Source of the DNA: Syntrophus gentianae
GTDB lineage: Bacteria > Desulfobacterota > Syntrophia > Syntrophales > Syntrophaceae
Assembly (NCBI RefSeq): GCF_900109885.1
Contig: NZ_FOBS01000021.1
Span: 1 to 58,867, forward strand
Length of the DNA stretch: 58,867 nucleotides
Direction: 5' to 3'
Part shown: positions 1 to 58,867 of the stretch, in pieces
Layout of the letters: every line of letters begins with the position of its first letter
Position numbering within the stretch: position 1 is the stretch's first letter
The notes under the pieces: generated by a model
The model's database searches: none
What the model was told of the DNA's origin: nothing
What the model saw: only the letters and a program-made list of their open reading frames with translations
Program-made: the position numbers and the translations under genes

Positions 1-191
1 CGGAGCAGCTGCTCAATCCGGGTACACAAGGAAGGCCACTTCTCTTTCGGAAGGACAAAGTGTCTCCCCAGGTTCAAAAGGGTATGCTGCCGTACCTGTT
101 TGCCAATACGCTCTGAAGAAACCAGCCGGCAGGTAATGTAAGATTCCCCCGGTGTTGTCGAACTTCCAGTTTTTGTTTGTCGGATAAACAT
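1..191 (-). CDS. IS1634-like transposase, N-terminal fragment (runs off the left edge)
   Basis: The minus strand reads from ATG at 191 to the window edge without a stop, giving 63 residues. The stretch with ERIGKQVRQHTLLNLGRHF followed by a W-P-x-L-C-x-R-I-E-Q-L-L pattern is the characteristic beginning of IS1634-family (IS4-like DDE) transposases. The catalytic residues lie outside the window. The 150 bases between this start and the truncated AlbA_2 gene should contain the end of the element, but I could not identify the terminal inverted repeat without the other end. The family call rests on remembered sequence style, so it is moderately sure. Confidence 0.6.
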   Translation of the reverse strand, partial: MFIRQTKTGSSTTPGESYITCRLVSSERIGKQVRQHTLLNLGRHFVLPKEKWPSLCTRIEQLL

Positions 192-340
192 GGTGGCTGT
201 ATACAGGAATCAGGCCTGGAAGTCAAGCCGCCGATTCATTTCATGGCACTACATTTGCGCTTTCTGGCAATCTACCATTGATTTTATTGAACTTTTTCCC
301 CTTGAATTGCCGAATATCGACCGAAAAAGGCATGTCTGTG

Positions 341-652
341 TTAAAGATGGGTTAACACAATGATGAGTCGCCCATTGGGAAGCTGGATATTTTCCGTTTG
401 AACGGTAAGTGGGCTTCGCACGTGTTGGCTGGCCGCATTGCTGATGAGTTGGTTGATCCGAACAATATCCTCACGCGAAAGACCGGGTGTGGAACCGTCG
501 TCCGACACGCCGATGAGAATCGTCCCGCCTTCCGAATTGGCAAAAGCCGCCATCTCCGAAGCAAGGGAATCGATATTCTTCACCGTGATCTTGAACTGAC
601 GGGAGCTGTCTTCTCCCAGGGCTATGCGGGCAAGGAGGTCTTCACGCTTCAT
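341..652 (-). pseudogene. AlbA_2 (Schlafen-type) ATP-binding domain protein, 3' end lost
   Basis: About 100 residues remain. They contain the start of an AlbA_2 (divergent AAA/Schlafen) domain: QFKITVKNIDSLASEMAAFAN, then SEGGTILIGVSDDG and NGRLIIVL. The frame then runs into THL-stop just where such domains continue (normally IxVP and onwards), and an IS1634-like transposase starts about 150 bases further. The simplest reading is disruption by that insertion. The start at 652 follows the res stop by one base and has AAGGA in front; an alternative ATG at 667 overlaps the end of res. AlbA_2 proteins often sit in restriction or defence operons, which fits the location directly downstream of res. 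Confidence 0.6.
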
Positions 653-653
653 T

Positions 654-3600
654 TCATCCTTCACCATGCGTTACCCCTTCGATCATCCTGTTGAACTCGG
701 CCTCAACCTTGGCCTCGAAGTCTGTCTCCATCCGGTAGACATCGGTGAATTCGGCGAAGGCCCACCGGCCATACCGGCCGTGATGGTTGACGCCGGGCAC
801 CCAGTAGGTTTCCATGGTCGATTTCTTTATTTTGGCGTCCTCCCGGCGGTAGCCCTTGATCTCGACGATCAGGTGGAGCGGGTCGGCTTTGCCGTCATCC
901 ACCAGGCAGATGAAATCGGGCAGATAGATCCGCGTCTCCGAGCCGTAACGGTAGGGAACCTCCAGGCCGAGGTTGTGGTTCTTGACGTAGGCTTGCACCC
1001 TGGGGTGGGATTCGGCGACGCGGCAGAACTCGGCCTCCCAGTCGCTGTCGAGAATCACCCAATTGATGTGGCACCGCCTGGCGTCCGTCTCCCAGCGGTC
1101 CTTCCGGGAAGTGTTGAAGTTTACGTGCATGGTGGAACCGACGGGATTGTAAGGGTCGAGGACGGCCAGGATCGGGTACTTCCCTTCCAGGGACCGGGTG
1201 ATTCCGGCGGTGATGTGCTCGCAGGCCATGTCGGCCAGTTCCTGGTACAACAACTGGGCGGGATAAGTGCCGCCCTTGCAGACCAGGCAGTTGTCCAACC
1301 ACTCTTTGGTGATCCGCTTCAACTGGCCGAAGAGATGCAGTTTGGGCTCTTCCCCGGGATCGCGAAACTGGGTGTAGAGCAGGTGCTTGGCGACATGGAA
1401 CAGGAGCGTGGAGCGACGAAGATCGCCCGTATGGATCAAGTTCAAATCCACGCCTTCGCCGATAATTCCTTGATTCTGGGTAATGGTCGGACCGACGAGA
1501 TCCGGCGTCAGTTCCATGATGGAATCCGCGGTGAAGACGGCACTCAATCGCTCTTCGGGCAGTTCAACCCGGTAGCCGGCAACGCGGGGGAAACGGATTT
1601 CGAGGTGGTCGCGTTCGGGACGCATGGTCTTGACTCGGACGGTCTCGCGGGGCGGCTGGGGTGGCGCGACAACCGGCTTGGCGGTGAAGTCGAAGGGCAC
1701 CCCAAGTACATCGGCATATTCCACATTGAAGAGATTGCCTTCGTTAAGATCGTAGGACTGGCGGCGCAGGGCGCGGCCGATGACCTGTTCGCACAGAAGC
1801 TGGGTGCCGAAGGCGCGGACGCCCAGGACATGGGTGACGGTGTTGGCGTCCCAGCCCTCGGTGAGCATGGAAACGGAGACGACGCAGTGAATAGAATCGC
1901 CCAGGCGACCTTGTTTGCCGACAGTGTTCATGACTTCCCGGAGCAGATCCTGGTCGGTGAGGTTCTCCGCCTGGCGGCGGTCGCCGGTGCGTTCCACGAT
2001 CTCCCGGCGGAAGCGGTCGATCTCCGGAGAGGCGATCTGGCGGAAATGATCATCCAAGGCCTCGCCGGATTCAAGCTGCTCGCTGTCGATCAGGAGCGTC
2101 CGGGGCCGGGCAAGTTGGCACCCATATTCATCGTAGTTTGAAAAGAGCGGGAATTTCCCGAGGAAGGGCGGCGGGGTGACGCCGTCCTCGTGGGGGGGAT
2201 GCTCGAAACCGGCCATGTAATCGTAGACCAGCTTGGAGATGGCCGTGTTCTGGCAAACGACGATGAAACACGGCGGCAGTTGAACACCGCTTTCCTTCCA
2301 GAGGTGATAGGTCTTTTCGTAGTGCCCGTAGAGGGCCTCCAGCGCCGTTTGGAGCCGGGTGGGCAGTTTCAGGGGATCGAGGCCCGCCGCTTTGCCCCGG
2401 CCTTTCTTGGGCATGTCCTTGCGGATATGCTCCCAGAGATTCCGGAACATGGGCATCTCTCCACCGGGGATGTTGTCCGCCACCGGCACGCGCGGCAGTT
2501 TGACGATGCCGCATTCGATGGCGTCCATCAGGGAGAAGTCGTTCATCGTCCAGGGGAAGAGGGTGCCTTCGGCGTAACCGGAACCGCTGAGAAAAAACGG
2601 CGTCGCCGACAGATCGAAGACGCGGGTGATACCCAGCTTGCGGTTGACGGCTTCGAGGCCGGAGATCCAGAGCCTTGCCGCCTCAGTATTCCGTTCCGCT
2701 TCTTTCCGTTCGTCTCCTTTCAGGTCCTTCCCTTCCGCAGTTTCAGGTTTGGCTCGATAGCAGTGATGGGCCTCGTCGTTGAAGACGACGATGTTCTTCA
2801 TTCCCATCAGATCGGGCATGACCCGCTGGATCATCTGGCCTTCCGTTTCCAGCGTGTCCAATGCCGCGCCCTGCCGCCCCTGGAGGAGCAGGCGGCCGCC
2901 TTTCGAGAGTTCCACCCGTTCGCGGAGCTTGAAGGCGTGGAAGTTCGTGATGACAATTTTGGCCCGTTCCAGATCGGCCAGCATATCGCCCGGAACAAGT
3001 TCGCGGCTCTGGTAATAACTGTCCGGATCATTCGGCCGGAGGACGCGGAGGCGATCGCGGATCGTCAGGCCGGGCGTGACGACAAGAAAGCCGCGGGTAA
3101 ATTTCCGGCTGTTGGGACGGCGGACGGCATTAATCGTCTGCCAGGCGATCAGCATGGCCATGACGGCGGTCTTGCCCGTACCCGTGGCCAGTTTCAGGGC
3201 CAGGCGCATCAGATCCGGGTTGGCGCTGTGATTGGCGTCGGCCAAATGGTCCAGAAATATTTTCCCGGCCTTTCCGGCGGTGGGGGCGACCTCTGTCAGC
3301 CAGATGGCCGTTTCGACTGCCTCAATCTGACAGAAAAAGGGCCGGATATTGTTGAAGGGATGATGCCGCCAATGCTTCAACAGGCGGACGGTTTCAGGCG
3401 TCACCCGCCAGTCGTTCGGGTTTGGCAGGCTGCGCCACTCGTCCACGCGGCTTCGGAGAAGATTGATGATCGGCGTGGGGTCGTACTGCTGCTCCTGGGT
3501 GGAAAGCCCTTTGCCTTCGTCGAAGACAAGATCCGCTTGGGCTGCGGCGGTCTTGCGTTTCCGGGGTTTGGGGATGGGAGTGATGTATTCCGCCTTCCGG

Positions 3601-3713
3601 CGTCTTTCGATAATCTGCTGGGTCGGCTGGCCCAGTTTATCAAGTTCCCAGTGTCGGGAAGGGTATTCATACGGGGAGTTGAGAATAGGCTGTGCGAAGA
3701 ATCGATTGTCCAT
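654..3713 (-). CDS. res: type III restriction enzyme Res-like subunit (SF2 helicase plus PD-D/ExK nuclease)
   Basis: This 1019-residue protein has the expected SF2 helicase motifs in order: Walker A ATGTGKT near residue 175, a DEAH box (NDEAHH) near 312, SATPF near 370, and SMLTEGWDANTVTHVLG followed by QVIGRALRR near 630-650. The C-terminus holds LPDF...VEIKG near 930-950, which fits a PD-(D/E)xK nuclease. Res subunits translocate on DNA and cut when paired with a Mod methyltransferase. No mod gene is visible in the window; it may lie to the left, beyond the insertion sequence. The start has GGAGACAGG upstream. Residue motifs look intact, so the enzyme itself may be functional even though its neighbour is broken. 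Confidence 0.9.
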   Translation of the reverse strand: MDNRFFAQPILNSPYEYPSRHWELDKLGQPTQQIIERRRKAEYITPIPKPRKRKTAAAQADLVFDEGKGLSTQEQQYDPTPIINLLRSRVDEWRSLPNPNDWRVTPETVRLLKHWRHHPFNNIRPFFCQIEAVETAIWLTEVAPTAGKAGKIFLDHLADANHSANPDLMRLALKLATGTGKTAVMAMLIAWQTINAVRRPNSRKFTRGFLVVTPGLTIRDRLRVLRPNDPDSYYQSRELVPGDMLADLERAKIVITNFHAFKLRERVELSKGGRLLLQGRQGAALDTLETEGQMIQRVMPDLMGMKNIVVFNDEAHHCYRAKPETAEGKDLKGDERKEAERNTEAARLWISGLEAVNRKLGITRVFDLSATPFFLSGSGYAEGTLFPWTMNDFSLMDAIECGIVKLPRVPVADNIPGGEMPMFRNLWEHIRKDMPKKGRGKAAGLDPLKLPTRLQTALEALYGHYEKTYHLWKESGVQLPPCFIVVCQNTAISKLVYDYMAGFEHPPHEDGVTPPPFLGKFPLFSNYDEYGCQLARPRTLLIDSEQLESGEALDDHFRQIASPEIDRFRREIVERTGDRRQAENLTDQDLLREVMNTVGKQGRLGDSIHCVVSVSMLTEGWDANTVTHVLGVRAFGTQLLCEQVIGRALRRQSYDLNEGNLFNVEYADVLGVPFDFTAKPVVAPPQPPRETVRVKTMRPERDHLEIRFPRVAGYRVELPEERLSAVFTADSIMELTPDLVGPTITQNQGIIGEGVDLNLIHTGDLRRSTLLFHVAKHLLYTQFRDPGEEPKLHLFGQLKRITKEWLDNCLVCKGGTYPAQLLYQELADMACEHITAGITRSLEGKYPILAVLDPYNPVGSTMHVNFNTSRKDRWETDARRCHINWVILDSDWEAEFCRVAESHPRVQAYVKNHNLGLEVPYRYGSETRIYLPDFICLVDDGKADPLHLIVEIKGYRREDAKIKKSTMETYWVPGVNHHGRYGRWAFAEFTDVYRMETDFEAKVEAEFNRMIEGVTHGEG

Positions 3714-3994
3714 GGTTAGCCTGTCTCCTGCTTTGACTATCGCGCTTTTAAGATCAGTAGAAGAAATTGATGGGCACTTGATACACCAATTCTAAAAAAC
3801 TAGCAAGATATCATGGCATTATGATGAAAAAGATTCGGTGATCGACGGAATGAAATAGATGTTAAGAAGAGAGCAGAAAGAAGAATCCTGTCTTGCTGAA
3901 GCCTGTCTGATGAGATATAAGCACAGGCTGAGAGTTCTGGATAACCACGGTCCAGATGCTTTATCCTGACTTTTCTATCGAGGAGTATTACCTG

Positions 3995-5476
3995 GTGGCC
4001 ATTTTGACCGTTATTCTGCAAATGCCGGACATTCGGGATTCGGATGAGCCGGTGCTGCGTCTTTTGAGCGATTCACCTCTCGTCAAGACCATCTGGATCT
4101 CATCCAGAACTTCGACCCGGCAACCGGCTTCCCCAAAGTGCCGGACGGCCCCCCCGGCGGTCCTTAATTCCGGCGATACCCTGAATGCCCTTCTCGACCG
4201 GATCGACACCCCGTGGCTCTTGATAATCCCGGACGCCCAGGGGCTGGACATTCCCCCTTCGTCTCTGGAGCGCCTGCTGGAGGTTGGCGAACTGACCGGG
4301 GCCGGTCTGGTTTATGCCGATTTCCGGGAACGTGGGATCGATGGACGGCTCACGGATCACCCCCTCCTCGATTATCAGCTGGGCAGCATCCGGGACACCT
4401 TTGACTTCGGCCCGCTGATGCTCTTTTCCGTTCCGGCCATTTCTCAGGCCCTGGATTCCCGGGGGGCGATTCCCTCTCTGGATGCAGCCGGGCTTTACGA
4501 CCTACGATTGAAGCTGTCCCTCAACTCCGCTTTCTTCCATCTTCCGGAATTTCTCTGCACCCGGACGGAGATCGATGCCCGCAGCAGCGGCGAGAAACTC
4601 TTCGATTACGTCCGTCTTGATCAGCAGAAGATTCAGCGGGAAATGGAAACCGTGGCGACGGCCCATCTGCAGCGCCTCGGCGCCTGTCTTGCCCCTGAAT
4701 TCGAAGCCCTGCCCCCAAGCCGTCAGGATTTTCCCGTGGAGGCCAGCGTCATCATTCCCGTGCGCAACCGGCGGCGGACCATCCTCGAAGCCGTGGACAG
4801 CGCCCTTTCCCAGAAAACGGATTTTTCCTTTAACGTGATCGTTGTGGACAACTTTTCTTCCGACGGGACCAGCGAACTCCTGGCCGAGCGGGCGAAGGAC
4901 TGTCCCGCTCTGAAACATCGCCTTCCGGAACGGAATGACCTGGATATCGGCGGCTGCTGGAATGCCGCCATCCAGGACAATGCCTGCGGACGCTATGCGG
5001 TGCAGCTCGATTCAGACGACCTTTACAGTCGGCCCGATGCCCTGCAGCAGATGGTGGATCTCCTGCGGACCGATCGCTATGCCATGGTCGTCGGGGCCTA
5101 CACCCTCGTCAACGAACACCTGGAAGAGATTCCTCCCGGCTTAATCGATCATCGGGAATGGACGCCGGAGAACGGCCGCAACAACGCCCTGCGGATCAAC
5201 GGGCTTGGCGCGCCGCGCGCCTTTTCCACGGAACTCCTCCGGAAAACCGGCTTTCTCAATGTCGGCTATGGAGAGGATTACGCACTGGCCCTGCGTCTCT
5301 CCCGGCAGTACGAAATCGGCAGAATTTACGAGAGTCTCTACCTTTGCCGCCGCTGGACGGACAATACCGACGCCGCCCTGCCCATCGAGAAAAGCAACCG
5401 CAATGACTTTTTCAAGGATCGGATCCGGACACTGGAAATCCTGGCCCGGCAGCAGCAAAACGGAAGGCTCCCGTGA
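3995..5476 (+). CDS. family 2 glycosyltransferase with an extra N-terminal domain
   Basis: A GT-A fold starts around residue 245: ASVIIPVRNRRRTILEAVDSAL, then VVDNFSSDGT and a QLDSDDLY acidic motif that would bind metal and nucleotide sugar. The first 240 residues look like a second, degenerate GT-A-like region (LIIPDAQG, GLVYADF) without a clear metal site. I chose GTG at 3995 because GAGGAG lies nine bases upstream; ATGs at 3956 and 4022 lack a ribosome site. The stop overlaps the next start (GTGA), so it is translationally coupled to the GNAT gene. Donor and acceptor are unknown. The protein has no membrane segment, so it is probably cytosolic. Confidence 0.8.
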   Translation: MAILTVILQMPDIRDSDEPVLRLLSDSPLVKTIWISSRTSTRQPASPKCRTAPPAVLNSGDTLNALLDRIDTPWLLIIPDAQGLDIPPSSLERLLEVGELTGAGLVYADFRERGIDGRLTDHPLLDYQLGSIRDTFDFGPLMLFSVPAISQALDSRGAIPSLDAAGLYDLRLKLSLNSAFFHLPEFLCTRTEIDARSSGEKLFDYVRLDQQKIQREMETVATAHLQRLGACLAPEFEALPPSRQDFPVEASVIIPVRNRRRTILEAVDSALSQKTDFSFNVIVVDNFSSDGTSELLAERAKDCPALKHRLPERNDLDIGGCWNAAIQDNACGRYAVQLDSDDLYSRPDALQQMVDLLRTDRYAMVVGAYTLVNEHLEEIPPGLIDHREWTPENGRNNALRINGLGAPRAFSTELLRKTGFLNVGYGEDYALALRLSRQYEIGRIYESLYLCRRWTDNTDAALPIEKSNRNDFFKDRIRTLEILARQQQNGRLP

Positions 5477-5982
5477 CTTCGGTTTCCGTCCGCCCCTGGC
5501 AACTCGTCGATCTGCCCGCAATCCGCGCCCTGATCTGGCGGTCCTGGCTGGCGACCTACAGCGGTTTCATTCCCCGGGAAGATCTGCGGACCTATTTTGA
5601 TGCGCACTATACCTTGAAGGCCCTGCAGGCACACTTCGCGGATGAATATGTATCGGGATTCGTGCTCGAGCAGGAAGGAAATCTCTGCGGTTACGCCCGG
5701 ACTCGAATTCATCTGGAGATGGATCGCTTCCATCTTGCTTCCCTGTACCTTCTGCCGGAATTTGAAGGACGGGGGCTGGGTGGAATCCTGCTTCAGGAGG
5801 TCTTGAATGAAGCCGGACGCCGCGGATTCGACAACCTGTGGCTCGGGGTTATGGTCCCGAATACCCGGGCGCTGGCCTGGTATCAGAAAAGGGGATTCGA
5901 TTTTCTTGTGTCCATGCCCTTTACCATGGGGGATACAACCGTGGATCATTTGATCGGCTGTTTGAAAATCGACAAGAGGTAA
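5473..5982 (+). CDS. GNAT family N-acetyltransferase
   Basis: The 169-residue protein is a single GNAT domain. SLYLLPEFEGRGLGGILLQEV (around residues 75-115) carries the acetyl-CoA-binding R/Q-x-x-G-x-G/A loop, followed by NLWLGVMVPNTRALAWYQKRGF, the usual end of the fold. It begins with GTG overlapping the stop of the glycosyltransferase, and the next gene follows after seven bases. The substrate cannot be told; the operon context suggests a sugar, an amino sugar or a glycosylated product, which is inference. Confidence 0.85.
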   Translation: MTSVSVRPWQLVDLPAIRALIWRSWLATYSGFIPREDLRTYFDAHYTLKALQAHFADEYVSGFVLEQEGNLCGYARTRIHLEMDRFHLASLYLLPEFEGRGLGGILLQEVLNEAGRRGFDNLWLGVMVPNTRALAWYQKRGFDFLVSMPFTMGDTTVDHLIGCLKIDKR

Positions 5983-5989
5983 AGAATAC

Positions 5990-7012
5990 ATGGAGCGAAA
6001 TCCATTCTCCGCCTCCAGAATCTTTGCGGATTTTGATCCGGAAAGAGATTTTGAAGCCGGCCCAAGGCTTCCCGATCTGTGCGGGCAGCTCCTGAGTCGG
6101 CAGAAGGGGAACTGGCCGAAGTTGAAGGCCGGTTATGATGCGGTTGCGGACTCCCTTTTCCGCACCATCGACTGCGGTGGTTTCTCCGTTGTCCTTCAGT
6201 TCAATCCCCAGCGGATCGTCAGCAGTGGCGCCCGCGTGGATCCGGCATCCATATCGGCGCGGCCCTGCTTTCTGTGCCCGGCAAATCTTCCGGAAGCCCA
6301 GCAGGGGATTCTCTATCGGCGTCATTTCCTGGTCCTCTGCAACCCCTTTCCCATCTTCCCTCAGCATTATACGATCAGCGACCTGAACCACAGTCCCCAA
6401 TCCCTGGAAGAGCATCTGGACATCTTTCTTCTCCTTGCCCGGGATCTCGCTCCCTCCCTGGCTGTTTTCTACAACGGGCCGCGCTGCGGGGCCTCGGCGC
6501 CGGACCACCTGCACTTTCAGGCCTGCCCGGCAGGCAGCCTGCCCATTGAAGGGCAACTGGATGACGGACGCCCCGTTCTGCCTGTTGCGACTTACCGCTC
6601 AGCAAGGATTTCCCGTGTGAAAGATTTAGGCCGGGCCGTCCTGGCCATTGAAGTATCCGATGCTGCAGACTTGATAGACGCCATCAAAAAGATCCTAACG
6701 GTGATGAAGGATAATGTTTTTCCCGATAAGGAACCGATGCTCAACCTCCATGGGTCCTTTCATGAAGGGAAATGGCGGGTTCTCCTCTTTCCCCGACGGA
6801 AAGGCCGTCCGGATCTTTACGACCGGGAAGAGGCGGAACGGGTCCTGATCAGCCCGGCAAGCGTTGAGATGGGGGGATTACTGGTCGCTCCCGTCGAAAG
6901 AGACTTCCGGAGGCTGAATCCCGATCTTGTCCGCCATATCTACCGGGAAGTTTCCGTAGACCCGGCCCTTTTGGACGAATGGACGGATCAGCTCTCCCGG
7001 ATGGGTGACTAA
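5990..7012 (+). CDS. DUF4922-type HIT/GalT-fold nucleotidyltransferase-like protein
   Basis: The 340-residue protein has a GalT/ATP-adenylyltransferase look. RPCFLCPANLPEAQ (near residue 90) is a likely half of a zinc site, FPQHYTISDLNH resembles the conserved strand before the active site, and GASAPDHLHFQA (near residue 165) is the HxH-Q histidine-triad motif in which the second His would be the nucleophile. Enzymes of this fold move NMP groups between sugar phosphates and nucleotides or phosphate. The actual substrate is unknown. It is third in a coupled operon with a glycosyltransferase and a GNAT, so a sugar-nucleotide role is a fair inference. Its end overlaps the convergent hcpR gene by four bases. 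Confidence 0.75.
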   Translation: MERNPFSASRIFADFDPERDFEAGPRLPDLCGQLLSRQKGNWPKLKAGYDAVADSLFRTIDCGGFSVVLQFNPQRIVSSGARVDPASISARPCFLCPANLPEAQQGILYRRHFLVLCNPFPIFPQHYTISDLNHSPQSLEEHLDIFLLLARDLAPSLAVFYNGPRCGASAPDHLHFQACPAGSLPIEGQLDDGRPVLPVATYRSARISRVKDLGRAVLAIEVSDAADLIDAIKKILTVMKDNVFPDKEPMLNLHGSFHEGKWRVLLFPRRKGRPDLYDREEAERVLISPASVEMGGLLVAPVERDFRRLNPDLVRHIYREVSVDPALLDEWTDQLSRMGD

Positions 7013-7698
7013 CCGCCCAGTTTTCCTGTTTCCGCCAGTTCCTGCAGGCCATCCCGGTCTCGAATCGTAATCTCCTTCCCCTTGACTTCGATCAGATCGG
7101 CACTGGTCATTCTGGAGAGGATCCGGGAGAGGGTCTCCGGGATCGTTCCCAGCAGGCTGGCCAGTTGCCCTTTGGAGATGCCGAGGGAGAGACGATCCCC
7201 CTGTCCCTCGGCATCGCTGAGGTAGAGTAGATAAGAGGCCAGTCGGCCTGGAACTTCCTTGAGGGTCAGATTCTCAATCTGGACCGTAAACTGCCGCAGG
7301 CGCATGGACAAGTCGGCAAGGAGATTCAGGCACAGGGATGGGTTCCCGGAGATGAGCGACACGAAGGCTGTCCGGGGAAAGAAGAGAAGATGGCTCTTCA
7401 GGAGGGTGCTTGCATTGGCGGGAAAGCGCTTTCCGGAAAAAACGGCCACCTCGCCAAAGGAGTTTCCCGGGCCGTAGATGTGGAGAATCTGTTCCTTTCC
7501 TTCCAGGGAAAGCTTATAGATTTTGACCTGTCCGGAGGCCACCACATAAAACCCGTCCCCTTCCTCTCCTTCGGCAAAGATCTCCTTCCCCTTATCGTAA
7601 AGTTTGTCGCGGGCGATATCCCGGATCTGACCGAGCTGAGATTCGGAGAGCCCTTGAAAAAGGGGGATCGACCTGAGAATTTTCAAAATATTGTCCAT
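7009..7698 (-). CDS. hcpR: Crp/Fnr-family regulator, HcpR type
   Basis: This is a 229-residue Crp/Fnr protein: a cyclic-nucleotide-type sensor domain up to about residue 120 (GDGFYVVASGQVKIYKLS, GNSFGEVAVFSG), a dimer helix, and a winged helix near 170-205 (SKGQLASLLGTIPETLSRIL). It lacks the N-terminal cysteines of Fnr. In sulfate reducers and relatives, HcpR is known to control hcp in response to nitrite or NO, apparently through heme. The assignment here rests on divergence from hcp and on the TTGAC-N4-GTCAA palindrome between the two genes. The gene lies 3'-to-3' with the DUF4922 gene. Confidence 0.85.
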   Translation of the reverse strand: MDNILKILRSIPLFQGLSESQLGQIRDIARDKLYDKGKEIFAEGEEGDGFYVVASGQVKIYKLSLEGKEQILHIYGPGNSFGEVAVFSGKRFPANASTLLKSHLLFFPRTAFVSLISGNPSLCLNLLADLSMRLRQFTVQIENLTLKEVPGRLASYLLYLSDAEGQGDRLSLGISKGQLASLLGTIPETLSRILSRMTSADLIEVKGKEITIRDRDGLQELAETGKLGG

Positions 7699-7730
7699 AT
7701 TTTGTCCTCTTTTTTTAAAATTTTCCTTGC

Positions 7731-7748
7731 CCTTGACCTAAGTCAAGG
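7731..7748. promoter_or_regulatory. HcpR operator palindrome
   Basis: CCTTGACCTAAGTCAAGG is an 18-base inverted repeat with seven-base arms (CCTTGAC/GTCAAGG) around a four-base centre. It contains TTGAC-N4-GTCAA, which matches the known HcpR/Dnr-like consensus. It lies 33 bases upstream of the hcpR start and 120 bases upstream of hcp, so one dimer could control both directions. I found no second copy before fprA or the ferredoxin gene, which suggests they depend on the hcp promoter. Confidence 0.85.
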
Positions 7749-7867
7749 CGAAAATAAACGCATTATGAGGTAATGGCTCCAGGAATCAAGGGGGATCTTT
7801 GAAAGTATTTTCTGGCTCCCCTTGGTGAAATTCAAAATATCATTCCAACAGGAAAAGGAGGAAGAAA

Positions 7868-9496
7868 ATGTTTTGTTTTCAATGTGAGCAGACGGCAGGT
7901 GGAACAGGATGTACGAAGGGCGGTGTGTGCGGAAAGACGCCGGAAGTGGCGGCGCTGCAGGATCTTCTTCTCTATGCATTGAAAGGGCTGGCTCTTGTTG
8001 CCCTGGAGGCGGAAAAAGCCGGGGTCCGCGATGATGAGGCCGACCGCTTCACCGTCGAAGCCCTCTTTTCCACTCTGACCAATGTGGATTTTGATCCGGA
8101 CCGTTTCGTTCTCCTTCTGAATTCAACGGCAAAGCTTCGCGAAGGGCTGGCGGAGAAAGTCAGGAAGGCCGGCGGAAAGGTTGAACTATCCGACGCCGCT
8201 GCGCTTTTCCAGCCGGAGGCGACGCTGGCAGGTCTGGTTGCCCAAGGGGAAAAGGTGGGCGTCAAATCCGATCCGCAGGCCGATCCCGATGTCCTGGCCC
8301 TGAAAGAACTCTTGATCTACGGCATGAAGGGGGTCGCGGCCTATGCCGATCATGCCCGGATTCTGGGAAAAACAGATGATGTGATCACACGGTTTCTCTA
8401 TGAAGGCCTGGCGGCCACCCGCAATGCCGCGCTGGGCGTGAGCGAAATGGTTCCCCTCGTCCTGAAATGCGGGGAGGTCAACCTCAGGACCATGGAAATC
8501 CTCGATGCGGCCAATACGGAAGCCTATGGTCATCCCGTTCCCACCGCCGTTCCCCTCGGGGCGAAGAAGGGAAAGGCCATCCTCGTTTCCGGACACGACC
8601 TCAAAGACCTGGATCTGCTCCTTCAGCAGACAGCCGGAAAAGGGATCAGTGTCTACACCCATGGCGAGATGCTTCCCTGCCACGGTTATCCGGGACTGAA
8701 GAAGCATTCCCATTTCTACGGTCATTACGGAACGGCCTGGCAGAACCAGAAGAAGGAATTCGACGCCTTTCCCGGTGCCATCCTCATGACGACCAACTGC
8801 ATCCAGAAACCGGCTGATTCCTACCAGGGCAACATCTTCACCACCGGCCTCGTGGGATATCCGGGCGTCACCCACATTGCCAATAAGGACTTCACCCCCG
8901 TGATTGAGAAGGCCCTGGCGCTGCCTGGTTTTACGGAAGATATGCCCGGCAAGTCGGTGATGGTCGGGTTTGCCCGGAACGCCGTCCTCGGCGTGGCGGA
9001 CAAGGTCATCGAAGGAGTGAAGAACAAGGCGATCCGGCACTTCTTCCTGGTGGCGGGCTGTGACGGCGCCAAACCGGGAAGGAACTACTACACGGAATTC
9101 GTGGAAAAGGTTCCAAATGATTGCGTGGTCCTCACCCTGGCCTGTGGGAAATTCCGCTTCTTCGACAAGGATCTCGGAGACATCGGCGGCATCCCCCGTC
9201 TGCTCGACATCGGCCAGTGCAATGACGCCTATTCGGCCATCGCCATCGCCGGGGCGCTGGCCAATGCCTTCGGTTGCGGGGTGAACGATCTGCCCCTTTC
9301 CATGGTTCTTTCCTGGTATGAGCAGAAGGCCGTTGCCATTCTCCTGACCCTGCTCCATCTCGGGATCAGGGACATCCGGCTGGGGCCAAGTCTTCCCGCC
9401 TTTGTGACGCCCAACATCCTGAACGTCCTCGTGCAGAACTTCAACATCATGCCCATCTCGACGCCTGATGAGGATCTGAAGGCGATTCTGGGTTAA
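7868..9496 (+). CDS. hcp: hydroxylamine reductase / hybrid cluster protein
   Basis: The 542-residue protein begins with MFCFQCEQTAGGTGC and continues to VCGK, giving cysteines 3, 6, 15 and 21, the N-terminal cubane ligands of Hcp in anaerobes. The hybrid-cluster ligands are also present: TTNCIQKP, VAGCDGAKPG, TLACGKFRF and GQCNDAYSA. Hcp is known as an NO reductase (and hydroxylamine reductase in vitro) in nitrosative stress. AAAAGGAGG precedes the ATG. It heads a likely operon with fprA, a ferredoxin and a cupin, controlled through the HcpR palindrome. Confidence 0.97.
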   Translation: MFCFQCEQTAGGTGCTKGGVCGKTPEVAALQDLLLYALKGLALVALEAEKAGVRDDEADRFTVEALFSTLTNVDFDPDRFVLLLNSTAKLREGLAEKVRKAGGKVELSDAAALFQPEATLAGLVAQGEKVGVKSDPQADPDVLALKELLIYGMKGVAAYADHARILGKTDDVITRFLYEGLAATRNAALGVSEMVPLVLKCGEVNLRTMEILDAANTEAYGHPVPTAVPLGAKKGKAILVSGHDLKDLDLLLQQTAGKGISVYTHGEMLPCHGYPGLKKHSHFYGHYGTAWQNQKKEFDAFPGAILMTTNCIQKPADSYQGNIFTTGLVGYPGVTHIANKDFTPVIEKALALPGFTEDMPGKSVMVGFARNAVLGVADKVIEGVKNKAIRHFFLVAGCDGAKPGRNYYTEFVEKVPNDCVVLTLACGKFRFFDKDLGDIGGIPRLLDIGQCNDAYSAIAIAGALANAFGCGVNDLPLSMVLSWYEQKAVAILLTLLHLGIRDIRLGPSLPAFVTPNILNVLVQNFNIMPISTPDEDLKAILG

Positions 9497-9513
9497 CCGG
9501 TATCCGAACCGCT

Positions 9514-9539
9514 TGTGCCCCTGCTTCTGCAGGGGCACA
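9514..9539 (+). terminator. stem-loop after hcp (weak terminator or processing site)
   Basis: TGTGCCCCTG and CAGGGGCACA form a perfect ten-base-pair stem with a six-base loop, 18 bases after the hcp stop. No U tract follows, so it is more likely a partial terminator or an mRNA-stabilising stem that lets some transcription continue into fprA. That function is inference. Confidence 0.6.
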
Positions 9540-9617
9540 GTCCGGAAAAAACTTAACCTCTGGCTCCCTTTGAAATGGCACATCGTGAACAACTTAACGC
9601 AAAGGAGAAACACCGCT

Positions 9618-9692
9618 GTGAAAAAGGAATTCAATATGGTGCATATGGTCTTGGTCACCACGATTGCAACGGGAGGATATCATGGCGTTTAA
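9618..9692 (+). CDS. possible 24-residue leader peptide overlapping the start of fprA
   Basis: AAAGGAG is followed ten bases later by GTG at 9618, opening a 24-codon frame that ends at TAA 9690-9692, eleven bases inside fprA. The frame spans the fprA ribosome site, so its translation could open or block fprA initiation. The predicted peptide (beginning MKKEFNMVHMVLVTT) resembles nothing I know. It may be a chance frame. Confidence 0.25.
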   Translation: MKKEFNMVHMVLVTTIATGGYHGV

Positions 9693-10869
9693 AATCAAGG
9701 GAAATGTTTCCTGGGTGGGAAAGATCGATTGGGAACTGCGGAAATTTCACGGCGACGAGTATTCGACCCATCGCGGTTCGACCTACAATTCCTACCTGAT
9801 TGAGGAGGAAAAAATCGCCCTGATCGACACGGTCTGGCTTCCCTTTGCCAAAGAATATGTGGCCAACTTGGAAGCGGTCCTGGATCTGGAAAAGATCGAC
9901 TATGTCATTGCCAACCATGGGGAGACCGACCACAGCGGCGCTCTGCCGGAATTGATGCGCCGAATCCCCGACAAACCGATTTACTGTACGGCAAATGGCG
10001 TCAAGTCCCTGAAAGGGCACTATCACCAGGATTGGGATTTTCGCCCCGTCAAGACGGGGGACCGTCTGAGCCTGGGGAGCAAGGAACTGATTTTCATCGA
10101 GGCGCCCATGCTTCACTGGCCGGACACCATGTTCTGCTATCTGACGGGAGACAATGTCCTCTTCAGCAACGATGCCTTCGGTCAGCATTACGCCTCGGAA
10201 TTCATCTTCAATGATCTGGTGGACCAGAACGAACTCATGGCGGAATGCATCAAGTACTACGCCAACATCCTCACACCTTTCAGTGTGATGGTGGACAGGA
10301 AGATCAAGGAGGTTCTGTCCCTCGGTCTTCCCGTAGACGTTATCTGTACGAGTCATGGTGTGATCTGGCGCAAGGATCCCCTCCGGATCGTGGAGCAGTA
10401 CCTCAAATGGGCCAACGACTATCAGGAGAACCAGATTACGATCCTTTACGATACCATGTGGAACGGCACCCGGATCATGGCGGAACATGTCGCACGGGGG
10501 ATCAGATTGGCGGACCCGCTGGTAAACGTGAAACTCTATAATGTTGCCCGTACGGACAAGAATGATGTCATTTCGGAAGTCTTTAAGTCCAAGGCCGTCC
10601 TGGCCGGCTCCCCGACGATTAATCGGGGGATTCTAACAGCGGTGGCGGGAATCCTGGAGGAGATCAGCGGCCTTAAATTCAAGGGGAAAAAAGCGGCGGC
10701 CTTCGGTTGCTACGGCTGGAGCGGTGAATCGGTGAAAATTCTGAACCAGCGGCTGCAGGAGGCTGGATTTCAAATCGTCGACGAGGGGCTCCGCTGTTTT
10801 TGGAATCCCGATGAAGAAGCCATCAAGGCTTGCGAAGAATTCGGCCTTAAAGTGGCGGGGCTGTTTTAG
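9682..10869 (+). CDS. fprA: flavo-diiron protein (FprA-type NO/O2 reductase)
   Basis: Residues 1-245 are a metallo-beta-lactamase-like domain with the diiron ligands in NHGETDHSGALPE (near 78-88), EAPMLHWPDTMFCY and SNDAFGQHYASE. Residues 250-395 are a flavodoxin domain (ITILYDTMWNGTRIMAEHVA; FGCYGWSGESV) that would bind FMN. These proteins reduce NO to N2O and/or O2 to water in the anaerobe cytosol. The start at 9682 has GGGAGG six bases upstream, which I prefer to an upstream in-frame start at 9664. It sits downstream of hcp with no rubredoxin gene nearby; the next gene, a ferredoxin, is a possible electron donor. Confidence 0.95.
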   Translation: MAFKIKGNVSWVGKIDWELRKFHGDEYSTHRGSTYNSYLIEEEKIALIDTVWLPFAKEYVANLEAVLDLEKIDYVIANHGETDHSGALPELMRRIPDKPIYCTANGVKSLKGHYHQDWDFRPVKTGDRLSLGSKELIFIEAPMLHWPDTMFCYLTGDNVLFSNDAFGQHYASEFIFNDLVDQNELMAECIKYYANILTPFSVMVDRKIKEVLSLGLPVDVICTSHGVIWRKDPLRIVEQYLKWANDYQENQITILYDTMWNGTRIMAEHVARGIRLADPLVNVKLYNVARTDKNDVISEVFKSKAVLAGSPTINRGILTAVAGILEEISGLKFKGKKAAAFGCYGWSGESVKILNQRLQEAGFQIVDEGLRCFWNPDEEAIKACEEFGLKVAGLF

Positions 10870-10945
10870 GGCAGGACCGCTTGGATTTTAAAGATGAGAC
10901 AGGAGCGTCTTCTTTGTGGGAACGTTCCGGGTGTAAGGAACAAAA

Positions 10946-11638
10946 ATGAAAACGAAGCGTAAGATTATAGAAATAGATGAGGAGCTCTGCAATGGCTGTG
11001 GCCAGTGCGTTTCCGCCTGTGCGGAAAGTGCACTGGCCCTTGTGGACGGCAAGGCCAGGGTCGTCTCCGACAACCTCTGCGACGGATTGGGCGCCTGCAT
11101 CGGGGAATGCCCTACGGGGGCCCTGAAAATCGTGGAGCGGGAGGCCGACGAGTTTGATCACTCCGCCGTGGAAATGGCCCGTCGCTGTCCGTCCTCTCAG
11201 GTGGTCGTGAGTTTCCCCTCGGTTGTCACTTCCGCGGAATCCCGTCCGTCCACTCTTTCCCACTGGCCGGTCAAGATCCGGCTGGTGCCGGAGGGCGCCC
11301 CCTTTCTTAAGGGGGCTGATCTTCTCGTCGTTGCGGACTGCGTCCCCGTTGCCTTTCCTGATCTCCATGGGAAATTACTCCCGGGAAGGACCGTCATGGT
11401 GGGATGTCCGAAGTTTGATGAAACCGATGCCTACGTAGAGAAATTTGCCGGGATCTTCCGGAATGCCGGGTTGAAGCGCGTTACCGTGGCCATCATGGAG
11501 GTTCCCTGCTGTTCCGGGCTGCCGCGGATCGTCAGGAGGGCGATGGATCTTGCCGGCAAAAATATTCCCCTGGATATCGTGGTGATCAGCCGCCAGGGAA
11601 AAATAATCGACGAGGGAAAGAAGCTCGTCTGCCTTTAA
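10946..11638 (+). CDS. 4Fe-4S ferredoxin-domain protein of the hcp operon
   Basis: The first 60 residues hold two cluster motifs: CNGCGQCVSAC and CDGLGACIGECPTGAL. The remaining 170 residues form a separate domain with a short run of cysteines near the end (EVPCCSGLPRIV). This layout, with a ferredoxin head and a long C-terminal domain, recurs next to hcp in anaerobes, where it is taken to pass electrons to Hcp. That role is inferred from context. The gene follows fprA after 76 bases and precedes a cupin. Confidence 0.85.
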   Translation: MKTKRKIIEIDEELCNGCGQCVSACAESALALVDGKARVVSDNLCDGLGACIGECPTGALKIVEREADEFDHSAVEMARRCPSSQVVVSFPSVVTSAESRPSTLSHWPVKIRLVPEGAPFLKGADLLVVADCVPVAFPDLHGKLLPGRTVMVGCPKFDETDAYVEKFAGIFRNAGLKRVTVAIMEVPCCSGLPRIVRRAMDLAGKNIPLDIVVISRQGKIIDEGKKLVCL

Positions 11639-11725
11639 TTAAGAAGAAAAGGCAGCAGGGATGTTGAGGAGAAAAGAATGGACATTGACAGGGAAAAATT
11701 AAAGATATTTCGCAAGGGGGGTATC

Positions 11726-12067
11726 ATGGAAAAGATCAAAGAGAAAGAGAAGGGGATTCCCTTCAACCTGGAAAATGAGGTTGCCTACGCCGACGGCTCC
11801 GTGGTCAGCAAAACCCTGCTCAACAGTCTCGCCGGGACGGTCACCCTTTTTTCCTTCGATGCCGGGCAGGGATTGAGCGAACACACCGCGCCCTTCGATG
11901 CGATGGTCCATCTCCTCGACGGAGAAGCGAAGATTACCATCGGCGGGAACCCGAACCTCGTTTCCAAAGGCGATATGCTGATTATGCCCGCCAATGTCCC
12001 GCACGCCCTGATGGCGGAGAAGCCCTTCAAGATGCTTTTGATCATGATTCGGGGAAAGCAGGAATAA
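11726..12067 (+). CDS. small cupin-domain protein
   Basis: The 113-residue protein is one cupin barrel: SEHTAPFDAMVHLLDGEAKITIGG followed by DMLIMPANVPHALMA supplies the His/Asp-type metal site. I start it at ATG 11726, where AAGGGGGG lies a few bases upstream. An in-frame ATG at 11678 also has a ribosome site (GAGGAGAAAAG) and would add 16 residues. Single-domain cupins of this type are often found with hcp genes in anaerobes; the ligand is unknown. It is the last gene of the HcpR-linked group. Confidence 0.8.
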   Translation: MEKIKEKEKGIPFNLENEVAYADGSVVSKTLLNSLAGTVTLFSFDAGQGLSEHTAPFDAMVHLLDGEAKITIGGNPNLVSKGDMLIMPANVPHALMAEKPFKMLLIMIRGKQE

Positions 12068-12132
12068 TCCATATCCAGATGAACCGTGATGTCTTCCGGA
12101 GAATCCTTTGGAAAAGAATACGAACGTACCGG

Positions 12133-12945
12133 TTACGTTACCCGTGCCACCATCACCCCGGTGCGTTCCTTCTTTTTTCTCAGGTATCCGTAAAGCGTCT
12201 CCGGACTGATCAGCACCTCTCCGGCAAGTCGAGAGGCATGGAGGAGGTGAACCCGGCGCCGTTGACGCAGGGCGATTCCCACATGTGCCACATCCAGACC
12301 GTCTACGCTCGTCGTGATCGCCAGGAGGTCGCCGTCCTGGATCTGGTCCTCAATCTCACGCAGCTTTTCCCGAGGGAGGAAATCGTTCAATTCCGACGTG
12401 ATCCGCTCCTCGATCTCCCGCATCTGCCGGAAAGTCTCCGCAGCTTCCAGAGCCGGGAAACTTTCCCGATGGTGCGTCATATAGGAGATCGACTTTTCCA
12501 GGTGCTGACCCCCGAGGGCTTTCGTCATAATGCGGACAAATCCCTTCGCTTCGGCATCGCCGAGCCAGTCTGAAAAATAATGGAGACGGGAGGCGTAACC
12601 GTCTAAAATCCCTTTCCGATAGCGCAGTCGCTTCAGGGCTGCGGCGTAATCTGCAAAGTCCGTCGCCCCTGTTCGGACCAGCCGCTCCAGAGCCACGGCA
12701 TTCTCCAGAAAGGTAAAGCAGTCCAGTTCCCGCAGATTGAGAATCAGCCGTTCCGGACCTTCCCGTTCCAGTGTGTTGGTTCCGTATGGCCGGCCCAGAA
12801 AGGCGAGGCCGGCAGCTGCAACACCCGCTCCGGGGGAAAGCCCCTTTGCCTGAAGACACACCAGGTTCTCAATAATTTTACGAAAAAGGACGGGATCTTC
12901 CGGAGCATGAAGGATGTCCTCTTCTCTTTTGGCCCTGTCTTTCAT
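12133..12945 (-). CDS. DUF1460 family, NlpC/P60-like amidase
   Basis: The 270-residue protein has the DUF1460 pattern. LRELDCFTFLENAVALERL contains the likely catalytic Cys, and DVAHVGIALRQRRRVHLLHASR contains the His. Family members are papain-like enzymes linked to cutting amide bonds in peptidoglycan fragments. GRPYGTNTLE near the start is also typical. The frame stays open to 13200, but ATG 12945 has AAAAGGAAACA in front and gives the normal family length, so the longer start is unlikely. I see no convincing signal peptide. It is divergent from the acyl-CoA synthetase gene, leaving about 250 bases for two promoters. Confidence 0.8.
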   Translation of the reverse strand: MKDRAKREEDILHAPEDPVLFRKIIENLVCLQAKGLSPGAGVAAAGLAFLGRPYGTNTLEREGPERLILNLRELDCFTFLENAVALERLVRTGATDFADYAAALKRLRYRKGILDGYASRLHYFSDWLGDAEAKGFVRIMTKALGGQHLEKSISYMTHHRESFPALEAAETFRQMREIEERITSELNDFLPREKLREIEDQIQDGDLLAITTSVDGLDVAHVGIALRQRRRVHLLHASRLAGEVLISPETLYGYLRKKKERTGVMVARVT

Positions 12946-13198
12946 TGTTTCCTTTTTAAATACCCGCAACCTATCGGAGTTAAGGCGATCCGGCAAAAGC
13001 ATGGATCTATTATCCCTTTGAATCTGTCGAACGCAATCTAATTTTGTCTCCACTTTTAGTTTTTCCTGGACCGGCGCAAGGGAAAACTTTTCCTGTCGCC
13101 GATTTTTGCTTGACATTGAAGTCCATTCTTCCAATACTTTTGTTGTTTTATCGCGAAGATCACTGATGACAGAGGATAGGGGCCGGAAGGAGAATCTC

Positions 13199-15292
13199 AT
13201 GAGGACTTTTTTTTATCCAGAGAGCATGGTGGTGGTGGGGGCATCTCCCCGAAAGAAGAATCTTGGACATCTGATCATTCTGAACAACGTCCGTCTGGAC
13301 TGCAAGGTGCGTCTTTACGGGTTGAGCTCCGAGGAAGGCGAGATCGCCGGCATACACGTCTACAAGGATTTTCCAAGCCTTCCGGAAATACCGGATGTCG
13401 CCCTCTTTATTACCCCGGCAGCGGCCATTCCAGACCTGCTGGAGGAATGCGGGAAACGGGGAATCCGCCATGTGGTGATCGAATCCAGCGGCTTCAGTGA
13501 ATTCTCCCGGGACGAAAACGATGCCCTGGAAGAAAAAATCCTGAAGATTGCCGAACGCTACGGCATTCGTTTCGTGGGGCCCAACTGTATCGGAATTGTC
13601 AATTATGACCTCAACCTGGTCATGCCTTTTCTCCTTTATAAGAAGAGTCTGCCCGGAGGCCGCGTGGGTATGATCTCCCAGAGCGGCGGCCTCGGCCACA
13701 TCTACCTGGAAACCCTGCCGGAAAACGCCGTCCGGCCGGGCAAGATGGTCAGCGTCGGCAACAAACTCCAGATCGATGAAACAGATTTTCTCCAGTACTT
13801 TCTGGAAGACGAAGCGACGGACATGGTGGTCGTTTATCTCGAGGGCTTCAAACGGGGCCGCGATTTCTTCCGGACTGCCCTGTCTGCATCCAAACCCATC
13901 ATCCTGCAGAAATCCAACCGCAATCCCCTGAGTGCCAGCATCGCCCGTTCCCATACCGCCGCGCTGTCCGCGAGCGATGACGTGGTCGATGGATTCTGCC
14001 GTCAGGCGGCGGTCATCCGGGTGGAGGACGAACAGGAGGCCATTTCCGCCGTTAAGATTCTTCAACAGCCCCTGATGCGGGGCCGAAGGTTAGCCGTTCT
14101 CTCCCGCTCGGGGGGCCACGCCGTTATAACCGCGGATGCCTGTTCCCAGTATGGATTCGATCTCGTTCCCTTTCCCGAAAGTTTCTTTGAACGACTCAAT
14201 ACCCTCTACACGCGGCGGGTCATTGCCCCGCAGAACCCTCTCGATCTGGGAGAAATATTCGATTACCGGATCTATGCCCGGATTATGGAAGAGGCCCTTA
14301 AACTCGATGAAGTCGATGGCGTCCTGTTCAATCACGTCTACCAGTCCCATTACGAGTCTGACATGTCGAAAACCTTCCTGGGAGAGCTGGACTCCCTGGT
14401 CCGGAAATACAATAAACCCGCCGCCGTGGCCGTCATTACCGATGCGGCGGAAACCCTGGAACTCATGAAAAGCTTTCCCGTATACACCAGTCCCCTGGCG
14501 GCCGTCAAAGCCCTCAACCTTTCCGCAACCTATGCGGAGCGTAAGGAACTGCGGGATGCCCGCGGCGAAGGGAACGCCCTTTCCTTTGCCCTGCCGGAGC
14601 TGCAGGGGCGTCTGGCTGGGTTTATCGAAGAAAAGCGTCATCCCCTGGCCGATGAATGCATCGACCTGCTGAGGACCGCGGGTCTGAGTTTCGTTCGCAG
14701 CATCAAAATAAACCAGGCCTCGGATCTGGAGGCGGGAGCGGTTTCATTCCCCGTGGCGGTGAAACTTCTTTCGAGTCAGGCGTCCCACAAGTCGGATGTC
14801 GGCGGGGTCCGGTTGAACCTGCCGGATCGGGATGCCCTCGCGCAGGCCCTGTCGGCGATTCGCTCCTCGGTTTCGGAACACGCCCCGGGTGTGTCTGTGG
14901 AAGGATTTCTGGTGCAGGAAATGGCTCCGGAAGGTCAGGAATTCTTTGTCGGCGGCCGGCAGGATCCGGTCTTCGGGCCGGTCGTGGTGGCTGGCCTGGG
15001 GGGGATTTTTCTGGAAATCTTCCGGGACTCCGCCGTCCGCATTGCCCCGGTGACGCCCAATGAAGCCCGGGACATGCTGCGCGGACTCCATGCCTGGCCG
15101 ATTCTCCAGGGCCGCCGGGGGCAGGCGCCCCGTGACGTGGAGGCGCTGACGGATCTGATCTGCCGGGTCGCCGCACTGCTTGTCGATGCCCCACAGATCG
15201 CCGAAATCGACCTGAATCCCGTTTTTGTCCATGCGGCCGGCAGGGGAATCTCCCTTGCCGATGCCCGGATTCTTATGTCCCTGAAAGATTGA
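13199..15292 (+). CDS. ADP-forming acyl-CoA synthetase (acetate-CoA ligase family), fused alpha-beta
   Basis: This 697-residue protein joins the four NDP-forming synthetase domains: CoA-binding (from FYPESMVVVGASPRKKNLG, residues 1-130), a succinyl-CoA-ligase-like domain (VGMISQSGGLG), a ligase-CoA domain, and a C-terminal ATP-grasp (VAVKLLSSQASHKSDVGGV; GLGGIFLEIFRD; IAEIDLNPVFV). The phosphohistidine is probably in RSHTAALSASDD. Such enzymes make ATP from acyl-CoA, giving acetate or another acid. The real substrate is not visible. GGAAGGAG precedes ATG 13199, which I prefer over an upstream in-frame start at 13106. It stands alone, convergent with flgL. Confidence 0.9.
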   Translation: MRTFFYPESMVVVGASPRKKNLGHLIILNNVRLDCKVRLYGLSSEEGEIAGIHVYKDFPSLPEIPDVALFITPAAAIPDLLEECGKRGIRHVVIESSGFSEFSRDENDALEEKILKIAERYGIRFVGPNCIGIVNYDLNLVMPFLLYKKSLPGGRVGMISQSGGLGHIYLETLPENAVRPGKMVSVGNKLQIDETDFLQYFLEDEATDMVVVYLEGFKRGRDFFRTALSASKPIILQKSNRNPLSASIARSHTAALSASDDVVDGFCRQAAVIRVEDEQEAISAVKILQQPLMRGRRLAVLSRSGGHAVITADACSQYGFDLVPFPESFFERLNTLYTRRVIAPQNPLDLGEIFDYRIYARIMEEALKLDEVDGVLFNHVYQSHYESDMSKTFLGELDSLVRKYNKPAAVAVITDAAETLELMKSFPVYTSPLAAVKALNLSATYAERKELRDARGEGNALSFALPELQGRLAGFIEEKRHPLADECIDLLRTAGLSFVRSIKINQASDLEAGAVSFPVAVKLLSSQASHKSDVGGVRLNLPDRDALAQALSAIRSSVSEHAPGVSVEGFLVQEMAPEGQEFFVGGRQDPVFGPVVVAGLGGIFLEIFRDSAVRIAPVTPNEARDMLRGLHAWPILQGRRGQAPRDVEALTDLICRVAALLVDAPQIAEIDLNPVFVHAAGRGISLADARILMSLKD

Positions 15293-15319
15293 CAGGAACG
15301 GAAAAAGGAAAAGGAGAGA

Positions 15320-16429
15320 TCAGAGCAGGTCCGACAATTTGGTCATTTTCAGGACGCTGGCCACAGCCTCCAGGGTCACGTCGTAGGAAGTCTGCTGCGT
15401 TTGAAGCTTTATGGCGGCTTCTTCCGTGCTGCCTACTTCCGTATCCGAGATTCTGTCATTGGCGTTCGTCATGAGTTGTTCCAACCGGTCGCTTTTATAT
15501 TCCAGTTGCAAATTGGTGTTTGACAGGGAAACCTCTTCGGCTTCCAGAGTTGAAAATGCCAGATCGAAAGCGTCCCCAAGATCCACTTCATAATCCGGAT
15601 CCTTGATGGCTTCATTGGCGGCTGTAATCGCCTGACTCAGGGTGGACAAGGCATTGCTGAAAATACTTCCGCCGTTGCTGTTAAGAGAAAATGTGCTACC
15701 CTCTCCAACCATCACCGCCTTTTCCTGATCGTCGCCTGAGTAAGAGGCATAAGCGGCTACGGCATCGCCCACGCCATCGGTCGCTGACACCCGAAAGCTG
15801 TAATCTCCATCAAGACCAGTATCCGGAGTCCACGAAACCGTGTTCTTCCCCTTTACCCAGGCCTGGGAAGGAGTAATTGTCTGGACGACTGTATTCGTGG
15901 AATCGATAATCTCTATCGTCACATTGGATGCGGCATCTGCCAGGTCGAAGACGAGATCCTCCCCGCTGCCCGCCGTGACCGTTGTGCTGAAATCGGCTGA
16001 AAAGGGTTGGGTATTGGAAAGGCTGCCGCTGTACATGAAACCGGCCCCGTATTTTGAATTGGCAAGATCCACGACCTGGTCATAAAGATCTTCCAGCACA
16101 TCCAGGTAACCCTCCTTTGTTTTCTGATCCGCTGTTGTCAGGGTGGACATGATTCCCTGCGCTTCCTCCAGAAAACTACTGGCCGTCTCAAGGGTTGCGC
16201 TGCTCGTTTTGATCCATGTCTTTGACTGGCTGATATTTGATTCATACTGCCCGTATAGGGATAATGTCGCACGATCCGACAGGATCTGTCCCGTGGTGGT
16301 CGGGTCATCGGAGGGTTTGTTGATCTGCTTGCCGGAGGCGACGATGTTCGATATGTCGTTGAGCTTATCCATCTGTTGCTCCGTCCAGTGCAACATATTG
16401 TTCACCATCATGCTGCGGGTGATTCTCAT
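15320..16429 (-). CDS. flgL: flagellar hook-filament junction protein FlgL (HAP3)
   Basis: The 369-residue protein has the flagellin-like N-terminal D0/D1 region (MRITRSMMVNNMLHWTEQQ; SGKQINKPSDDPTTTGQIL) and a matching C-terminal helix (SNTNLQLEYKSDRLEQLMTNANDRISDTEVG). The centre is an insertion of about 100 residues with an Ig-like character (GLDGDYSFRVSATDG). It would connect FlgK to the flagellin filament outside the cell and is exported by the flagellar type III apparatus, so no signal peptide is expected or seen. It is last in the flgD-E-K-L run. Confidence 0.95.
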   Translation of the reverse strand: MRITRSMMVNNMLHWTEQQMDKLNDISNIVASGKQINKPSDDPTTTGQILSDRATLSLYGQYESNISQSKTWIKTSSATLETASSFLEEAQGIMSTLTTADQKTKEGYLDVLEDLYDQVVDLANSKYGAGFMYSGSLSNTQPFSADFSTTVTAGSGEDLVFDLADAASNVTIEIIDSTNTVVQTITPSQAWVKGKNTVSWTPDTGLDGDYSFRVSATDGVGDAVAAYASYSGDDQEKAVMVGEGSTFSLNSNGGSIFSNALSTLSQAITAANEAIKDPDYEVDLGDAFDLAFSTLEAEEVSLSNTNLQLEYKSDRLEQLMTNANDRISDTEVGSTEEAAIKLQTQQTSYDVTLEAVASVLKMTKLSDLL

Positions 16430-16529
16430 AATTCCCTCCCGTCTGTTTTAGGCACGTTTCCTCCGCTATCCCGGATATACTTCAGTTGGATCCGTCATTT
16501 CGATACTCTGAACGATTGCAGGCTCCATA

Positions 16530-17903
16530 TCAATCCATCGTGGCAATAAGCGTTTGCATCATTTCATCAAAGACGGTCATAAGCTTAGCCGCAGCGTCAT
16601 AAGCATTCTGATACAGAACCAGTTTGGCCATTTCTTCATCCACGGATACCCCGGAGACGGACAGGCACTGATTTGTATAGAACATCTGGGCATTTGAGAC
16701 ACTTTCGTTATTGGTCTCCGCGGATTGGACTTTAGCTCCGACGTCACTCACCAGGGCATTGTAGTAATCGCTGAAGGTTGAAGTTCCGTTTACCAGAAAG
16801 CTGGTCTGGAGTTCTGCAATCGCTTCGGCATTCGAACCGTCACCGGTGCCGCCGCCTGTCGATGCCGCAGCGATCTTTCCCGGATCATCCATGATGGCCG
16901 TATTGAACGTCATGTCTCCCGCACCGGAACCGGAGAAAAAGGCATCGCCGGCATCGCCGTAGAGGTCATACCCGTTCTGATGGAGCGTATTGACCTGATC
17001 TATGATATTTACCGCCAATTCGTCCAGCTGATCCTGATACGAGGCAAGTCCTTCCCGGACCTCCAGATACCCTCCCAACGCTCCACTCGATATGGATTCG
17101 TTGATTACGTTCGAATTCCCTTCACTGTCCACCCAGGTAACATCCAGCAGGCCCGTTGTTGTATTTTTTTCGGTGGCCAAAGTCCAGGTTGTGGTCCCTG
17201 CCACAAGGGGTTTGCCGTTTGCGAGCTGAATATTGATCTGTCCGGCATCGTTCGTGGAAATGTTGATGTCTACAAGAGAAGACAGCTCCTGCACCAGGGA
17301 GTCCAGATTGTCTCTTGCGGTGTTGGCGTTCAGTCCGTCAGCCTCCATTGCAACGATTTTCTGATTGGTGTCCGAGATCTGCTGCACAAGATCATTGATT
17401 TCCCCCACTGTTTCATTGATGCCGTCATCAATTTTCTCAGATATTCCAGATAGCTCTGAGCTTGCGTTATTGAAGGTGTCCGCAAGGGTATCGGAAGCAG
17501 ACGCAAGAACGGAACGTGCCGTTGAACTGGAAGGATCATTGACCACACTTTGCCAGGCGTTCCAGAAATCACTCATGGCCGAGGAAAGACCGGTATCCCC
17601 TGAATCCGTGAATACCTGCTCTATAGCTGTGAACATCTCCACTTCCACGTTTGATTTTCCAAGATCCTGATTGGCTTGGCGAAGCTGTGCGGTCATGAAG
17701 GAATCGTATGCCCGCTTGATTGTTGAGACATCCACGCCATATCCGCTTCCATCTGCGGCGAGTTTCTCCGTGATGACGGCAGTCTGTCTCGAGTAGCCGG
17801 CAGATTCGGCATTGGCGATGTTCGTACTCGTCACGTCGATTGCAGTGGAATAGGTATTCAAGGCGCTCAAGACAGAATAGATCGATCCCGATATCGAGTT
17901 CAT
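16530..17903 (-). CDS. flgK: flagellar hook-associated protein FlgK (HAP1)
   Basis: The 457-residue protein starts with SVLSALNTYSTAIDVTSTNIANAESAGYSRQ, the conserved rod/hook-family N-terminus, and ends with the amphipathic helix VSVDEEMAKLVLYQNAYDAAAKLMTVFDEMM. The middle is a long coiled coil followed by a small variable domain. It joins hook and filament. It lies 23 bases after flgE. The flgK-flgL gap of 100 bases holds no clear promoter. Confidence 0.95.
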   Translation of the reverse strand: MNSISGSIYSVLSALNTYSTAIDVTSTNIANAESAGYSRQTAVITEKLAADGSGYGVDVSTIKRAYDSFMTAQLRQANQDLGKSNVEVEMFTAIEQVFTDSGDTGLSSAMSDFWNAWQSVVNDPSSSTARSVLASASDTLADTFNNASSELSGISEKIDDGINETVGEINDLVQQISDTNQKIVAMEADGLNANTARDNLDSLVQELSSLVDINISTNDAGQINIQLANGKPLVAGTTTWTLATEKNTTTGLLDVTWVDSEGNSNVINESISSGALGGYLEVREGLASYQDQLDELAVNIIDQVNTLHQNGYDLYGDAGDAFFSGSGAGDMTFNTAIMDDPGKIAAASTGGGTGDGSNAEAIAELQTSFLVNGTSTFSDYYNALVSDVGAKVQSAETNNESVSNAQMFYTNQCLSVSGVSVDEEMAKLVLYQNAYDAAAKLMTVFDEMMQTLIATMD

Positions 17904-17926
17904 AGGTCATCTTCCTTCAATCACTG

Positions 17927-19114
17927 TTAGGTCATATTCACGGTGGTTTGCATGATTTCACTTTCTGCAGTCATCAGTTTTGCGCAGGCCTCATAGGCCC
18001 TTTGGGCGATAACCAGATCCGCCATCTCTCCCGCCATGTCAACATTGGAAACTTCAAGAGCTCCAGCCGTAATACTTCCGTAATCTTCTGTTCCTGCTGC
18101 ACCAACGACAGCCGCTCCTGAAGAACCAGTCGCCACGTAAAGGCTGTCATCCACTTTGTCCAGGCCGTCATTGTTGGAAAATTGGGCCAGGGCAACCTGG
18201 TACAAGTCCCGGATTTCGCCGTTGGAGTAGGTCCCAGTGATGACGCCGTCATCGCCTACGGTAATTTTCGCGAGCGTTCCCGTGGCGTTTCCATCCTGCG
18301 ACGAGGCCGAAAGTGCGGAGTCGGAGGAATATTGTGTCAGATCGGTTGCCGCAATGTCCCAGGTGATCGCCTGTGGAGAAACCGCCCCGTTGGTCAGGGT
18401 TAAATTGATGGTTTTCGTGCTGGCCGCTAAATTTCCATTTGTATCGAATGTCAGTGTTCCGGTTGAGGCCGTCGTTCCGGTTCCTGCCGGGATGCTGGCC
18501 GCCCATGTCCATTCGTTGGCCGTGGCATTTTTAGTAAAGGTTATCTCCAGGGGAATCTCATTTCCCAGGGAATCATAGGCTGAAACCGTCGTTGAAAAAT
18601 CATCACCGGTTTCGGTTCCGGAATCGAGGTTGAGCTTCGCTGTCATTTCTGAAGTCGCTGTCGGCAGGATAGGATCGGTGGAGAGTTCGATATTGCCCAG
18701 GCTTCCAAGGGTGCCATCCTCATTGATGGCATATCCCTGGACGGCCATTCCGTAATCATTGATCAGGAGACCATCCTCGTCATATTTAAAGCTGCCGTCT
18801 CTGGTGTAGTATGTTCCGTACTCATTAGTCGTGATGAAAAATCCCTCGCCGGAAATCGCAAGATCATTGGTATTGCCGGTTTCGGTAAGATCCCCCTGTT
18901 CCCAGCAGGTTGTACTCCCCATGATCGAGACACCCTTTCCTGCCACGACGGATGACGCAGAATTCAGCGACATGGTATTCGTAAGGACTTCCTCAAATGA
19001 AATGCTGTTGGATTTATAGGCTGTTGTTTCCACATTCGCCATGTTATTGCTGATCTGCTCTATCTGGGAATGAAAGGCATTTAATCCTGTAAGGGTCGTG
19101 TAAAATGAACTCAT
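17927..19114 (-). CDS. flgE: flagellar hook protein FlgE
   Basis: The 395-residue protein shows MSSFYTTLTGLNAFHSQIEQISNNMANVETTAYKS at the start, the hook D1/D2 signatures (ISGEGFFIT, YTRDGSFKYDEDGLLINDYGMAVQGYAI) and the C-terminal SNVDMAGEMADLVIAQRAYEACAKLMTAE helix. I start it at 19114, where AAGAAGGAG lies upstream; an upstream ATG at 19141 is open but less likely. It forms the hook and follows flgD, the cap that assembles it. Confidence 0.95.
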   Translation of the reverse strand: MSSFYTTLTGLNAFHSQIEQISNNMANVETTAYKSNSISFEEVLTNTMSLNSASSVVAGKGVSIMGSTTCWEQGDLTETGNTNDLAISGEGFFITTNEYGTYYTRDGSFKYDEDGLLINDYGMAVQGYAINEDGTLGSLGNIELSTDPILPTATSEMTAKLNLDSGTETGDDFSTTVSAYDSLGNEIPLEITFTKNATANEWTWAASIPAGTGTTASTGTLTFDTNGNLAASTKTINLTLTNGAVSPQAITWDIAATDLTQYSSDSALSASSQDGNATGTLAKITVGDDGVITGTYSNGEIRDLYQVALAQFSNNDGLDKVDDSLYVATGSSGAAVVGAAGTEDYGSITAGALEVSNVDMAGEMADLVIAQRAYEACAKLMTAESEIMQTTVNMT

Positions 19115-19177
19115 GATTTTCTCCTTCTTAAACTCACTCAAAAGATTGATCTATTGGGAACGGATAGCCTGTGTAGG

Positions 19178-19588
19178 CTATGATGAAACCCCTGTTATGG
19201 AACTTAGAGCAACTTGATCCCCGTCTTTCGTCATCAGATAGGGGACACTGTCTTTGTAAACGACTCCGGTAACGAGAGATGTTTTTTCCGTAGAGGTCCC
19301 ATCGGAGTTTGTTTCACCGGTATAGGATATCGTTTTTCCCAGATAATCAACGGCCTGTGTATGGCTTAAAGTTTCCAGATAATCGTTGGTCTTGTTCAAT
19401 TGCGACACTTGAGTAAGAGTGGCGAACTGGGTAGCCATCTCGCTGGTGCTGACCGGATCCATCGGATCCTGGTTCTCAAGTTCGGTGAGAAGAAGATTCA
19501 GAAAATCCTCCGTTCCCATGTCGTAAGCATTGGAATTGGTGACGGTTGTCGTTGATGAATCCGATGAGCTGACGGCACTCGTAATCAT
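19178..19588 (-). CDS. flgD: flagellar hook-assembly (cap) protein FlgD, short form
   Basis: The 136-residue protein carries the FlgD N-terminal signature (MGTEDFLNLLLTELENQDPMDP, then EMATQFATLTQVSQLNKTNDYLE). Its C-terminal part is only about 60 residues (YLGKTISYTGE...GVVYKDSVPYLMTKDGDQV), so the second Ig-like domain of enterobacterial FlgD (about 230 residues) is absent; short forms are also known in Gram-positives. AGGAGGGG precedes ATG 19588. It is the first gene after a sigma-54 promoter and scaffolds hook growth. Confidence 0.9.
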   Translation of the reverse strand: MITSAVSSSDSSTTTVTNSNAYDMGTEDFLNLLLTELENQDPMDPVSTSEMATQFATLTQVSQLNKTNDYLETLSHTQAVDYLGKTISYTGETNSDGTSTEKTSLVTGVVYKDSVPYLMTKDGDQVALSSITGVSS

Positions 19589-19907
19589 TTTTCCCCTCCT
19601 GTCTTTCCTTAAACCTGTTCTGAGGGTGCTTTGAGCAAAAGGGATGCCAAAACAAATTTCAGGTCCGGGAAGGAATCGCAGAGATGCTTTCAAGGCAAGT
19701 TAAACAGGACAGGGACCGCAGTAGCATCTTCTGGAAAGTACGATGTTCACTGGGAAATTGCGCCTCCAGCGAATCATCTTCTCTTTTTCTTCAACTTAAT
19801 GGACTGAATAAAAATGACGAGGTCTCCCTTCCGAATAATGGGCAAAATATTCCTCCAAGGGCACATTTTTCCCTTCCTGGATTGCCTTCTTTAAACAGGG
19901 AAGATAA
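19589..19907. other. 320-base gap upstream of flgD
   Basis: The flgD-proximal part holds the sigma-54 promoter described separately. The part next to the TPR gene, 19797-19928 on the minus strand, is readable in a frame different from the TPR gene and gives protein-like sequence (YNYLPCLKKAIQEGKN, VPLEEYFAHYSEGRP) without a start codon. It may be a decayed gene end. I see no terminator here. Confidence 0.3.
19634..19649 (-). promoter_or_regulatory. sigma-54 (RpoN) promoter of flgD-flgE-flgK-flgL
   Basis: On the minus strand TGGCAT-N5-TTGCT matches the sigma-54 consensus TGGCAC-N5-TTGCW, with the invariant GG and GC at correct spacing. Transcription would start near 19622, giving a 5' leader of about 35 bases that includes the AGGAGGGG ribosome site of flgD. 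Middle-class hook genes are commonly sigma-54 dependent in this group. Confidence 0.8.
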
Positions 19908-21116
19908 TTATACGACCAGAGACAAACGATTATATTGATCCGCCGAAGTATCCATGGAATTTCCATAGATGTCGGAGCCTTGAAACTTGAACACCAGATG
20001 CGAAAGGTCGATTGTGCCGTTGCCGGAAGCGTTCTGGCTGATCTTGAAGGTAATCTTGGCGGACAGCGTCTCAGAATCATAAATGACGTTGATCGGCATT
20101 GACGACAGGTTGATTTCCGTTGAACTCACCTTCGCCCCCCAGTTGTAATAACCGCCGGTCGAGGAACTTGTGGATCGGCTGATGTTCCAGTTAAGAATGT
20201 TCTGGACGGAGGCCGTGTCCATCTCCTTATCAAAAGCAAAGGTCATGGTATAATTTTTACTGGCGCCGGCTTCGGCGAGAGAGGTATCGAGAGTGGACAC
20301 CTTGGTGCCCGGTCCGGAGGCGAGGTTGAGATTGGCGACATAGGCCGCGATAAATCTTGGTGCTGAATTCTCGTCGATTGTGTACTGCAGGTTCGAATAG
20401 GACTCCGAATCTGTCCCTTCTTCCTCGGCAAGGAAGTCAAGTTCCGTCTGCGCCTTGTCGATCTGTTCCGTCTCCGCATAGAGCATCCCCAGTTCATAAT
20501 GGGCACTGGCGAAATCCTGTTCGATAGCCAAAGCCTTGTTCAGCTGTATCTCCGCGTCCGTGTACTTGCCCGCCTCGCGGTAGGTCTGTCCCAGGGCATA
20601 ATAGCTGGCGGACTCATTCGGAGACATCTGAATAACCTTCTTAAATTGCTCTTCCGCCTTATCATACTGTTCCAGGGTCAGATATGCTTGACCGAGGGAG
20701 TAATATATTTCACTGTCTGATGTGTTTTTACTGACGGCGGCTTTGTACTGCTCCAAGGCCTCGTCGTATTGGCCATCGGCAAAGAGCAGATTCCCCAGGC
20801 TCGTATTAAAACCGTCTTCGGTAGGGAATAAGGCGATCGCCTGGCGATAGGTCCTCATCGCCTCTTCGGTATCCCCGTTGCCATCAAGGGCGCTTCCCAG
20901 GTAATCAAAGGCATCGAGGGCATTGTCTGAATAGGGATCAAAGGAAATGGCGAGCTTGAATTCCTTGATGGCTTTCTCGTAATCGCCGTCTGAATAGGCG
21001 TCGATGCCGCGGGACAGGGCCTGTCCGGAGACATATTCGATCATCGACGACGTCGGCGTTGTGGATGAAAAAAGAATATCGGCAGTGGTCTGTTCGGCAG
21101 CGGTTTGTATTTCCAT
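19908..21116 (-). CDS. TPR protein with a C-terminal Ig-like (SbsA/Big_5-like) domain
   Basis: The 402-residue protein has about six TPR units (residues 35-255, such as YYSLGQAYLTLEQYDKAEEQF and YYALGQTYREAGKYTDAEIQL). A beta-rich domain follows, in which TMTFAFDKEMDTASVQNILNW resembles the F-x-x-x-M-D-xx-S start of SbsA/Big_5 domains. No signal peptide is visible, so it is either cytosolic or exported by the flagellar apparatus. Its position between flgD and the sugar operon suggests a role in hook/filament assembly or modification, which is inference. No ribosome site precedes the ATG. Confidence 0.7.
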   Translation of the reverse strand: MEIQTAAEQTTADILFSSTTPTSSMIEYVSGQALSRGIDAYSDGDYEKAIKEFKLAISFDPYSDNALDAFDYLGSALDGNGDTEEAMRTYRQAIALFPTEDGFNTSLGNLLFADGQYDEALEQYKAAVSKNTSDSEIYYSLGQAYLTLEQYDKAEEQFKKVIQMSPNESASYYALGQTYREAGKYTDAEIQLNKALAIEQDFASAHYELGMLYAETEQIDKAQTELDFLAEEEGTDSESYSNLQYTIDENSAPRFIAAYVANLNLASGPGTKVSTLDTSLAEAGASKNYTMTFAFDKEMDTASVQNILNWNISRSTSSSTGGYYNWGAKVSSTEINLSSMPINVIYDSETLSAKITFKISQNASGNGTIDLSHLVFKFQGSDIYGNSMDTSADQYNRLSLVV

Positions 21117-21123
21117 GCTGACA

Positions 21124-21150
21124 ATATCGGATAAATTTCGGCAGACTTGA
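21124..21150 (-). promoter_or_regulatory. sigma-28 (FliA)-like promoter of the TPR gene
   Basis: On the minus strand TCAAGTCT-N11-TCCGATAT matches TAAAGTTT-N11-GCCGATAA at 12 of 16 positions with exact spacing. The start of transcription would fall right at the ATG at 21116, implying a leaderless mRNA, consistent with the missing ribosome site. The match is moderate. Confidence 0.45.
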
Positions 21151-21160
21151 GAAAAATCAG

Positions 21161-21176
21161 TGGCATTAATATTGCT
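21161..21176 (+). promoter_or_regulatory. sigma-54 (RpoN) promoter upstream of the sugar operon
   Basis: TGGCATTAATATTGCT has the TGGCA-N6-TTGCT pattern with the invariant GG and GC at the right spacing, and resembles the promoter before flgD. It points at rfbG, whose start lies about 105 bases after the predicted transcription start. If real, the operon is switched on with the flagellar middle genes. Confidence 0.6.
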
Positions 21177-21294
21177 AAATTTCGGTGACAGCTTAAGTGA
21201 TTTTTTTCACAGATAGGGGTGCGAACCCGAGGTCCCGGGCAATCGGTTCAACTTGAGTCTTCTTATCAACTAATTTAATCGGGGGAACGAAGCA

Positions 21295-22434
21295 TTGTTC
21301 GATAATATCTACCAAAACAAAACCGTACTGATCACCGGTCATACAGGCTTCAAGGGATCATGGCTGGCGCTCTGGCTCAAAGAACTGGGCGCCAACGTCA
21401 TCGGCTATTCGCTTGCTCCCCCCAGCCAACCCAACAATTTTGAGGTGACGAATCTCCGGGAGAAAATGACGGATGTTCGGGGCGATATCCGCGATCTCGA
21501 TTGCTTGTTGGAAACTTTCACGAGATATCAGCCGGAATTGGTCTTTCACCTCGCTGCCCAGCCGATTGTCCGCTGCTCCTACAACGAACCGAAAATGACC
21601 TTTGACACGAATGTCGGTGGGACGGTCAACATTTTTGAGGCCGTTCGCAGAACCTCCAGCGTCAAAGTTTTGGTCAATGTGACCAGCGACAAATGCTATG
21701 AAAACAGGGAGCGGGTCTGGGGGTACCGGGAAAACGATCCTTTGGGCGGCCATGACCCCTACAGCGCCTCTAAAGCTTGTGCGGAACTTGTTTTTAATGC
21801 CTATTTGAAATCGTATTTTTCTCAAAGCGTTGTCCATGGCAGGACGATCGGCGCCGCCTCCGTGCGTGCAGGCAACGTGATCGGAGGTGGGGATTGGGGG
21901 GTGGACCGTCTGGTTCCCGACTGTATTCGTTCCCTGAGCCGTAATCGACCCGTCTTTCTCCGCAACCCTCGTTCCGTCAGACCGTGGCAGCACGTCCTGG
22001 AAGCCCTAGGTGGCTATCTCCTTCTTGGCGCCTGTCTTTCGCAGAATCCTGAAAAATATTCCGGAGCCTGGAATTTTGGTCCCGACGACGGCAGTCATCT
22101 GACCGTTCTCGCTTTGACGGATCTTCTGATCAAATTCTGGGGAGAGGGGGTCTGGGTGGATATCTCCGATTCCACGTCGCCCCATGAGGCGAAGCTTCTC
22201 AAACTGAATTGCGACAAGGCCCATGCCGGACTCAACTGGCACAACGTTCTTACCATCGACGAATGCCTGCAGATGACGGCCCAATGGTATCAGAAATATT
22301 ACCGGGAAAGTCAGAGCCGCGATCTTTCCGCCCTTTGCATCGAACAGATCCGTGACTACATGGATCTGGCCGAAGGGAGGCTTCTGGACCTGGGCGTTAA
22401 AATTGCCACCTCGAAGGCGGTATTGTGCTCATGA
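21295..22434 (+). CDS. rfbG: CDP-glucose 4,6-dehydratase
   Basis: This extended SDR of 379 residues has the NAD loop TGHTGFKG near residue 15, the YxxxK pair in DPYSASKACAEL near 160, and family signatures such as VNVTSDKCYEN and AGNVIGGGDWG. It turns CDP-glucose into CDP-4-keto-6-deoxyglucose. The start is TTG at 21295 with GGGGGAA upstream. It is the first gene of the 15-gene operon and overlaps rfbH by four bases. The order here (G-H-F) differs from the F-G-H order of Salmonella. Confidence 0.95.
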   Translation: MFDNIYQNKTVLITGHTGFKGSWLALWLKELGANVIGYSLAPPSQPNNFEVTNLREKMTDVRGDIRDLDCLLETFTRYQPELVFHLAAQPIVRCSYNEPKMTFDTNVGGTVNIFEAVRRTSSVKVLVNVTSDKCYENRERVWGYRENDPLGGHDPYSASKACAELVFNAYLKSYFSQSVVHGRTIGAASVRAGNVIGGGDWGVDRLVPDCIRSLSRNRPVFLRNPRSVRPWQHVLEALGGYLLLGACLSQNPEKYSGAWNFGPDDGSHLTVLALTDLLIKFWGEGVWVDISDSTSPHEAKLLKLNCDKAHAGLNWHNVLTIDECLQMTAQWYQKYYRESQSRDLSALCIEQIRDYMDLAEGRLLDLGVKIATSKAVLCS

Positions 22435-23753
22435 GAACTGCTGAAGATATTCGTTCTGAAATTCTCGCCCTTACCAGGGAGTACCATTCGGCGAAGTTTT
22501 CCAAAAAAGTCTTCAATCCTGGAAGGGAGATGGTCCATTATGCCGGAAGGATTTTCGATGAACAGGAAATCGTGAATCTGGTCGATGCCGGCCTGGACTT
22601 CTATCTGACGGCCAGCCGTTATGCCGAGCACTTCGAGGCCGAGTTTGCCGATTATCTCGGACTGTCCCATGCCCTGCTTGTGAATTCCGGATCATCGGCC
22701 AATCTTGTGGCCTTGACCACCCTGACTTCGCCCAAGCTCAAAGATCTCCGCCTTAAGCCGGGCGATGAAGTCATAACCACGGCCTGTGGCTTTCCCACGA
22801 CCGTCAATCCCATTGTGCAGAATCAACTGGTTCCCGTTTTCGTCGATGTGAACCTCCGTGACTATACCGCCATTCCCGAAAGACTTGCCGGAGCGATCGG
22901 TCCTCAGACCAGGGCCATCATGATGGCGCACACCATGGGGGTTCCCTTTTGTCTCGACGCCGTTTTGGATCTCGTGAAGAAGCACAGGCTCTGGCTTATC
23001 GAAGACAATTGCGACGCCCTGGGTTCAACCTACCGAGGACAGTTGACAGGCACATACGGGCATCTCTCCACCTTCTCCTTCTATCCGGCGCATCACATCA
23101 CGATGGGGGAGGGAGGGTGCGTTGCGACCCATGACGATGACCTGGCCCGCATCGCGCAATCCTACCGTGACTGGGGGCGGGACTGTTACTGTGCCGGAGG
23201 GAAAAGCAACTCCTGCGGGGAACGCTTCAGCCGGCAATTCGGGAAACTGCCTTTCGGTTATGACCATAAATATGTGTACAGCCACATCGGTTATAACCTG
23301 AAAGTGACCGACATGCAGGCCGCCATCGGTTGTGCCCAGCTTAAGAAGCTCGAACAATTCGTCGCCAGACGCAGAGAGAATTTTCTGGACCTGACCAGGA
23401 GGCTGCAGGCCTATGAAGACCGCCTTCTCCTTCCCAGGGCCACGGAACATTCCGAGCCCTCGTGGTTCGGTTATGTCATCAGCGTAAAAGAGAAAGCCGG
23501 TTTTTCCCGCAACGACCTGACCGCCTTTCTGGAAGCCAACCGCATTGAGACCCGAAACCTCTTCAGCGGCAATCTCCTGTGTCACCCCGCCTATCAGAAT
23601 ATTCCCCATCGCGTTGCGGGGGACCTGACGAACACGGATTTCGTCATGAACAACACCTTTTTTATCGGTGTCTATCCGGGAATCGACGACCGGCATTTGA
23701 ATTTTATCCAGGCCGTGTTCGATCGCTTTATGGCCGGGGAGCGTATCTCGTAA
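22431..23753 (+). CDS. rfbH: CDP-4-keto-6-deoxyglucose 3-dehydratase (E1)
   Basis: This is a PMP-dependent, aspartate-aminotransferase-fold enzyme of 440 residues. The normal PLP lysine is replaced by His (AHHITMGEGG, His about 221). Cysteines 194, 252, 254 and 262 have exactly the C-x57-C-x-C-x7-C spacing of the E1 [2Fe-2S] cluster. It removes the 3-OH to give the 3,6-dideoxy series. The known pathway needs an E3 (DdhD/AscD) reductase, which is not encoded in the window. The start ATG 22431 overlaps the rfbG stop (ATGA). Confidence 0.95.
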   Translation: MRTAEDIRSEILALTREYHSAKFSKKVFNPGREMVHYAGRIFDEQEIVNLVDAGLDFYLTASRYAEHFEAEFADYLGLSHALLVNSGSSANLVALTTLTSPKLKDLRLKPGDEVITTACGFPTTVNPIVQNQLVPVFVDVNLRDYTAIPERLAGAIGPQTRAIMMAHTMGVPFCLDAVLDLVKKHRLWLIEDNCDALGSTYRGQLTGTYGHLSTFSFYPAHHITMGEGGCVATHDDDLARIAQSYRDWGRDCYCAGGKSNSCGERFSRQFGKLPFGYDHKYVYSHIGYNLKVTDMQAAIGCAQLKKLEQFVARRRENFLDLTRRLQAYEDRLLLPRATEHSEPSWFGYVISVKEKAGFSRNDLTAFLEANRIETRNLFSGNLLCHPAYQNIPHRVAGDLTNTDFVMNNTFFIGVYPGIDDRHLNFIQAVFDRFMAGERIS

Positions 23754-23869
23754 ATGGGTCTTGTAAATCGTATCTTAATCAGTCCGGACTCCCTGCGGTC
23801 ATGCCAGGACGGCCGGTTTCTCAGAAGGCAAGGATTCTGCGGTAGAGAAGATATTTTGGGGTGGAAGTC

Positions 23870-24637
23870 ATGAAAGTCGTCATTTTAGCCGGGGGCATGG
23901 GCACGCGCATCGGCGAAGAATCCCACTTAAAGCCGAAGCCGATGATCGAAATCGGCGAACGTCCCATTTTATGGCATATCATGAAGCATTATGCCCGGTA
24001 CGGCTTCAATGATTTCATCATCGCCCTGGGCTATAAAGGCGAGATGATCAAGCGATACTTCCTCGATTATTACACGTCGAATCATGATCTTACGGTGTCG
24101 CTCGTTGACGGATCGGTGCAGAGCCTCAACCGTAATCGGTGTGAACCATGGAAAGTCCAGCTTATCGATACAGGTCGGCTCACCCTGACGGGCGGACGCC
24201 TCAAGCAGCTGGCGTCCCTCATTCATGAGGATGCTTTCATGATGACCTATGGTGATGGCGTCAGTGACGTGAATCTGGAGGAATTGCTGAAATTTCATCG
24301 GGAAAACAAAGGCCTGGTCACCCTGACCGCCGTGCGGCCTCCCGCCCGTTTCGGCGCCCTTGAATTTGAAGGAAACAGGATCTGCCATTTCAAGGAAAAA
24401 TCCACCCTTCATGAAGGTTGGATCAACGGGGGCTTCTTTGTGATGGACACGGATGCATTGAACTACATTGAGGGGGATGTCATGTGGGAGCACGCCCCGA
24501 TGGAAAAACTGGCAGGAGATGGAGAACTCTACGCTTACAAGCACGAAGGCTTCTGGCAATGCATGGATACGGTTCGGGATCGCCAGTATCTGGAATCGCT
24601 GTGGAAAGCGAATAGCGCCCCCTGGAAGAGTTGGTAA
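23870..24637 (+). CDS. rfbF: glucose-1-phosphate cytidylyltransferase
   Basis: The 255-residue protein starts MKVVILAGGMGTRIGEES, followed by KPKPMIEIGERPILWHIM, the nucleotide-binding signature of this family. TYGDGVSDVN supplies the metal-binding aspartate. It makes CDP-glucose from CTP and glucose-1-phosphate, the substrate of RfbG. I start at ATG 23870 rather than the in-frame GTG at 23861. A gap of 116 bases separates it from rfbH; I see no promoter or other gene there. Confidence 0.95.
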   Translation: MKVVILAGGMGTRIGEESHLKPKPMIEIGERPILWHIMKHYARYGFNDFIIALGYKGEMIKRYFLDYYTSNHDLTVSLVDGSVQSLNRNRCEPWKVQLIDTGRLTLTGGRLKQLASLIHEDAFMMTYGDGVSDVNLEELLKFHRENKGLVTLTAVRPPARFGALEFEGNRICHFKEKSTLHEGWINGGFFVMDTDALNYIEGDVMWEHAPMEKLAGDGELYAYKHEGFWQCMDTVRDRQYLESLWKANSAPWKSW

Positions 24638-24689
24638 GACGAACTCTTGGAACCACAAAAGTTATTTAACAACATAAAAGAGGACTGAC

Positions 24690-25580
24690 ATGACAGAGAT
24701 AAGAATTGGAGACACCCTGGTTGGCGATGGTCATCCGTGCTTCATCATTGCTGAAATCGGCATCAATCATAACGGAGATATCGATATTGCCAAAAAACTG
24801 ATTGATCTCGCTCAATTCTCGGGATGCAACGCCGTCAAATTTCAAAAACGCACCGTAGAGGTGGTTTATACGGCGGCAGAACTGGCTGCCTGTCGTGAAA
24901 GTCCCTTCGGAAAGACCAACGGTGATCTGAAATACGGTCTGGAGTTCGAACTCGAAGAATATCAGGAGCTGGACCGCTACTGCAGAGAAAAGGGCATTAT
25001 ATGGTTTGCCTCCTGCTGGGATGAAGATTCTGTTGATTTCATCGACCAGTTTGATGTGCCCTGTTACAAAATCGCCTCGGCAACTCTGACGGATGACGAT
25101 CTGATCCGTTACACGCGATCAAAAGGAAAGCCGATCATCCTGTCAACGGGGATGAGCACGTTAGCACAGATTGATCACGCCATCGAAGTGCTCGGCAAGG
25201 AGGATCTGGTGATTTTACACGCAACAAGCACCTATCCTGCCGAATATCCTGAGCTCAATCTGTCGGCCATCTCAACAATGCGGCAGCGGTGGGATGTGCC
25301 CGTGGGATATTCCGGCCACGAAACCGGCATCCCCACATCCGTGGCTGCAGTGGCCCTGGGCGCCTGTGTGATGGAACGGCACATCACCCTTGATCGGGCG
25401 ATGTGGGGATCGGATCAGGCCGCGTCTCTGGGCCCCGGCGGGATCATCAAAATGGTGCAGGGCATTCGCCTCATCGAAATGTCCATGGGGGATGGCGTCA
25501 AAAGGGTTTTTGAACGTGAGTTGCCGGTGATCAAGAAACTGCGGCGTAAGGGGCAAGTCTATGCATATGCCTGTGCATAA
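24690..25580 (+). CDS. NeuB-family ulosonate synthase lacking the SAF domain
   Basis: The 296-residue protein is a NeuB-type TIM barrel: FIIAEIGINHNGDIDIAKKLI, NAVKFQKRT, YKIASATLTD, KPIILSTGMST, GYSGHETGI and ERHITLDRAMWGSD. These are the PEP- and metal-binding strands. It stops after KKLRRKG, exactly where the C-terminal SAF (antifreeze-like) domain, which shapes the substrate pocket in NeuB, PseI and LegI, would begin. The phosphatase gene overlaps its end. Likely reaction: condensing PEP with a sugar aldehyde to give a 2-keto-3-deoxy acid. No CMP-transferase (neuA/pseF) is nearby. The substrate is unknown. Confidence 0.85.
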   Translation: MTEIRIGDTLVGDGHPCFIIAEIGINHNGDIDIAKKLIDLAQFSGCNAVKFQKRTVEVVYTAAELAACRESPFGKTNGDLKYGLEFELEEYQELDRYCREKGIIWFASCWDEDSVDFIDQFDVPCYKIASATLTDDDLIRYTRSKGKPIILSTGMSTLAQIDHAIEVLGKEDLVILHATSTYPAEYPELNLSAISTMRQRWDVPVGYSGHETGIPTSVAAVALGACVMERHITLDRAMWGSDQAASLGPGGIIKMVQGIRLIEMSMGDGVKRVFERELPVIKKLRRKGQVYAYACA

Positions 25581-26055
25581 CATAAAGGCCATCGCCCTGG
25601 ATGTAGACGGCGTGCTGACCGACGGCACATTTGTCTGGGGTGTCGATGGCGGAGAATACAAGAAATTTTCCTTTCTGGATATCATGGGGATTTCCCTGGC
25701 GGTAAAGTCCGGATTGATCCTGGCGCTGATTTCAGGCGAAGACAATCCCCTTATTGACCGCTATGCAGGAAAAATGGGGATCGTCGATGTTTTCAAGGGA
25801 TGTAAGGACAAGGCTTCGGCTTTAAATAGTTTTGCGCAGAAGTACCGCCTTCCCCTTCAGCAGGTTTGTTTTATGGGGGATGACATCAATGATCTAGCAG
25901 CCATGGAATTGGCAGGGATGGCCGCAGCGCCGTCGACGGCTCATCAGGCAGTCCTGGCGAAGGCGAACCTGGTGACGAAGTGCGGCGGGGGACAGGGAGC
26001 CGTTCGAGAGTTGATCGACTTGATCCTGACCAGCAGGGAAGGTGAAACGTCATGA
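25561..26055 (+). CDS. KdsC-like HAD phosphatase
   Basis: The 164-residue capless HAD (C0 type) carries ALDVDGVLTDGTFVW, ISGED and CFMGDDINDLAAMELAG, the family motifs of KDO-8-phosphate phosphatase. It would dephosphorylate the product of the adjacent NeuB-like synthase. The start at 25561 has AAGGGG upstream and lies inside the neuB-like frame by 20 bases. Its stop overlaps the TPP-enzyme start (ATGA). The three genes are clearly co-translated. Confidence 0.88.
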   Translation: MHMPVHNIKAIALDVDGVLTDGTFVWGVDGGEYKKFSFLDIMGISLAVKSGLILALISGEDNPLIDRYAGKMGIVDVFKGCKDKASALNSFAQKYRLPLQQVCFMGDDINDLAAMELAGMAAAPSTAHQAVLAKANLVTKCGGGQGAVRELIDLILTSREGETS

Positions 26056-27851
26056 AACTTTCCGATTATGTTGTCCAGTTCATCGCAGATCAGAGGGTCC
26101 GTCACGTGTTTCTGCTCCCCGGCGGCGGAGTCATGCATATCAACAATTCCACTGGCCATCATCAAGAGATCGAATATGTCTGTATGCTCCATGAGCAGTC
26201 CGCAGCCATTGCCGCGGAAGCCTATGCCCGCGTCACCAATCATCTCGGTGTCGCCGTCGTGACCACCGGTCCGGGAGGGACCAATGCGCTAACAGGCGTG
26301 GCCGGAGCATGGCAGGATTCAACGCCCTGTCTTTTTATCTCCGGACAGGTCAAGCGGGCCGACATGAAGGGGGACACCGGCGTCCGACAGCTCGGCGTGC
26401 AGGAAATCGATATTGTGTCCATCGTCCAATCCATCACCAAGTATGCGGTAACGGTAATGGATCCCTTGAAGATCCGTTATCATCTGGAAAAGGCCGTCTA
26501 TTTGGCCAAATCGGGTCGGCCCGGCCCGGTCTGGATCGATATCCCCCTGGATGTCCAGGCTTCCACGATAGATCCGGAAGCCCTGGAGGGCTTTGCTGCC
26601 AAAGAGATCGAATTTCCCTCTAATCAACTGAAAATTGAGCATCAGGTCTCGCAGGTGATCGATCTGTTCAATCGCGCGGAAAGACCGGTGATCCTGGCTG
26701 GAAACGGCATATCTCTTTCGGGGGCGCAATCTGATTTCCGGGAAATGGTCGATCTGCTGGGAGCGCCCGTACTGACCACGCGGCTAGGGGTGGATCTGCT
26801 GCCGGCATCTCATGAACTGTGCTTCGGAATGCCGGGCTCCATCGCCACGCGTGCTTCCAATTTCATCCTCCAGAATTCCGATTGTCTGCTCATTCTGGGG
26901 GCGCGGCTGGACATGGCTCTGATCGCCTACGCACCGGAAAATCTGGCCAGAGCCGCAAAAAAGGTTATGGTAAACATGGATCCCGCTGAAATCCACAAAG
27001 TGGGGAACATCATCGATATCCCGATCCCTGCGGATGCAGGACTCTTTATCCGTGAACTCTGCAGACAATCCACGCGAATTCGACCCCGCAACCGTTCTGA
27101 CTGGGACAAACGGTGCCGGGAATGGAAAGACAGGTACCCCTTTGTCCTTCCCGAGCACCACAAAAACAAGGCAGGCATCAGCGTGTATGCCTTTTCGGAC
27201 GTTATCTCCGAGGAACTCAGCGGGGAGCATATCATCCTTCCAGGCAATGCCGGAAATTCCAGCGAGTTGTTTCTAACGGCCTTCAAGGTTAAAGCCGGCC
27301 AGCGCGTTTTCCACAACAAAGGCACCGGCGCCATGGGTTTTTGCCAGCCTGCCGCCATTGGGGCCTGTCTTGCCGGAGGAAGGAGGCCGACGGTCTGCAT
27401 CGACGGTGATGGAGGCTTTCAATTGAACATTCAGGAACTGGAAACCGTGAGGCGTCTGAACTTGCCCATCAAATTCTTTGTCATGAACAATCAGGGATAT
27501 GCTTCCATCCGTTCGTCGCAGATGGGTTATTTCGGACGATTGACGGGCGCGGATGCTCAAAGCGGCATGACCCTGCCCGACATTGGAAAAATCTCGGCGG
27601 CCTATGGCCTGAAAACGGCCCGCATAGCCAGTCCGCGGAATCTTAGAGAGCAGATCCGGCGCGTTCTTGACCGGGAAGGTCCGCTGGTCTGCGATGTGGC
27701 CGTTATTCCTGACGAGATCAGAGCCCCGCGGGTTTCCTCCGTTCAGAAGCCCGATGGTTCGATGACTTCAAGGCCTTTGGAGGATATGTGGCCTTTTCTG
27801 GATCGGGAGGAGTTTCTTGCAAACATGATCGTCCCCCCATTGGATGAATAG
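26052..27851 (+). CDS. thiamine-diphosphate enzyme, acetolactate-synthase-like
   Basis: The 599-residue protein has the full ALS architecture. The N-terminal PYR domain carries the catalytic Glu48 in CMLHEQSAAIAAEAYARV and VTTGPGGTNALTG; the central domain reads AERPVILAGNGISLSGA; the C-terminal PP domain has CIDGDGGFQLNIQELET with NNQGYASI. Neighbours argue against amino acid synthesis, since no small subunit follows. Relatives in sugar clusters (YerE of yersiniose synthesis) add a two-carbon unit to C4 of CDP-4-keto-3,6-dideoxyglucose, exactly the compound made by RfbF/G/H here. A role in branching that sugar is inference. Confidence 0.85.
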   Translation: MKLSDYVVQFIADQRVRHVFLLPGGGVMHINNSTGHHQEIEYVCMLHEQSAAIAAEAYARVTNHLGVAVVTTGPGGTNALTGVAGAWQDSTPCLFISGQVKRADMKGDTGVRQLGVQEIDIVSIVQSITKYAVTVMDPLKIRYHLEKAVYLAKSGRPGPVWIDIPLDVQASTIDPEALEGFAAKEIEFPSNQLKIEHQVSQVIDLFNRAERPVILAGNGISLSGAQSDFREMVDLLGAPVLTTRLGVDLLPASHELCFGMPGSIATRASNFILQNSDCLLILGARLDMALIAYAPENLARAAKKVMVNMDPAEIHKVGNIIDIPIPADAGLFIRELCRQSTRIRPRNRSDWDKRCREWKDRYPFVLPEHHKNKAGISVYAFSDVISEELSGEHIILPGNAGNSSELFLTAFKVKAGQRVFHNKGTGAMGFCQPAAIGACLAGGRRPTVCIDGDGGFQLNIQELETVRRLNLPIKFFVMNNQGYASIRSSQMGYFGRLTGADAQSGMTLPDIGKISAAYGLKTARIASPRNLREQIRRVLDREGPLVCDVAVIPDEIRAPRVSSVQKPDGSMTSRPLEDMWPFLDREEFLANMIVPPLDE

Positions 27852-27864
27852 ATAGAGGTAGCTT

Positions 27865-28932
27865 ATGGAAATCGCAACGATCACGAAAAAAGAAATCGAA
27901 AACACAAAAAGAGAAAAGCTCAAAAGGGAAAAGCCCCAAGTTTATGAAAAGATCATCAAACTGGCGGACAAGGAAAGGAGAGGGGAGCCGACCTGCCGGA
28001 TTGACATCGGTTACAACTATGCCTGTAATCTTTCCTGCCAACACTGCATGGCGAATAAGTTCCAAAAGAAAGCGCGCTCATTGACGGTTGCCGATATGCG
28101 CAACATTGCCGAACAGGCTGATGCCCTGGGCTGGTGCCAGTTCAACATTTCCGGGGGGGAGCCGCTGATTCTGAAAAACTTTGACGAGGTCCTCGCCGCA
28201 CTGATGCCGGAAAAGTTCCATATCGGGATCAGTACGAACGGTTATTTCCTGACACTTGAAAAAGCGCGACATCTCAAAGAGATCGGTCTGGACAAAGTCA
28301 TGATCAGCCTGGACAGCATCGACCCGGATCTTCACAATGCAAACCGTGCCAGCAAGGAAGGCTATGAAAAGGCCATCAGCGCCATCTGGAATGCGAAAGC
28401 GGCCGGTCTGGATACGATCATCCAGCACGTCGTCTCGCATCAGAACGCCCAAAGCGAAAATACGGTTGAACTTGCCAGATTTGCCCAGGAAAATGGTTTT
28501 TCCCTGGATCTGGTGATCGCCAAGGCAATAGGGCAGTGGGAAGGGAAGCACGAGGTCTTGATCGACAGGGATGACGCCGCTTTCCTGCACAAGCTTAACC
28601 AGCAGTATCCGGCGGCGCGGCGGGATGTCTTTCCTTCGTACGGCATGAAAGGCGGATGCGGGGCGTTGAACAAGTGCTTTCACATTACCCAGTATGGCGA
28701 CGTGCTGATCTGCGTCTTCATGCATATCAGCATCGGCAATGTCTTTGAGGATTCCCTGGAGACGATTGTCGCCAGAGGCAACAAGATCAAATATGTCAGA
28801 AACTTTTCCCCGCTCTGTCTATCCGGGGAAGACCGGAATTTTATCGACAAGTACATGACGCGCTTTTATGGCAAGCCCCTGCCCGTTGATTACCGGGAAA
28901 TATTTGATGCTGATGATTTTGTTGAGGATTAA
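27865..28932 (+). CDS. radical SAM protein 1
   Basis: The 355-residue protein carries CNLSCQHC (CxxxCxxC) near residue 55 for the SAM-binding cluster, then FNISGGEPLIL and ISTNGYFLT, and a C-terminal cysteine-bearing region (GGCGALNKC; VLICVF; IGNVFEDSLETIV) of SPASM/twitch type. The charged N-terminus (about 35 residues of K and E) is unusual. Such proteins modify peptides or sugars by radical chemistry. Substrate unknown. The gene begins 14 bases after the TPP enzyme with AGAGGTAG as ribosome site. Confidence 0.85.
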   Translation: MEIATITKKEIENTKREKLKREKPQVYEKIIKLADKERRGEPTCRIDIGYNYACNLSCQHCMANKFQKKARSLTVADMRNIAEQADALGWCQFNISGGEPLILKNFDEVLAALMPEKFHIGISTNGYFLTLEKARHLKEIGLDKVMISLDSIDPDLHNANRASKEGYEKAISAIWNAKAAGLDTIIQHVVSHQNAQSENTVELARFAQENGFSLDLVIAKAIGQWEGKHEVLIDRDDAAFLHKLNQQYPAARRDVFPSYGMKGGCGALNKCFHITQYGDVLICVFMHISIGNVFEDSLETIVARGNKIKYVRNFSPLCLSGEDRNFIDKYMTRFYGKPLPVDYREIFDADDFVED

Positions 28933-28935
28933 TCC

Positions 28936-29916
28936 GTGCAGGCCTTATCCAGATATTCTCAATTGAAGACCAGTCGGATTGACCTGGGCAGTGCGATTCC
29001 CCTGAGGAAGCCTTTTACCCTCCTCTTTGAGCCGGCGAGTCTCTGCAATTTCCGGTGCATCTGCTGCTATTACAATAACCCTGACGTGTATTCCCATATG
29101 CCGAAAGGGTTGATGAAGTTTGACGATTTCACGAAGATCGCGGAGGACCTCGCATCCTGGGAAGGGAAAAAAATCAAGGTCATTCGGATCATTGGATTCG
29201 GAGAACCCCTGATCAACAGAGACACCGGGAAAATGGTGGAGACTCTGAAACGGCTTGACGTAGCTGACCGAATTGAAATCACTTCTAACGGTTCCCTGCT
29301 GACTCCGGCGGTAAGCCGGCAATTGATTGATGCCGAATTGGATTATCTCCGGATATCCATTTATGCCGCGTCTCAACAGCGGCATGAAGCCGTGACGAGG
29401 AGCAAAATCGCTATTGAGAAAATCGCTTCTAACGTTGCTCAGTTGCGCCGTCTGCGCGATGAGCGGAAAAGAGAAAAACCCTTTATCTATGTCAAGATGC
29501 TGGACAGTTTTGATGAAGAGGAAAATCAGCGTTTCTTTGACCGGTATGCCGATCTTGCCGATGAAGTCGCGCTGGAGAAGCCCCATTCCTGGTTGAGCAA
29601 CGACAATGCCCCTCTGCAGGGTTCCTCGGAAAAGGCCATCTGCCCGCAGCCCTTCAAGATGCTCAGTATCCGCTGCAATGGCGATGTCATCGTCTGTGAC
29701 CCGGACTGGAAAAACAACACGAAAGTAGGCAACGCGTTGGAAGAGACTGTAAAAGACATCTGGAACGGTCATGCCCTGCACGACTTCTGGAAAATGCAGC
29801 TGGAAAACCGGCGTTGGGAAAATGAAAGCTGCCGGAACTGTTCTTTCCTGATGAATCGGGAGTATGTCCTGGATGATCTGGACGGCGTTTCTCCCCAAAT
29901 TTTGGAGGAAAGGTAA
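28936..29916 (+). CDS. radical SAM/SPASM protein 2
   Basis: The 326-residue protein has LCNFRCICCYYNN (CxxxCxxC) near residue 38, IGFGEPLIN, and a C-terminal SPASM-type cysteine set (AICPQPFKML; VIVCDPDWKNNTKVGNALEETVKDIWNG; CRNC). The start is GTG 28936, four bases after the previous stop. It is closer in layout to radical SAM protein 4 than to 1 or 3. The substrate is unknown. Confidence 0.85.
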   Translation: MQALSRYSQLKTSRIDLGSAIPLRKPFTLLFEPASLCNFRCICCYYNNPDVYSHMPKGLMKFDDFTKIAEDLASWEGKKIKVIRIIGFGEPLINRDTGKMVETLKRLDVADRIEITSNGSLLTPAVSRQLIDAELDYLRISIYAASQQRHEAVTRSKIAIEKIASNVAQLRRLRDERKREKPFIYVKMLDSFDEEENQRFFDRYADLADEVALEKPHSWLSNDNAPLQGSSEKAICPQPFKMLSIRCNGDVIVCDPDWKNNTKVGNALEETVKDIWNGHALHDFWKMQLENRRWENESCRNCSFLMNREYVLDDLDGVSPQILEER

Positions 29917-29919
29917 GGG

Positions 29920-31113
29920 ATGGGATTTTACGAGGACAGCCGGGAACGTCAACGCCCGGTGGTGATTTTCGGGGCATCGGTTCTGGGCGAAGTCGCCTTG
30001 CAGGCGCTGGAGGTGTGCGGATTGCGCCCCGTCTGTTTCGGCGACAACGATCGGGAGAAGCAAAAGAAATTTTTTCATGGGTACCCGGTATGCGGCCTGG
30101 AGGAAATCCATGGGAAATATCCCGGTGCGGTCATCGTCATCGCGGCGGGACGCTATTACAGTGAAATCTATGACCAGGTTTTCTCAAAGGGTTATCGGCA
30201 GATTTACAACGATGCCGATGTCATCGACCGGATTGACTTTGCTTCGGTTCCGTTCGAGAGGATCAAGGGATTCCTCTGGCGGCTCGCACAACTGGGTCAC
30301 CTGTCACGGATCAAAAACATCCCGACGGACGCTTTGCATCTGGAACGGTTGAACATCGTAGTGACACAGCGCTGCACATTGAGCTGCCGGCATTGCTCCA
30401 GTCTCATGCCTTTTTATGAGAATCCCCGGGATTGTGACACATCGTTGCTCCTGAAGTCGATCGAACGGATTATGAACTGTGTCGATTACATTTATCACCT
30501 GGAAGTTCTCGGGGGCGAAACGCTGCTGAACAAGGATCTGCCTCTCATCATGAACACATTGAATCAATATGAAAATATCTTCCAGATCGACGTCATCACC
30601 AACGGGACTCTGCTGCCTCGGCCCGGTCTGCTGGAGTGCCTGAAACACGATTCCATCTGTGTCGTGGTGAATGACTACGGGCCCGTATCCAGAAAAAAAG
30701 AGGAACTGCTCGATGCATTGAATCGAGCCGGGGTCCGGAACCGGCAGAACCGACATTGGGCATGGGCTGACCTGGGTGGATTCGAGCCGCGCCACCGGGG
30801 CGAAGAAAGCCTGACACGATTGTTTCAGGAATGTAATTTCAGTTCCTGCACCGAATTGCTCGACGGAAAACTGCACCGCTGCCCACGGTCTTCGCATGGG
30901 ACAAGGACAGGCATGATCCCGGAATACGCCTCGGACTTTATCGATGTTTTGGACTTGTCCATAGGCGATGACCTTTTAAAGGAGAGACTGAGAGCCTTTT
31001 TCCAGAAGACCGGGTTTATCCGCGCCTGTGATCATTGCAACGGGAACACTCGCGATTCTTTGAAGCTGACTCCGGCAGAACAGCAAGCGCAGGAGGTGAC
31101 GGTCAATGGCTGA
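29920..31113 (+). CDS. Rossmann-domain and radical SAM fusion protein 3
   Basis: Residues 1-85 form a small nucleotide-binding-like domain (VVIFGASVLGEVALQALEVCG; CFGDNDREK; VIVIAAGRYY). Residues 140-380 are a radical SAM domain with CTLSCRHC, YHLEVLGGETLLN and a SPASM-like tail (RACDHCNG). The N-terminal module is the same kind as the C-terminal part of the methyltransferase encoded next, suggesting a shared partner or ligand. GGAGG precedes the ATG, and the end overlaps the methyltransferase by eight bases. Confidence 0.8.
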   Translation: MGFYEDSRERQRPVVIFGASVLGEVALQALEVCGLRPVCFGDNDREKQKKFFHGYPVCGLEEIHGKYPGAVIVIAAGRYYSEIYDQVFSKGYRQIYNDADVIDRIDFASVPFERIKGFLWRLAQLGHLSRIKNIPTDALHLERLNIVVTQRCTLSCRHCSSLMPFYENPRDCDTSLLLKSIERIMNCVDYIYHLEVLGGETLLNKDLPLIMNTLNQYENIFQIDVITNGTLLPRPGLLECLKHDSICVVVNDYGPVSRKKEELLDALNRAGVRNRQNRHWAWADLGGFEPRHRGEESLTRLFQECNFSSCTELLDGKLHRCPRSSHGTRTGMIPEYASDFIDVLDLSIGDDLLKERLRAFFQKTGFIRACDHCNGNTRDSLKLTPAEQQAQEVTVNG

Positions 31114-32260
31114 GGGGAAAAACTGCCGTGCCTGCGGGAATGTCCTCGGCAACGAAAGTCTGCTCTGCCTTTCCGGTATGCCGGGCGCCGTACAGAATTT
31201 ACCTGTTGACCGGCAGGAAGCGATGGCTTCCGGCGTTGCCCTGGACGTTCGACAGTGTGACTTCTGTGGACTCGTCCAGCTGACCAACAGACCGGTCCCC
31301 TATTACCGGGACGTGATCCGGGCGGGAAGCTTTTCCCCCTCCATGAGAGCGCGGCAGTTGAATGAATTTCAAAGATTTGTCGAACGTTTTTCCCTGCAGG
31401 GGAAAAATATCCTCGAGATCGGTTCCGGCCGGGGGGAATATCTCTCTCTTCTGAAGGAACTGCCCGTCAGGGCCTTCGGAATGGAGCACAACGCGCAATA
31501 CATCCAGACGGCCAATGAAAAAGGGCTGAAGACCTTTCCCGGATATCCGACCGACTTGACCGGCCCCTTGACGGATCTCGTCTTCGATGCCTTTGTCTCC
31601 ATCAATTTTCTCGAACATGCCCCCGAGCCCGGCGCCTTCCTGCGTTCCTGTGCGAATCTCGTTTCTGAAACCGCCATTGGAATGATTGCGGTCCCCGATC
31701 TCGAGTTCGAGTTGCGGGACAACTATCTCTTCAGCTTCATGAGCGATCATCTTTCCTATTTTTCATCCGACTCCCTGCGAAACACTTTGATCCTCAACGG
31801 CTTTGAGGTCATCGACCTCTTCAGGAACGACAAACTCAATGTCGTCACCGCCTATTTCCAGCGCCGGAGACCCTGCGATCTTTCCGCGCCGATGGGCCGA
31901 TACGATAACGTTACCGGAAAGATCAACGATTACCTGGATTCGATCCTGGACAGCGGCGGGCGCGTCGCGGTCTGGGGCGCCAGCCATCTCGCCTTCAGCA
32001 TTCTCTCCGCAGCGGGAATGCAGAACAGGATTTCCTACATCGTTGATTCCGCGACTTTCAAACAGGGCAGATTCGCCCCTCCCTCCGGTTTGGAGATTTT
32101 TTCCCCGTCTCATTTGTTTGAAGATCCCGTAAATGCGGTCCTGATCTTCTGTCCAGAGTATTCCGCCGAGATCGTAGGGGAAGTCAAAGAAAAATATCAT
32201 CCCATTGTTCAGCACATAGCGACTTTCAAGAACGGCGGGTTAGAAATCGTCTCGGAATGA
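31106..32260 (+). CDS. sugar C-methyltransferase-like protein (TylC3/TcaB9 layout)
   Basis: The 384 residues show three parts. A four-cysteine zinc-binding head (CRACG...CDFCG) covers residues 7-55. A class I SAM domain (NILEIGSGRGEYLSLL; SINFLEHAPEPGAF) spans about 95-250. A C-terminal Rossmann module (RVAVWGASHLAFSILSAAG) fills the rest. This head-middle-tail order is that of deoxysugar C-methyltransferases such as those for mycarose or evernitrose. A methyl branch on a keto-deoxysugar is therefore likely; the acceptor is inference. The ribosome site is GGAGGTGA. Confidence 0.85.
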   Translation: MAEGKNCRACGNVLGNESLLCLSGMPGAVQNLPVDRQEAMASGVALDVRQCDFCGLVQLTNRPVPYYRDVIRAGSFSPSMRARQLNEFQRFVERFSLQGKNILEIGSGRGEYLSLLKELPVRAFGMEHNAQYIQTANEKGLKTFPGYPTDLTGPLTDLVFDAFVSINFLEHAPEPGAFLRSCANLVSETAIGMIAVPDLEFELRDNYLFSFMSDHLSYFSSDSLRNTLILNGFEVIDLFRNDKLNVVTAYFQRRRPCDLSAPMGRYDNVTGKINDYLDSILDSGGRVAVWGASHLAFSILSAAGMQNRISYIVDSATFKQGRFAPPSGLEIFSPSHLFEDPVNAVLIFCPEYSAEIVGEVKEKYHPIVQHIATFKNGGLEIVSE

Positions 32261-32284
32261 GAAAAATCATAGAGGTGTTTTATC

Positions 32285-33295
32285 ATGGCTGAAATCAAAA
32301 GCAAGCAGGAGACCCAAAGGACCAGGCTTGAAACCGTCATTCCTCTGGAAACCCCTTTTGTATTAATGTTGGCTGTTGCAAGTGTCTGCAATTTCCGTTG
32401 CGGATATTGTCCCTGTTCTGCACCTGATTTGTTGAAAAAGAACCAAGTCAAGAAAGGAATCATGGACTTTGATCTTTACACCAAGATTATTGACGACCTT
32501 GAGGAATTTCCACAAAAAACAAAAATACTGCGATTGCAGAAGGAAGGAGAGCCTCTGTCAAATAAGCGATTTGCTGACATGGTCCGCTATGCAAAAAAGA
32601 AACAACCTTCATTGACGGTTGATACGACGACCAATGCAAGCCTTCTGACGCCGGAGCTTTCCGATGCCATCATTGACGCCGGCCTGGACAAGATCTTCAT
32701 TTCCCTTCAGGGCATGAATGCTGATGCTTACAAGAGATTGGCAGGCGTTGATGTGGATTTTGATCACCTGGTTGAAAACATCCTCTATTTCTGCCGAAAC
32801 CGCCGACAGTGCAAAGTCTATATCAAAGTGCCCGATATCGGTGTGAACGAAGTTGAAAAGGAGCAGTTCTTTCAACTCTTTGACGATCATGTCGACGAAA
32901 TGTTTGTCGAACACATCATTCCTACTTGGCCTGATTTCGATATTTCCTCCGTGAAGAAAGATGATGACATCGGCTATTACGGGGATCCGTTATATCCCGA
33001 TTACATCAAAGTCTGCCCGATAATTTTCTATAATTTGGTTGTCAATTTCGACGGCGCCATTGCTCCATGTTCAGTGGATTGGGCTCACTTAACTGTTCTT
33101 GGAAATGTCAAAGAGCAAAGTCTGAGAGAACTGTGGAATGGGGAAAAAATCAATACCCTGCGAAGACAGCACCTGCGGGGCAAGAGGAGGGCGCATCCCC
33201 TTTGCGGGAAATGTGTGACCCTGGAATACTGCAATGTGGACATGATCGACGCGTATGCTGATGAAATTCTTGGGAGATTCAACTCTCTACCTTAA
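32285..33295 (+). CDS. radical SAM/SPASM protein 4
   Basis: The 336-residue protein has VCNFRCGYCPCSAPD (CxxxCxxC) near residue 38, LQKEGEPLSN in the place of the GGE motif, and a C-terminal SPASM set (VCPIIFYN; APCSVDWAHLTVLGNVKE; CGKCVTLEYCNVD). The N-terminus (TRLETVIPLETPFVLML) parallels that of protein 2, so the two look like duplicates. The DNA seems richer in A+T than its neighbours by eye. Function unknown. Confidence 0.85.
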   Translation: MAEIKSKQETQRTRLETVIPLETPFVLMLAVASVCNFRCGYCPCSAPDLLKKNQVKKGIMDFDLYTKIIDDLEEFPQKTKILRLQKEGEPLSNKRFADMVRYAKKKQPSLTVDTTTNASLLTPELSDAIIDAGLDKIFISLQGMNADAYKRLAGVDVDFDHLVENILYFCRNRRQCKVYIKVPDIGVNEVEKEQFFQLFDDHVDEMFVEHIIPTWPDFDISSVKKDDDIGYYGDPLYPDYIKVCPIIFYNLVVNFDGAIAPCSVDWAHLTVLGNVKEQSLRELWNGEKINTLRRQHLRGKRRAHPLCGKCVTLEYCNVDMIDAYADEILGRFNSLP

Positions 33296-33326
33296 CCCCG
33301 AACGGAGTACAAGGGGGGCGCAAAAC

Positions 33327-34400
33327 ATGTATAAGCCACCGAATTCTGAACAGGTAAGGGTGGATATTGAGGAGATCCTGAAAGCGGATCTACCCTGGAA
33401 ATCTTTATCCGGCAAAAGAGTTCTGGTCACCGGAGCCTCGGGTATGCTGGCGGCATATGTCGTCGAAACCCTCCTTCTTCTGACGGAGTATTTCGACTGC
33501 GTACCTCCGGTTGTAACGGCCCTGGTAAGAAACAGGGACAAGGCGGAAAAAAGGTTTTCCCGCTATCTGAACAGCCCGAATTTCAAAATTTCATCAGAGG
33601 ATATCTGCCGAAGTCTTGAAGCCGAGGATTATCCCGGCATCGGGGTGATCATCCATGGGGCGAGCATCCCCCGGCCGGACGGAAAGAGCCCTGTCGAAGT
33701 GATGGCGCCGAATATCCTCGGGACGTGGAACCTTCTCAACCTGGCGCGGGAACTCCCCGGTTTTGAACAATTTCTCTATTTCAGCTCGGGAATCGTCAAC
33801 GGGGAGAACATCAAGTCCGACCTTCCCATCTCCGAAGACATGTTCTTCCCCAGTTCATGCACAGGCCCCACCGCCTGTTATACGGAAAGCAAACGAGCGG
33901 GCGAAGCCATCTGCCTGGCCTTCATGAGACAATACGGCATTCCGGTCAAGTTGCTCCGTTACTTCGGCTCCTACGGTCCGGGAATGGATCTGTACAATGA
34001 CCAGCGGGCCTTTACCTCTTTTGTGAAAAACGCGGTCAATGGGGAGGACATCGTCCTCCTTTCTTCGGGAGAAGAAACGCGTTTCTGGTGTTACATAACG
34101 GATGCGACGGAGGCCTTTTTCCGGGTGTTTTTCAGCTCTGTCAGCGGGGAAGCGTGGAATATCGCCAACAACGAAGCCGGCTGCACGATCCGGGAATTTG
34201 CTCAAACGGCCTGTGAACTGTCCCCGAACGGGAAGAGTTCCGTCAGGATTGACCCGAGCAAAATTCCCTCCGGTTATACACCCTTTCAATCCCAGCAGAT
34301 TACCGTGCCGGACATAACGAAACTGCGCAGCATGGGATTTATGCCGAAGGTTCCCGTCCGGGAAGGCTTGCGGCGAACCATCAAGGCTTATCTCAAGTAA
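33327..34400 (+). CDS. NAD-dependent epimerase/dehydratase 1
   Basis: An extended SDR of 357 residues: VLVTGASGMLAAYVVETL near residue 30, HGASIPRPDGKSPVEVM, YFSSGIVNG, and YTESKRAGE as the YxxxK pair. The GASGMLAAY loop is a variant of GxxGxxG. It resembles UDP- or CDP-glucuronate and keto-sugar epimerases/reductases; the reaction is not decidable. ATG 33327 has AAGGGGGG upstream, while the frame is open further up to 33255 within the radical SAM gene. Confidence 0.85.
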   Translation: MYKPPNSEQVRVDIEEILKADLPWKSLSGKRVLVTGASGMLAAYVVETLLLLTEYFDCVPPVVTALVRNRDKAEKRFSRYLNSPNFKISSEDICRSLEAEDYPGIGVIIHGASIPRPDGKSPVEVMAPNILGTWNLLNLARELPGFEQFLYFSSGIVNGENIKSDLPISEDMFFPSSCTGPTACYTESKRAGEAICLAFMRQYGIPVKLLRYFGSYGPGMDLYNDQRAFTSFVKNAVNGEDIVLLSSGEETRFWCYITDATEAFFRVFFSSVSGEAWNIANNEAGCTIREFAQTACELSPNGKSSVRIDPSKIPSGYTPFQSQQITVPDITKLRSMGFMPKVPVREGLRRTIKAYLK

Positions 34401-34413
34401 GAGGATGAAAACG

Positions 34414-35403
34414 ATGTTATTGCAGCAGGAGCGGACACGCCTGTCAGAGCGGAAAATGCTCAAGACCGATATTTCCCGGGAGCTGTATGGAAAATACTAT
34501 TTCACCCTCTTCGAATTCGCCAGGGACCTGAAAAATTCCAATGTGAGCGAAATATCGATCAAGGACGGCTCCGTCGTCATCAGAACCAGAAAAGAGGGAG
34601 TCCTTTTGAATTGTCCCGAAGGCGACACGACTTCCGCACTCGGGCAGTTGATTCTGGCCGGGACGGAGAATATCGAACAGGAAATGATGACGGTTCTTTT
34701 AAGGGAAATCCTGAAAGGCAAAGAAGGGAATTCTTCAAAGGCCGTATTTTTTGACATCGGTGCGAACATAGGCTGGTATTCTCTTTATTTCGATAAGCTT
34801 TTCAATGATTTGCAGATCTTTGCCTTTGAACCTGTTCCGGCCACTTACGAACAGTTCCTTAAAAACATGGTGCTGAACCAATCCGGTTCAATCAAGGTCA
34901 ACAATTTCGGCTTTGCGGATCTAAACGCCACCGTCGATTTCTACGTCAGCCCATCCCTGCTGGCCGCGTCATCCCTCGCCGATACGTACCAAACCCCCGA
35001 TAAGGTAAAAGTCAAAGGGGAAATTCGCAGACTGGACGATTACTGTCAGGAAAACGGCATACAACCCGATTTTATCAAATGCGACGTCGAAGGGGCGGAG
35101 CTTCTTGTTTTTAAAGGCGCAAAAAAAACGCTGTCAGAGGCAAGGCCGCTCGTCATGACGGAGCTTCTTCGCAAATGGTCGAAATGTTTCAATTATCACC
35201 CTAACGATGTGATCGGTTTGTTCAAGGAGAAGAATTATTCCTGTTTTCTTATCGCTAACGGAAGACTGCAGCCCTGTGAGTCTGTGACAGATGCCACCGT
35301 CGAAACGAATTTCTTTTTTCTCCATAATGAAAAGCACAAACAGTTCCTGGAAATCGATTTGTTGAAAACAGCCGGTGTCACAGACATCCCACCCCAAAAA
35401 TGA
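34414..35403 (+). CDS. FkbM family methyltransferase
   Basis: The 329-residue protein has the FkbM fold: FFDIGANIGWYSLYFDKLF near residue 115, FAFEPVPATYEQFLKN, then FIKCDVEGAELLVFKGA near 225. Members O-methylate sugars or polyketides. A methyl cap on the flagellar glycan is a plausible role by context. I start at 34414, where AAGAGG lies at a good distance; the ATG at 34405 directly abuts that site. The first 100 residues are specific to this protein and not recognisable. Confidence 0.85.
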   Translation: MLLQQERTRLSERKMLKTDISRELYGKYYFTLFEFARDLKNSNVSEISIKDGSVVIRTRKEGVLLNCPEGDTTSALGQLILAGTENIEQEMMTVLLREILKGKEGNSSKAVFFDIGANIGWYSLYFDKLFNDLQIFAFEPVPATYEQFLKNMVLNQSGSIKVNNFGFADLNATVDFYVSPSLLAASSLADTYQTPDKVKVKGEIRRLDDYCQENGIQPDFIKCDVEGAELLVFKGAKKTLSEARPLVMTELLRKWSKCFNYHPNDVIGLFKEKNYSCFLIANGRLQPCESVTDATVETNFFFLHNEKHKQFLEIDLLKTAGVTDIPPQK

Positions 35404-35445
35404 TCTCGGGCGGCAAATAAATCGAGGGGAAGAGAATCTGCTTTT

Positions 35446-36393
35446 ATGACGGATACGAAAGGTTTGCCCATCAAAAACAAACGCATACTCATTACGGGCG
35501 GCACCGGCTTTTTCGGGAAAAGTCTGATTCATCACAGCCCTGCATTTTATGAGAATGATTTTGTTCTCCTGTCGCCTGACGTCGACGAGTTGAAAAAGGA
35601 CTTTGCTTTCCTGCTGAGGGGAAAACGGATCGAATTTATCCGAGGCGATGTCCGGGACTTTGCGTTTCCCGAGACGAACTTTGACTATATCCTCCATGCG
35701 GCGACAACTTCGGGAAAAATCATCCCCGACGATGAAATGCGCTCCGTGGTCATCGACGGGACAAGGCGTGTCCTTGAATTCGCCGCGCAGAACAGAGATC
35801 TTTCCCGGCTGCTTTATATCAGCTCCGGTGCCGTTTACGGGAGCGGATACAATGTCCCGCTGCAGGAAAATTTCCCCTGCGGACCCGAAACGGTTTACGG
35901 CAAAGCGAAACTCGAAGCCGAACAACTCTGCCTCGATTCGGAAGTCCCCTGTAGCATCGCCCGCTGTTTTGCCTTTGTCGGAGAATATCTCCCTCTGAAT
36001 GCCCATTTCGCCATCGGCAATTTTCTTGATGATTGTCTGAAGAACCGGGAGATCGTCATTCAAGGGGACGGCACGCCTGTTCGGACCTATCTTTATGCCG
36101 GTGATCTGGCGCATTGGCTCTGGACGCTGCTCCTCCAGGGAAAACCCGGACGGGTCTATAACGTAGGTTCCGACGATGAGATCTCAATCCGCAACCTTGC
36201 GGAAACTGTCCGGAAAATCTCCGGGACAAGTAATAAAATCAGGGTATTGGCGCCGATCGCCGCCGCGCGGCCGCAGCGTTATGTACCGGATGTATCCCGG
36301 GCAAGAAAGGAGCTCGGACTTGAAGTGAAAACCTCGTTTGAGGAGGCGATTCGCCTGACTCTTGAATATCATCGACAGCGCAGAGTAAATTGA
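35446..36393 (+). CDS. NAD-dependent epimerase/dehydratase 2
   Basis: This 315-residue extended SDR carries ILITGGTGFFGKSLI near residue 15, HAATTSGK, YISSGAVYG, and VYGKAKLEAE as the YxxxK pair. The C-terminal region (RTYLYAGDLAHWLWTLLLQ; YNVGSDDEISIRNLAETV; RYVPDVSRARKELGLE) is that of dTDP/UDP-sugar epimerases. It probably epimerises or reduces a keto-sugar intermediate of this operon. It ends two bases before the frame of the giant glycosyltransferase. Confidence 0.85.
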   Translation: MTDTKGLPIKNKRILITGGTGFFGKSLIHHSPAFYENDFVLLSPDVDELKKDFAFLLRGKRIEFIRGDVRDFAFPETNFDYILHAATTSGKIIPDDEMRSVVIDGTRRVLEFAAQNRDLSRLLYISSGAVYGSGYNVPLQENFPCGPETVYGKAKLEAEQLCLDSEVPCSIARCFAFVGEYLPLNAHFAIGNFLDDCLKNREIVIQGDGTPVRTYLYAGDLAHWLWTLLLQGKPGRVYNVGSDDEISIRNLAETVRKISGTSNKIRVLAPIAAARPQRYVPDVSRARKELGLEVKTSFEEAIRLTLEYHRQRRVN

Positions 36394-36403
36394 CGTGGAG
36401 GAG

Positions 36404-39400
36404 ATGCCTTTGTTCGTAAAATCCCTGAAAAAACAATCCATTAAGGTGCTGGTAGCCGGCAGTAAATTTTTTTCCGGTAACGCGCGGCGGGGTTATGGCT
36501 ATGGGTGGTGGAACCTCTATGATGCATTAAACCGTTTTGATAACATCCAGGCCCAATTTTTTGACTTTACCACCGAAGCACAGCAGGGGGTTGAAGCGGG
36601 GATGATGCAGCGGCTTGAAGAAGTCGTCAGGAAAGAAAAACCGGATTTGCTCTGGTATGAACCTCTGAATTTGCGAATGGACATTCTTCCCGAATTTTTG
36701 CAATCCATAACCGATTCAACCGGCACGCAAACTGTCATCTGGATAAATCATCATGAACTTCAAAAGGAGAAGGCAGCACTCTGGGGTGCATGCGCTGATT
36801 ACATCATTACAATTTCACCTGAAACGGCTGGCTATTATGCTGCCGCAGGTTTTGGTAGAAAAATCATTAAGAGTCAATGGGGATTCAATCCTTTTACTTA
36901 TGCGTTCACGTTATCCCCAAGAATCAGGGATATCAGCTTTTGCGGTGCGGCAAAAGGCAATCGTTCAGATATTCTGGAGAAAATCAGGCAGATCGGTTTG
37001 CCTGTTGATGTCTTTGGATCAGGATGGCATGGAGACTCTTTCATTCCTTTTTATGACATGGTGAGGATCTTCAATCAATCTCGGATTAATCTGAACCTCA
37101 ACGGCACATCTGATCCTGTGGTGAGGCAGATCAGCAGAAGAACGTTCGAAGTGCCTGGCTGCCGTGGATTCCTCCTTACATCACCTTCTCTCCACTTGGA
37201 AGAGTACTACGAACCGGGCAAGGAAGTGATGGTCGCATCCTCACTGGAAGAACTGGTCGACAAAGCAAAGTATTATCTTACCCATGAACGCGAAAGGGAA
37301 AGCATTGCACAATGCGGCTATGAAAGAACACTGGCTGAGCACACTTGGTCGCATAGGCTCGTTGATATATTTAAAAACATCGGGTTTAAGGCTGTTCCCC
37401 AGCCTCTCCTGCAGGCCGCTCAATCTCCTCTAAAGCAATCAGTTGCTCCTATCCGTACGTACAATCTTTCTTCAGCTCATACGGATCGATCATCAACTGA
37501 CCTTGTAAATAATGATGACAATCTGGCCAGCCTCTGGGTTCTTGCTTACAACCAGTTAAATTACACAAGGCAATGTGTTGAGAGTATCCTCCATTACACG
37601 TCGAGTCCTTATGAATTACTCTTGATAGACCATGGATCAACAGATGGGACCTTTGAATATTTCAATTGGGTGAAGAGTTTCCATCCAGACACCAGAGTTA
37701 TTAAATATTTCCGAAATCGTACGATAGAAAAAACCACCAATCATGCTGTTTCTCTCGGCCGAGGCAAATACAGCGTCGTTGTAACAAATGACATCATGGT
37801 TCATGAAGGATGGCTTGAGAATTTCATTAGACACGTTGAATCTGCACCTGATATCGGAATAGTAGGACCACGTTCAAACAACATCAGTGGCCCGCAGCTC
37901 ATGCCGGCAGAATATGCCACTGCAGAACAGTACCAGACTTTCGCAGCGGCCTGGGCTAGAGATCATAAAGGGGAGAATTTTTCCTTACAGCGCGTGGTTG
38001 GAATGTGCACAATTATGAAGAAAGCTGTTCTTGAACGGATTGGTGGCGGCGATCCAGAACTACCGACTAACGGGCGGGATGGCGGTTATGGATTCAGTGA
38101 TGATGATTCCAATATACGGCTTTTGCTGGCAGGATACAGGTCGCTTGTGGCCAATGATGTTTTTATTCATCATTATGGCAGTGTGACGGTGCGACAACAT
38201 CGTCCCGATCTCTTCGGCGCTCCCCAGAACATCAATAAAGAAAAGTACCTTCGAAAACTTCAGCTAAACAATAGGATTACCATAGGGACTGACGGTAACA
38301 TCAAATTAAGGCCTTACACCCTGGATGACGTAATTCCGGTTGATGAACGGACAATCATCCGTACCCCACGGATATGTTTTGCTGAGAGGGGCGGAGATCT
38401 TTCAATAATAGCCGGTATCGAAAGCCGTTACGCTGCCGTTGCCCGGAAATATAACGGGCAGATCGTCCAGGCCGGGGGTGAAGCGATTTCTTCCCTGGTT
38501 TTGAAAGCCCTTGAGGAAAAAGAATACGATTATCTGGTGCTGATCGATTCCCGGCTTGCCCCGTCTCCGGAAATTCTTTCCGCATTGACGGAATACGCCC
38601 TGTGCTATCCCGATGTCGCCGTGATGGTGCCCCTTGGAAACTATGCGCCCGCCACGCACGCGCACAAGGTGGCGTCGGACAAGGGTGTTGAGATCATTCC
38701 TTATGCGGACCTGTCCTTATGTGCCATCAACCTCAAAATTGTCCACCCCTTGCGCATGGGACTTGCCCAATGTGAGGATGAAGAGGAATGGCTGTGGTTT
38801 TTGCAACGGCGAATCCGTGGGGAAAACTATTTTATTGCCAAAGCAAATGCTCTTGAAATCAACGGTAGTTTGCCGGTGCTCGAGCATCCTTACGATGCCC
38901 GACCGCTTCCGGAGGAGCTGGTAAAAGAAGAAAAATACGCTGAGGCGGCCTCCATTTACCGGAATGATCTCCGTAAAGACCCGAATTTTGCCGAGGCCTA
39001 CTATCAGCTTGCCTCTATTGCGAAAGAGCAGCAGCAGAAGGAAATGGCGGTCGATTATGCTCGCCAGGCATTGCAGGCAGATCCTCACCATATTCTCTCC
39101 CTGGTGCTTCTCTCCCGGATCTTTCTTGAACAGGGTGATTTCAAAAACGCCACGGCCTTTGTGAGTCAGGCTAACTTCAAGCAGCCGGGTCACCCGGAGG
39201 TGCAGAAAGTCGTATCCATGTACGAGGAAAAGTTTAAAGAGCATCCCGAATTTTTTCAGAAGGACACGAGTGAAGAAACGATATCCCTGACCCATCGTGA
39301 AATCATCAAAGGGAAAGTTTCCATTATTTTGGTCACCCAGAATCGGCTGGATTTTACAAAGAAGTGCGTCAACAGCATCCGCCGGCACACACGCCAGCCC

Positions 39401-42028
39401 TATGAGTTGATTTTTGTGGACAACGCTTCGAAGGACAGCACGGTCAAATGGCTAAAACGTCAGGTTAAGGAAAACAAGGGCTCCCGCCTGATTGAGAACA
39501 AGGAAAACGTCGGACATATAAAAGGACGGAATCAGGGCCTGAATATCGCCCAAGGCGAATATATCGTGCTTCTGGACAACGATGTCATTGTCAGTCAGGG
39601 CTGGCTCGATTCCATGCTGCAATGTCTCAACAACGGCTCCGATGTCGGCATCGTCGGACCCATGACCAACAGCGGCAGCGGCATCCAGGAGGTGCTGGAC
39701 GATTCATATCGATCCGTCGATTATCTGGATAAATACGCGGTAAAATTTATGGAACGATACCGACATCGTCGAATCCCCTGCCGGAACATAGACGGATTCT
39801 GCCTGCTGTTTAAGCGCACGCTGGTTGAAAAGGTCGGTCTCCTTGATGAAACTTTCGAGAGCGGGCATTTCGAGGATGAAGATTACTGCCTGAGAGCCGC
39901 CTTGGAAGATTATCGCAATTTTATTGCCGGTGATGTTTTTATCCACCATTTCGGAGGAGAAAAATCCCAGGGTAACCGGAAAACCATCGGAAAGAAGTGG
40001 GAACTCGGACTGGCAAGCCCCCAGGGGAGGAAGCTGGCGGTCCTGAAAGCCATGGAGTTGGCTGATGATCTGTATCAAAAGGGGAAAATCGACCAGGCCG
40101 TTGAAACGCTCATCGATTGCATCAAGCTGACCCCTGATGCGAAAGAAATTTATTGTAAACTCGCCTGTATCTTCATTGAATCCAGGAAATATTCCGAGGC
40201 ATGGGAAGTTGTTGGAACCATGCCCGAGATAGTGAAAAATGACCTGCAGGGTCTTGAATACGCCGGTTACGCCAAGGAAGGATTAGGGCTGGATGACGAG
40301 GCGGCTGCCTATGTGGACAGGATGCTGTCCCTGAGCGAAAACCATCCTGCAGCCCTGAATCTGAAAGGCGTCCTGGCCTATAAAAAAGGGGAAAAGGAAA
40401 GGGCGGCGGATTGTTTCCGGAAGGCCATTGACGCAGATCCTGGTTATGGAGAGGTTTACACGAACCTTGGTGTCCTCTGCTGGAGTCTGGAGAGAAAAGA
40501 GGAAGCCCTTGTCCACCTGCACAAAGGTTTTATGCTTTCCCCAACCTTGCCGGATGCCAACTCTCTTTATTATTCCGTTGTATCTTCCCTGGGAATATTT
40601 TGTGACGCAGAGGATGACTTCCGGGAAGTCATTCATTTATATCCCCGCAATAAGAATCTTGTTTTTTTATATATTGATCTTCTCATCCAGCAGGGCAAGC
40701 TTGACCAGGCCATGGAGAAGATCGAAGATGCCCTCGCTTTGTTTGGCAGTGATGAGGGCATGCTGAATGCGGCCATGGCTGTGCGGGAAAAGATCGGCCC
40801 CCGCCAGATTGGGAATAAGACAAAGAAAAGCACGCTGTCTCTTTGCATGATCGTGAAAAACGAGGAAAAGTACCTCGCCAAGTGTTTGAAAAGCATCCGG
40901 GACGTCGTGGATGAAATGATTATTGTGGATACCGGTTCGACTGATAAAACGGCAGATATCGGCAGGGTTTTCGGGGCAAAGATTTTTGACTTTCCCTGGA
41001 CGGGAGATTTTTCCGCGGCCCGCAATCACTCCCTTGCCCAGGCAACAGGAGACTGGATTCTGATCCTCGATGCCGATGAGGTTATTTCCTCACGGGACTT
41101 TGCTGAATTGGAGGCATTAATTCATAAACCTTCTTCCTCGCCGGCCGCTTACTTAATAATGACCAGAAATTACATAGACAATTCCGGTATTATTGGCTGG
41201 ACGCAGAATGTGGGGCAATATCCCGAGGAGGCAGGCGGCGGATGGATTGCCAGCGCAAAAGTTCGACTTTTTAGAAGAAGAGGCGATATTGTTTTCTCCA
41301 ATCCGGTTCATGAACTGGTGGAAGACTCATTGCAAAAAGCAAAAATCCCGATTCTGAAGTCCTATATCATTGTCCATCACTATGGGAAATTGGACATGGA
41401 GCGGGATTTGCTGAAAAGCGAAGCGTATTATCTGTTGGGAAAGATGAAGTATGAAAGTGACCCGACGAACATGAAATATATCTATGAACTGGCGAAACAA
41501 GCTCAGGAGCTGAGAAAATATGAAGAAGCTGTGCAATTGTGGCTGGAACTCCTGTTTCTTTTGAGGGAAAATCCGGAATCACCGGGGTACAAGACCATTG
41601 CCGCCATATCATACGGCGACCCGTTGCCGGAGATTTATATTCAGCTTGCTTCAGCTTATGTGATGCTTGATCGGTTTGAGGAAGCTCTTGAGGCAGCACG
41701 CAAAGCGATGGGAGATGCCAGGGGAAAACTCCCCGCCTATGTCCATGTTTATGCTTACTGTGAAATTATCGCCGGTTCGTTGGAGAAGGCGTCCTCCGCA
41801 TTGGATGAGCTGCTTCAGTCAATGCCTGACTACCCCCCGGCGGTGTCTCTGATGGCAGTCCGTTACTGTCTGGAAGAAAAAAATGAAACAGCGAAGGAGT
41901 TCCTCCAGCGCTTAAGATTGAAGGGGCTTCCGATTTCATCCCCACTGAAGAAAGTCAGTGAAAAGCTTTCCGCTTATGGAAAAAAGGATGAGGCTGCGCT
42001 CATCCTTAAGTTAGTGTCCGAAATTTAA
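36404..42028 (+). CDS. giant multi-glycosyltransferase/TPR protein (about 1875 residues)
   Basis: Order, numbered from the ATG at 36404: 6-326 CgeB-like GT-B region (GYGYGWWNLYDAL; EVPGCRGFLLTS); 376-592 GT2 domain A (LIDHGSTDGT, VTNDIMV); 652-832 a further GT-A-like piece (YLVLIDSRLAPSPEILSAL); 838-956 TPRs; 972-1192 GT2 domain B (VDNASKDST, LLDNDVIV); 1219-1465 TPRs; 1475-1665 GT2 domain C (LCMIVKNEEKYL, VDTGSTDKT, LDADEV); 1683-1866 TPRs. It could build a glycan stepwise while the TPRs hold the acceptor, as the TPR-glycosyltransferase FlmG does for Caulobacter flagellin. The exact start (GTG 36395, ATG 36404 or TTG 36410) is uncertain. The first 650 residues look richer in A+T than the rest. 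Confidence 0.9.
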   Translation: MPLFVKSLKKQSIKVLVAGSKFFSGNARRGYGYGWWNLYDALNRFDNIQAQFFDFTTEAQQGVEAGMMQRLEEVVRKEKPDLLWYEPLNLRMDILPEFLQSITDSTGTQTVIWINHHELQKEKAALWGACADYIITISPETAGYYAAAGFGRKIIKSQWGFNPFTYAFTLSPRIRDISFCGAAKGNRSDILEKIRQIGLPVDVFGSGWHGDSFIPFYDMVRIFNQSRINLNLNGTSDPVVRQISRRTFEVPGCRGFLLTSPSLHLEEYYEPGKEVMVASSLEELVDKAKYYLTHERERESIAQCGYERTLAEHTWSHRLVDIFKNIGFKAVPQPLLQAAQSPLKQSVAPIRTYNLSSAHTDRSSTDLVNNDDNLASLWVLAYNQLNYTRQCVESILHYTSSPYELLLIDHGSTDGTFEYFNWVKSFHPDTRVIKYFRNRTIEKTTNHAVSLGRGKYSVVVTNDIMVHEGWLENFIRHVESAPDIGIVGPRSNNISGPQLMPAEYATAEQYQTFAAAWARDHKGENFSLQRVVGMCTIMKKAVLERIGGGDPELPTNGRDGGYGFSDDDSNIRLLLAGYRSLVANDVFIHHYGSVTVRQHRPDLFGAPQNINKEKYLRKLQLNNRITIGTDGNIKLRPYTLDDVIPVDERTIIRTPRICFAERGGDLSIIAGIESRYAAVARKYNGQIVQAGGEAISSLVLKALEEKEYDYLVLIDSRLAPSPEILSALTEYALCYPDVAVMVPLGNYAPATHAHKVASDKGVEIIPYADLSLCAINLKIVHPLRMGLAQCEDEEEWLWFLQRRIRGENYFIAKANALEINGSLPVLEHPYDARPLPEELVKEEKYAEAASIYRNDLRKDPNFAEAYYQLASIAKEQQQKEMAVDYARQALQADPHHILSLVLLSRIFLEQGDFKNATAFVSQANFKQPGHPEVQKVVSMYEEKFKEHPEFFQKDTSEETISLTHREIIKGKVSIILVTQNRLDFTKKCVNSIRRHTRQPYELIFVDNASKDSTVKWLKRQVKENKGSRLIENKENVGHIKGRNQGLNIAQGEYIVLLDNDVIVSQGWLDSMLQCLNNGSDVGIVGPMTNSGSGIQEVLDDSYRSVDYLDKYAVKFMERYRHRRIPCRNIDGFCLLFKRTLVEKVGLLDETFESGHFEDEDYCLRAALEDYRNFIAGDVFIHHFGGEKSQGNRKTIGKKWELGLASPQGRKLAVLKAMELADDLYQKGKIDQAVETLIDCIKLTPDAKEIYCKLACIFIESRKYSEAWEVVGTMPEIVKNDLQGLEYAGYAKEGLGLDDEAAAYVDRMLSLSENHPAALNLKGVLAYKKGEKERAADCFRKAIDADPGYGEVYTNLGVLCWSLERKEEALVHLHKGFMLSPTLPDANSLYYSVVSSLGIFCDAEDDFREVIHLYPRNKNLVFLYIDLLIQQGKLDQAMEKIEDALALFGSDEGMLNAAMAVREKIGPRQIGNKTKKSTLSLCMIVKNEEKYLAKCLKSIRDVVDEMIIVDTGSTDKTADIGRVFGAKIFDFPWTGDFSAARNHSLAQATGDWILILDADEVISSRDFAELEALIHKPSSSPAAYLIMTRNYIDNSGIIGWTQNVGQYPEEAGGGWIASAKVRLFRRRGDIVFSNPVHELVEDSLQKAKIPILKSYIIVHHYGKLDMERDLLKSEAYYLLGKMKYESDPTNMKYIYELAKQAQELRKYEEAVQLWLELLFLLRENPESPGYKTIAAISYGDPLPEIYIQLASAYVMLDRFEEALEAARKAMGDARGKLPAYVHVYAYCEIIAGSLEKASSALDELLQSMPDYPPAVSLMAVRYCLEEKNETAKEFLQRLRLKGLPISSPLKKVSEKLSAYGKKDEAALILKLVSEI

Positions 42029-42095
42029 AATCTGTGCAGTAAAAACTGTAATGCCAGGAGGCCTTTCAAGAAAACGGGCTACGAATAGGGAGATG

Positions 42096-42476
42096 TCATT
42101 CCACCGGGTTGCCACGAAGTCCCGCAGCGATGTTCAGGTTGATCCTGATCAGCATGTCCAGCTTCTCCGGTGAGGGGAAGGCCATGACATCAAAAGTCCG
42201 CTTGTCGACAAGGAGGCTCAGATTCAGGAGATCCTTCTTCAACTGGCTCGGCAGCGGGTTGTCCTCCCTGGCAAGTTCACTTTGAAGAATCGACCAGATC
42301 CGCTGGTTGATCTTAAGCGCGTTTGATCTTTTTCCGTCACTGTCCTCGAAATCCCAATCGACCTGGCATTTTCTCAGCTTCAAAGCTGCATTTGTGAGCG
42401 CAAGCGCTTCAATTTCCCTCCCTGATGCGGATTCTTTCTGAGCCGCCTTGTATACTTCAAGTTGCGCTGCGTACAC
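42096..42476 (-). CDS. flaF: flagellar biosynthesis regulator FlaF
   Basis: The 126-residue helical protein matches FlaF: ALALTNAALKLRKCQVDW, then NQRIWSILQSELAREDNPLP and LKKDLLNLSLLVDKRTFDVM. In Caulobacter FlaF is needed for flagellin translation and secretion and works with FlbT. The start is GTG at 42476 with GGAGG upstream, 20 bases inside the flbT end, so the two are coupled. It is last in the flagellin operon. Confidence 0.9.
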   Translation of the reverse strand: MYAAQLEVYKAAQKESASGREIEALALTNAALKLRKCQVDWDFEDSDGKRSNALKINQRIWSILQSELAREDNPLPSQLKKDLLNLSLLVDKRTFDVMAFPSPEKLDMLIRINLNIAAGLRGNPVE

Positions 42477-42858
42477 GATTCAATACCTCCTGTTCATAGT
42501 CCATCAATTTTCTGGCAGCCTTGAGGGCCTGATAATATTCATTTTTAAGCAGGTGTTCGCTGATGACGCCGACATGGCCGACGGTACTCGGTACGGCCTT
42601 GACGAGTTCCCTGACCAGGTCCCAGTAGGTCTTGTGGTATTCCGCCAGGTTCTTGCCTCCGTCAATGTACATCATCTGAATGGCCAGATAGATCTGGCTG
42701 CAATAGGTCTTTGCCTCATCAATCCGCAGGATGTCCTTTTCCCGCAGAATCATGGCCCGATTTTCGACGACGATTTCCGAGTGACTTTTCCCGTTGGTTA
42801 TGACCGCACCGTTCAGGATCATTTTTTCTTGTGGTTTAAGACGAATTTTAAGCGCCAT
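42457..42858 (-). CDS. flbT: flagellin mRNA regulator FlbT
   Basis: The 133-residue protein opens MALKIRLKPQEKMILNGAVI and continues with AMILREKDILRIDEAKTYC and YYQALKAARKLMDYEQEVL, the FlbT signature. In Caulobacter it binds the 5' leader of flagellin mRNA and lowers its stability until assembly proceeds. The flagellin mRNA here has a leader of about 135 bases (sigma-28 box to ATG), so the same control is possible. The pair is best known from Alphaproteobacteria. Confidence 0.9.
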   Translation of the reverse strand: MALKIRLKPQEKMILNGAVITNGKSHSEIVVENRAMILREKDILRIDEAKTYCSQIYLAIQMMYIDGGKNLAEYHKTYWDLVRELVKAVPSTVGHVGVISEHLLKNEYYQALKAARKLMDYEQEVLNRVRSAT

Positions 42859-42865
42859 GGGAAAC

Positions 42866-43357
42866 TTATACCTCTATATCCAGGATTGAACCGGGTTGCT
42901 TGCCATTAAGAGAGGGCTGTTCCCTCCCGATAGATTGATCATGGAAAGCAAAAATCTCACCATTGGCTGTAGATCTCTCCGTACCGGTTGTCTTATCCTT
43001 CAAGACATTGCCGGAGTCCGTCGACGGGACGCCCTTTCCCTGTGAGGAGTCCTGGAGGGTGTTATCCATTCCCCCGGCTTTCGTGATGAGATCGAGACGC
43101 TGGTATGTCGCTATCGGGAAAAAGGGGGGATAGTGAACCACGGTCGGATCCGACTCAGGATCTTCCTGCCCGTCGTAAACAGGTGAACTTGCTTCTGACG
43201 ACTGCTCCTCGAGAGTAGCCGACGTTTCAGGCAAAGTTTTGCTGTCGAGCAGTGCAGCCTTGGTCGGGGTCCCGCTGGATGGCGCCGATTTTCCTTCGCC
43301 GGCAGGGCGTACCGCATTCTGCAGTCCCTGTAATGTACCAATGCTATGGATATTCAT
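42866..43357 (-). CDS. unknown flagellin-operon protein, probably disordered
   Basis: A 163-residue protein between flagellin and flbT. It is rich in Ser, Thr, Pro, Glu and Gly, with no hydrophobic segment or recognised domain; the only ordered-looking piece is YPPFFPIATYQRLDLITKAGG in the middle. I do not recognise it. It is seven bases upstream of flbT, so likely co-translated. It might be a FlaG-like filament modulator or a chaperone partner, but the FlaG motif is missing. The start may be at 43369 instead, since neither ATG has a good ribosome site. Confidence 0.55.
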   Translation of the reverse strand: MNIHSIGTLQGLQNAVRPAGEGKSAPSSGTPTKAALLDSKTLPETSATLEEQSSEASSPVYDGQEDPESDPTVVHYPPFFPIATYQRLDLITKAGGMDNTLQDSSQGKGVPSTDSGNVLKDKTTGTERSTANGEIFAFHDQSIGREQPSLNGKQPGSILDIEV

Positions 43358-43379
43358 AATGCTACCCATGTAAGGTGCT

Positions 43380-43414
43380 GTCGGATGGAGAGGAATTCTT
43401 CCTCTCCATCCGAC
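43380..43414 (-). terminator. perfect 16-bp stem-loop after flagellin
   Basis: GTCGGATGGAGAGGAA and its exact complement flank a three-base loop, 24 bases after the flagellin stop. No U run follows on the minus strand, so it is either a partial terminator or a 3' stabilising structure. Either would make flagellin far more abundant than the downstream flbT and flaF products. Confidence 0.75.
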
Positions 43415-43437
43415 TTCTACCTATTCGTTGCCTGTTA

Positions 43438-44577
43438 TTAGAAAAGTTTCAGAACCGACTGGGCCGCCTGCGCCGAGAGGCTCAGGGCCGTGGTGGCCAG
43501 AGACTGACGGGTCTGAAGCATCAGCATGTTGGCGCCTTCCTCGTTGGTATCGGCCAGCGTCAATGCATCCGAACCTTCTGTAAGCGTGTTGACCATGTTC
43601 GTCGAGAAATCCTCACGGGTGGTGATGATGCTCAGGTTGCTGGACAGTTTGGATGAGTTCATGGCCAAGGTGTCCAGAGCATCGTCCAGTTCATTCAGAG
43701 AGGACTCCATGGTGGTTGTGCCATGCAGTCTCCATTCCATGGAATCGGCTATTTCACTGATGCCCAGTCCCGTTGCACTCGCATCGAAGCCTTCCACCGT
43801 CAGGGTGTTGCCCTCGAACTTCACAGCGAGATCATCATCCGACAGGAGGTTTTTGCCTTTGTATCCGGAGTCTTCCGCCAACTCCGTGATCTGAGTGAGC
43901 AGTTCGTTGTACTGCTCCTGGAGATTGGTAAGTTCGGTATCCTGCTTATCAACCAGGGCTTCCGTTCCAAAATTTGCGCTTGCGGTAACACTGGACGTTG
44001 TCAGATCCGTGTACGCCTTCCGAATAACGACGTTATTGTTGTCATCTTCATCGATACTTGCTACATAACCTGCGGAAGACAGAGTGGAGCTGGCATTGAT
44101 CGCGGCTACAATAGCTTCTGCCGTGTCGGTATCAGCAGTGCTGCCGGTTCCAATATCAAAATCGGTACCTGCCGTCAGCGTCAAACCGCCGATTGCGATC
44201 GTATCGGATGTCGACAAACTCGAAGCTGTTACGACGAAGGATACCCCGTCCGTCCCTTCGGCGTTGTCCGCACTGAGGGCCGACTGGGCAACAGCTTTGG
44301 CCTGTTCAATCATGGAGTTGATTGCGGTGATTCCCTTGTCGGCGGCGGTGACCGTTTCGATGGCCTGTCCCATGGAGTCCTTCAAACTTTCAATTTTGGA
44401 GGCGCGGGAGTTCAGGGACTGCGCTGCGAAGAAGGAAACGGGGTTGTCGATGGCTGTGTTAACTTTCTTTCCTGTGGACAAGCGATTCTGGGTGCGGTCT
44501 AAAAGTTCACTGGTGTTCTGAAGGCTTAAAAGATTGGACCTCATTCCGGATGATAATGAAATATCACTTAGTGACAT
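43438..44577 (-). CDS. fliC: flagellin
   Basis: The 379-residue protein has a conserved D0/D1 start (NLLSLQNTSELLDRTQNRLSTGKKVNTAIDNP) and C-terminus (TREDFSTNMVNTLTEGSDALTLADTNEEGANM, ending QSVLKLF). The shortened variable centre, rich in Ser and Thr (about residues 110-210), is the surface-exposed part and offers many O-glycosylation sites. This end resembles alphaproteobacterial-type flagellins, fitting the FlbT/FlaF pair. It is the last step of the filament and the likely target of the neighbouring sugar operon, which is inference. Confidence 0.95.
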   Translation of the reverse strand: MSLSDISLSSGMRSNLLSLQNTSELLDRTQNRLSTGKKVNTAIDNPVSFFAAQSLNSRASKIESLKDSMGQAIETVTAADKGITAINSMIEQAKAVAQSALSADNAEGTDGVSFVVTASSLSTSDTIAIGGLTLTAGTDFDIGTGSTADTDTAEAIVAAINASSTLSSAGYVASIDEDDNNNVVIRKAYTDLTTSSVTASANFGTEALVDKQDTELTNLQEQYNELLTQITELAEDSGYKGKNLLSDDDLAVKFEGNTLTVEGFDASATGLGISEIADSMEWRLHGTTTMESSLNELDDALDTLAMNSSKLSSNLSIITTREDFSTNMVNTLTEGSDALTLADTNEEGANMLMLQTRQSLATTALSLSAQAAQSVLKLF

Positions 44578-44719
44578 GGTAAAACTCCTTTTCTAGGTTT
44601 TTTGGTCGGCATTTCTTGCCGAATTTTTTTACCGATCGGGTCGGTTTTTAGGGTGGCATCGGAGCAGTTCTTCTTCGAGTTCCTCCTTCCTGACTGCTTG
44701 TTTTCTGCCTTTGTTTCTC

Positions 44720-44747
44720 TTATCGGTAGCCCGGGAAAAAAACTTTA
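44720..44747 (-). promoter_or_regulatory. sigma-28 (FliA) promoter of flagellin
   Basis: On the minus strand TAAAGTTT is followed after twelve bases by ACCGATAA, nearly the consensus TAAAGTTT-N11-GCCGATAA. The box lies about 140 bases upstream of the flagellin ATG, leaving a long leader in which FlbT could bind. It shares the intergenic region with the divergent M15 peptidase gene. Confidence 0.85.
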
Positions 44748-44930
44748 AGACTATTTGAGAATATTTTCTGCCTGACGGTTTGCTTGAAGATTGCGCCCAA
44801 AAAAGGTATTGAAAAACATAAAGATGCTTTATCTCTCAAGCGGCCTTGTACGAGCTCGGGGGTTGAAAAGTGTCTCTGCTTTTCAGATACCCGGCCCGAG
44901 AGAATTCGGGAAGAAAGAAAGGGTGGAAGG

Positions 44931-45488
44931 ATGTTTTACGTAGCCGACAGCAGTCTGAACTTCGCCGAGGCGGTTTCCGGTTCAACGGCCCCGGAAGCCA
45001 TTCTGGCAACTCTCCGCCTCGTGGAGGTGACTTATTACGGCTTTGACGGCAGGCTCCATATGGGGCAGCTTGTCGTCTCCTGCGCCGTAGAAGAAGACGT
45101 CCGCGAAATCTTTTCTCTCATCCGGGAAGTGCGCTTTCCCGTAAATGCGGTCGTTCCCATTGTCCGGTACAATTGGTCGGACGAAGCCTCCATGGAGGCC
45201 AACAATTCCTCGGCCTTCAATTATCGCGTCATCGCCGGGACAAACAGGCTTTCCCGTCACGCCCTCGGACTGGCTGTCGACCTTAATCCACGCCAGAATC
45301 CTATGATCTACGAAAATGGGCAGATTCTGCCTTCCGGGGCAATCTATCAGCAGGACGCGCCTGGGACCCTTACGGAATCATCCTTAGCCGTCCAGGCGTT
45401 TCTGCAACGAGGCTGGCACTGGGGTGGGCACTTCCAGCATGTCCGCGACTATCACCATTTTGAGCATGGTACAATTCCCTCCTTGTAA
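44931..45488 (+). CDS. M15-type D-Ala-D-Ala carboxypeptidase-like protein
   Basis: The 185-residue protein has the zinc-peptidase pattern: SRHALGLAVDLNPRQNP (His and Asp ligands) and a C-terminal WHWGGHF followed by DYHHFEH (third ligand). It belongs to the M15 family that trims peptidoglycan peptides. I see no signal peptide, so it is exported differently or the start is wrong. ATG 44931 has GGAAGG directly upstream; a longer frame from 44784 adds a poorly conserved head. It is divergent from flagellin. Confidence 0.8.
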   Translation: MFYVADSSLNFAEAVSGSTAPEAILATLRLVEVTYYGFDGRLHMGQLVVSCAVEEDVREIFSLIREVRFPVNAVVPIVRYNWSDEASMEANNSSAFNYRVIAGTNRLSRHALGLAVDLNPRQNPMIYENGQILPSGAIYQQDAPGTLTESSLAVQAFLQRGWHWGGHFQHVRDYHHFEHGTIPSL

Positions 45489-45503
45489 AACTTCATATCG
45501 ATG

Positions 45504-45541
45504 AAAACCCTTATTGCTCTTAAAACGAGTTAAGGGTTTTT
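45504..45541 (+). terminator. rho-independent terminator of the M15 peptidase gene
   Basis: AAAACCCTTA-type and TTAAGGGTTTTT arms form a stem with a short loop, ending in a T run, 15 bases after the stop. Confidence 0.8.
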
Positions 45542-45840
45542 ATACGGATAAATCAGGTAAGTCCCGATTGTCCGGCACCGCCTCATCCTGTATCTTGCCC
45601 CCACGATCTGGTTGAACAAAAGGATGTTCAAAAAAGTGCAAGACGCCATAGACTGCCGATTCGGCGTTTTTCTTGATCGAGAAACCGGGTCGCAGTGAAT
45701 TCGAGCAGTCGGGAAGGAGGGATCATCAGCGAAGCGGCGGGTTATTTGAAGATGAGTTGTGCCACGGTTACCGGTCGAGAGATCGGTGTAGAAGATAATT
45801 GTAAGAGTTTGTTAAAATTTTTTAAAGAAGAGGGAATAAA
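45542..45840. other. 300-base gap before the PEP-CTERM gene
   Basis: No standard gene is visible. A short frame at 45695-45844 (GTG start) reads an HTH-like run, IISEAAGYLKMSCATVTGR, reminiscent of excisionase or MerR helices, and its TGA overlaps the PEP-CTERM ATG. It is either a decayed element or coincidence. I did not find a sigma-54 box in this gap. Confidence 0.3.
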
Positions 45841-46449
45841 ATGAAGAAGTATCTTTCTATTGCAAGGCAACTGACAATTGCTTTATTCGTGATGTCAATA
45901 CTGGTTCTGGGAGCTCAGTCTTCAGCACAGGCAGCACTGACGTTAAAACTGAGTGATGGCGTCAACACTCAAACTGTGACCGATACCGATGATGATGTCT
46001 ATTTCAATGGTGCGATCGGTAACTGGATGATGAACTTTTCCGGCGGTGTCAGTGTCGATAATATAATGGATTTGGTCAGTTTGAATGTATCCTCCAGTGC
46101 AACAGGAGGGACATTGACCGTTACCCTGACAGATACGGATTTCAGTAATCTGTCTGCGTTCCATGTTGGAGGAACGACCGGTGGTTCCGTAACTTTTAAT
46201 GTGTACAACGACAGCACACTGGTTGCGACTTATTCTTCCAGCAATCCGTCCTTCAGTACGGATATCGCGTCTCTGACATCGACTGGATCCGTAACGTCGA
46301 TTGAAGCTGTTATCACGCATGGCGCCGGCGTTGTGTTGTCAAGTTTTGATGCCAACGTTACGAGCGCTGTTCCGGTTCCTGCCGCCTTCTGGCTCCTGGG
46401 TAGCGGTTTGATGGGGTTGGTCGGTATTCGGAGAAGGGTCGCGAAATAG
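45841..46449 (+). CDS. PEP-CTERM sorted exported protein
   Basis: The 202-residue protein has a signal peptide (positive start, a hydrophobic run to about residue 28 and a SAQA cleavage motif), a Ser/Thr-rich beta-type body, and a C-terminal sorting tag: VPVPAAFWLLGSGLMGLVGIRRR is the VPxPAAxWL variant of PEP-CTERM with a transmembrane helix and Arg cluster. Such proteins are processed by exosortase (EpsH/XrtA) and surface- or matrix-bound. No exosortase or EPS locus is in the window. Confidence 0.88.
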   Translation: MKKYLSIARQLTIALFVMSILVLGAQSSAQAALTLKLSDGVNTQTVTDTDDDVYFNGAIGNWMMNFSGGVSVDNIMDLVSLNVSSSATGGTLTVTLTDTDFSNLSAFHVGGTTGGSVTFNVYNDSTLVATYSSSNPSFSTDIASLTSTGSVTSIEAVITHGAGVVLSSFDANVTSAVPVPAAFWLLGSGLMGLVGIRRRVAK

Positions 46450-46478
46450 GGTTAACAAGTAACAAGAGCAAAAAAAAT

Positions 46479-46523
46479 AAAAAAAGAGATCCCGGCTGCA
46501 AAAGGGCCCGGATCTCTTTTTTA
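46479..46523 (+). terminator. bidirectional rho-independent terminator
   Basis: A near-perfect hairpin AAAAAAGAGATCC... pairs with GGATCTCTTTTTT, with A and T runs on both flanks. It sits between the PEP-CTERM stop and the end of arcC on the other strand, so it can serve both. Confidence 0.9.
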
Positions 46524-46557
46524 TTGGAAGAGGCATTTTCAGGCTCGTTTGGGAAAT

Positions 46558-47499
46558 TCAAGGGAAAATCGTCGTCCCTGCTCTTCCGGCAAGCGCCTCT
46601 CCCATCAGCTCGGGAAGGGTGATGACAACGCGTTTTCCGCCGGACTCGAGAAACCGGATCGCCGCCTCGATCTTCGGCCCCATGCTTCCCGGAGGGAAAT
46701 GTCCCTCTGCGTAAAAACTCTTGATCTCTGCGAGGCTTACGGTCCCCAGACCCTCCTGCCCGGGTCTGCCGAAATTCCGGTAGACCCGGTCCACATCCGT
46801 GAGGATGATGATGCCTTCCGCCCCGATTTCCGTGGCCAGCACGCTCGTCGTCAGGTCCTTGTCGATGACGGCATCGATGCCCCGGAGCGTCCCCTCCGAA
46901 GTCTCCACGACGGGCACGCCGCCTCCGCCCGCGGCGATCACCACGACCCCCTCCAGGGCAAGACGTTGAATGACGTTCTTCTCGATAATCCGCTTCGGCA
47001 TCGGCGAGGGGACCACCCGCCGGTAACCGCCGACCTGCCTGACCAGCGCCCAGCCTTTCTCATTTTTCAGGAACTCGATCTCCTCTTTCCGATAATAGGG
47101 GCCGATGGGTTTTGTCGGCCGTGAAAAGGCCGGATCATCCGCATCGACGACAACCTGAGTAATGATCGTCACCACATCCTTGACTTCCCGGATCATCATG
47201 AGCCGGTTGTACAGGGTCTGTTGAATCATAAAACCGATCCCCCCTTCGGAATCGGCGTCGGAGTAATAAAGGGGCATGGCAGGAATGGTGTTGCGGGCGC
47301 ACTCGCCACGCAGAACAATATTTCCCACGATCGGACCGTTTCCATGGGTGATGACCACTTTGTGTCCGGCAGAGAGCATCCCCGCCACCTCGGTCATGCA
47401 GGAATCGGCATTGTGAAACTGTTCCTCTATGGTTCCCTTGTCGCCCCGTCTCAGGATGGCATTGCCTCCCAGGGAGATGATGCTGATCCTATCTCCCAT
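46558..47499 (-). CDS. arcC: carbamate kinase
   Basis: The 313-residue protein shows MGDRISIISLGGNAILRRGDK, VVITHGNGPIVGNIVL, VIAAGGGGVPVVE and DKDLTTSVLATEIGAEGIIILTDVDRVY, the amino-acid-kinase-fold signature of carbamate kinase. It makes ATP from carbamoyl phosphate (or the reverse). It overlaps the end of the GTPase gene; I use ATG 47499 because GAGGAC lies upstream. No arginine deiminase (arcA/B) genes are nearby, suggesting a source of carbamoyl phosphate other than arginine, such as purines or allantoin. Confidence 0.92.
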   Translation of the reverse strand: MGDRISIISLGGNAILRRGDKGTIEEQFHNADSCMTEVAGMLSAGHKVVITHGNGPIVGNIVLRGECARNTIPAMPLYYSDADSEGGIGFMIQQTLYNRLMMIREVKDVVTIITQVVVDADDPAFSRPTKPIGPYYRKEEIEFLKNEKGWALVRQVGGYRRVVPSPMPKRIIEKNVIQRLALEGVVVIAAGGGGVPVVETSEGTLRGIDAVIDKDLTTSVLATEIGAEGIIILTDVDRVYRNFGRPGQEGLGTVSLAEIKSFYAEGHFPPGSMGPKIEAAIRFLESGGKRVVITLPELMGEALAGRAGTTIFP

Positions 47500-48820
47500 G
47501 GCCGACAAAGTCCTCGATAGTATGCTTCAGAAGTTCTCCCTCCGTCTCCTGAATCTCATAAGTGACCCGGACGGAAGGTTTTCGGAGGTTCAGAAGCCTG
47601 CGCAGGTCCGCCGGCGTTGCAATCACGACCGCATCGCAGGGGGTGGCCTCGATGGTTTCCTTCAGTTCCTCTCTCTGGCGCTGGGAATAGCCCATTGCCG
47701 GCAGGAGGTTGCCGATATGGGGATATGCCCGGAAGGTTTCCCGGAGGGAGCCCCTGGCGTAAGGCTTCGGATCGGCAAATTCCGCAACGCCGGCCTTCCG
47801 GGCGGCGAGGACCCCGGCTCCGTAAGGCATTCCGCCATGGGTCAGTGTGGGGCCGTCTTCAACGACCAGGACGCATTTCCCCCGGATGCTCTCCGCGTCA
47901 TCCAGGGAAATCGGGGAGGCTGTTGAAATGATCTTTGCGCGGGGATTTTCTTTGCGGATGTTTTCCTCGACCTTCTTCACGGCCTCCGCTGCCGCAGTAT
48001 CCACCTTGTTGATGACGGCGATTTCCGCCCTTCTCAGGTTCGTTTCTCCCGGGTGAAAGGAAAATTCATGGCCGGCCCGGTGGGGATCGAGGACCACGAT
48101 TTCTAGGTCCGATCGCAGGAAGGGCAGATCGTTGTTCCCTCCGTCCCACAACAGGATGTCCGCCTCCTCCTCGGCCTTCCGGACGACTTCGGCGTAATCG
48201 ATGCCGGAGTAAACGACAATCCCCGCGCGAATGAGCGGCTCGAACTCTTCGAGCTCCTCAATCGTGCAATCGCATCTCTCCTCATCCAACAGACTGCCGA
48301 ACCGTTTCAGCCTTCCCTCTTTCAGGTCGAGATAGGGCATCGGGTGGCGCAGAACGACCGGCTTTCTTCCCATCCTCTTGAGAAGACCGGCGATGTACCT
48401 CGTGATCCCGCTTTTGCCGGCTCCGGTCCGGACGGAGCAGACGGAGATCACGGGCCGGGAACAATCCAGCATGGTCCGATCCGGACCGAGGAGGAGAAAA
48501 TCCGCGCCCAGGGCGAGGCAGAGCGAGGCCTTGTGCATGACGTACTCGTGGGAGACGTCACTGTAGGAAAAAACGACCTGATTGACGGAATGGTCCCGAA
48601 TGAGGGTTGCCAGCTCCTCTTCCGGCCGGATCGGGATGCCTCGGGGATAAAGCCGTCCGGCGAGCTCCGGGGGATAGGTCCTTCCGCCGATCATGGGAAT
48701 CTGTGTGGCGGTGAAGGCGACGACTTCGAAGTCGGCAAGGTCCCGGTAGACCATGTTGAAATTGTGAAAATCCCTTCCCGCCGCCCCCATGATGATCACG
48801 CGCTGTCTCTTCCCGGTCAT
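47489..48820 (-). CDS. predicted GTPase related to cyclic 2,3-diphosphoglycerate synthetase
   Basis: The 443-residue protein is of the COG2403 type. RVIIMGAAGRDFHNFN starts a Rossmann-like part (1-120), and VCSVRTGAGKSGITRYIAGLL near residue 130 is a P-loop. LLWDGGNNDLPFL and AVINKVDTA follow, the latter being the N/TKxD guanine motif. The family includes archaeal cDPG synthetase, but in bacteria the substrate is not established. It is coupled with arcC by an 11-20-base overlap. The pair recurs in anaerobes; the reason is unknown. Confidence 0.75.
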   Translation of the reverse strand: MTGKRQRVIIMGAAGRDFHNFNMVYRDLADFEVVAFTATQIPMIGGRTYPPELAGRLYPRGIPIRPEEELATLIRDHSVNQVVFSYSDVSHEYVMHKASLCLALGADFLLLGPDRTMLDCSRPVISVCSVRTGAGKSGITRYIAGLLKRMGRKPVVLRHPMPYLDLKEGRLKRFGSLLDEERCDCTIEELEEFEPLIRAGIVVYSGIDYAEVVRKAEEEADILLWDGGNNDLPFLRSDLEIVVLDPHRAGHEFSFHPGETNLRRAEIAVINKVDTAAAEAVKKVEENIRKENPRAKIISTASPISLDDAESIRGKCVLVVEDGPTLTHGGMPYGAGVLAARKAGVAEFADPKPYARGSLRETFRAYPHIGNLLPAMGYSQRQREELKETIEATPCDAVVIATPADLRRLLNLRKPSVRVTYEIQETEGELLKHTIEDFVGHGR

Positions 48821-49328
48821 TTTGTCCCCCCGCCTGTCAAGAATGTCGAATTTTCTGTCTCTTGCTCCCTTCGGGATTATTTTCAGAGATAACCCTGGGC
48901 AGTTCGATAGAGCTGTTATTATTCCTAAGGGATCATACCATGATCAAGGTCTGGCGTCCCGCAAATTTGAAGCAAGCCAGACAGGTCCGCTCCGACATCC
49001 TTCTTGAACGATTCTCAGCGCCTCACCTTCTCTTTTTGCGATCCAGTTTACCATTGACGGGCAAATCTTGCCTGTCTTATACTTCCAGCAGTAGAAGTCA
49101 GTTCCTTGTCAAATTCACCAAATCGACACGCTTCGGACGGAGAAGTTTTTCCCTGGCTCAAGTCCCGTGGGTACCATGTTTCAGTATTGCCAGGCCATAA
49201 AAAGTCTCATCGTTTGCCCCTGCCAGCAGCGGGATTTCATAAGTGTTCGGAGATATAACGCCGGAGAGTGCATCTGCATCGCCGCTGGTCTCAGCGGTGT
49301 AACCCTTAAGCATCCGAGGAGGTACAAA
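48821..49328. other. 508-base gap with possible gene remnants
   Basis: No intact gene. On the plus strand from 48940, MIKVWRPANLKQARQVRSDI resembles the first residues of FAD-binding subunits of molybdenum hydroxylases, but the frame soon loses sense. On the minus strand at 49158-49310, TSGDADALSGVISPNTYEIP followed by LLAGANDETFYGLAIL reads like the end of a real protein, ending at a stop. Both look like decayed coding sequence. The FBP aldolase promoter should also be here; I cannot point to it. Confidence 0.35.
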
Positions 49329-50435
49329 ATGGCAACGACGCTGAGCATTATCAAGGCCGACGTGGGAAGCATCGGCGGACACATCCGACCAAGCGAGAGA
49401 TTGATACAGGTGGTCGGAGATTATGTCACGACAAAAGGGAAGGGGATCATTTCCGATTTTTTCCTCAGCCATACGGGAGACGATATCGCCCTTCTTTTCT
49501 CCCATTCTCGGGGCAAGGGCGATGGGAACGTCCATCAGCTGGCCTGGGAGGCCTTTGTGGCCGGGACGCAGGTGGCCAAGGAGCAGGGGCTCTATGGGGC
49601 GGGGCAGGATTTACTGAAGGATTCCTTCTCCGGGAACGTGAGGGGAATGGGGCCTGCTGTGGCTGAAATGGAGTTCGAGGAGCGGCCGAATGAACCGTTC
49701 CTTTTTTTTGCCGCCGACAAGACAGACCCGGGAGCGTATAACCTGCCCCTCTATCTTGCCTTCACAGATCCCATGTACAATTCCGGATTGATGCTCAGCC
49801 CTTCGATGAACAGAGGGTTCCGGTTTGTCCTCATGGATGTTGAATACACGAAAGGCGACCGGATCATTGAATTGAACGCACCGGAGGAAACGTACGATAT
49901 CGCCGCCCTGCTGAGAGACAACCAGCGCTTTGTCGTCGAGTCGATCTTTTCCCGCAACACGGGCGACATCTCCGTATCCGTGAGCACCACCAGGCTTCAC
50001 AACATTGCGGGCAAGTACACTGGAAAAGACGATCCGGTGATGCTGGTTCGAGTCCAGGGAACCTTTCCGGCGACCGGCGAGGTCCTGGCACCTTACAGCA
50101 TCGGCCATTTCGTGGCCGGTTTTATGCGAGGAAGTCACACGGGACCGTTGATGCCTGTGAAAATGAATTCCGGCATCTCCTTTTTCGATGGGCCGCCGGT
50201 GGTCTGCTGCCTTGGCTTTTGTGTCCACAAGGGAAAATTCACGGAACCGGCCGATGTTTTCGACCACCCATACTGGGACTACATCCGCAGCAGGGTTTCA
50301 AGGAAGGCGACCGAAATGCGGGCTCAGGGCTTCTCGGGAGCGGCGATGCTTCCCTACAGTGAATTGGAATATGGTGGAATTGTTGAAAAGATGAAGATTC
50401 TCGACCAGAGATTTAAAGTACGGGGTGAAATTTAG
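49329..50435 (+). CDS. fbp: fructose-1,6-bisphosphate aldolase/phosphatase (archaeal type)
   Basis: The 368-residue protein starts TLSIIKADVGSIGGHIRPSER and contains ISDFFLSHTGDDIALLFSH, HQLAWEAFVAGTQVAKEQGLYGAGQDLL and KMNSGISFFDGPPVVCCLGF, the signature of the bifunctional FBP aldolase/phosphatase (class V FBPase). It condenses triose phosphates and removes a phosphate, so works only toward gluconeogenesis. It is known from archaea and some bacteria, often autotrophs and syntrophs. GAGGAGG precedes ATG 49329. It stands alone, followed by the MOT1 transporter. Confidence 0.92.
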   Translation: MATTLSIIKADVGSIGGHIRPSERLIQVVGDYVTTKGKGIISDFFLSHTGDDIALLFSHSRGKGDGNVHQLAWEAFVAGTQVAKEQGLYGAGQDLLKDSFSGNVRGMGPAVAEMEFEERPNEPFLFFAADKTDPGAYNLPLYLAFTDPMYNSGLMLSPSMNRGFRFVLMDVEYTKGDRIIELNAPEETYDIAALLRDNQRFVVESIFSRNTGDISVSVSTTRLHNIAGKYTGKDDPVMLVRVQGTFPATGEVLAPYSIGHFVAGFMRGSHTGPLMPVKMNSGISFFDGPPVVCCLGFCVHKGKFTEPADVFDHPYWDYIRSRVSRKATEMRAQGFSGAAMLPYSELEYGGIVEKMKILDQRFKVRGEI

Positions 50436-50540
50436 GGCGTCCTGGTTTCTGGCGGCCCTGTCTGGAGAGAAACTTGTATCTTTGCTGGAGAGAGTGCGCT
50501 TCATTCCTGATGCTGATGCGGTAAGGTTCCGCTTGAAACA

Positions 50541-51653
50541 ATGAAGATCAAATCCTTTGAATTCAGCCTGCGGGAACTGGGAGGGGCGATGGGGGATTTC
50601 GGAACCCTCTTCCCTCTGGCCATTGGCTATATCTATGTCTGCGGCCTTAACCCCTCCGGTTTTCTGGTCATGATGGGGCTGGCGAACATCGTCACCGGTC
50701 TTGTGTACCGGCTGCCCATGCCCATCGAACCCATGAAGGTGCTGGCCATTGTGGCCATCGCCCAGCACTGGGCGCCTTCCATGGTCTATGCCTCGGGATT
50801 CGGCATGGGCCTGATCTGGATACTCTTTGCCATCACCGGCTTGGTGGGCCGGCTGGCAAAATGGACGCCTCCCTCCGTAATTCGTGGCATTCAGGCGGCG
50901 CTGGGTGTCATGCTGGCGATTGAAGCGGTGAAGCTGCTGTCGGCGGGTTGGACCCTCGGCCTGATTTCTCTCCTGATTGTCCTGGCCCTGCGGAAGAATC
51001 GTTACGCTCCGGCTGCGGTGGTCCTGATGGCCCTCGGGATTTCCGTCATGTCTGCTAAAGGAGAGTTCCATCACGTCGCTGCCCCCGGTTTCAGTCTGCC
51101 CCCGTTGACGACATTCACCCTTCGGGAGGTCTGGGATACCTTAGTCCTGGCCGGTTTTGCGCAGATTCCCCTGACCATTACCAACGCCACCATCGCCACC
51201 GCCGCGCTTCTCTCCAGCTATTGGCCGGATCGGCCGGTGACGGTGAGGAAATTATCCTGGAATCAAGGGATCATGAATGCGGTTTTGCCCTTCCTGGGGG
51301 GGATGCCGATGTGCCACGGCGCCGGCGGTTTGGCCGGACAGTACTATTTCGGGGCGCGCACCGGCGGCGCCAACATCCTGGAAGGGATGATCGAAATTTC
51401 TCTTGGTTTGTTCCTCTCCGCGTCCATCGCCGGCCTTTTCTCCCTTTTTCCCGGAGCCATTGTCGGCGCCATGATGTTTATGGTGGGGATCGAACTCATG
51501 AAATTCGCTAGGGAGATAAAAGCCGGAAAAGACTTGATCCCCTTGGGAACGACCCTGGTAATTTCCCTGTTATCCAACATGGCTTACGGTTTTCTGGCCG
51601 GTCTTGTGGTCCATTACCTGATGTTGCTTCTTTTCAGAAGCAGATCCGTCTAA
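50541..51653 (+). CDS. MOT1-type molybdate (sulfate) transporter
   Basis: The 370-residue membrane protein has about ten hydrophobic helices. GAMGDFGTLFPLAIGY at residue 14 and PMCHGAGGLAGQYYFGARTGG near 255 are the two signature repeats of MFS_MOT1 transporters. Known members import molybdate with high affinity; substrate specificity cannot be settled from sequence. The lone context fits an organism with molybdenum or tungsten enzymes. The start has AAGG in front. Confidence 0.88.
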   Translation: MKIKSFEFSLRELGGAMGDFGTLFPLAIGYIYVCGLNPSGFLVMMGLANIVTGLVYRLPMPIEPMKVLAIVAIAQHWAPSMVYASGFGMGLIWILFAITGLVGRLAKWTPPSVIRGIQAALGVMLAIEAVKLLSAGWTLGLISLLIVLALRKNRYAPAAVVLMALGISVMSAKGEFHHVAAPGFSLPPLTTFTLREVWDTLVLAGFAQIPLTITNATIATAALLSSYWPDRPVTVRKLSWNQGIMNAVLPFLGGMPMCHGAGGLAGQYYFGARTGGANILEGMIEISLGLFLSASIAGLFSLFPGAIVGAMMFMVGIELMKFAREIKAGKDLIPLGTTLVISLLSNMAYGFLAGLVVHYLMLLLFRSRSV

Positions 51654-52133
51654 TTCGTGAAGGGGACATTGAAGAAGAGCTTTTCATTATGACTCGATTC
51701 CGATGTCCCCAATGGAGGACCCATCATAAACCGGTCAGCTCGTTCACGATCGCCGCAGGACCGAACCGCGGACCAGGTCGACAAGCGGTTGCAGCAGATC
51801 GCTTTCGTGCTAAGGATTCGAGAGTGTGCCGGTGTTTCCGGAGTCTTGTTCCAATAAGTACATCCCGCCAAACAGCACCATAACCGCCTGAATGACCGGA
51901 TTAGGAAAAACATGTGAGCCGGTATGGACTTCAAGAGTTTTCCATCACGATTTCCTTTGCTCACGCTGGTATGTATTTTGCGGGAGTTAAATTTCCAGGG
52001 TCTACAGGCATTTCCCCGGGTCAAGGAAGTCCGAATTTGCTTAAAATCAACATGAAATGCGGAGGTCGTTTTTAAAAGAGAAAAAATTTCAGGTCCGGTC
52101 TGAAAAAAATAATGACGTAGGAGGGCGCTTCTT
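51654..52133. other. 480-base gap between the transporter and GGDEF genes
   Basis: At 51662-51710 there are inverted arms GGGGACAT and ATGTCCCC separated by 33 bases, a REP-like palindrome or weak terminator. The rest (51720-52120) shows no convincing coding signal on either strand. Confidence 0.35.
51662..51710. repeat. GGGGAC-type inverted repeat
   Basis: Eight-base arms GGGGACAT/ATGTCCCC flank a 33-base loop directly after the MOT1 gene. The GGGGAC core also occurs in the repeat by the RAYT gene near 58700, so both may be REP-type elements. Confidence 0.4.
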
Positions 52134-53246
52134 GTGGTGAGTGGAATCGGGAACTCTTTTCAGCTACATTCAATTAATCCTAAGGAAAACGGCATCAGTG
52201 ATTTTTCGCCTGTCATTTTTGAAGCACTTGGATTCGGTGTTGTCATTGTGGATGCAGATACCCATTGCATTGTTTACGCTAATTCAAAGATTTACGGCAT
52301 TGGCGGCTATTCTGAGGGGGCACTTATCGGTCACGCATGTCATGGTTTATTGTGCCCGGCGGAGGCAGAAAACTGCCCGATCACCGAAGAGGGGCAGTCT
52401 GTGGATAACTCGGAACGAATACTCGTTCGGGCGGATGGAACAAGGTTATCCATCATAAAAACGGCCGTTCCCATGACCCTGGAAGGGAAGAATTATCTGA
52501 TCGAGAGTATCGTGGATAATTCAGAAAGAAAGCAGATCCAGTCAGAACTTACGAAGGCCAATGAATGCCTGCAGAAGGAAATCGTCAAACGCAAGCAGAT
52601 ACAAGACAGAATCGAACATCTTGCCTATCATGACCACCTGACGGGGCTGGCCAACCGGCTGCTCTTCAAGGAGCAACTGGATCATGCGGTATCCTTATCC
52701 AGCCGTATGGCAAATAAGCTCGCGATCATGTTTCTGGACCTGGATGGCTTTAAAATGATCAACGACACGATGGGCCATGCCATAGGAGATCAGCTGTTGA
52801 AGGAGGTCTCCAACCGGTTGGTCAATATTGTGCGCAAATCGGATGTTGTTGCCAGAATAGGTGGAGATGAGTTCGTGATCATGATTGGCAATCAAGGAAA
52901 TGTTGAATCCATTAGACTTGTTGCAGAAAAGATCCTGAATAGCTTCAGGGAGCCCTTTAAACTGAATGGCCATGATTATTTTCTGACGACCAGCATTGGG
53001 GTTGCCATATATCCGACGGATGGCGAAAATGCGGATATCCTCATTAGAAATGCGGATATTGCCATGTACAAGGCCAAGGAGAAAGGCCGGAATCAGTACC
53101 TTCTCTGGACACCGGGAATGAAGACAAACGGGAATGAACCAGCGAAATTGGGCAGCCAGCGATATCGTATTATCGAGCGAAAAGAAATGGATTCATATTA
53201 TTCGCCGCAGATGCAGTGCCATGAAGTTGAGTCATTGGCTTTTTAA
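52134..53246 (+). CDS. PAS-GGDEF diguanylate cyclase
   Basis: The 370-residue protein has a PAS domain (25-135; FEALGFGVVIVDADTHCIVYANSKI), a short linker helix, and a GGDEF domain (about 175-330). The active site GGDEF is intact at 243-247, and an RxxD inhibitory site (RKSD, 234-237) lies five residues before it. It should make c-di-GMP, sensing an unknown ligand through PAS. No membrane segment is present. It starts at GTG 52134 with GGAGGG upstream and stands 51 bases before an HDOD gene, likely co-transcribed. Confidence 0.9.
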   Translation: MVSGIGNSFQLHSINPKENGISDFSPVIFEALGFGVVIVDADTHCIVYANSKIYGIGGYSEGALIGHACHGLLCPAEAENCPITEEGQSVDNSERILVRADGTRLSIIKTAVPMTLEGKNYLIESIVDNSERKQIQSELTKANECLQKEIVKRKQIQDRIEHLAYHDHLTGLANRLLFKEQLDHAVSLSSRMANKLAIMFLDLDGFKMINDTMGHAIGDQLLKEVSNRLVNIVRKSDVVARIGGDEFVIMIGNQGNVESIRLVAEKILNSFREPFKLNGHDYFLTTSIGVAIYPTDGENADILIRNADIAMYKAKEKGRNQYLLWTPGMKTNGNEPAKLGSQRYRIIERKEMDSYYSPQMQCHEVESLAF

Positions 53247-53297
53247 GCCTTGTCGAGATGGCAGCATCCTGAAGGCATATCATATCAGGTAGGAACG

Positions 53298-54947
53298 TTG
53301 GAGAACAAATCGGAAGACCGGAATCATGAACCCAAGGCAATAAAATCAACGGTTGAGGGTTGCCTTGATCCTGAAGGGCGCGAGAAAAGAGCGGAGGCCG
53401 TTCACGGCACCGTCGATTTCCTCATGAGACGCATGCACCACAAGGGTGAACTTCCCGCCTTCTCCAGTCACATGATTGAGATCAACAGCAAACTCTCTTC
53501 CCTGACATCGGTCAACTTCTCTTCAGCCGGGGATCTGGCTGGGATTATCCTGAAAGACTTTTCTCTTACCAACAGACTTCTTAAAATCGTTAATTCCGCC
53601 CTTTATGCGGGTCAATCCGGAAAGGTGACCACAATATCCAAGGCTTTGTTTCTTCTCGGTATCGAAAAAATCCGGATCATGGCGGCCACACTGATGATCT
53701 TTGATCATCTGGAGAACAAATCCCAGGCAAAGGAGCTGCAGGAAATCGCCTTGAATTCTCTCATGAGTGGCCTTGTCGCTTCGAGTATCGCTGAAAAGAT
53801 GAAGCTGGGAGGGACGGAAGAGGTCTTCATCTGCGCCATGCTGTACAACCTGGGGAAGATGCTGGTCATCTGCTATTTCCCCGAGGAGTATGAAGAGATC
53901 AAGAGGCGGATGTCCGAAACAGGACAGGACGAAACCGCGGCATCCAAATCCGTCCTGGGCATTTCCTACAATGATCTGGGAATGGCGGTTTCTCGATCCT
54001 GGAACTTTCCGGATAAAATTGTCAACAGTATGGAGCCCCTGTCCGAGCAGCTTCTTGATCAACCAAAAACAGAATTGGGGAACCTTAGGGTTCTGTCCAG
54101 CTATTCCAATGAATTACTCTCCAGCTTGATTAATTCTCCCTCCCCTGAGCGGGCAGAAGTCCTTTCTTCCATGCTGAAGCGATACCGGAAGAGAGTTCCG
54201 ATTCCCCAGGATGAGATGAAATCACTCCTCGAATCGACCGTCACGAAAGTCCACCCTTATTCAGATGCCGTCAAGGCCGACAAACAGTCTGTCAATCGCT
54301 TTAAAAATTTATTTCAGTCCACACCGGAGAGCATTCCTGAAGTCAGGAAGACGAAAACTGCGGAGCCGTCAGAAAATCCAGTTCTTCCGAAAGAACCGGT
54401 TCCTCACGCTGCGCCTTCCGGTGCGACCGATGCGGAATCAAAGAGGAACGTCCTGGCCAATGGCCTGCGGGAGATCAAGGAGGTTATGAAGGGCGCTTAC
54501 CGCCTGAACGATGTGCTCTACATGATTCTTGAAACCATGTATCGTGGTTTCGAATTGAGCCGCGTCGTCTTTTGCCTGCGGGATGCGAAGCAGGGAGCGA
54601 TGGTGGCCCGATTTGGGCTGGGAGAGAATATCGACGAGATCGTCAGGCATTTCCATTTCAGGATCAGCCGGTCTTCGGATCTCTTCAATATTGTAATCGC
54701 TCAGGGGAAAGGCATTCTCATCGATAATGCTGCCAACCCCAACATATTGAAAATACTTCCAGATTGGTATCAATATCTTATCGCCGCACCATCCTTTTTC
54801 ATCTATCCTTTGATTTCTCCAAAGGGATGCATCGGCATGTTCTACGGGGATCGGAAAATGCGTGAAACCATGCTTACGGAGGCGGACAAGAAATTCATGG
54901 AAGAATTACGGGATATTTTCCTTTTCGCCATAACCCGCCAGCAATAG
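53298..54947 (+). CDS. HDOD and GAF-like signalling protein
   Basis: The 549-residue protein has an HDOD domain at about 55-260 (IILKDFSLTNRLLKIVNSALYAG; AMLYNLGKMLVICYFPEEY), a Pro/Lys-rich linker, and a C-terminal GAF-like domain (390-545; RVVFCLRDAKQGAMVARFGLG; SFFIYPLISPKGCIGMFYGD). HDOD domains have lost the HD metal ligands, and here LYNLGK replaces them, so it is probably a regulator, not an enzyme. I start at TTG 53298 with AGGTAGGA upstream; a TTG at 53250 is also open. It is paired with the diguanylate cyclase. Confidence 0.8.
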   Translation: MENKSEDRNHEPKAIKSTVEGCLDPEGREKRAEAVHGTVDFLMRRMHHKGELPAFSSHMIEINSKLSSLTSVNFSSAGDLAGIILKDFSLTNRLLKIVNSALYAGQSGKVTTISKALFLLGIEKIRIMAATLMIFDHLENKSQAKELQEIALNSLMSGLVASSIAEKMKLGGTEEVFICAMLYNLGKMLVICYFPEEYEEIKRRMSETGQDETAASKSVLGISYNDLGMAVSRSWNFPDKIVNSMEPLSEQLLDQPKTELGNLRVLSSYSNELLSSLINSPSPERAEVLSSMLKRYRKRVPIPQDEMKSLLESTVTKVHPYSDAVKADKQSVNRFKNLFQSTPESIPEVRKTKTAEPSENPVLPKEPVPHAAPSGATDAESKRNVLANGLREIKEVMKGAYRLNDVLYMILETMYRGFELSRVVFCLRDAKQGAMVARFGLGENIDEIVRHFHFRISRSSDLFNIVIAQGKGILIDNAANPNILKILPDWYQYLIAAPSFFIYPLISPKGCIGMFYGDRKMRETMLTEADKKFMEELRDIFLFAITRQQ

Positions 54948-54995
54948 ATCGCATCCCTTTCAGCTTCCGCATTTTAACTCACCTCACACCCTGAA

Positions 54996-56870
54996 TTATC
55001 TTCGGTGGTCAAACTCTTTGCGGAGACTCTCGCTGTCCCATGCATGATCGTTCCGAGTGGGGTTGCTTTCCCGGTCGCTGGTCAGCAGTTCTTCCTGGTT
55101 CTGAATCTCTTCCCGGAAATTGTCAATATAGGTTTCCTTATCATGGCGGTGCGGTGCAAGTTTCTGCATGGCCGCTTCATCGTACCGGATAAAATTCTGC
55201 CCCGAGCGCAGGGCGCTGTACCTTCGAAAGCCGAGCTTGACCAGGCAATCGATCCCCAGGCGCACGGAGGTGTCAAGGGTCTCCCGGTAAATGTCCGTTA
55301 TGCCCGTCTCCATCAAATGGTAGGCGTCCAGCCTGTTTTCGGCACGGGCCATGATCGAAAGATGAGGGAACAGCTTCCGGGTTTTTTCGATAAGATCGGA
55401 ATTGATCTCCGGCGAACCGATGGCTGCGATCAGGATTCTGGCCTGGTCGGCTCCGGCCGCCTTGAGAATATCGACGCGTGTGGCGTCCCCGTAGAAAACC
55501 CTGAATCCCATCTTCCTCAGCAGATCCACCCGGTCGGAATCGTTGTCCAGGATCGTGGCCTGAATCCCGTTTGCCCGGAGGAACCTTCCCACCGTGCTGC
55601 CGAAATGACCGAAACCGGCGATGATGACCGGGGAATGGAGATCAATGGCATCCGGCGCCGTTTCCATCTTTTCCAGGGTGCCGAACCGGGGAAGGATCAG
55701 GCGTTCATTGATCATCAATAACAGCGGAGTGACCGTCATGCTGAGGGCGGTCACTCCCATCATCGTGTCCGTCCATGACGGCGACAGGATCGAAAGCTGG
55801 CTGATGAAGGAGAAGAGGACGAAGGCGAATTCCCCGACCTGGGCAAGGCCGAGACTGAAGAGGAGATTCTGATCAAAACTCAGCCGGGACAGCTTTCCCG
55901 TCAGAGCGAGAACGCCGAACTTGATGGCGATCACCGCACACACAAGGGTCAGGATTTTGAGGGGTTCGTTGAGGATCAGGGTGAAGTTGACGGCTGTTCC
56001 CACGGAGATGAAAAACAGGCCGAGAAGAACCCCTTTGAAGGGGGCGATGTCGCTTTCCAGTTCATGCCGGTATTCGCTGTTGGCCAGAACGACCCCCGCC
56101 AGAAAGGTTCCCAGGGCGGGGCTGAGACCTACCAGGGTCATGAGAGAGGCGGTGGCGATGACGATGAACAGGGCCGAGGCGGTGAACAATTCCTGAAGAT
56201 GGAGGCGGGCGATGAAGCGCAGGAAGGGAACAATCAGGAACCGGCCACTGGCGACCACCAGGTTGACGGCCAGAAGCAGGGCGATCGTCTGAGCCCATCC
56301 GGGCAGTCCCTGCAGCAAGGTGCCGGATTCCCCGCTCTGGGCCGAAACGGTGGAAACGGCCAGAAGCGGCAGGAGCGCCAGAATGGGAATGACGGAAATG
56401 TCCTGAAAAAGGAGCACGGCGAAGGAGCATCTCCCCGATTGCGTCGCTGACAAGCCCTTTTCCCGCAGAGTCTGCAGGACGATCGCCGTGGACGACATGG
56501 ATAAGGCCAGCCCACAGGCCAGGGCTGCCGGCCAGGAAAATCCGAAGATAAGGAACATGGCCAGAAAGAGGAGGGTGGTCAAGCCGAGCTGCAGGATTCC
56601 CGTCCCCAGGATGAGCCGGCGAATCCGCCAGAGATGAGAAGGCTCCAACTCAAGGCCGATGAGAAAAAGCATCATCACCACGCCGAATTCGGCAAAGTGC
56701 ATCACATCCTTTCCCTCGCCGCCGACAAAGCCGAGACAGAAGGGACCGATGATGATGCCCCCAATGAGATATCCCAGGACCGATCCCATCCCGATTCTTT
56801 TGGCAATGGGAACAAAGAAGATCGCCGCCGCCAGATAGATGAGGGCGTCGTGGAGGAGGGTGCTGGTCAT
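54996..56870 (-). CDS. kefB: KefB/CPA2 family cation-proton antiporter with RCK domain
   Basis: The 624-residue protein has about twelve membrane helices (1-385) in the Na+/H+ exchanger-like CPA2 fold (GYLIGGIIIGPFCLG; MMLFLIGLELEPSHLW; LALSMSSTAIVLQTL; LSPALGTFLAGVVLANS), then a TrkA-N/RCK domain from about 414 (VIIAGFGHFGSTVGRFL) that binds nucleotide. It should export K+ under electrophile stress or act as a K+/H+ antiporter. The start at 56870 overlaps the stop of kefF (ATGA), so the ancillary subunit is co-translated. Confidence 0.9.
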   Translation of the reverse strand: MTSTLLHDALIYLAAAIFFVPIAKRIGMGSVLGYLIGGIIIGPFCLGFVGGEGKDVMHFAEFGVVMMLFLIGLELEPSHLWRIRRLILGTGILQLGLTTLLFLAMFLIFGFSWPAALACGLALSMSSTAIVLQTLREKGLSATQSGRCSFAVLLFQDISVIPILALLPLLAVSTVSAQSGESGTLLQGLPGWAQTIALLLAVNLVVASGRFLIVPFLRFIARLHLQELFTASALFIVIATASLMTLVGLSPALGTFLAGVVLANSEYRHELESDIAPFKGVLLGLFFISVGTAVNFTLILNEPLKILTLVCAVIAIKFGVLALTGKLSRLSFDQNLLFSLGLAQVGEFAFVLFSFISQLSILSPSWTDTMMGVTALSMTVTPLLLMINERLILPRFGTLEKMETAPDAIDLHSPVIIAGFGHFGSTVGRFLRANGIQATILDNDSDRVDLLRKMGFRVFYGDATRVDILKAAGADQARILIAAIGSPEINSDLIEKTRKLFPHLSIMARAENRLDAYHLMETGITDIYRETLDTSVRLGIDCLVKLGFRRYSALRSGQNFIRYDEAAMQKLAPHRHDKETYIDNFREEIQNQEELLTSDRESNPTRNDHAWDSESLRKEFDHRR

Positions 56871-57475
56871 GGTTTGTCCCCCGCCTCGGAAAGCAGCCAA
56901 TCGTTCAGGAAGGGGAAGGTCCGGGCGGATTCGATGTCCAGGTTTCCCTGCGCAAGCCGGTCCAGCAGGGTGCGATACAGTGCGGCATAGTGCTCCAGAT
57001 CCGAATTCATCAACCGATAGGTTCCCTGTACGGCAAAGGGCGGCAGATAGATCATCCTGCAGAGGGTGGCCGTCTGCTGAAAGGGAATCAGGAATTCTCC
57101 CATCGTAAAGCGGTTGAACCCGTCTGGCGCATATTCATTCCTCGTTCCGCCGGACGAAATGGCGTTAAAAATCCATTTGTTCCTTAAGACATCTCCCCCT
57201 TCACCATGGGCCCACCCATGTTCAAGGACCAGATCGATCCACTGTTTGAGCAGTGCCGGGGCGCTGTACATATAGATGGGGTGCTGCCAGACAAGAACCT
57301 GATGTTCCGTCAGCCGGGCCTTTTCCCGTTCCACGTCGATATTGAAGTCTGGGTACAGTTCATATAAGTCGTTGAGCGTTACTGCCGGATGTCCCCAAAT
57401 GTCCTTTAACAGCGCACGGTTGACGCGCGAATTTTCAAAACGGGGATGGGCAAAAAGGATCAGAATCCGATTCAT
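56867..57475 (-). CDS. kefF: KefF-like NAD(P)H:quinone oxidoreductase
   Basis: The 202-residue flavodoxin-fold protein has ILILFAHPRFENSRVNRALL at the start and LVWQHPIYMYSAPALLKQWIDLVLEHGWAHG in the middle, the pattern of modulator-of-drug-activity/KefF flavoproteins. KefF is the cytosolic activator of Kef channels and reduces quinones. Its coupling to kefB supports this. Confidence 0.9.
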   Translation of the reverse strand: MNRILILFAHPRFENSRVNRALLKDIWGHPAVTLNDLYELYPDFNIDVEREKARLTEHQVLVWQHPIYMYSAPALLKQWIDLVLEHGWAHGEGGDVLRNKWIFNAISSGGTRNEYAPDGFNRFTMGEFLIPFQQTATLCRMIYLPPFAVQGTYRLMNSDLEHYAALYRTLLDRLAQGNLDIESARTFPFLNDWLLSEAGDKP

Positions 57476-57567
57476 GGGTCAGGTTTTATGATCTATCAGC
57501 AACAAAAAAAGCTTTCTTAAAGTTTTGGAACGTTTATGAAGGAACGATGGAAGATGTGGATATCTCC

Positions 57568-58047
57568 CTACCGTGACCCCCTGTATACGCCCTGATAGTC
57601 CGCGGTCGACAGGGGGACGACATTGTCCGCCTTGACCAAGCCACCTGCTTTAACCGTCCCGATGAAGAGGGTATGATCGCCTGTGCCGATCGTGTGATCC
57701 AGCGAGCAGTCCAGGTATCCGATGGAGTCGTCCAGGACAGGCAGCCCGGACGGCGACGGACTGCATTTGCAGTTGTCGAATTTTTTCTTCCAGTCCGCGA
57801 TTTTGAACTGTGCAATTCTATCGGCCGCCTCCCTGGGCAGGACGTTGATGCAGAAGTTCCCCGACTCCCGGATCTGTTCGTGGCAGAGCCTGTTTTTCCG
57901 GATGGCCAGGGCAATGCGTGGCGGTTCATGGGAGCATTGGGTTACCCAGGAGGCGATCATGCCGTTATATCCCTCCGGGGATGAAACGGTGACGAGATAG
58001 ATGCCGTAAGAAAACCGGTCGAGGACATCCTGCCATTCTTTTTCCAT
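57568..58047 (-). CDS. flavin reductase-like FMN-binding protein
   Basis: The 159-residue protein has the split-barrel flavin reductase pattern: YGIYLVTVSSPEGYNGMIASWVTQCS near residue 15 and GNFCINVLPREAADRIAQF. C-terminal IGYLDCSLDHTIGTGDHTLFIGTV closes the FMN site. It is in the family of high-molecular-weight rubredoxin/flavin reductase domains, typical of anaerobes, with possible use in oxygen defence. It stands alone, separated from kefF by 92 bases. Confidence 0.88.
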   Translation of the reverse strand: MEKEWQDVLDRFSYGIYLVTVSSPEGYNGMIASWVTQCSHEPPRIALAIRKNRLCHEQIRESGNFCINVLPREAADRIAQFKIADWKKKFDNCKCSPSPSGLPVLDDSIGYLDCSLDHTIGTGDHTLFIGTVKAGGLVKADNVVPLSTADYQGVYRGSR

Positions 58048-58065
58048 AACTTTCCCTCATATTCA

Positions 58066-58091
58066 GAAGCGTGCCTGTTTATGCACGCTTC
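58066..58091. promoter_or_regulatory. 9-bp inverted repeat upstream of the flavin reductase
   Basis: GAAGCGTGC and GCACGCTTC pair perfectly around an eight-base centre, 19 bases upstream of the flavin reductase start. It may be an operator or a 5' leader hairpin. Its regulator is unknown. Confidence 0.5.
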
Positions 58092-58104
58092 GTCATTTAT
58101 TGAT

Positions 58105-58327
58105 CCTTGAAAAACCCCGTCCTCTGGGCGGGGTCAGAGACTTTCGGCTCTGCCTTTATTATGGGTTTTGTTGCTAACTCCACGATTGATTGCATGAAAG
58201 TGAGTGGAGCGAGTATGGGTATTTCAGTTGCGTGATTTTGCCGAAGAAACAATTTCACGAATGCTTTTGCTCAGCCCCCTTTCAGGGGGCATAAGGCAAA
58301 GCCACGTCCTTTGGGCGTGGATTCAAC
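58105..58327. mobile_element. IS200/IS605-like non-autonomous element (hairpin ends, no transposase)
   Basis: TTGAT (58100-58104) is followed by an end hairpin CCCCGTCC-TCT-GGGCGGGG at 58115-58133. The other end hairpin CCACGTCC-TTT-GGGCGTGG at 58302-58320 is followed by ATTCAAC. Both have an eight-base-pair stem, a T-G wobble at the same position and a three-base loop, as expected for subterminal hairpins of IS200/IS605 elements. A third hairpin (GCCCCC...GGGGGC, 58274-58290) lies just before the second end, a layout seen in TnpB guide-RNA (omegaRNA) scaffolds. No tnpA or tnpB frame is present. The limits are approximate. Confidence 0.55.
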
Positions 58328-58448
58328 CGTTTTTTACTTACTCATTCCTGCTTTCCGCACTTCCATAGACAATCCGGAATTTCATCCTGATTTTGACCAT
58401 AGTGACTTTCTATCACTAATATCGCCTGTTGCCAAAAGAAAAAGTCCA

Positions 58449-58680
58449 CGCCCGGACGACCCTTCTCTCTATGCCATGCGTTTGAGCAGCGATGGAACCG
58501 TTTCGATGCGTCTCAGCTGCAATCGCGCCAAGGGCACCTGGGCTGCTGAGCCTAGCGGCAGCGGTGAAAGTGGGCGATTCGAATTCGGAGCGCTCGCGGT
58601 TACGCGTGCCTTCTGCCCGTTCCCGAATATGAACGAGCGCATTCTTGCAGATGCCAAGTTCGTCCGTTCTTACCTGCTGG
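58449..58680 (+). pseudogene. META-domain protein fragment
   Basis: The frame reads PDDPSLYAMRLSSDGTVSMR, LSCNRAKGTW and then FGALAVTRAFCPFPNMNERILADAKFVRSYLL, the second half of a META (HslJ-like) domain. The start of the domain and any signal peptide are missing, and the reading is lost after SYLL where a tandem repeat begins. It is a remnant, probably broken by the neighbouring mobile sequences. Confidence 0.6.
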
Positions 58681-58720
58681 TGAAATGTGGGGTGAAATGT
58701 GGGGACACTTCCCGTATTTA
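58679..58720. repeat. tandem 12-mer and REP-like palindrome beside the RAYT gene
   Basis: GGTGAAATGTGG occurs twice in direct succession (58679-58690 and 58691-58702), followed by GGACACTTCCCGT, which with the preceding GG gives a GGGGACACTTCCC-type palindrome. REP-type repeats commonly flank REP-associated transposase genes, and the next gene is one. Confidence 0.5.
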
Positions 58721-58758
58721 TGTTTGACAATTGGTGAGGATCAATGTAGAAATTTTTC

Positions 58759-58867
58759 ATGCCGAGAATCGCCCGTATCATAGCGCCCCATTATCCACAT
58801 CATATCACCCAGCGGGGTAATAACCGCGTCGATGTCTTTTTGGATGATGAAGACAAAGCCAAGTACT
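58759..58867 (+). CDS. REP-associated tyrosine transposase (RAYT), N-terminal part
   Basis: MPRIARIIAPHYPHHITQRG followed by NNRVDVFLDDEDKAKY is the conserved start of Y1 transposases of the RAYT family (the HITQRGN stretch is the start of the HUH fold). The gene runs off the right edge. These proteins mobilise REP elements. Confidence 0.85.
   Translation, partial: MPRIARIIAPHYPHHITQRGNNRVDVFLDDEDKAKY

Follow-up and report, generated by a model that had tools for sequence, protein, structure and literature searches.

The closest described systems lie in the biosynthesis of branched deoxysugars and of nonulosonic acids. In the part of PMC12247030 available, YerE is described as preferring pyruvate, with a chain of at most C3, and ErwE as coupling a hydroxy keto acid to CDP-4-keto-3,6-dideoxyglucose, with MMAR_2332 having a similar donor preference; that part of the paper names no enzyme that makes the donor for ErwE or MMAR_2332. 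Kdn is reported to form from mannose-6-phosphate and PEP (available part of PMC7845648). The literature searched contained no paper in which YerE and NeuB each appear as a whole word, and NeuB as a donor supply for ThDP ligation was undescribed in the portions of those texts available. The free acid KDN proceeds to CMP activation, and aurantose is a 14-carbon sugar.

The window analysed here is the stretch of 58,867 nucleotides from Syntrophus gentianae (GCF_900109885.1, contig NZ_FOBS01000021.1, positions 1-58,867 of the forward strand, labelled C21 in searches of its own genome). It contains a trio of a NeuB-type synthase, a phosphatase and a ThDP enzyme, directly preceded by the RfbG, RfbH and RfbF genes, each of which scores above its equivalog cut-off:

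21295..22434, + strand: RfbG, CDP-glucose 4,6-dehydratase (TIGR02622, 480 bits, cut-off 278)
22425..23753, + strand: RfbH, 3-dehydrase of the CDP-3,6-dideoxyhexose pathway, a specific activity that we assume (NF011936, 674 bits, cut-off 423)
23861..24637, + strand: RfbF, glucose-1-phosphate cytidylyltransferase (TIGR02623, 365 bits, cut-off 300)
24690..25580, + strand: SAF-less NeuB-type PEP-condensing synthase, 296 aa (PF03102 at full length; best solved match 6ncs)
25561..26055, + strand: KdsC-like HAD phosphatase, 164 aa (TIGR01670, 124 bits, cut-off 107)
26052..27851, + strand: YerE-like ThDP-dependent (TPP) carboligase, 599 aa (three TPP domains; best PDB match 8rph; tree position)
27865..28932, + strand: radical SAM/SPASM protein rS1 (PF04055, PF13186)
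31106..32260, + strand: methyltransferase with a C-methyltransferase C-terminal domain (PF13489 and PF08484 above cut-off, PF08421 below)
35446..36393, + strand: EpiB, NAD-dependent epimerase/dehydratase (PF01370)

The overlaps of 20 and 4 bases originally read between the trio genes are exact to the base. We consider it probable, judging from sequence comparison, that the trio makes a 2-keto-3-deoxy sugar acid and also consumes it, the ThDP enzyme joining the decarboxylated unit to C4 of CDP-4-keto-3,6-dideoxyglucose. What the sequences show directly is which genes and domains are present, that their order is conserved, where the ThDP enzyme falls in the tree, and that a CMP-transferase is nearly excluded.

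The synthase had been predicted to end where its SAF domain should begin, and this holds: residues 37-271 cover 241 of 241 Pfam NeuB positions, SAF families are unmatched, and the structure prediction called for at the time returned a mean pLDDT of 89.9 (AlphaFold2). The complete barrel with PEP and metal residues places the protein in the NeuB superfamily (PF03102, positions 1-241 of 241). Across 36 aligned NeuB sequences E22, K50, K127, S130, S208, H210 and H231 are invariant and S152 nearly so; we take these to be the PEP and metal sites, with roles transferred from the Neisseria enzyme. The best solved match, Leptospira NeuB (6ncs), resembles the window synthase in length (290 residues) and is 31% identical to it, and lower-identity relatives in the same phylum have open frames of mostly ~335-430 aa. 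As a sialic acid synthase the protein falls short of the NeuB equivalog (TIGR03569, 268 bits, cut-off 400; no SAF match). It is the sole strong NeuB match among the contigs of its genome, and the same query gave 92 records in a plasmid collection. If the arginine of the Neisseria SAF domain has the role we presume, loss of SAF points to an acceptor that carries no N-acetyl group.

The second gene was rightly called KdsC-like, since its product exceeds the KdsC/YrbI subfamily cut-off (TIGR01670), but it lies below the equivalogs for KdsC itself (125, cut-off 208) and for KDN-9-phosphatase (111.5, cut-off 180). We propose that it dephosphorylates the NeuB product at the terminal position.

The ThDP enzyme has three Pfam TPP-enzyme domains, and its solved matches are 8rph (JanthE, 388 bits), 5ahk (which we take to be PpYerE, 314) and plant AHAS (250). 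In the phylogeny that had been suggested against YerE-like enzymes and acetolactate synthases, it pairs with the YerE-like JanthE with support of 100/98. A tree placing it inside the acetolactate synthases, represented by three rows, was rejected (p-AU 7.3e-7), as was its assignment to AHAS by profile (TIGR00118, 374 bits, cut-off 538). The final tree placed 28 of 91 rows and left out two highly divergent ThDP proteins encoded elsewhere in the window's genome; these two had been included in a first, midpoint-rooted tree, in which there was no L082 row and L125 was too short. E48 and G452-D453-G454 are invariant in the window enzyme and four aligned relatives, and are presumably the catalytic Glu and the ThDP-binding motif. 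JanthE, the closest solved relative, has a similar PLED stretch near the C-terminus in the alignment and differs in having CDG rather than GDG in the ThDP motif. The plasmid collection contained no near relatives at E 1e-60, only five records at 31.9-33.2% identity, three of them annotated ilvB.

A genome scan with the ThDP enzyme yielded 391 relatives, of which the nearest 80 were fetched, so that the rates given here are valid for near relatives only. A NeuB-type gene is present in 75 of these 80 loci, SAF-less in 43 and longer in 32. The SAF-less form is paired with KdsC in 42 of its 43 loci and the longer form with another HAD-fold protein in 25 of 32; no crossed pairs occur among the 80, and a phosphatase match is absent in eight NeuB-bearing loci (seven long, one SAF-less). 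Outside the 80, pairs can mix, because one locus from a search started with RfbH (L177) combines a NeuB of the long type and a KdsC-like gene. For the partner of the long NeuB a Pfam search was empty, and a fold search gave a HAD 5'(3')-deoxyribonucleotidase-like match (E 1.7e-8, TM by query 0.63). The five ThDP loci that gave no NeuB match at the threshold used comprise one full-length exception (L128), one with only a truncated NeuB-like piece (L079), one with ~2.2 kb upstream of the ThDP gene and no NeuB match (L150), and two that are cut off just before the ThDP gene (L125, L136).

The order NeuB-phosphatase-ThDP, with neighbouring genes spaced -120 to 400 bases apart, is kept in 59 of the 80 relatives, and the arrangement thus exceeds chance. 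It is spread over many phyla, two of the loci carry archaeal titles, and the trio is also present in the cultured environmental bacterium Desulfosporosinus fructosivorans. Of the 37 SAF-less loci with this close order, 13 have a ThDP gene whose start overlaps the stop of the phosphatase gene by 1 or 4 bases.

The original prediction found no CMP-transferase, and indeed CTP_transf_3 has no match on the window contig; elsewhere in the genome it matches on contigs C4, C9 and C39, the last below cut-off. The suggested genome search for neuA gave a NeuA-like gene on C9, with no NeuB in the 3.6 kb fetched around it. Among relatives, a profile whose training set came in part from these 22 loci places a CMP-transferase in 21 of the 22 loci in which a SAF-less NeuB lacks an adjacent ThDP gene, against 2 of 83 ThDP loci and 1 of 43 SAF-less ThDP loci; the plain tblastn search that it superseded gave 18/22 versus 1/80. 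One locus (L063) has both a CMP-transferase and a SAF-less NeuB, its ThDP protein lying ~8 kb off and being 41% identical to that of the window. The window trio lacks the CMP-transferase linked to the synthase that marks a CMP-activated nonulosonate pathway. It is very improbable that the trio serves to produce a CMP-activated nonulosonate-type sugar through the NeuA-like protein of C9, with the ThDP gene a mere neighbour. The C9 gene speaks for such a route; against it stand the lack of a NeuB in the sequence fetched on either side of that gene, the near-exclusion in relatives between a CMP-transferase and an adjacent ThDP gene, and the start/stop overlaps of the ThDP and phosphatase genes in 13 of the 37 loci named above.

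The same distribution bears on whether the ThDP enzyme is an ordinary pyruvate-using YerE, with NeuB and KdsC making a separate sugar acid for the same glycan. YerE itself takes pyruvate (PMC12247030, available part). In the RfbH-started search a YerE-like ThDP gene was matched at 13 loci. Six of these have no NeuB beside the ThDP and RfbFGH genes, and the NeuB supply is therefore limited to a subset of YerE-like loci. A separate acid would, however, normally need the CMP-transferase that ThDP loci so rarely have, and the close ordered linkage persists where one synthase-phosphatase pair has been swapped for another; we regard this explanation as unlikely.

The joint occurrence of RfbF/G/H and the TPP enzyme, on which the original prediction had relied, recurs across phyla, with RfbF/G/H matches within the fetched stretch in 56 of the 80 ThDP loci. 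RfbH is found in 25 of the 43 ThDP loci of the SAF-less type and in none of the 22 loci where a SAF-less NeuB has no ThDP gene next to it. The remaining 24 ThDP loci, and the eight of their genomes with no RfbH match (several of these assemblies are small), would suit an enzyme that takes the NeuB product to an acceptor other than the CDP-4-keto sugar, such as a keto acid or aldehyde. Against this, RfbH lies elsewhere in 16 of the 24 genomes, compared with a baseline of 12 of 199 genomes of one phylum of those 24 (two of the 12 being among the 24), and the nearest enzyme of solved structure is YerE-like and accepts ketones, which leaves another acceptor quite unlikely.

The joining of an acyl unit to C4, originally offered as a hypothesis, is thus supported by the ThDP tree, the CMP-transferase distribution and the RfbF/G/H linkage; the new C-C bond and both of its partners, acceptor and donor, are predictions. 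Every catalytic step, the chain length and the transfer to a glycan belong to a putative pathway, as follows. The SAF-less NeuB would condense PEP with a phosphorylated aldose, probably without N-acetyl, to a 2-keto-3-deoxy aldulosonic acid phosphate, from which the KdsC-like phosphatase would strip the phosphate. RfbF, RfbG and RfbH would provide CDP-4-keto-3,6-dideoxyglucose, and the YerE-like enzyme would decarboxylate the free keto acid and add the acyl group so formed at the C4 ketone. The product would be a CDP sugar bearing a tertiary alcohol and a long polyhydroxy-acyl branch, and the ketone of this branch might then be reduced by an NAD-dependent oxidoreductase, for instance EpiB. EpiB, matched by tblastn at 120 bits or more in 38 of 80 ThDP loci, is a candidate reductase or epimerase after ligation. 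Relatives of rS1 occur in 20 of the 80, and the methyltransferase at 31106..32260, which in our view resembles sugar C-methyltransferases, may have such a role. Because a Flagellin_N protein is encoded downstream, the glycan that would receive the sugar is perhaps one on flagellin.

A GmhA-KdsC fusion and GmhA or GmhA-like genes adjoining NeuB suggest aldoheptose 7-phosphate and hint at a heptose-derived donor. With a hexose phosphate as the starting point the acid would be C9 and the branched sugar C14; with aldoheptose 7-phosphate they would be C10 and C15. Chances seem evenly balanced that NeuB-type acids have a second widespread fate, namely ThDP decarboxylation and fusion to a CDP-4-keto-3,6-dideoxy sugar, with branched sugars of ~14-15 carbons and two recruited synthase-phosphatase pairs. 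If the proposal is true, one pathway would explain bacterial long donors for large C4-branched sugars; some genes at present annotated as N-acetylneuraminate synthase or acetolactate synthase would have to be renamed, since the arrangement runs through many phyla; and a set of ThDP enzymes accepting long polyhydroxy donors and ketone acceptors would be of use in biocatalysis.

How, then, does the locus compare with known systems? The KDN system of Bacteroides resembles it in a NeuB-type synthase acting on a phosphosugar (KDN-9-phosphate synthase) followed by a KdsC-type phosphatase (KDN-9-phosphatase), and differs in the next step, which is CMP activation of the free acid, whereas in the window the next linked gene encodes the ThDP enzyme. 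YerE of Yersinia pseudotuberculosis, in yersiniose A biosynthesis, shares with the window enzyme the ThDP decarboxylase superfamily and, as proposed for the window, the acceptor CDP-4-keto-3,6-dideoxyglucose and the C4 branch; unlike YerE as described, the window has NeuB and phosphatase genes next to the one for the ThDP enzyme. ErwE (erwiniose) and MMAR_2332 (caryophyllose) use longer hydroxy-functionalised 2-keto acid donors and yield a C4-branched 3,6-dideoxyhexose, to judge from the available part of PMC12247030, and the product proposed here would be alike. Overall, the best reading of these sequences is that the trio represents a variant standing beside the yersiniose, erwiniose and caryophyllose pathways.

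The three-gene arrangement described in the original prediction lies in the window as claimed, with reading overlaps of 20 and 4 bases, downstream of RfbG, RfbH and RfbF genes that each score above their own equivalog cut-off.

24690-25580, plus strand, NeuB-type synthase without a SAF domain
25561-26055, plus strand, KdsC-like phosphatase
26052-27851, plus strand, ThDP (TPP) enzyme

The claim that the synthase ends before the SAF domain was likewise borne out: the whole NeuB profile is matched, the protein stops 25 residues later and there is no SAF match. Structure prediction with AlphaFold2 (input of 36 sequences) gave a confident model (pLDDT 89.9), and the nearest solved structures are 6ncs (Leptospira NeuB, 290 residues), Neisseria NeuB, SpsE and PseI. 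The protein retains the residues aligned with those that in Neisseria NeuB we take to bind PEP or metal or to act in catalysis, and it deviates at those aligned with Neisseria positions 74, 134 and 184; the SAF arginine is gone together with its domain.

The second solved relative of the ThDP enzyme is 5ahk (314 bits), which we take to be Pseudomonas YerE, and plant acetolactate synthases reach about 250 bits. Among solved relatives the highest score belongs to 8rph (388 bits), the YerE-like enzyme JanthE according to the available text of PMC12188165. A tree was built from 28 rows, chosen as a subset of a larger row set; in it the window protein and JanthE share one set (support 100/98), and the acetolactate synthases together with a distant ThDP protein (L071) separate from it (support 100/100). 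The phylogeny that had been proposed as a check therefore does not place the enzyme inside the acetolactate synthases, and the AU test rejects a tree forced to group it with three such rows (p-AU 7.3e-7). Long branches leave the order of JanthE, 5ahk and the proteins of loci L063 and L062 unsure.

Genome contigs were scanned with four aligned ThDP proteins (two conserved peptide patterns), which yielded 391 relatives; the nearest 80 were taken with up to 10 kb per side, and it is to these 80 that the rates on ThDP loci refer. Gene content, scored by tblastn (at least 250 bits for the SAF-less NeuB), revealed a SAF-less NeuB in 43 loci, with a KdsC-like gene in 42 of them, and a longer NeuB in 32. 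The SAF-less proteins measure 287-293 residues in 41 of the 43, the other two reading 317 and 444 under the same rule. The long form, about 510 residues, occupies the place held elsewhere by the SAF-less NeuB and KdsC genes.

L133:7854-9404 and 31 other ThDP loci, long NeuB

In the one long NeuB scanned with Pfam, that of L133 (516 aa), a C-terminal cupin resembles D-lyxose isomerase. A protein of about 196 residues accompanies the long form in 25 of 32 loci; it has an invariant DxDDVLN and further HAD-like motifs (22 aligned), its predicted fold is HAD phosphatase-like, and the single member scanned has no Pfam match. Crossed synthase-phosphatase pairs occur in none of the 80 loci. The pairs are nevertheless not strictly fixed, since L177, outside the 80, joins a long NeuB (near 13191) to a KdsC-like match (near 10723) beside a ThDP gene whose product is 37% identical (near 11329). 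The order NeuB-phosphatase-ThDP, at spacings of -120 to 400 bases, is kept in 59/80 loci (37 SAF-less, 22 long). No NeuB match reaches threshold in five of the 80: L079 contains a truncated NeuB-like fragment, the L125 and L136 stretches end just before the ThDP gene, the upstream stretch of L150 is short, and L128 is a real exception without NeuB. Two loci with ThDP, long NeuB and RfbH (L104, L126) stand on contigs with archaeal titles (one an uncultured archaeon, the other a Micrarchaeota MAG), possibly through binning error.

At least one of RfbF, RfbG and RfbH exceeds threshold within the fetched stretch in 56/80 ThDP loci, and all three in 18/80. Among the 24 genomes without any of them nearby, RfbH is found elsewhere in 16 and not in 8, many of the assemblies being MAGs and perhaps incomplete. 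For comparison, RfbH occurs at the same E-value in 12/199 genomes from the phylum to which one of the 24 belongs (two of the 12 are in the 24), and at a stricter E-value in 28/395 genomes of the window's phylum. The reverse test took RfbH matches across 395 genomes as its starting point and covered 27 loci apart from the window. A ThDP match of at least 250 bits is present in 13 (partial in L169, at the edge of its stretch), seven of which also carry NeuB. The other six have no NeuB, and their ThDP identity is 37-51%, so NeuB supply is a trait of the window's ThDP subgroup and not of all YerE-like enzymes. The 14 RfbH loci without a ThDP match include three with a NeuB-type match, one of them on a 4.4-kb contig.

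NeuB matches occur in 136/395 genomes of the window's phylum, and the comparison set comprised 25 SAF-less NeuB loci (the 24 best short matches given as loci, and G023) plus five with other NeuBs. An adjacent ThDP gene and RfbH, but no CMP-transferase, characterize three of these 25 SAF-less loci (L043, L047, L062). In the 22 without an adjacent ThDP gene, a profile built for the purpose, and trained in part on these same loci, detects a CMP-transferase in 21, and RfbH never reaches 250 bits; L063, which belongs to the 22, encodes a 41% identical ThDP protein about 8 kb from NeuB. The same profile is positive in 2 of 83 ThDP loci, the 80 plus those three (L130, at a contig end, and L132), and in 1 of the 43 SAF-less loci of the nearest 80; Fisher values on these profile counts ignore the relatedness of the loci. 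Plain tblastn gives 18/22 comparison loci versus 1/80 ThDP loci. Mapped onto the NeuB tree, the ThDP label requires five changes, at least two of them forced by well-supported branches, and the sister proteins of L056 and L062 differ in label. A single kind of NeuB product thus seems to have two alternative fates, CMP activation or the ThDP enzyme, and the switch between them has occurred more than once. The window's own genome does carry a NeuA-like gene on another contig, C9, so the absence of a CMP-transferase noted originally does not extend to the whole genome; what stands is the lack of linkage, the 3.6 kb fetched around that gene containing no NeuB.

C9, L035:1423-2130, NeuA-like CMP-transferase

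By eye, its neighbours are hydroxyacid dehydrogenase-, cyclase- and glycosyltransferase-like genes.

A lead on the donor comes from L062: its phosphatase carries a fused GmhA-like sedoheptulose-7-phosphate isomerase domain, and the CMP-linked sister of L062, L056, shows this fusion too.

L062:12301-13569, GmhA-like isomerase/KdsC-like phosphatase fusion, ThDP-linked
L056:8408-9562, the same fusion, CMP-transferase-linked

GmhA-like matches occur in 17/80 ThDP loci (14/43 SAF-less, 2/32 long, and L150), directly adjoining NeuB in L087, L100 and L130, and in 2/22 comparison loci (L056, L061). They hint at an aldoheptose 7-phosphate as the NeuB acceptor; such genes could instead serve NDP-heptose synthesis. 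The L047 phosphatase is fused to an apparent Gfo/Idh/MocA oxidoreductase, and this fusion, under the name L078, clusters with a protein that was scanned with Pfam.

The island is flanked by FlgE- and FlgD-like genes (by eye) on one side and by a flagellin N-terminal domain protein (43438-44577) on the other, which makes flagellin glycosylation a fair guess at its role, no more. Four radical SAM proteins, one just below the Pfam cut-off, lie within 27865-33295; relatives of the first, a radical SAM/SPASM protein (27865-28932), occur in 20/80 ThDP loci, in some of them alongside a B12-binding radical SAM protein. A Rossmann-like stretch, seen by eye, is shared by a radical SAM protein, a methyltransferase (in its C-terminal part) and FkbM-type proteins of related clusters, and may bind a common sugar-nucleotide substrate.

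Window 29920-31113 and 31106-32260, carriers of the Rossmann-like stretch
L116:11820-13013, one such carrier among relatives

The island ends with a 1877-residue protein (36395-42028) containing several glycosyltransferase family 2 stretches, one GT1-type glycosyltransferase-like domain and TPR repeats, and a small protein at 45841-46449 has a borderline PEP-CTERM motif (19.9 bits against a cut-off of 20.7).

In the pathway that we propose, NeuB would condense PEP with an aldose phosphate to a 2-keto-3-deoxy sugar acid phosphate, the phosphatase would release the free acid, and the ThDP enzyme would decarboxylate it to an acyl carbanion and join this to CDP-4-keto-3,6-dideoxyglucose at the C4 ketone. 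The new ketone may then be reduced by an NAD-dependent enzyme such as the epimerase/dehydratase at 35446-36393, matched in 38/80 ThDP loci. A NeuB-phosphatase supply for such a ligation was not found in the literature searched, which left most subscription journals outside it. The proposed chemistry does have precedent in known donors and in a carbon count. The available text of the review PMC12247030 describes coupling of hydroxy keto acids by ErwE and a similar preference in donors for MMAR_2332, whose acceptance of ketones is still open there; caryophyllose, in the parts of PMC7821131 and PMC5706390 available, is a C12 sugar whose C4 bears a C6 chain. By our carbon count it would correspond to C6 and a C7 keto acid with CO2 lost.
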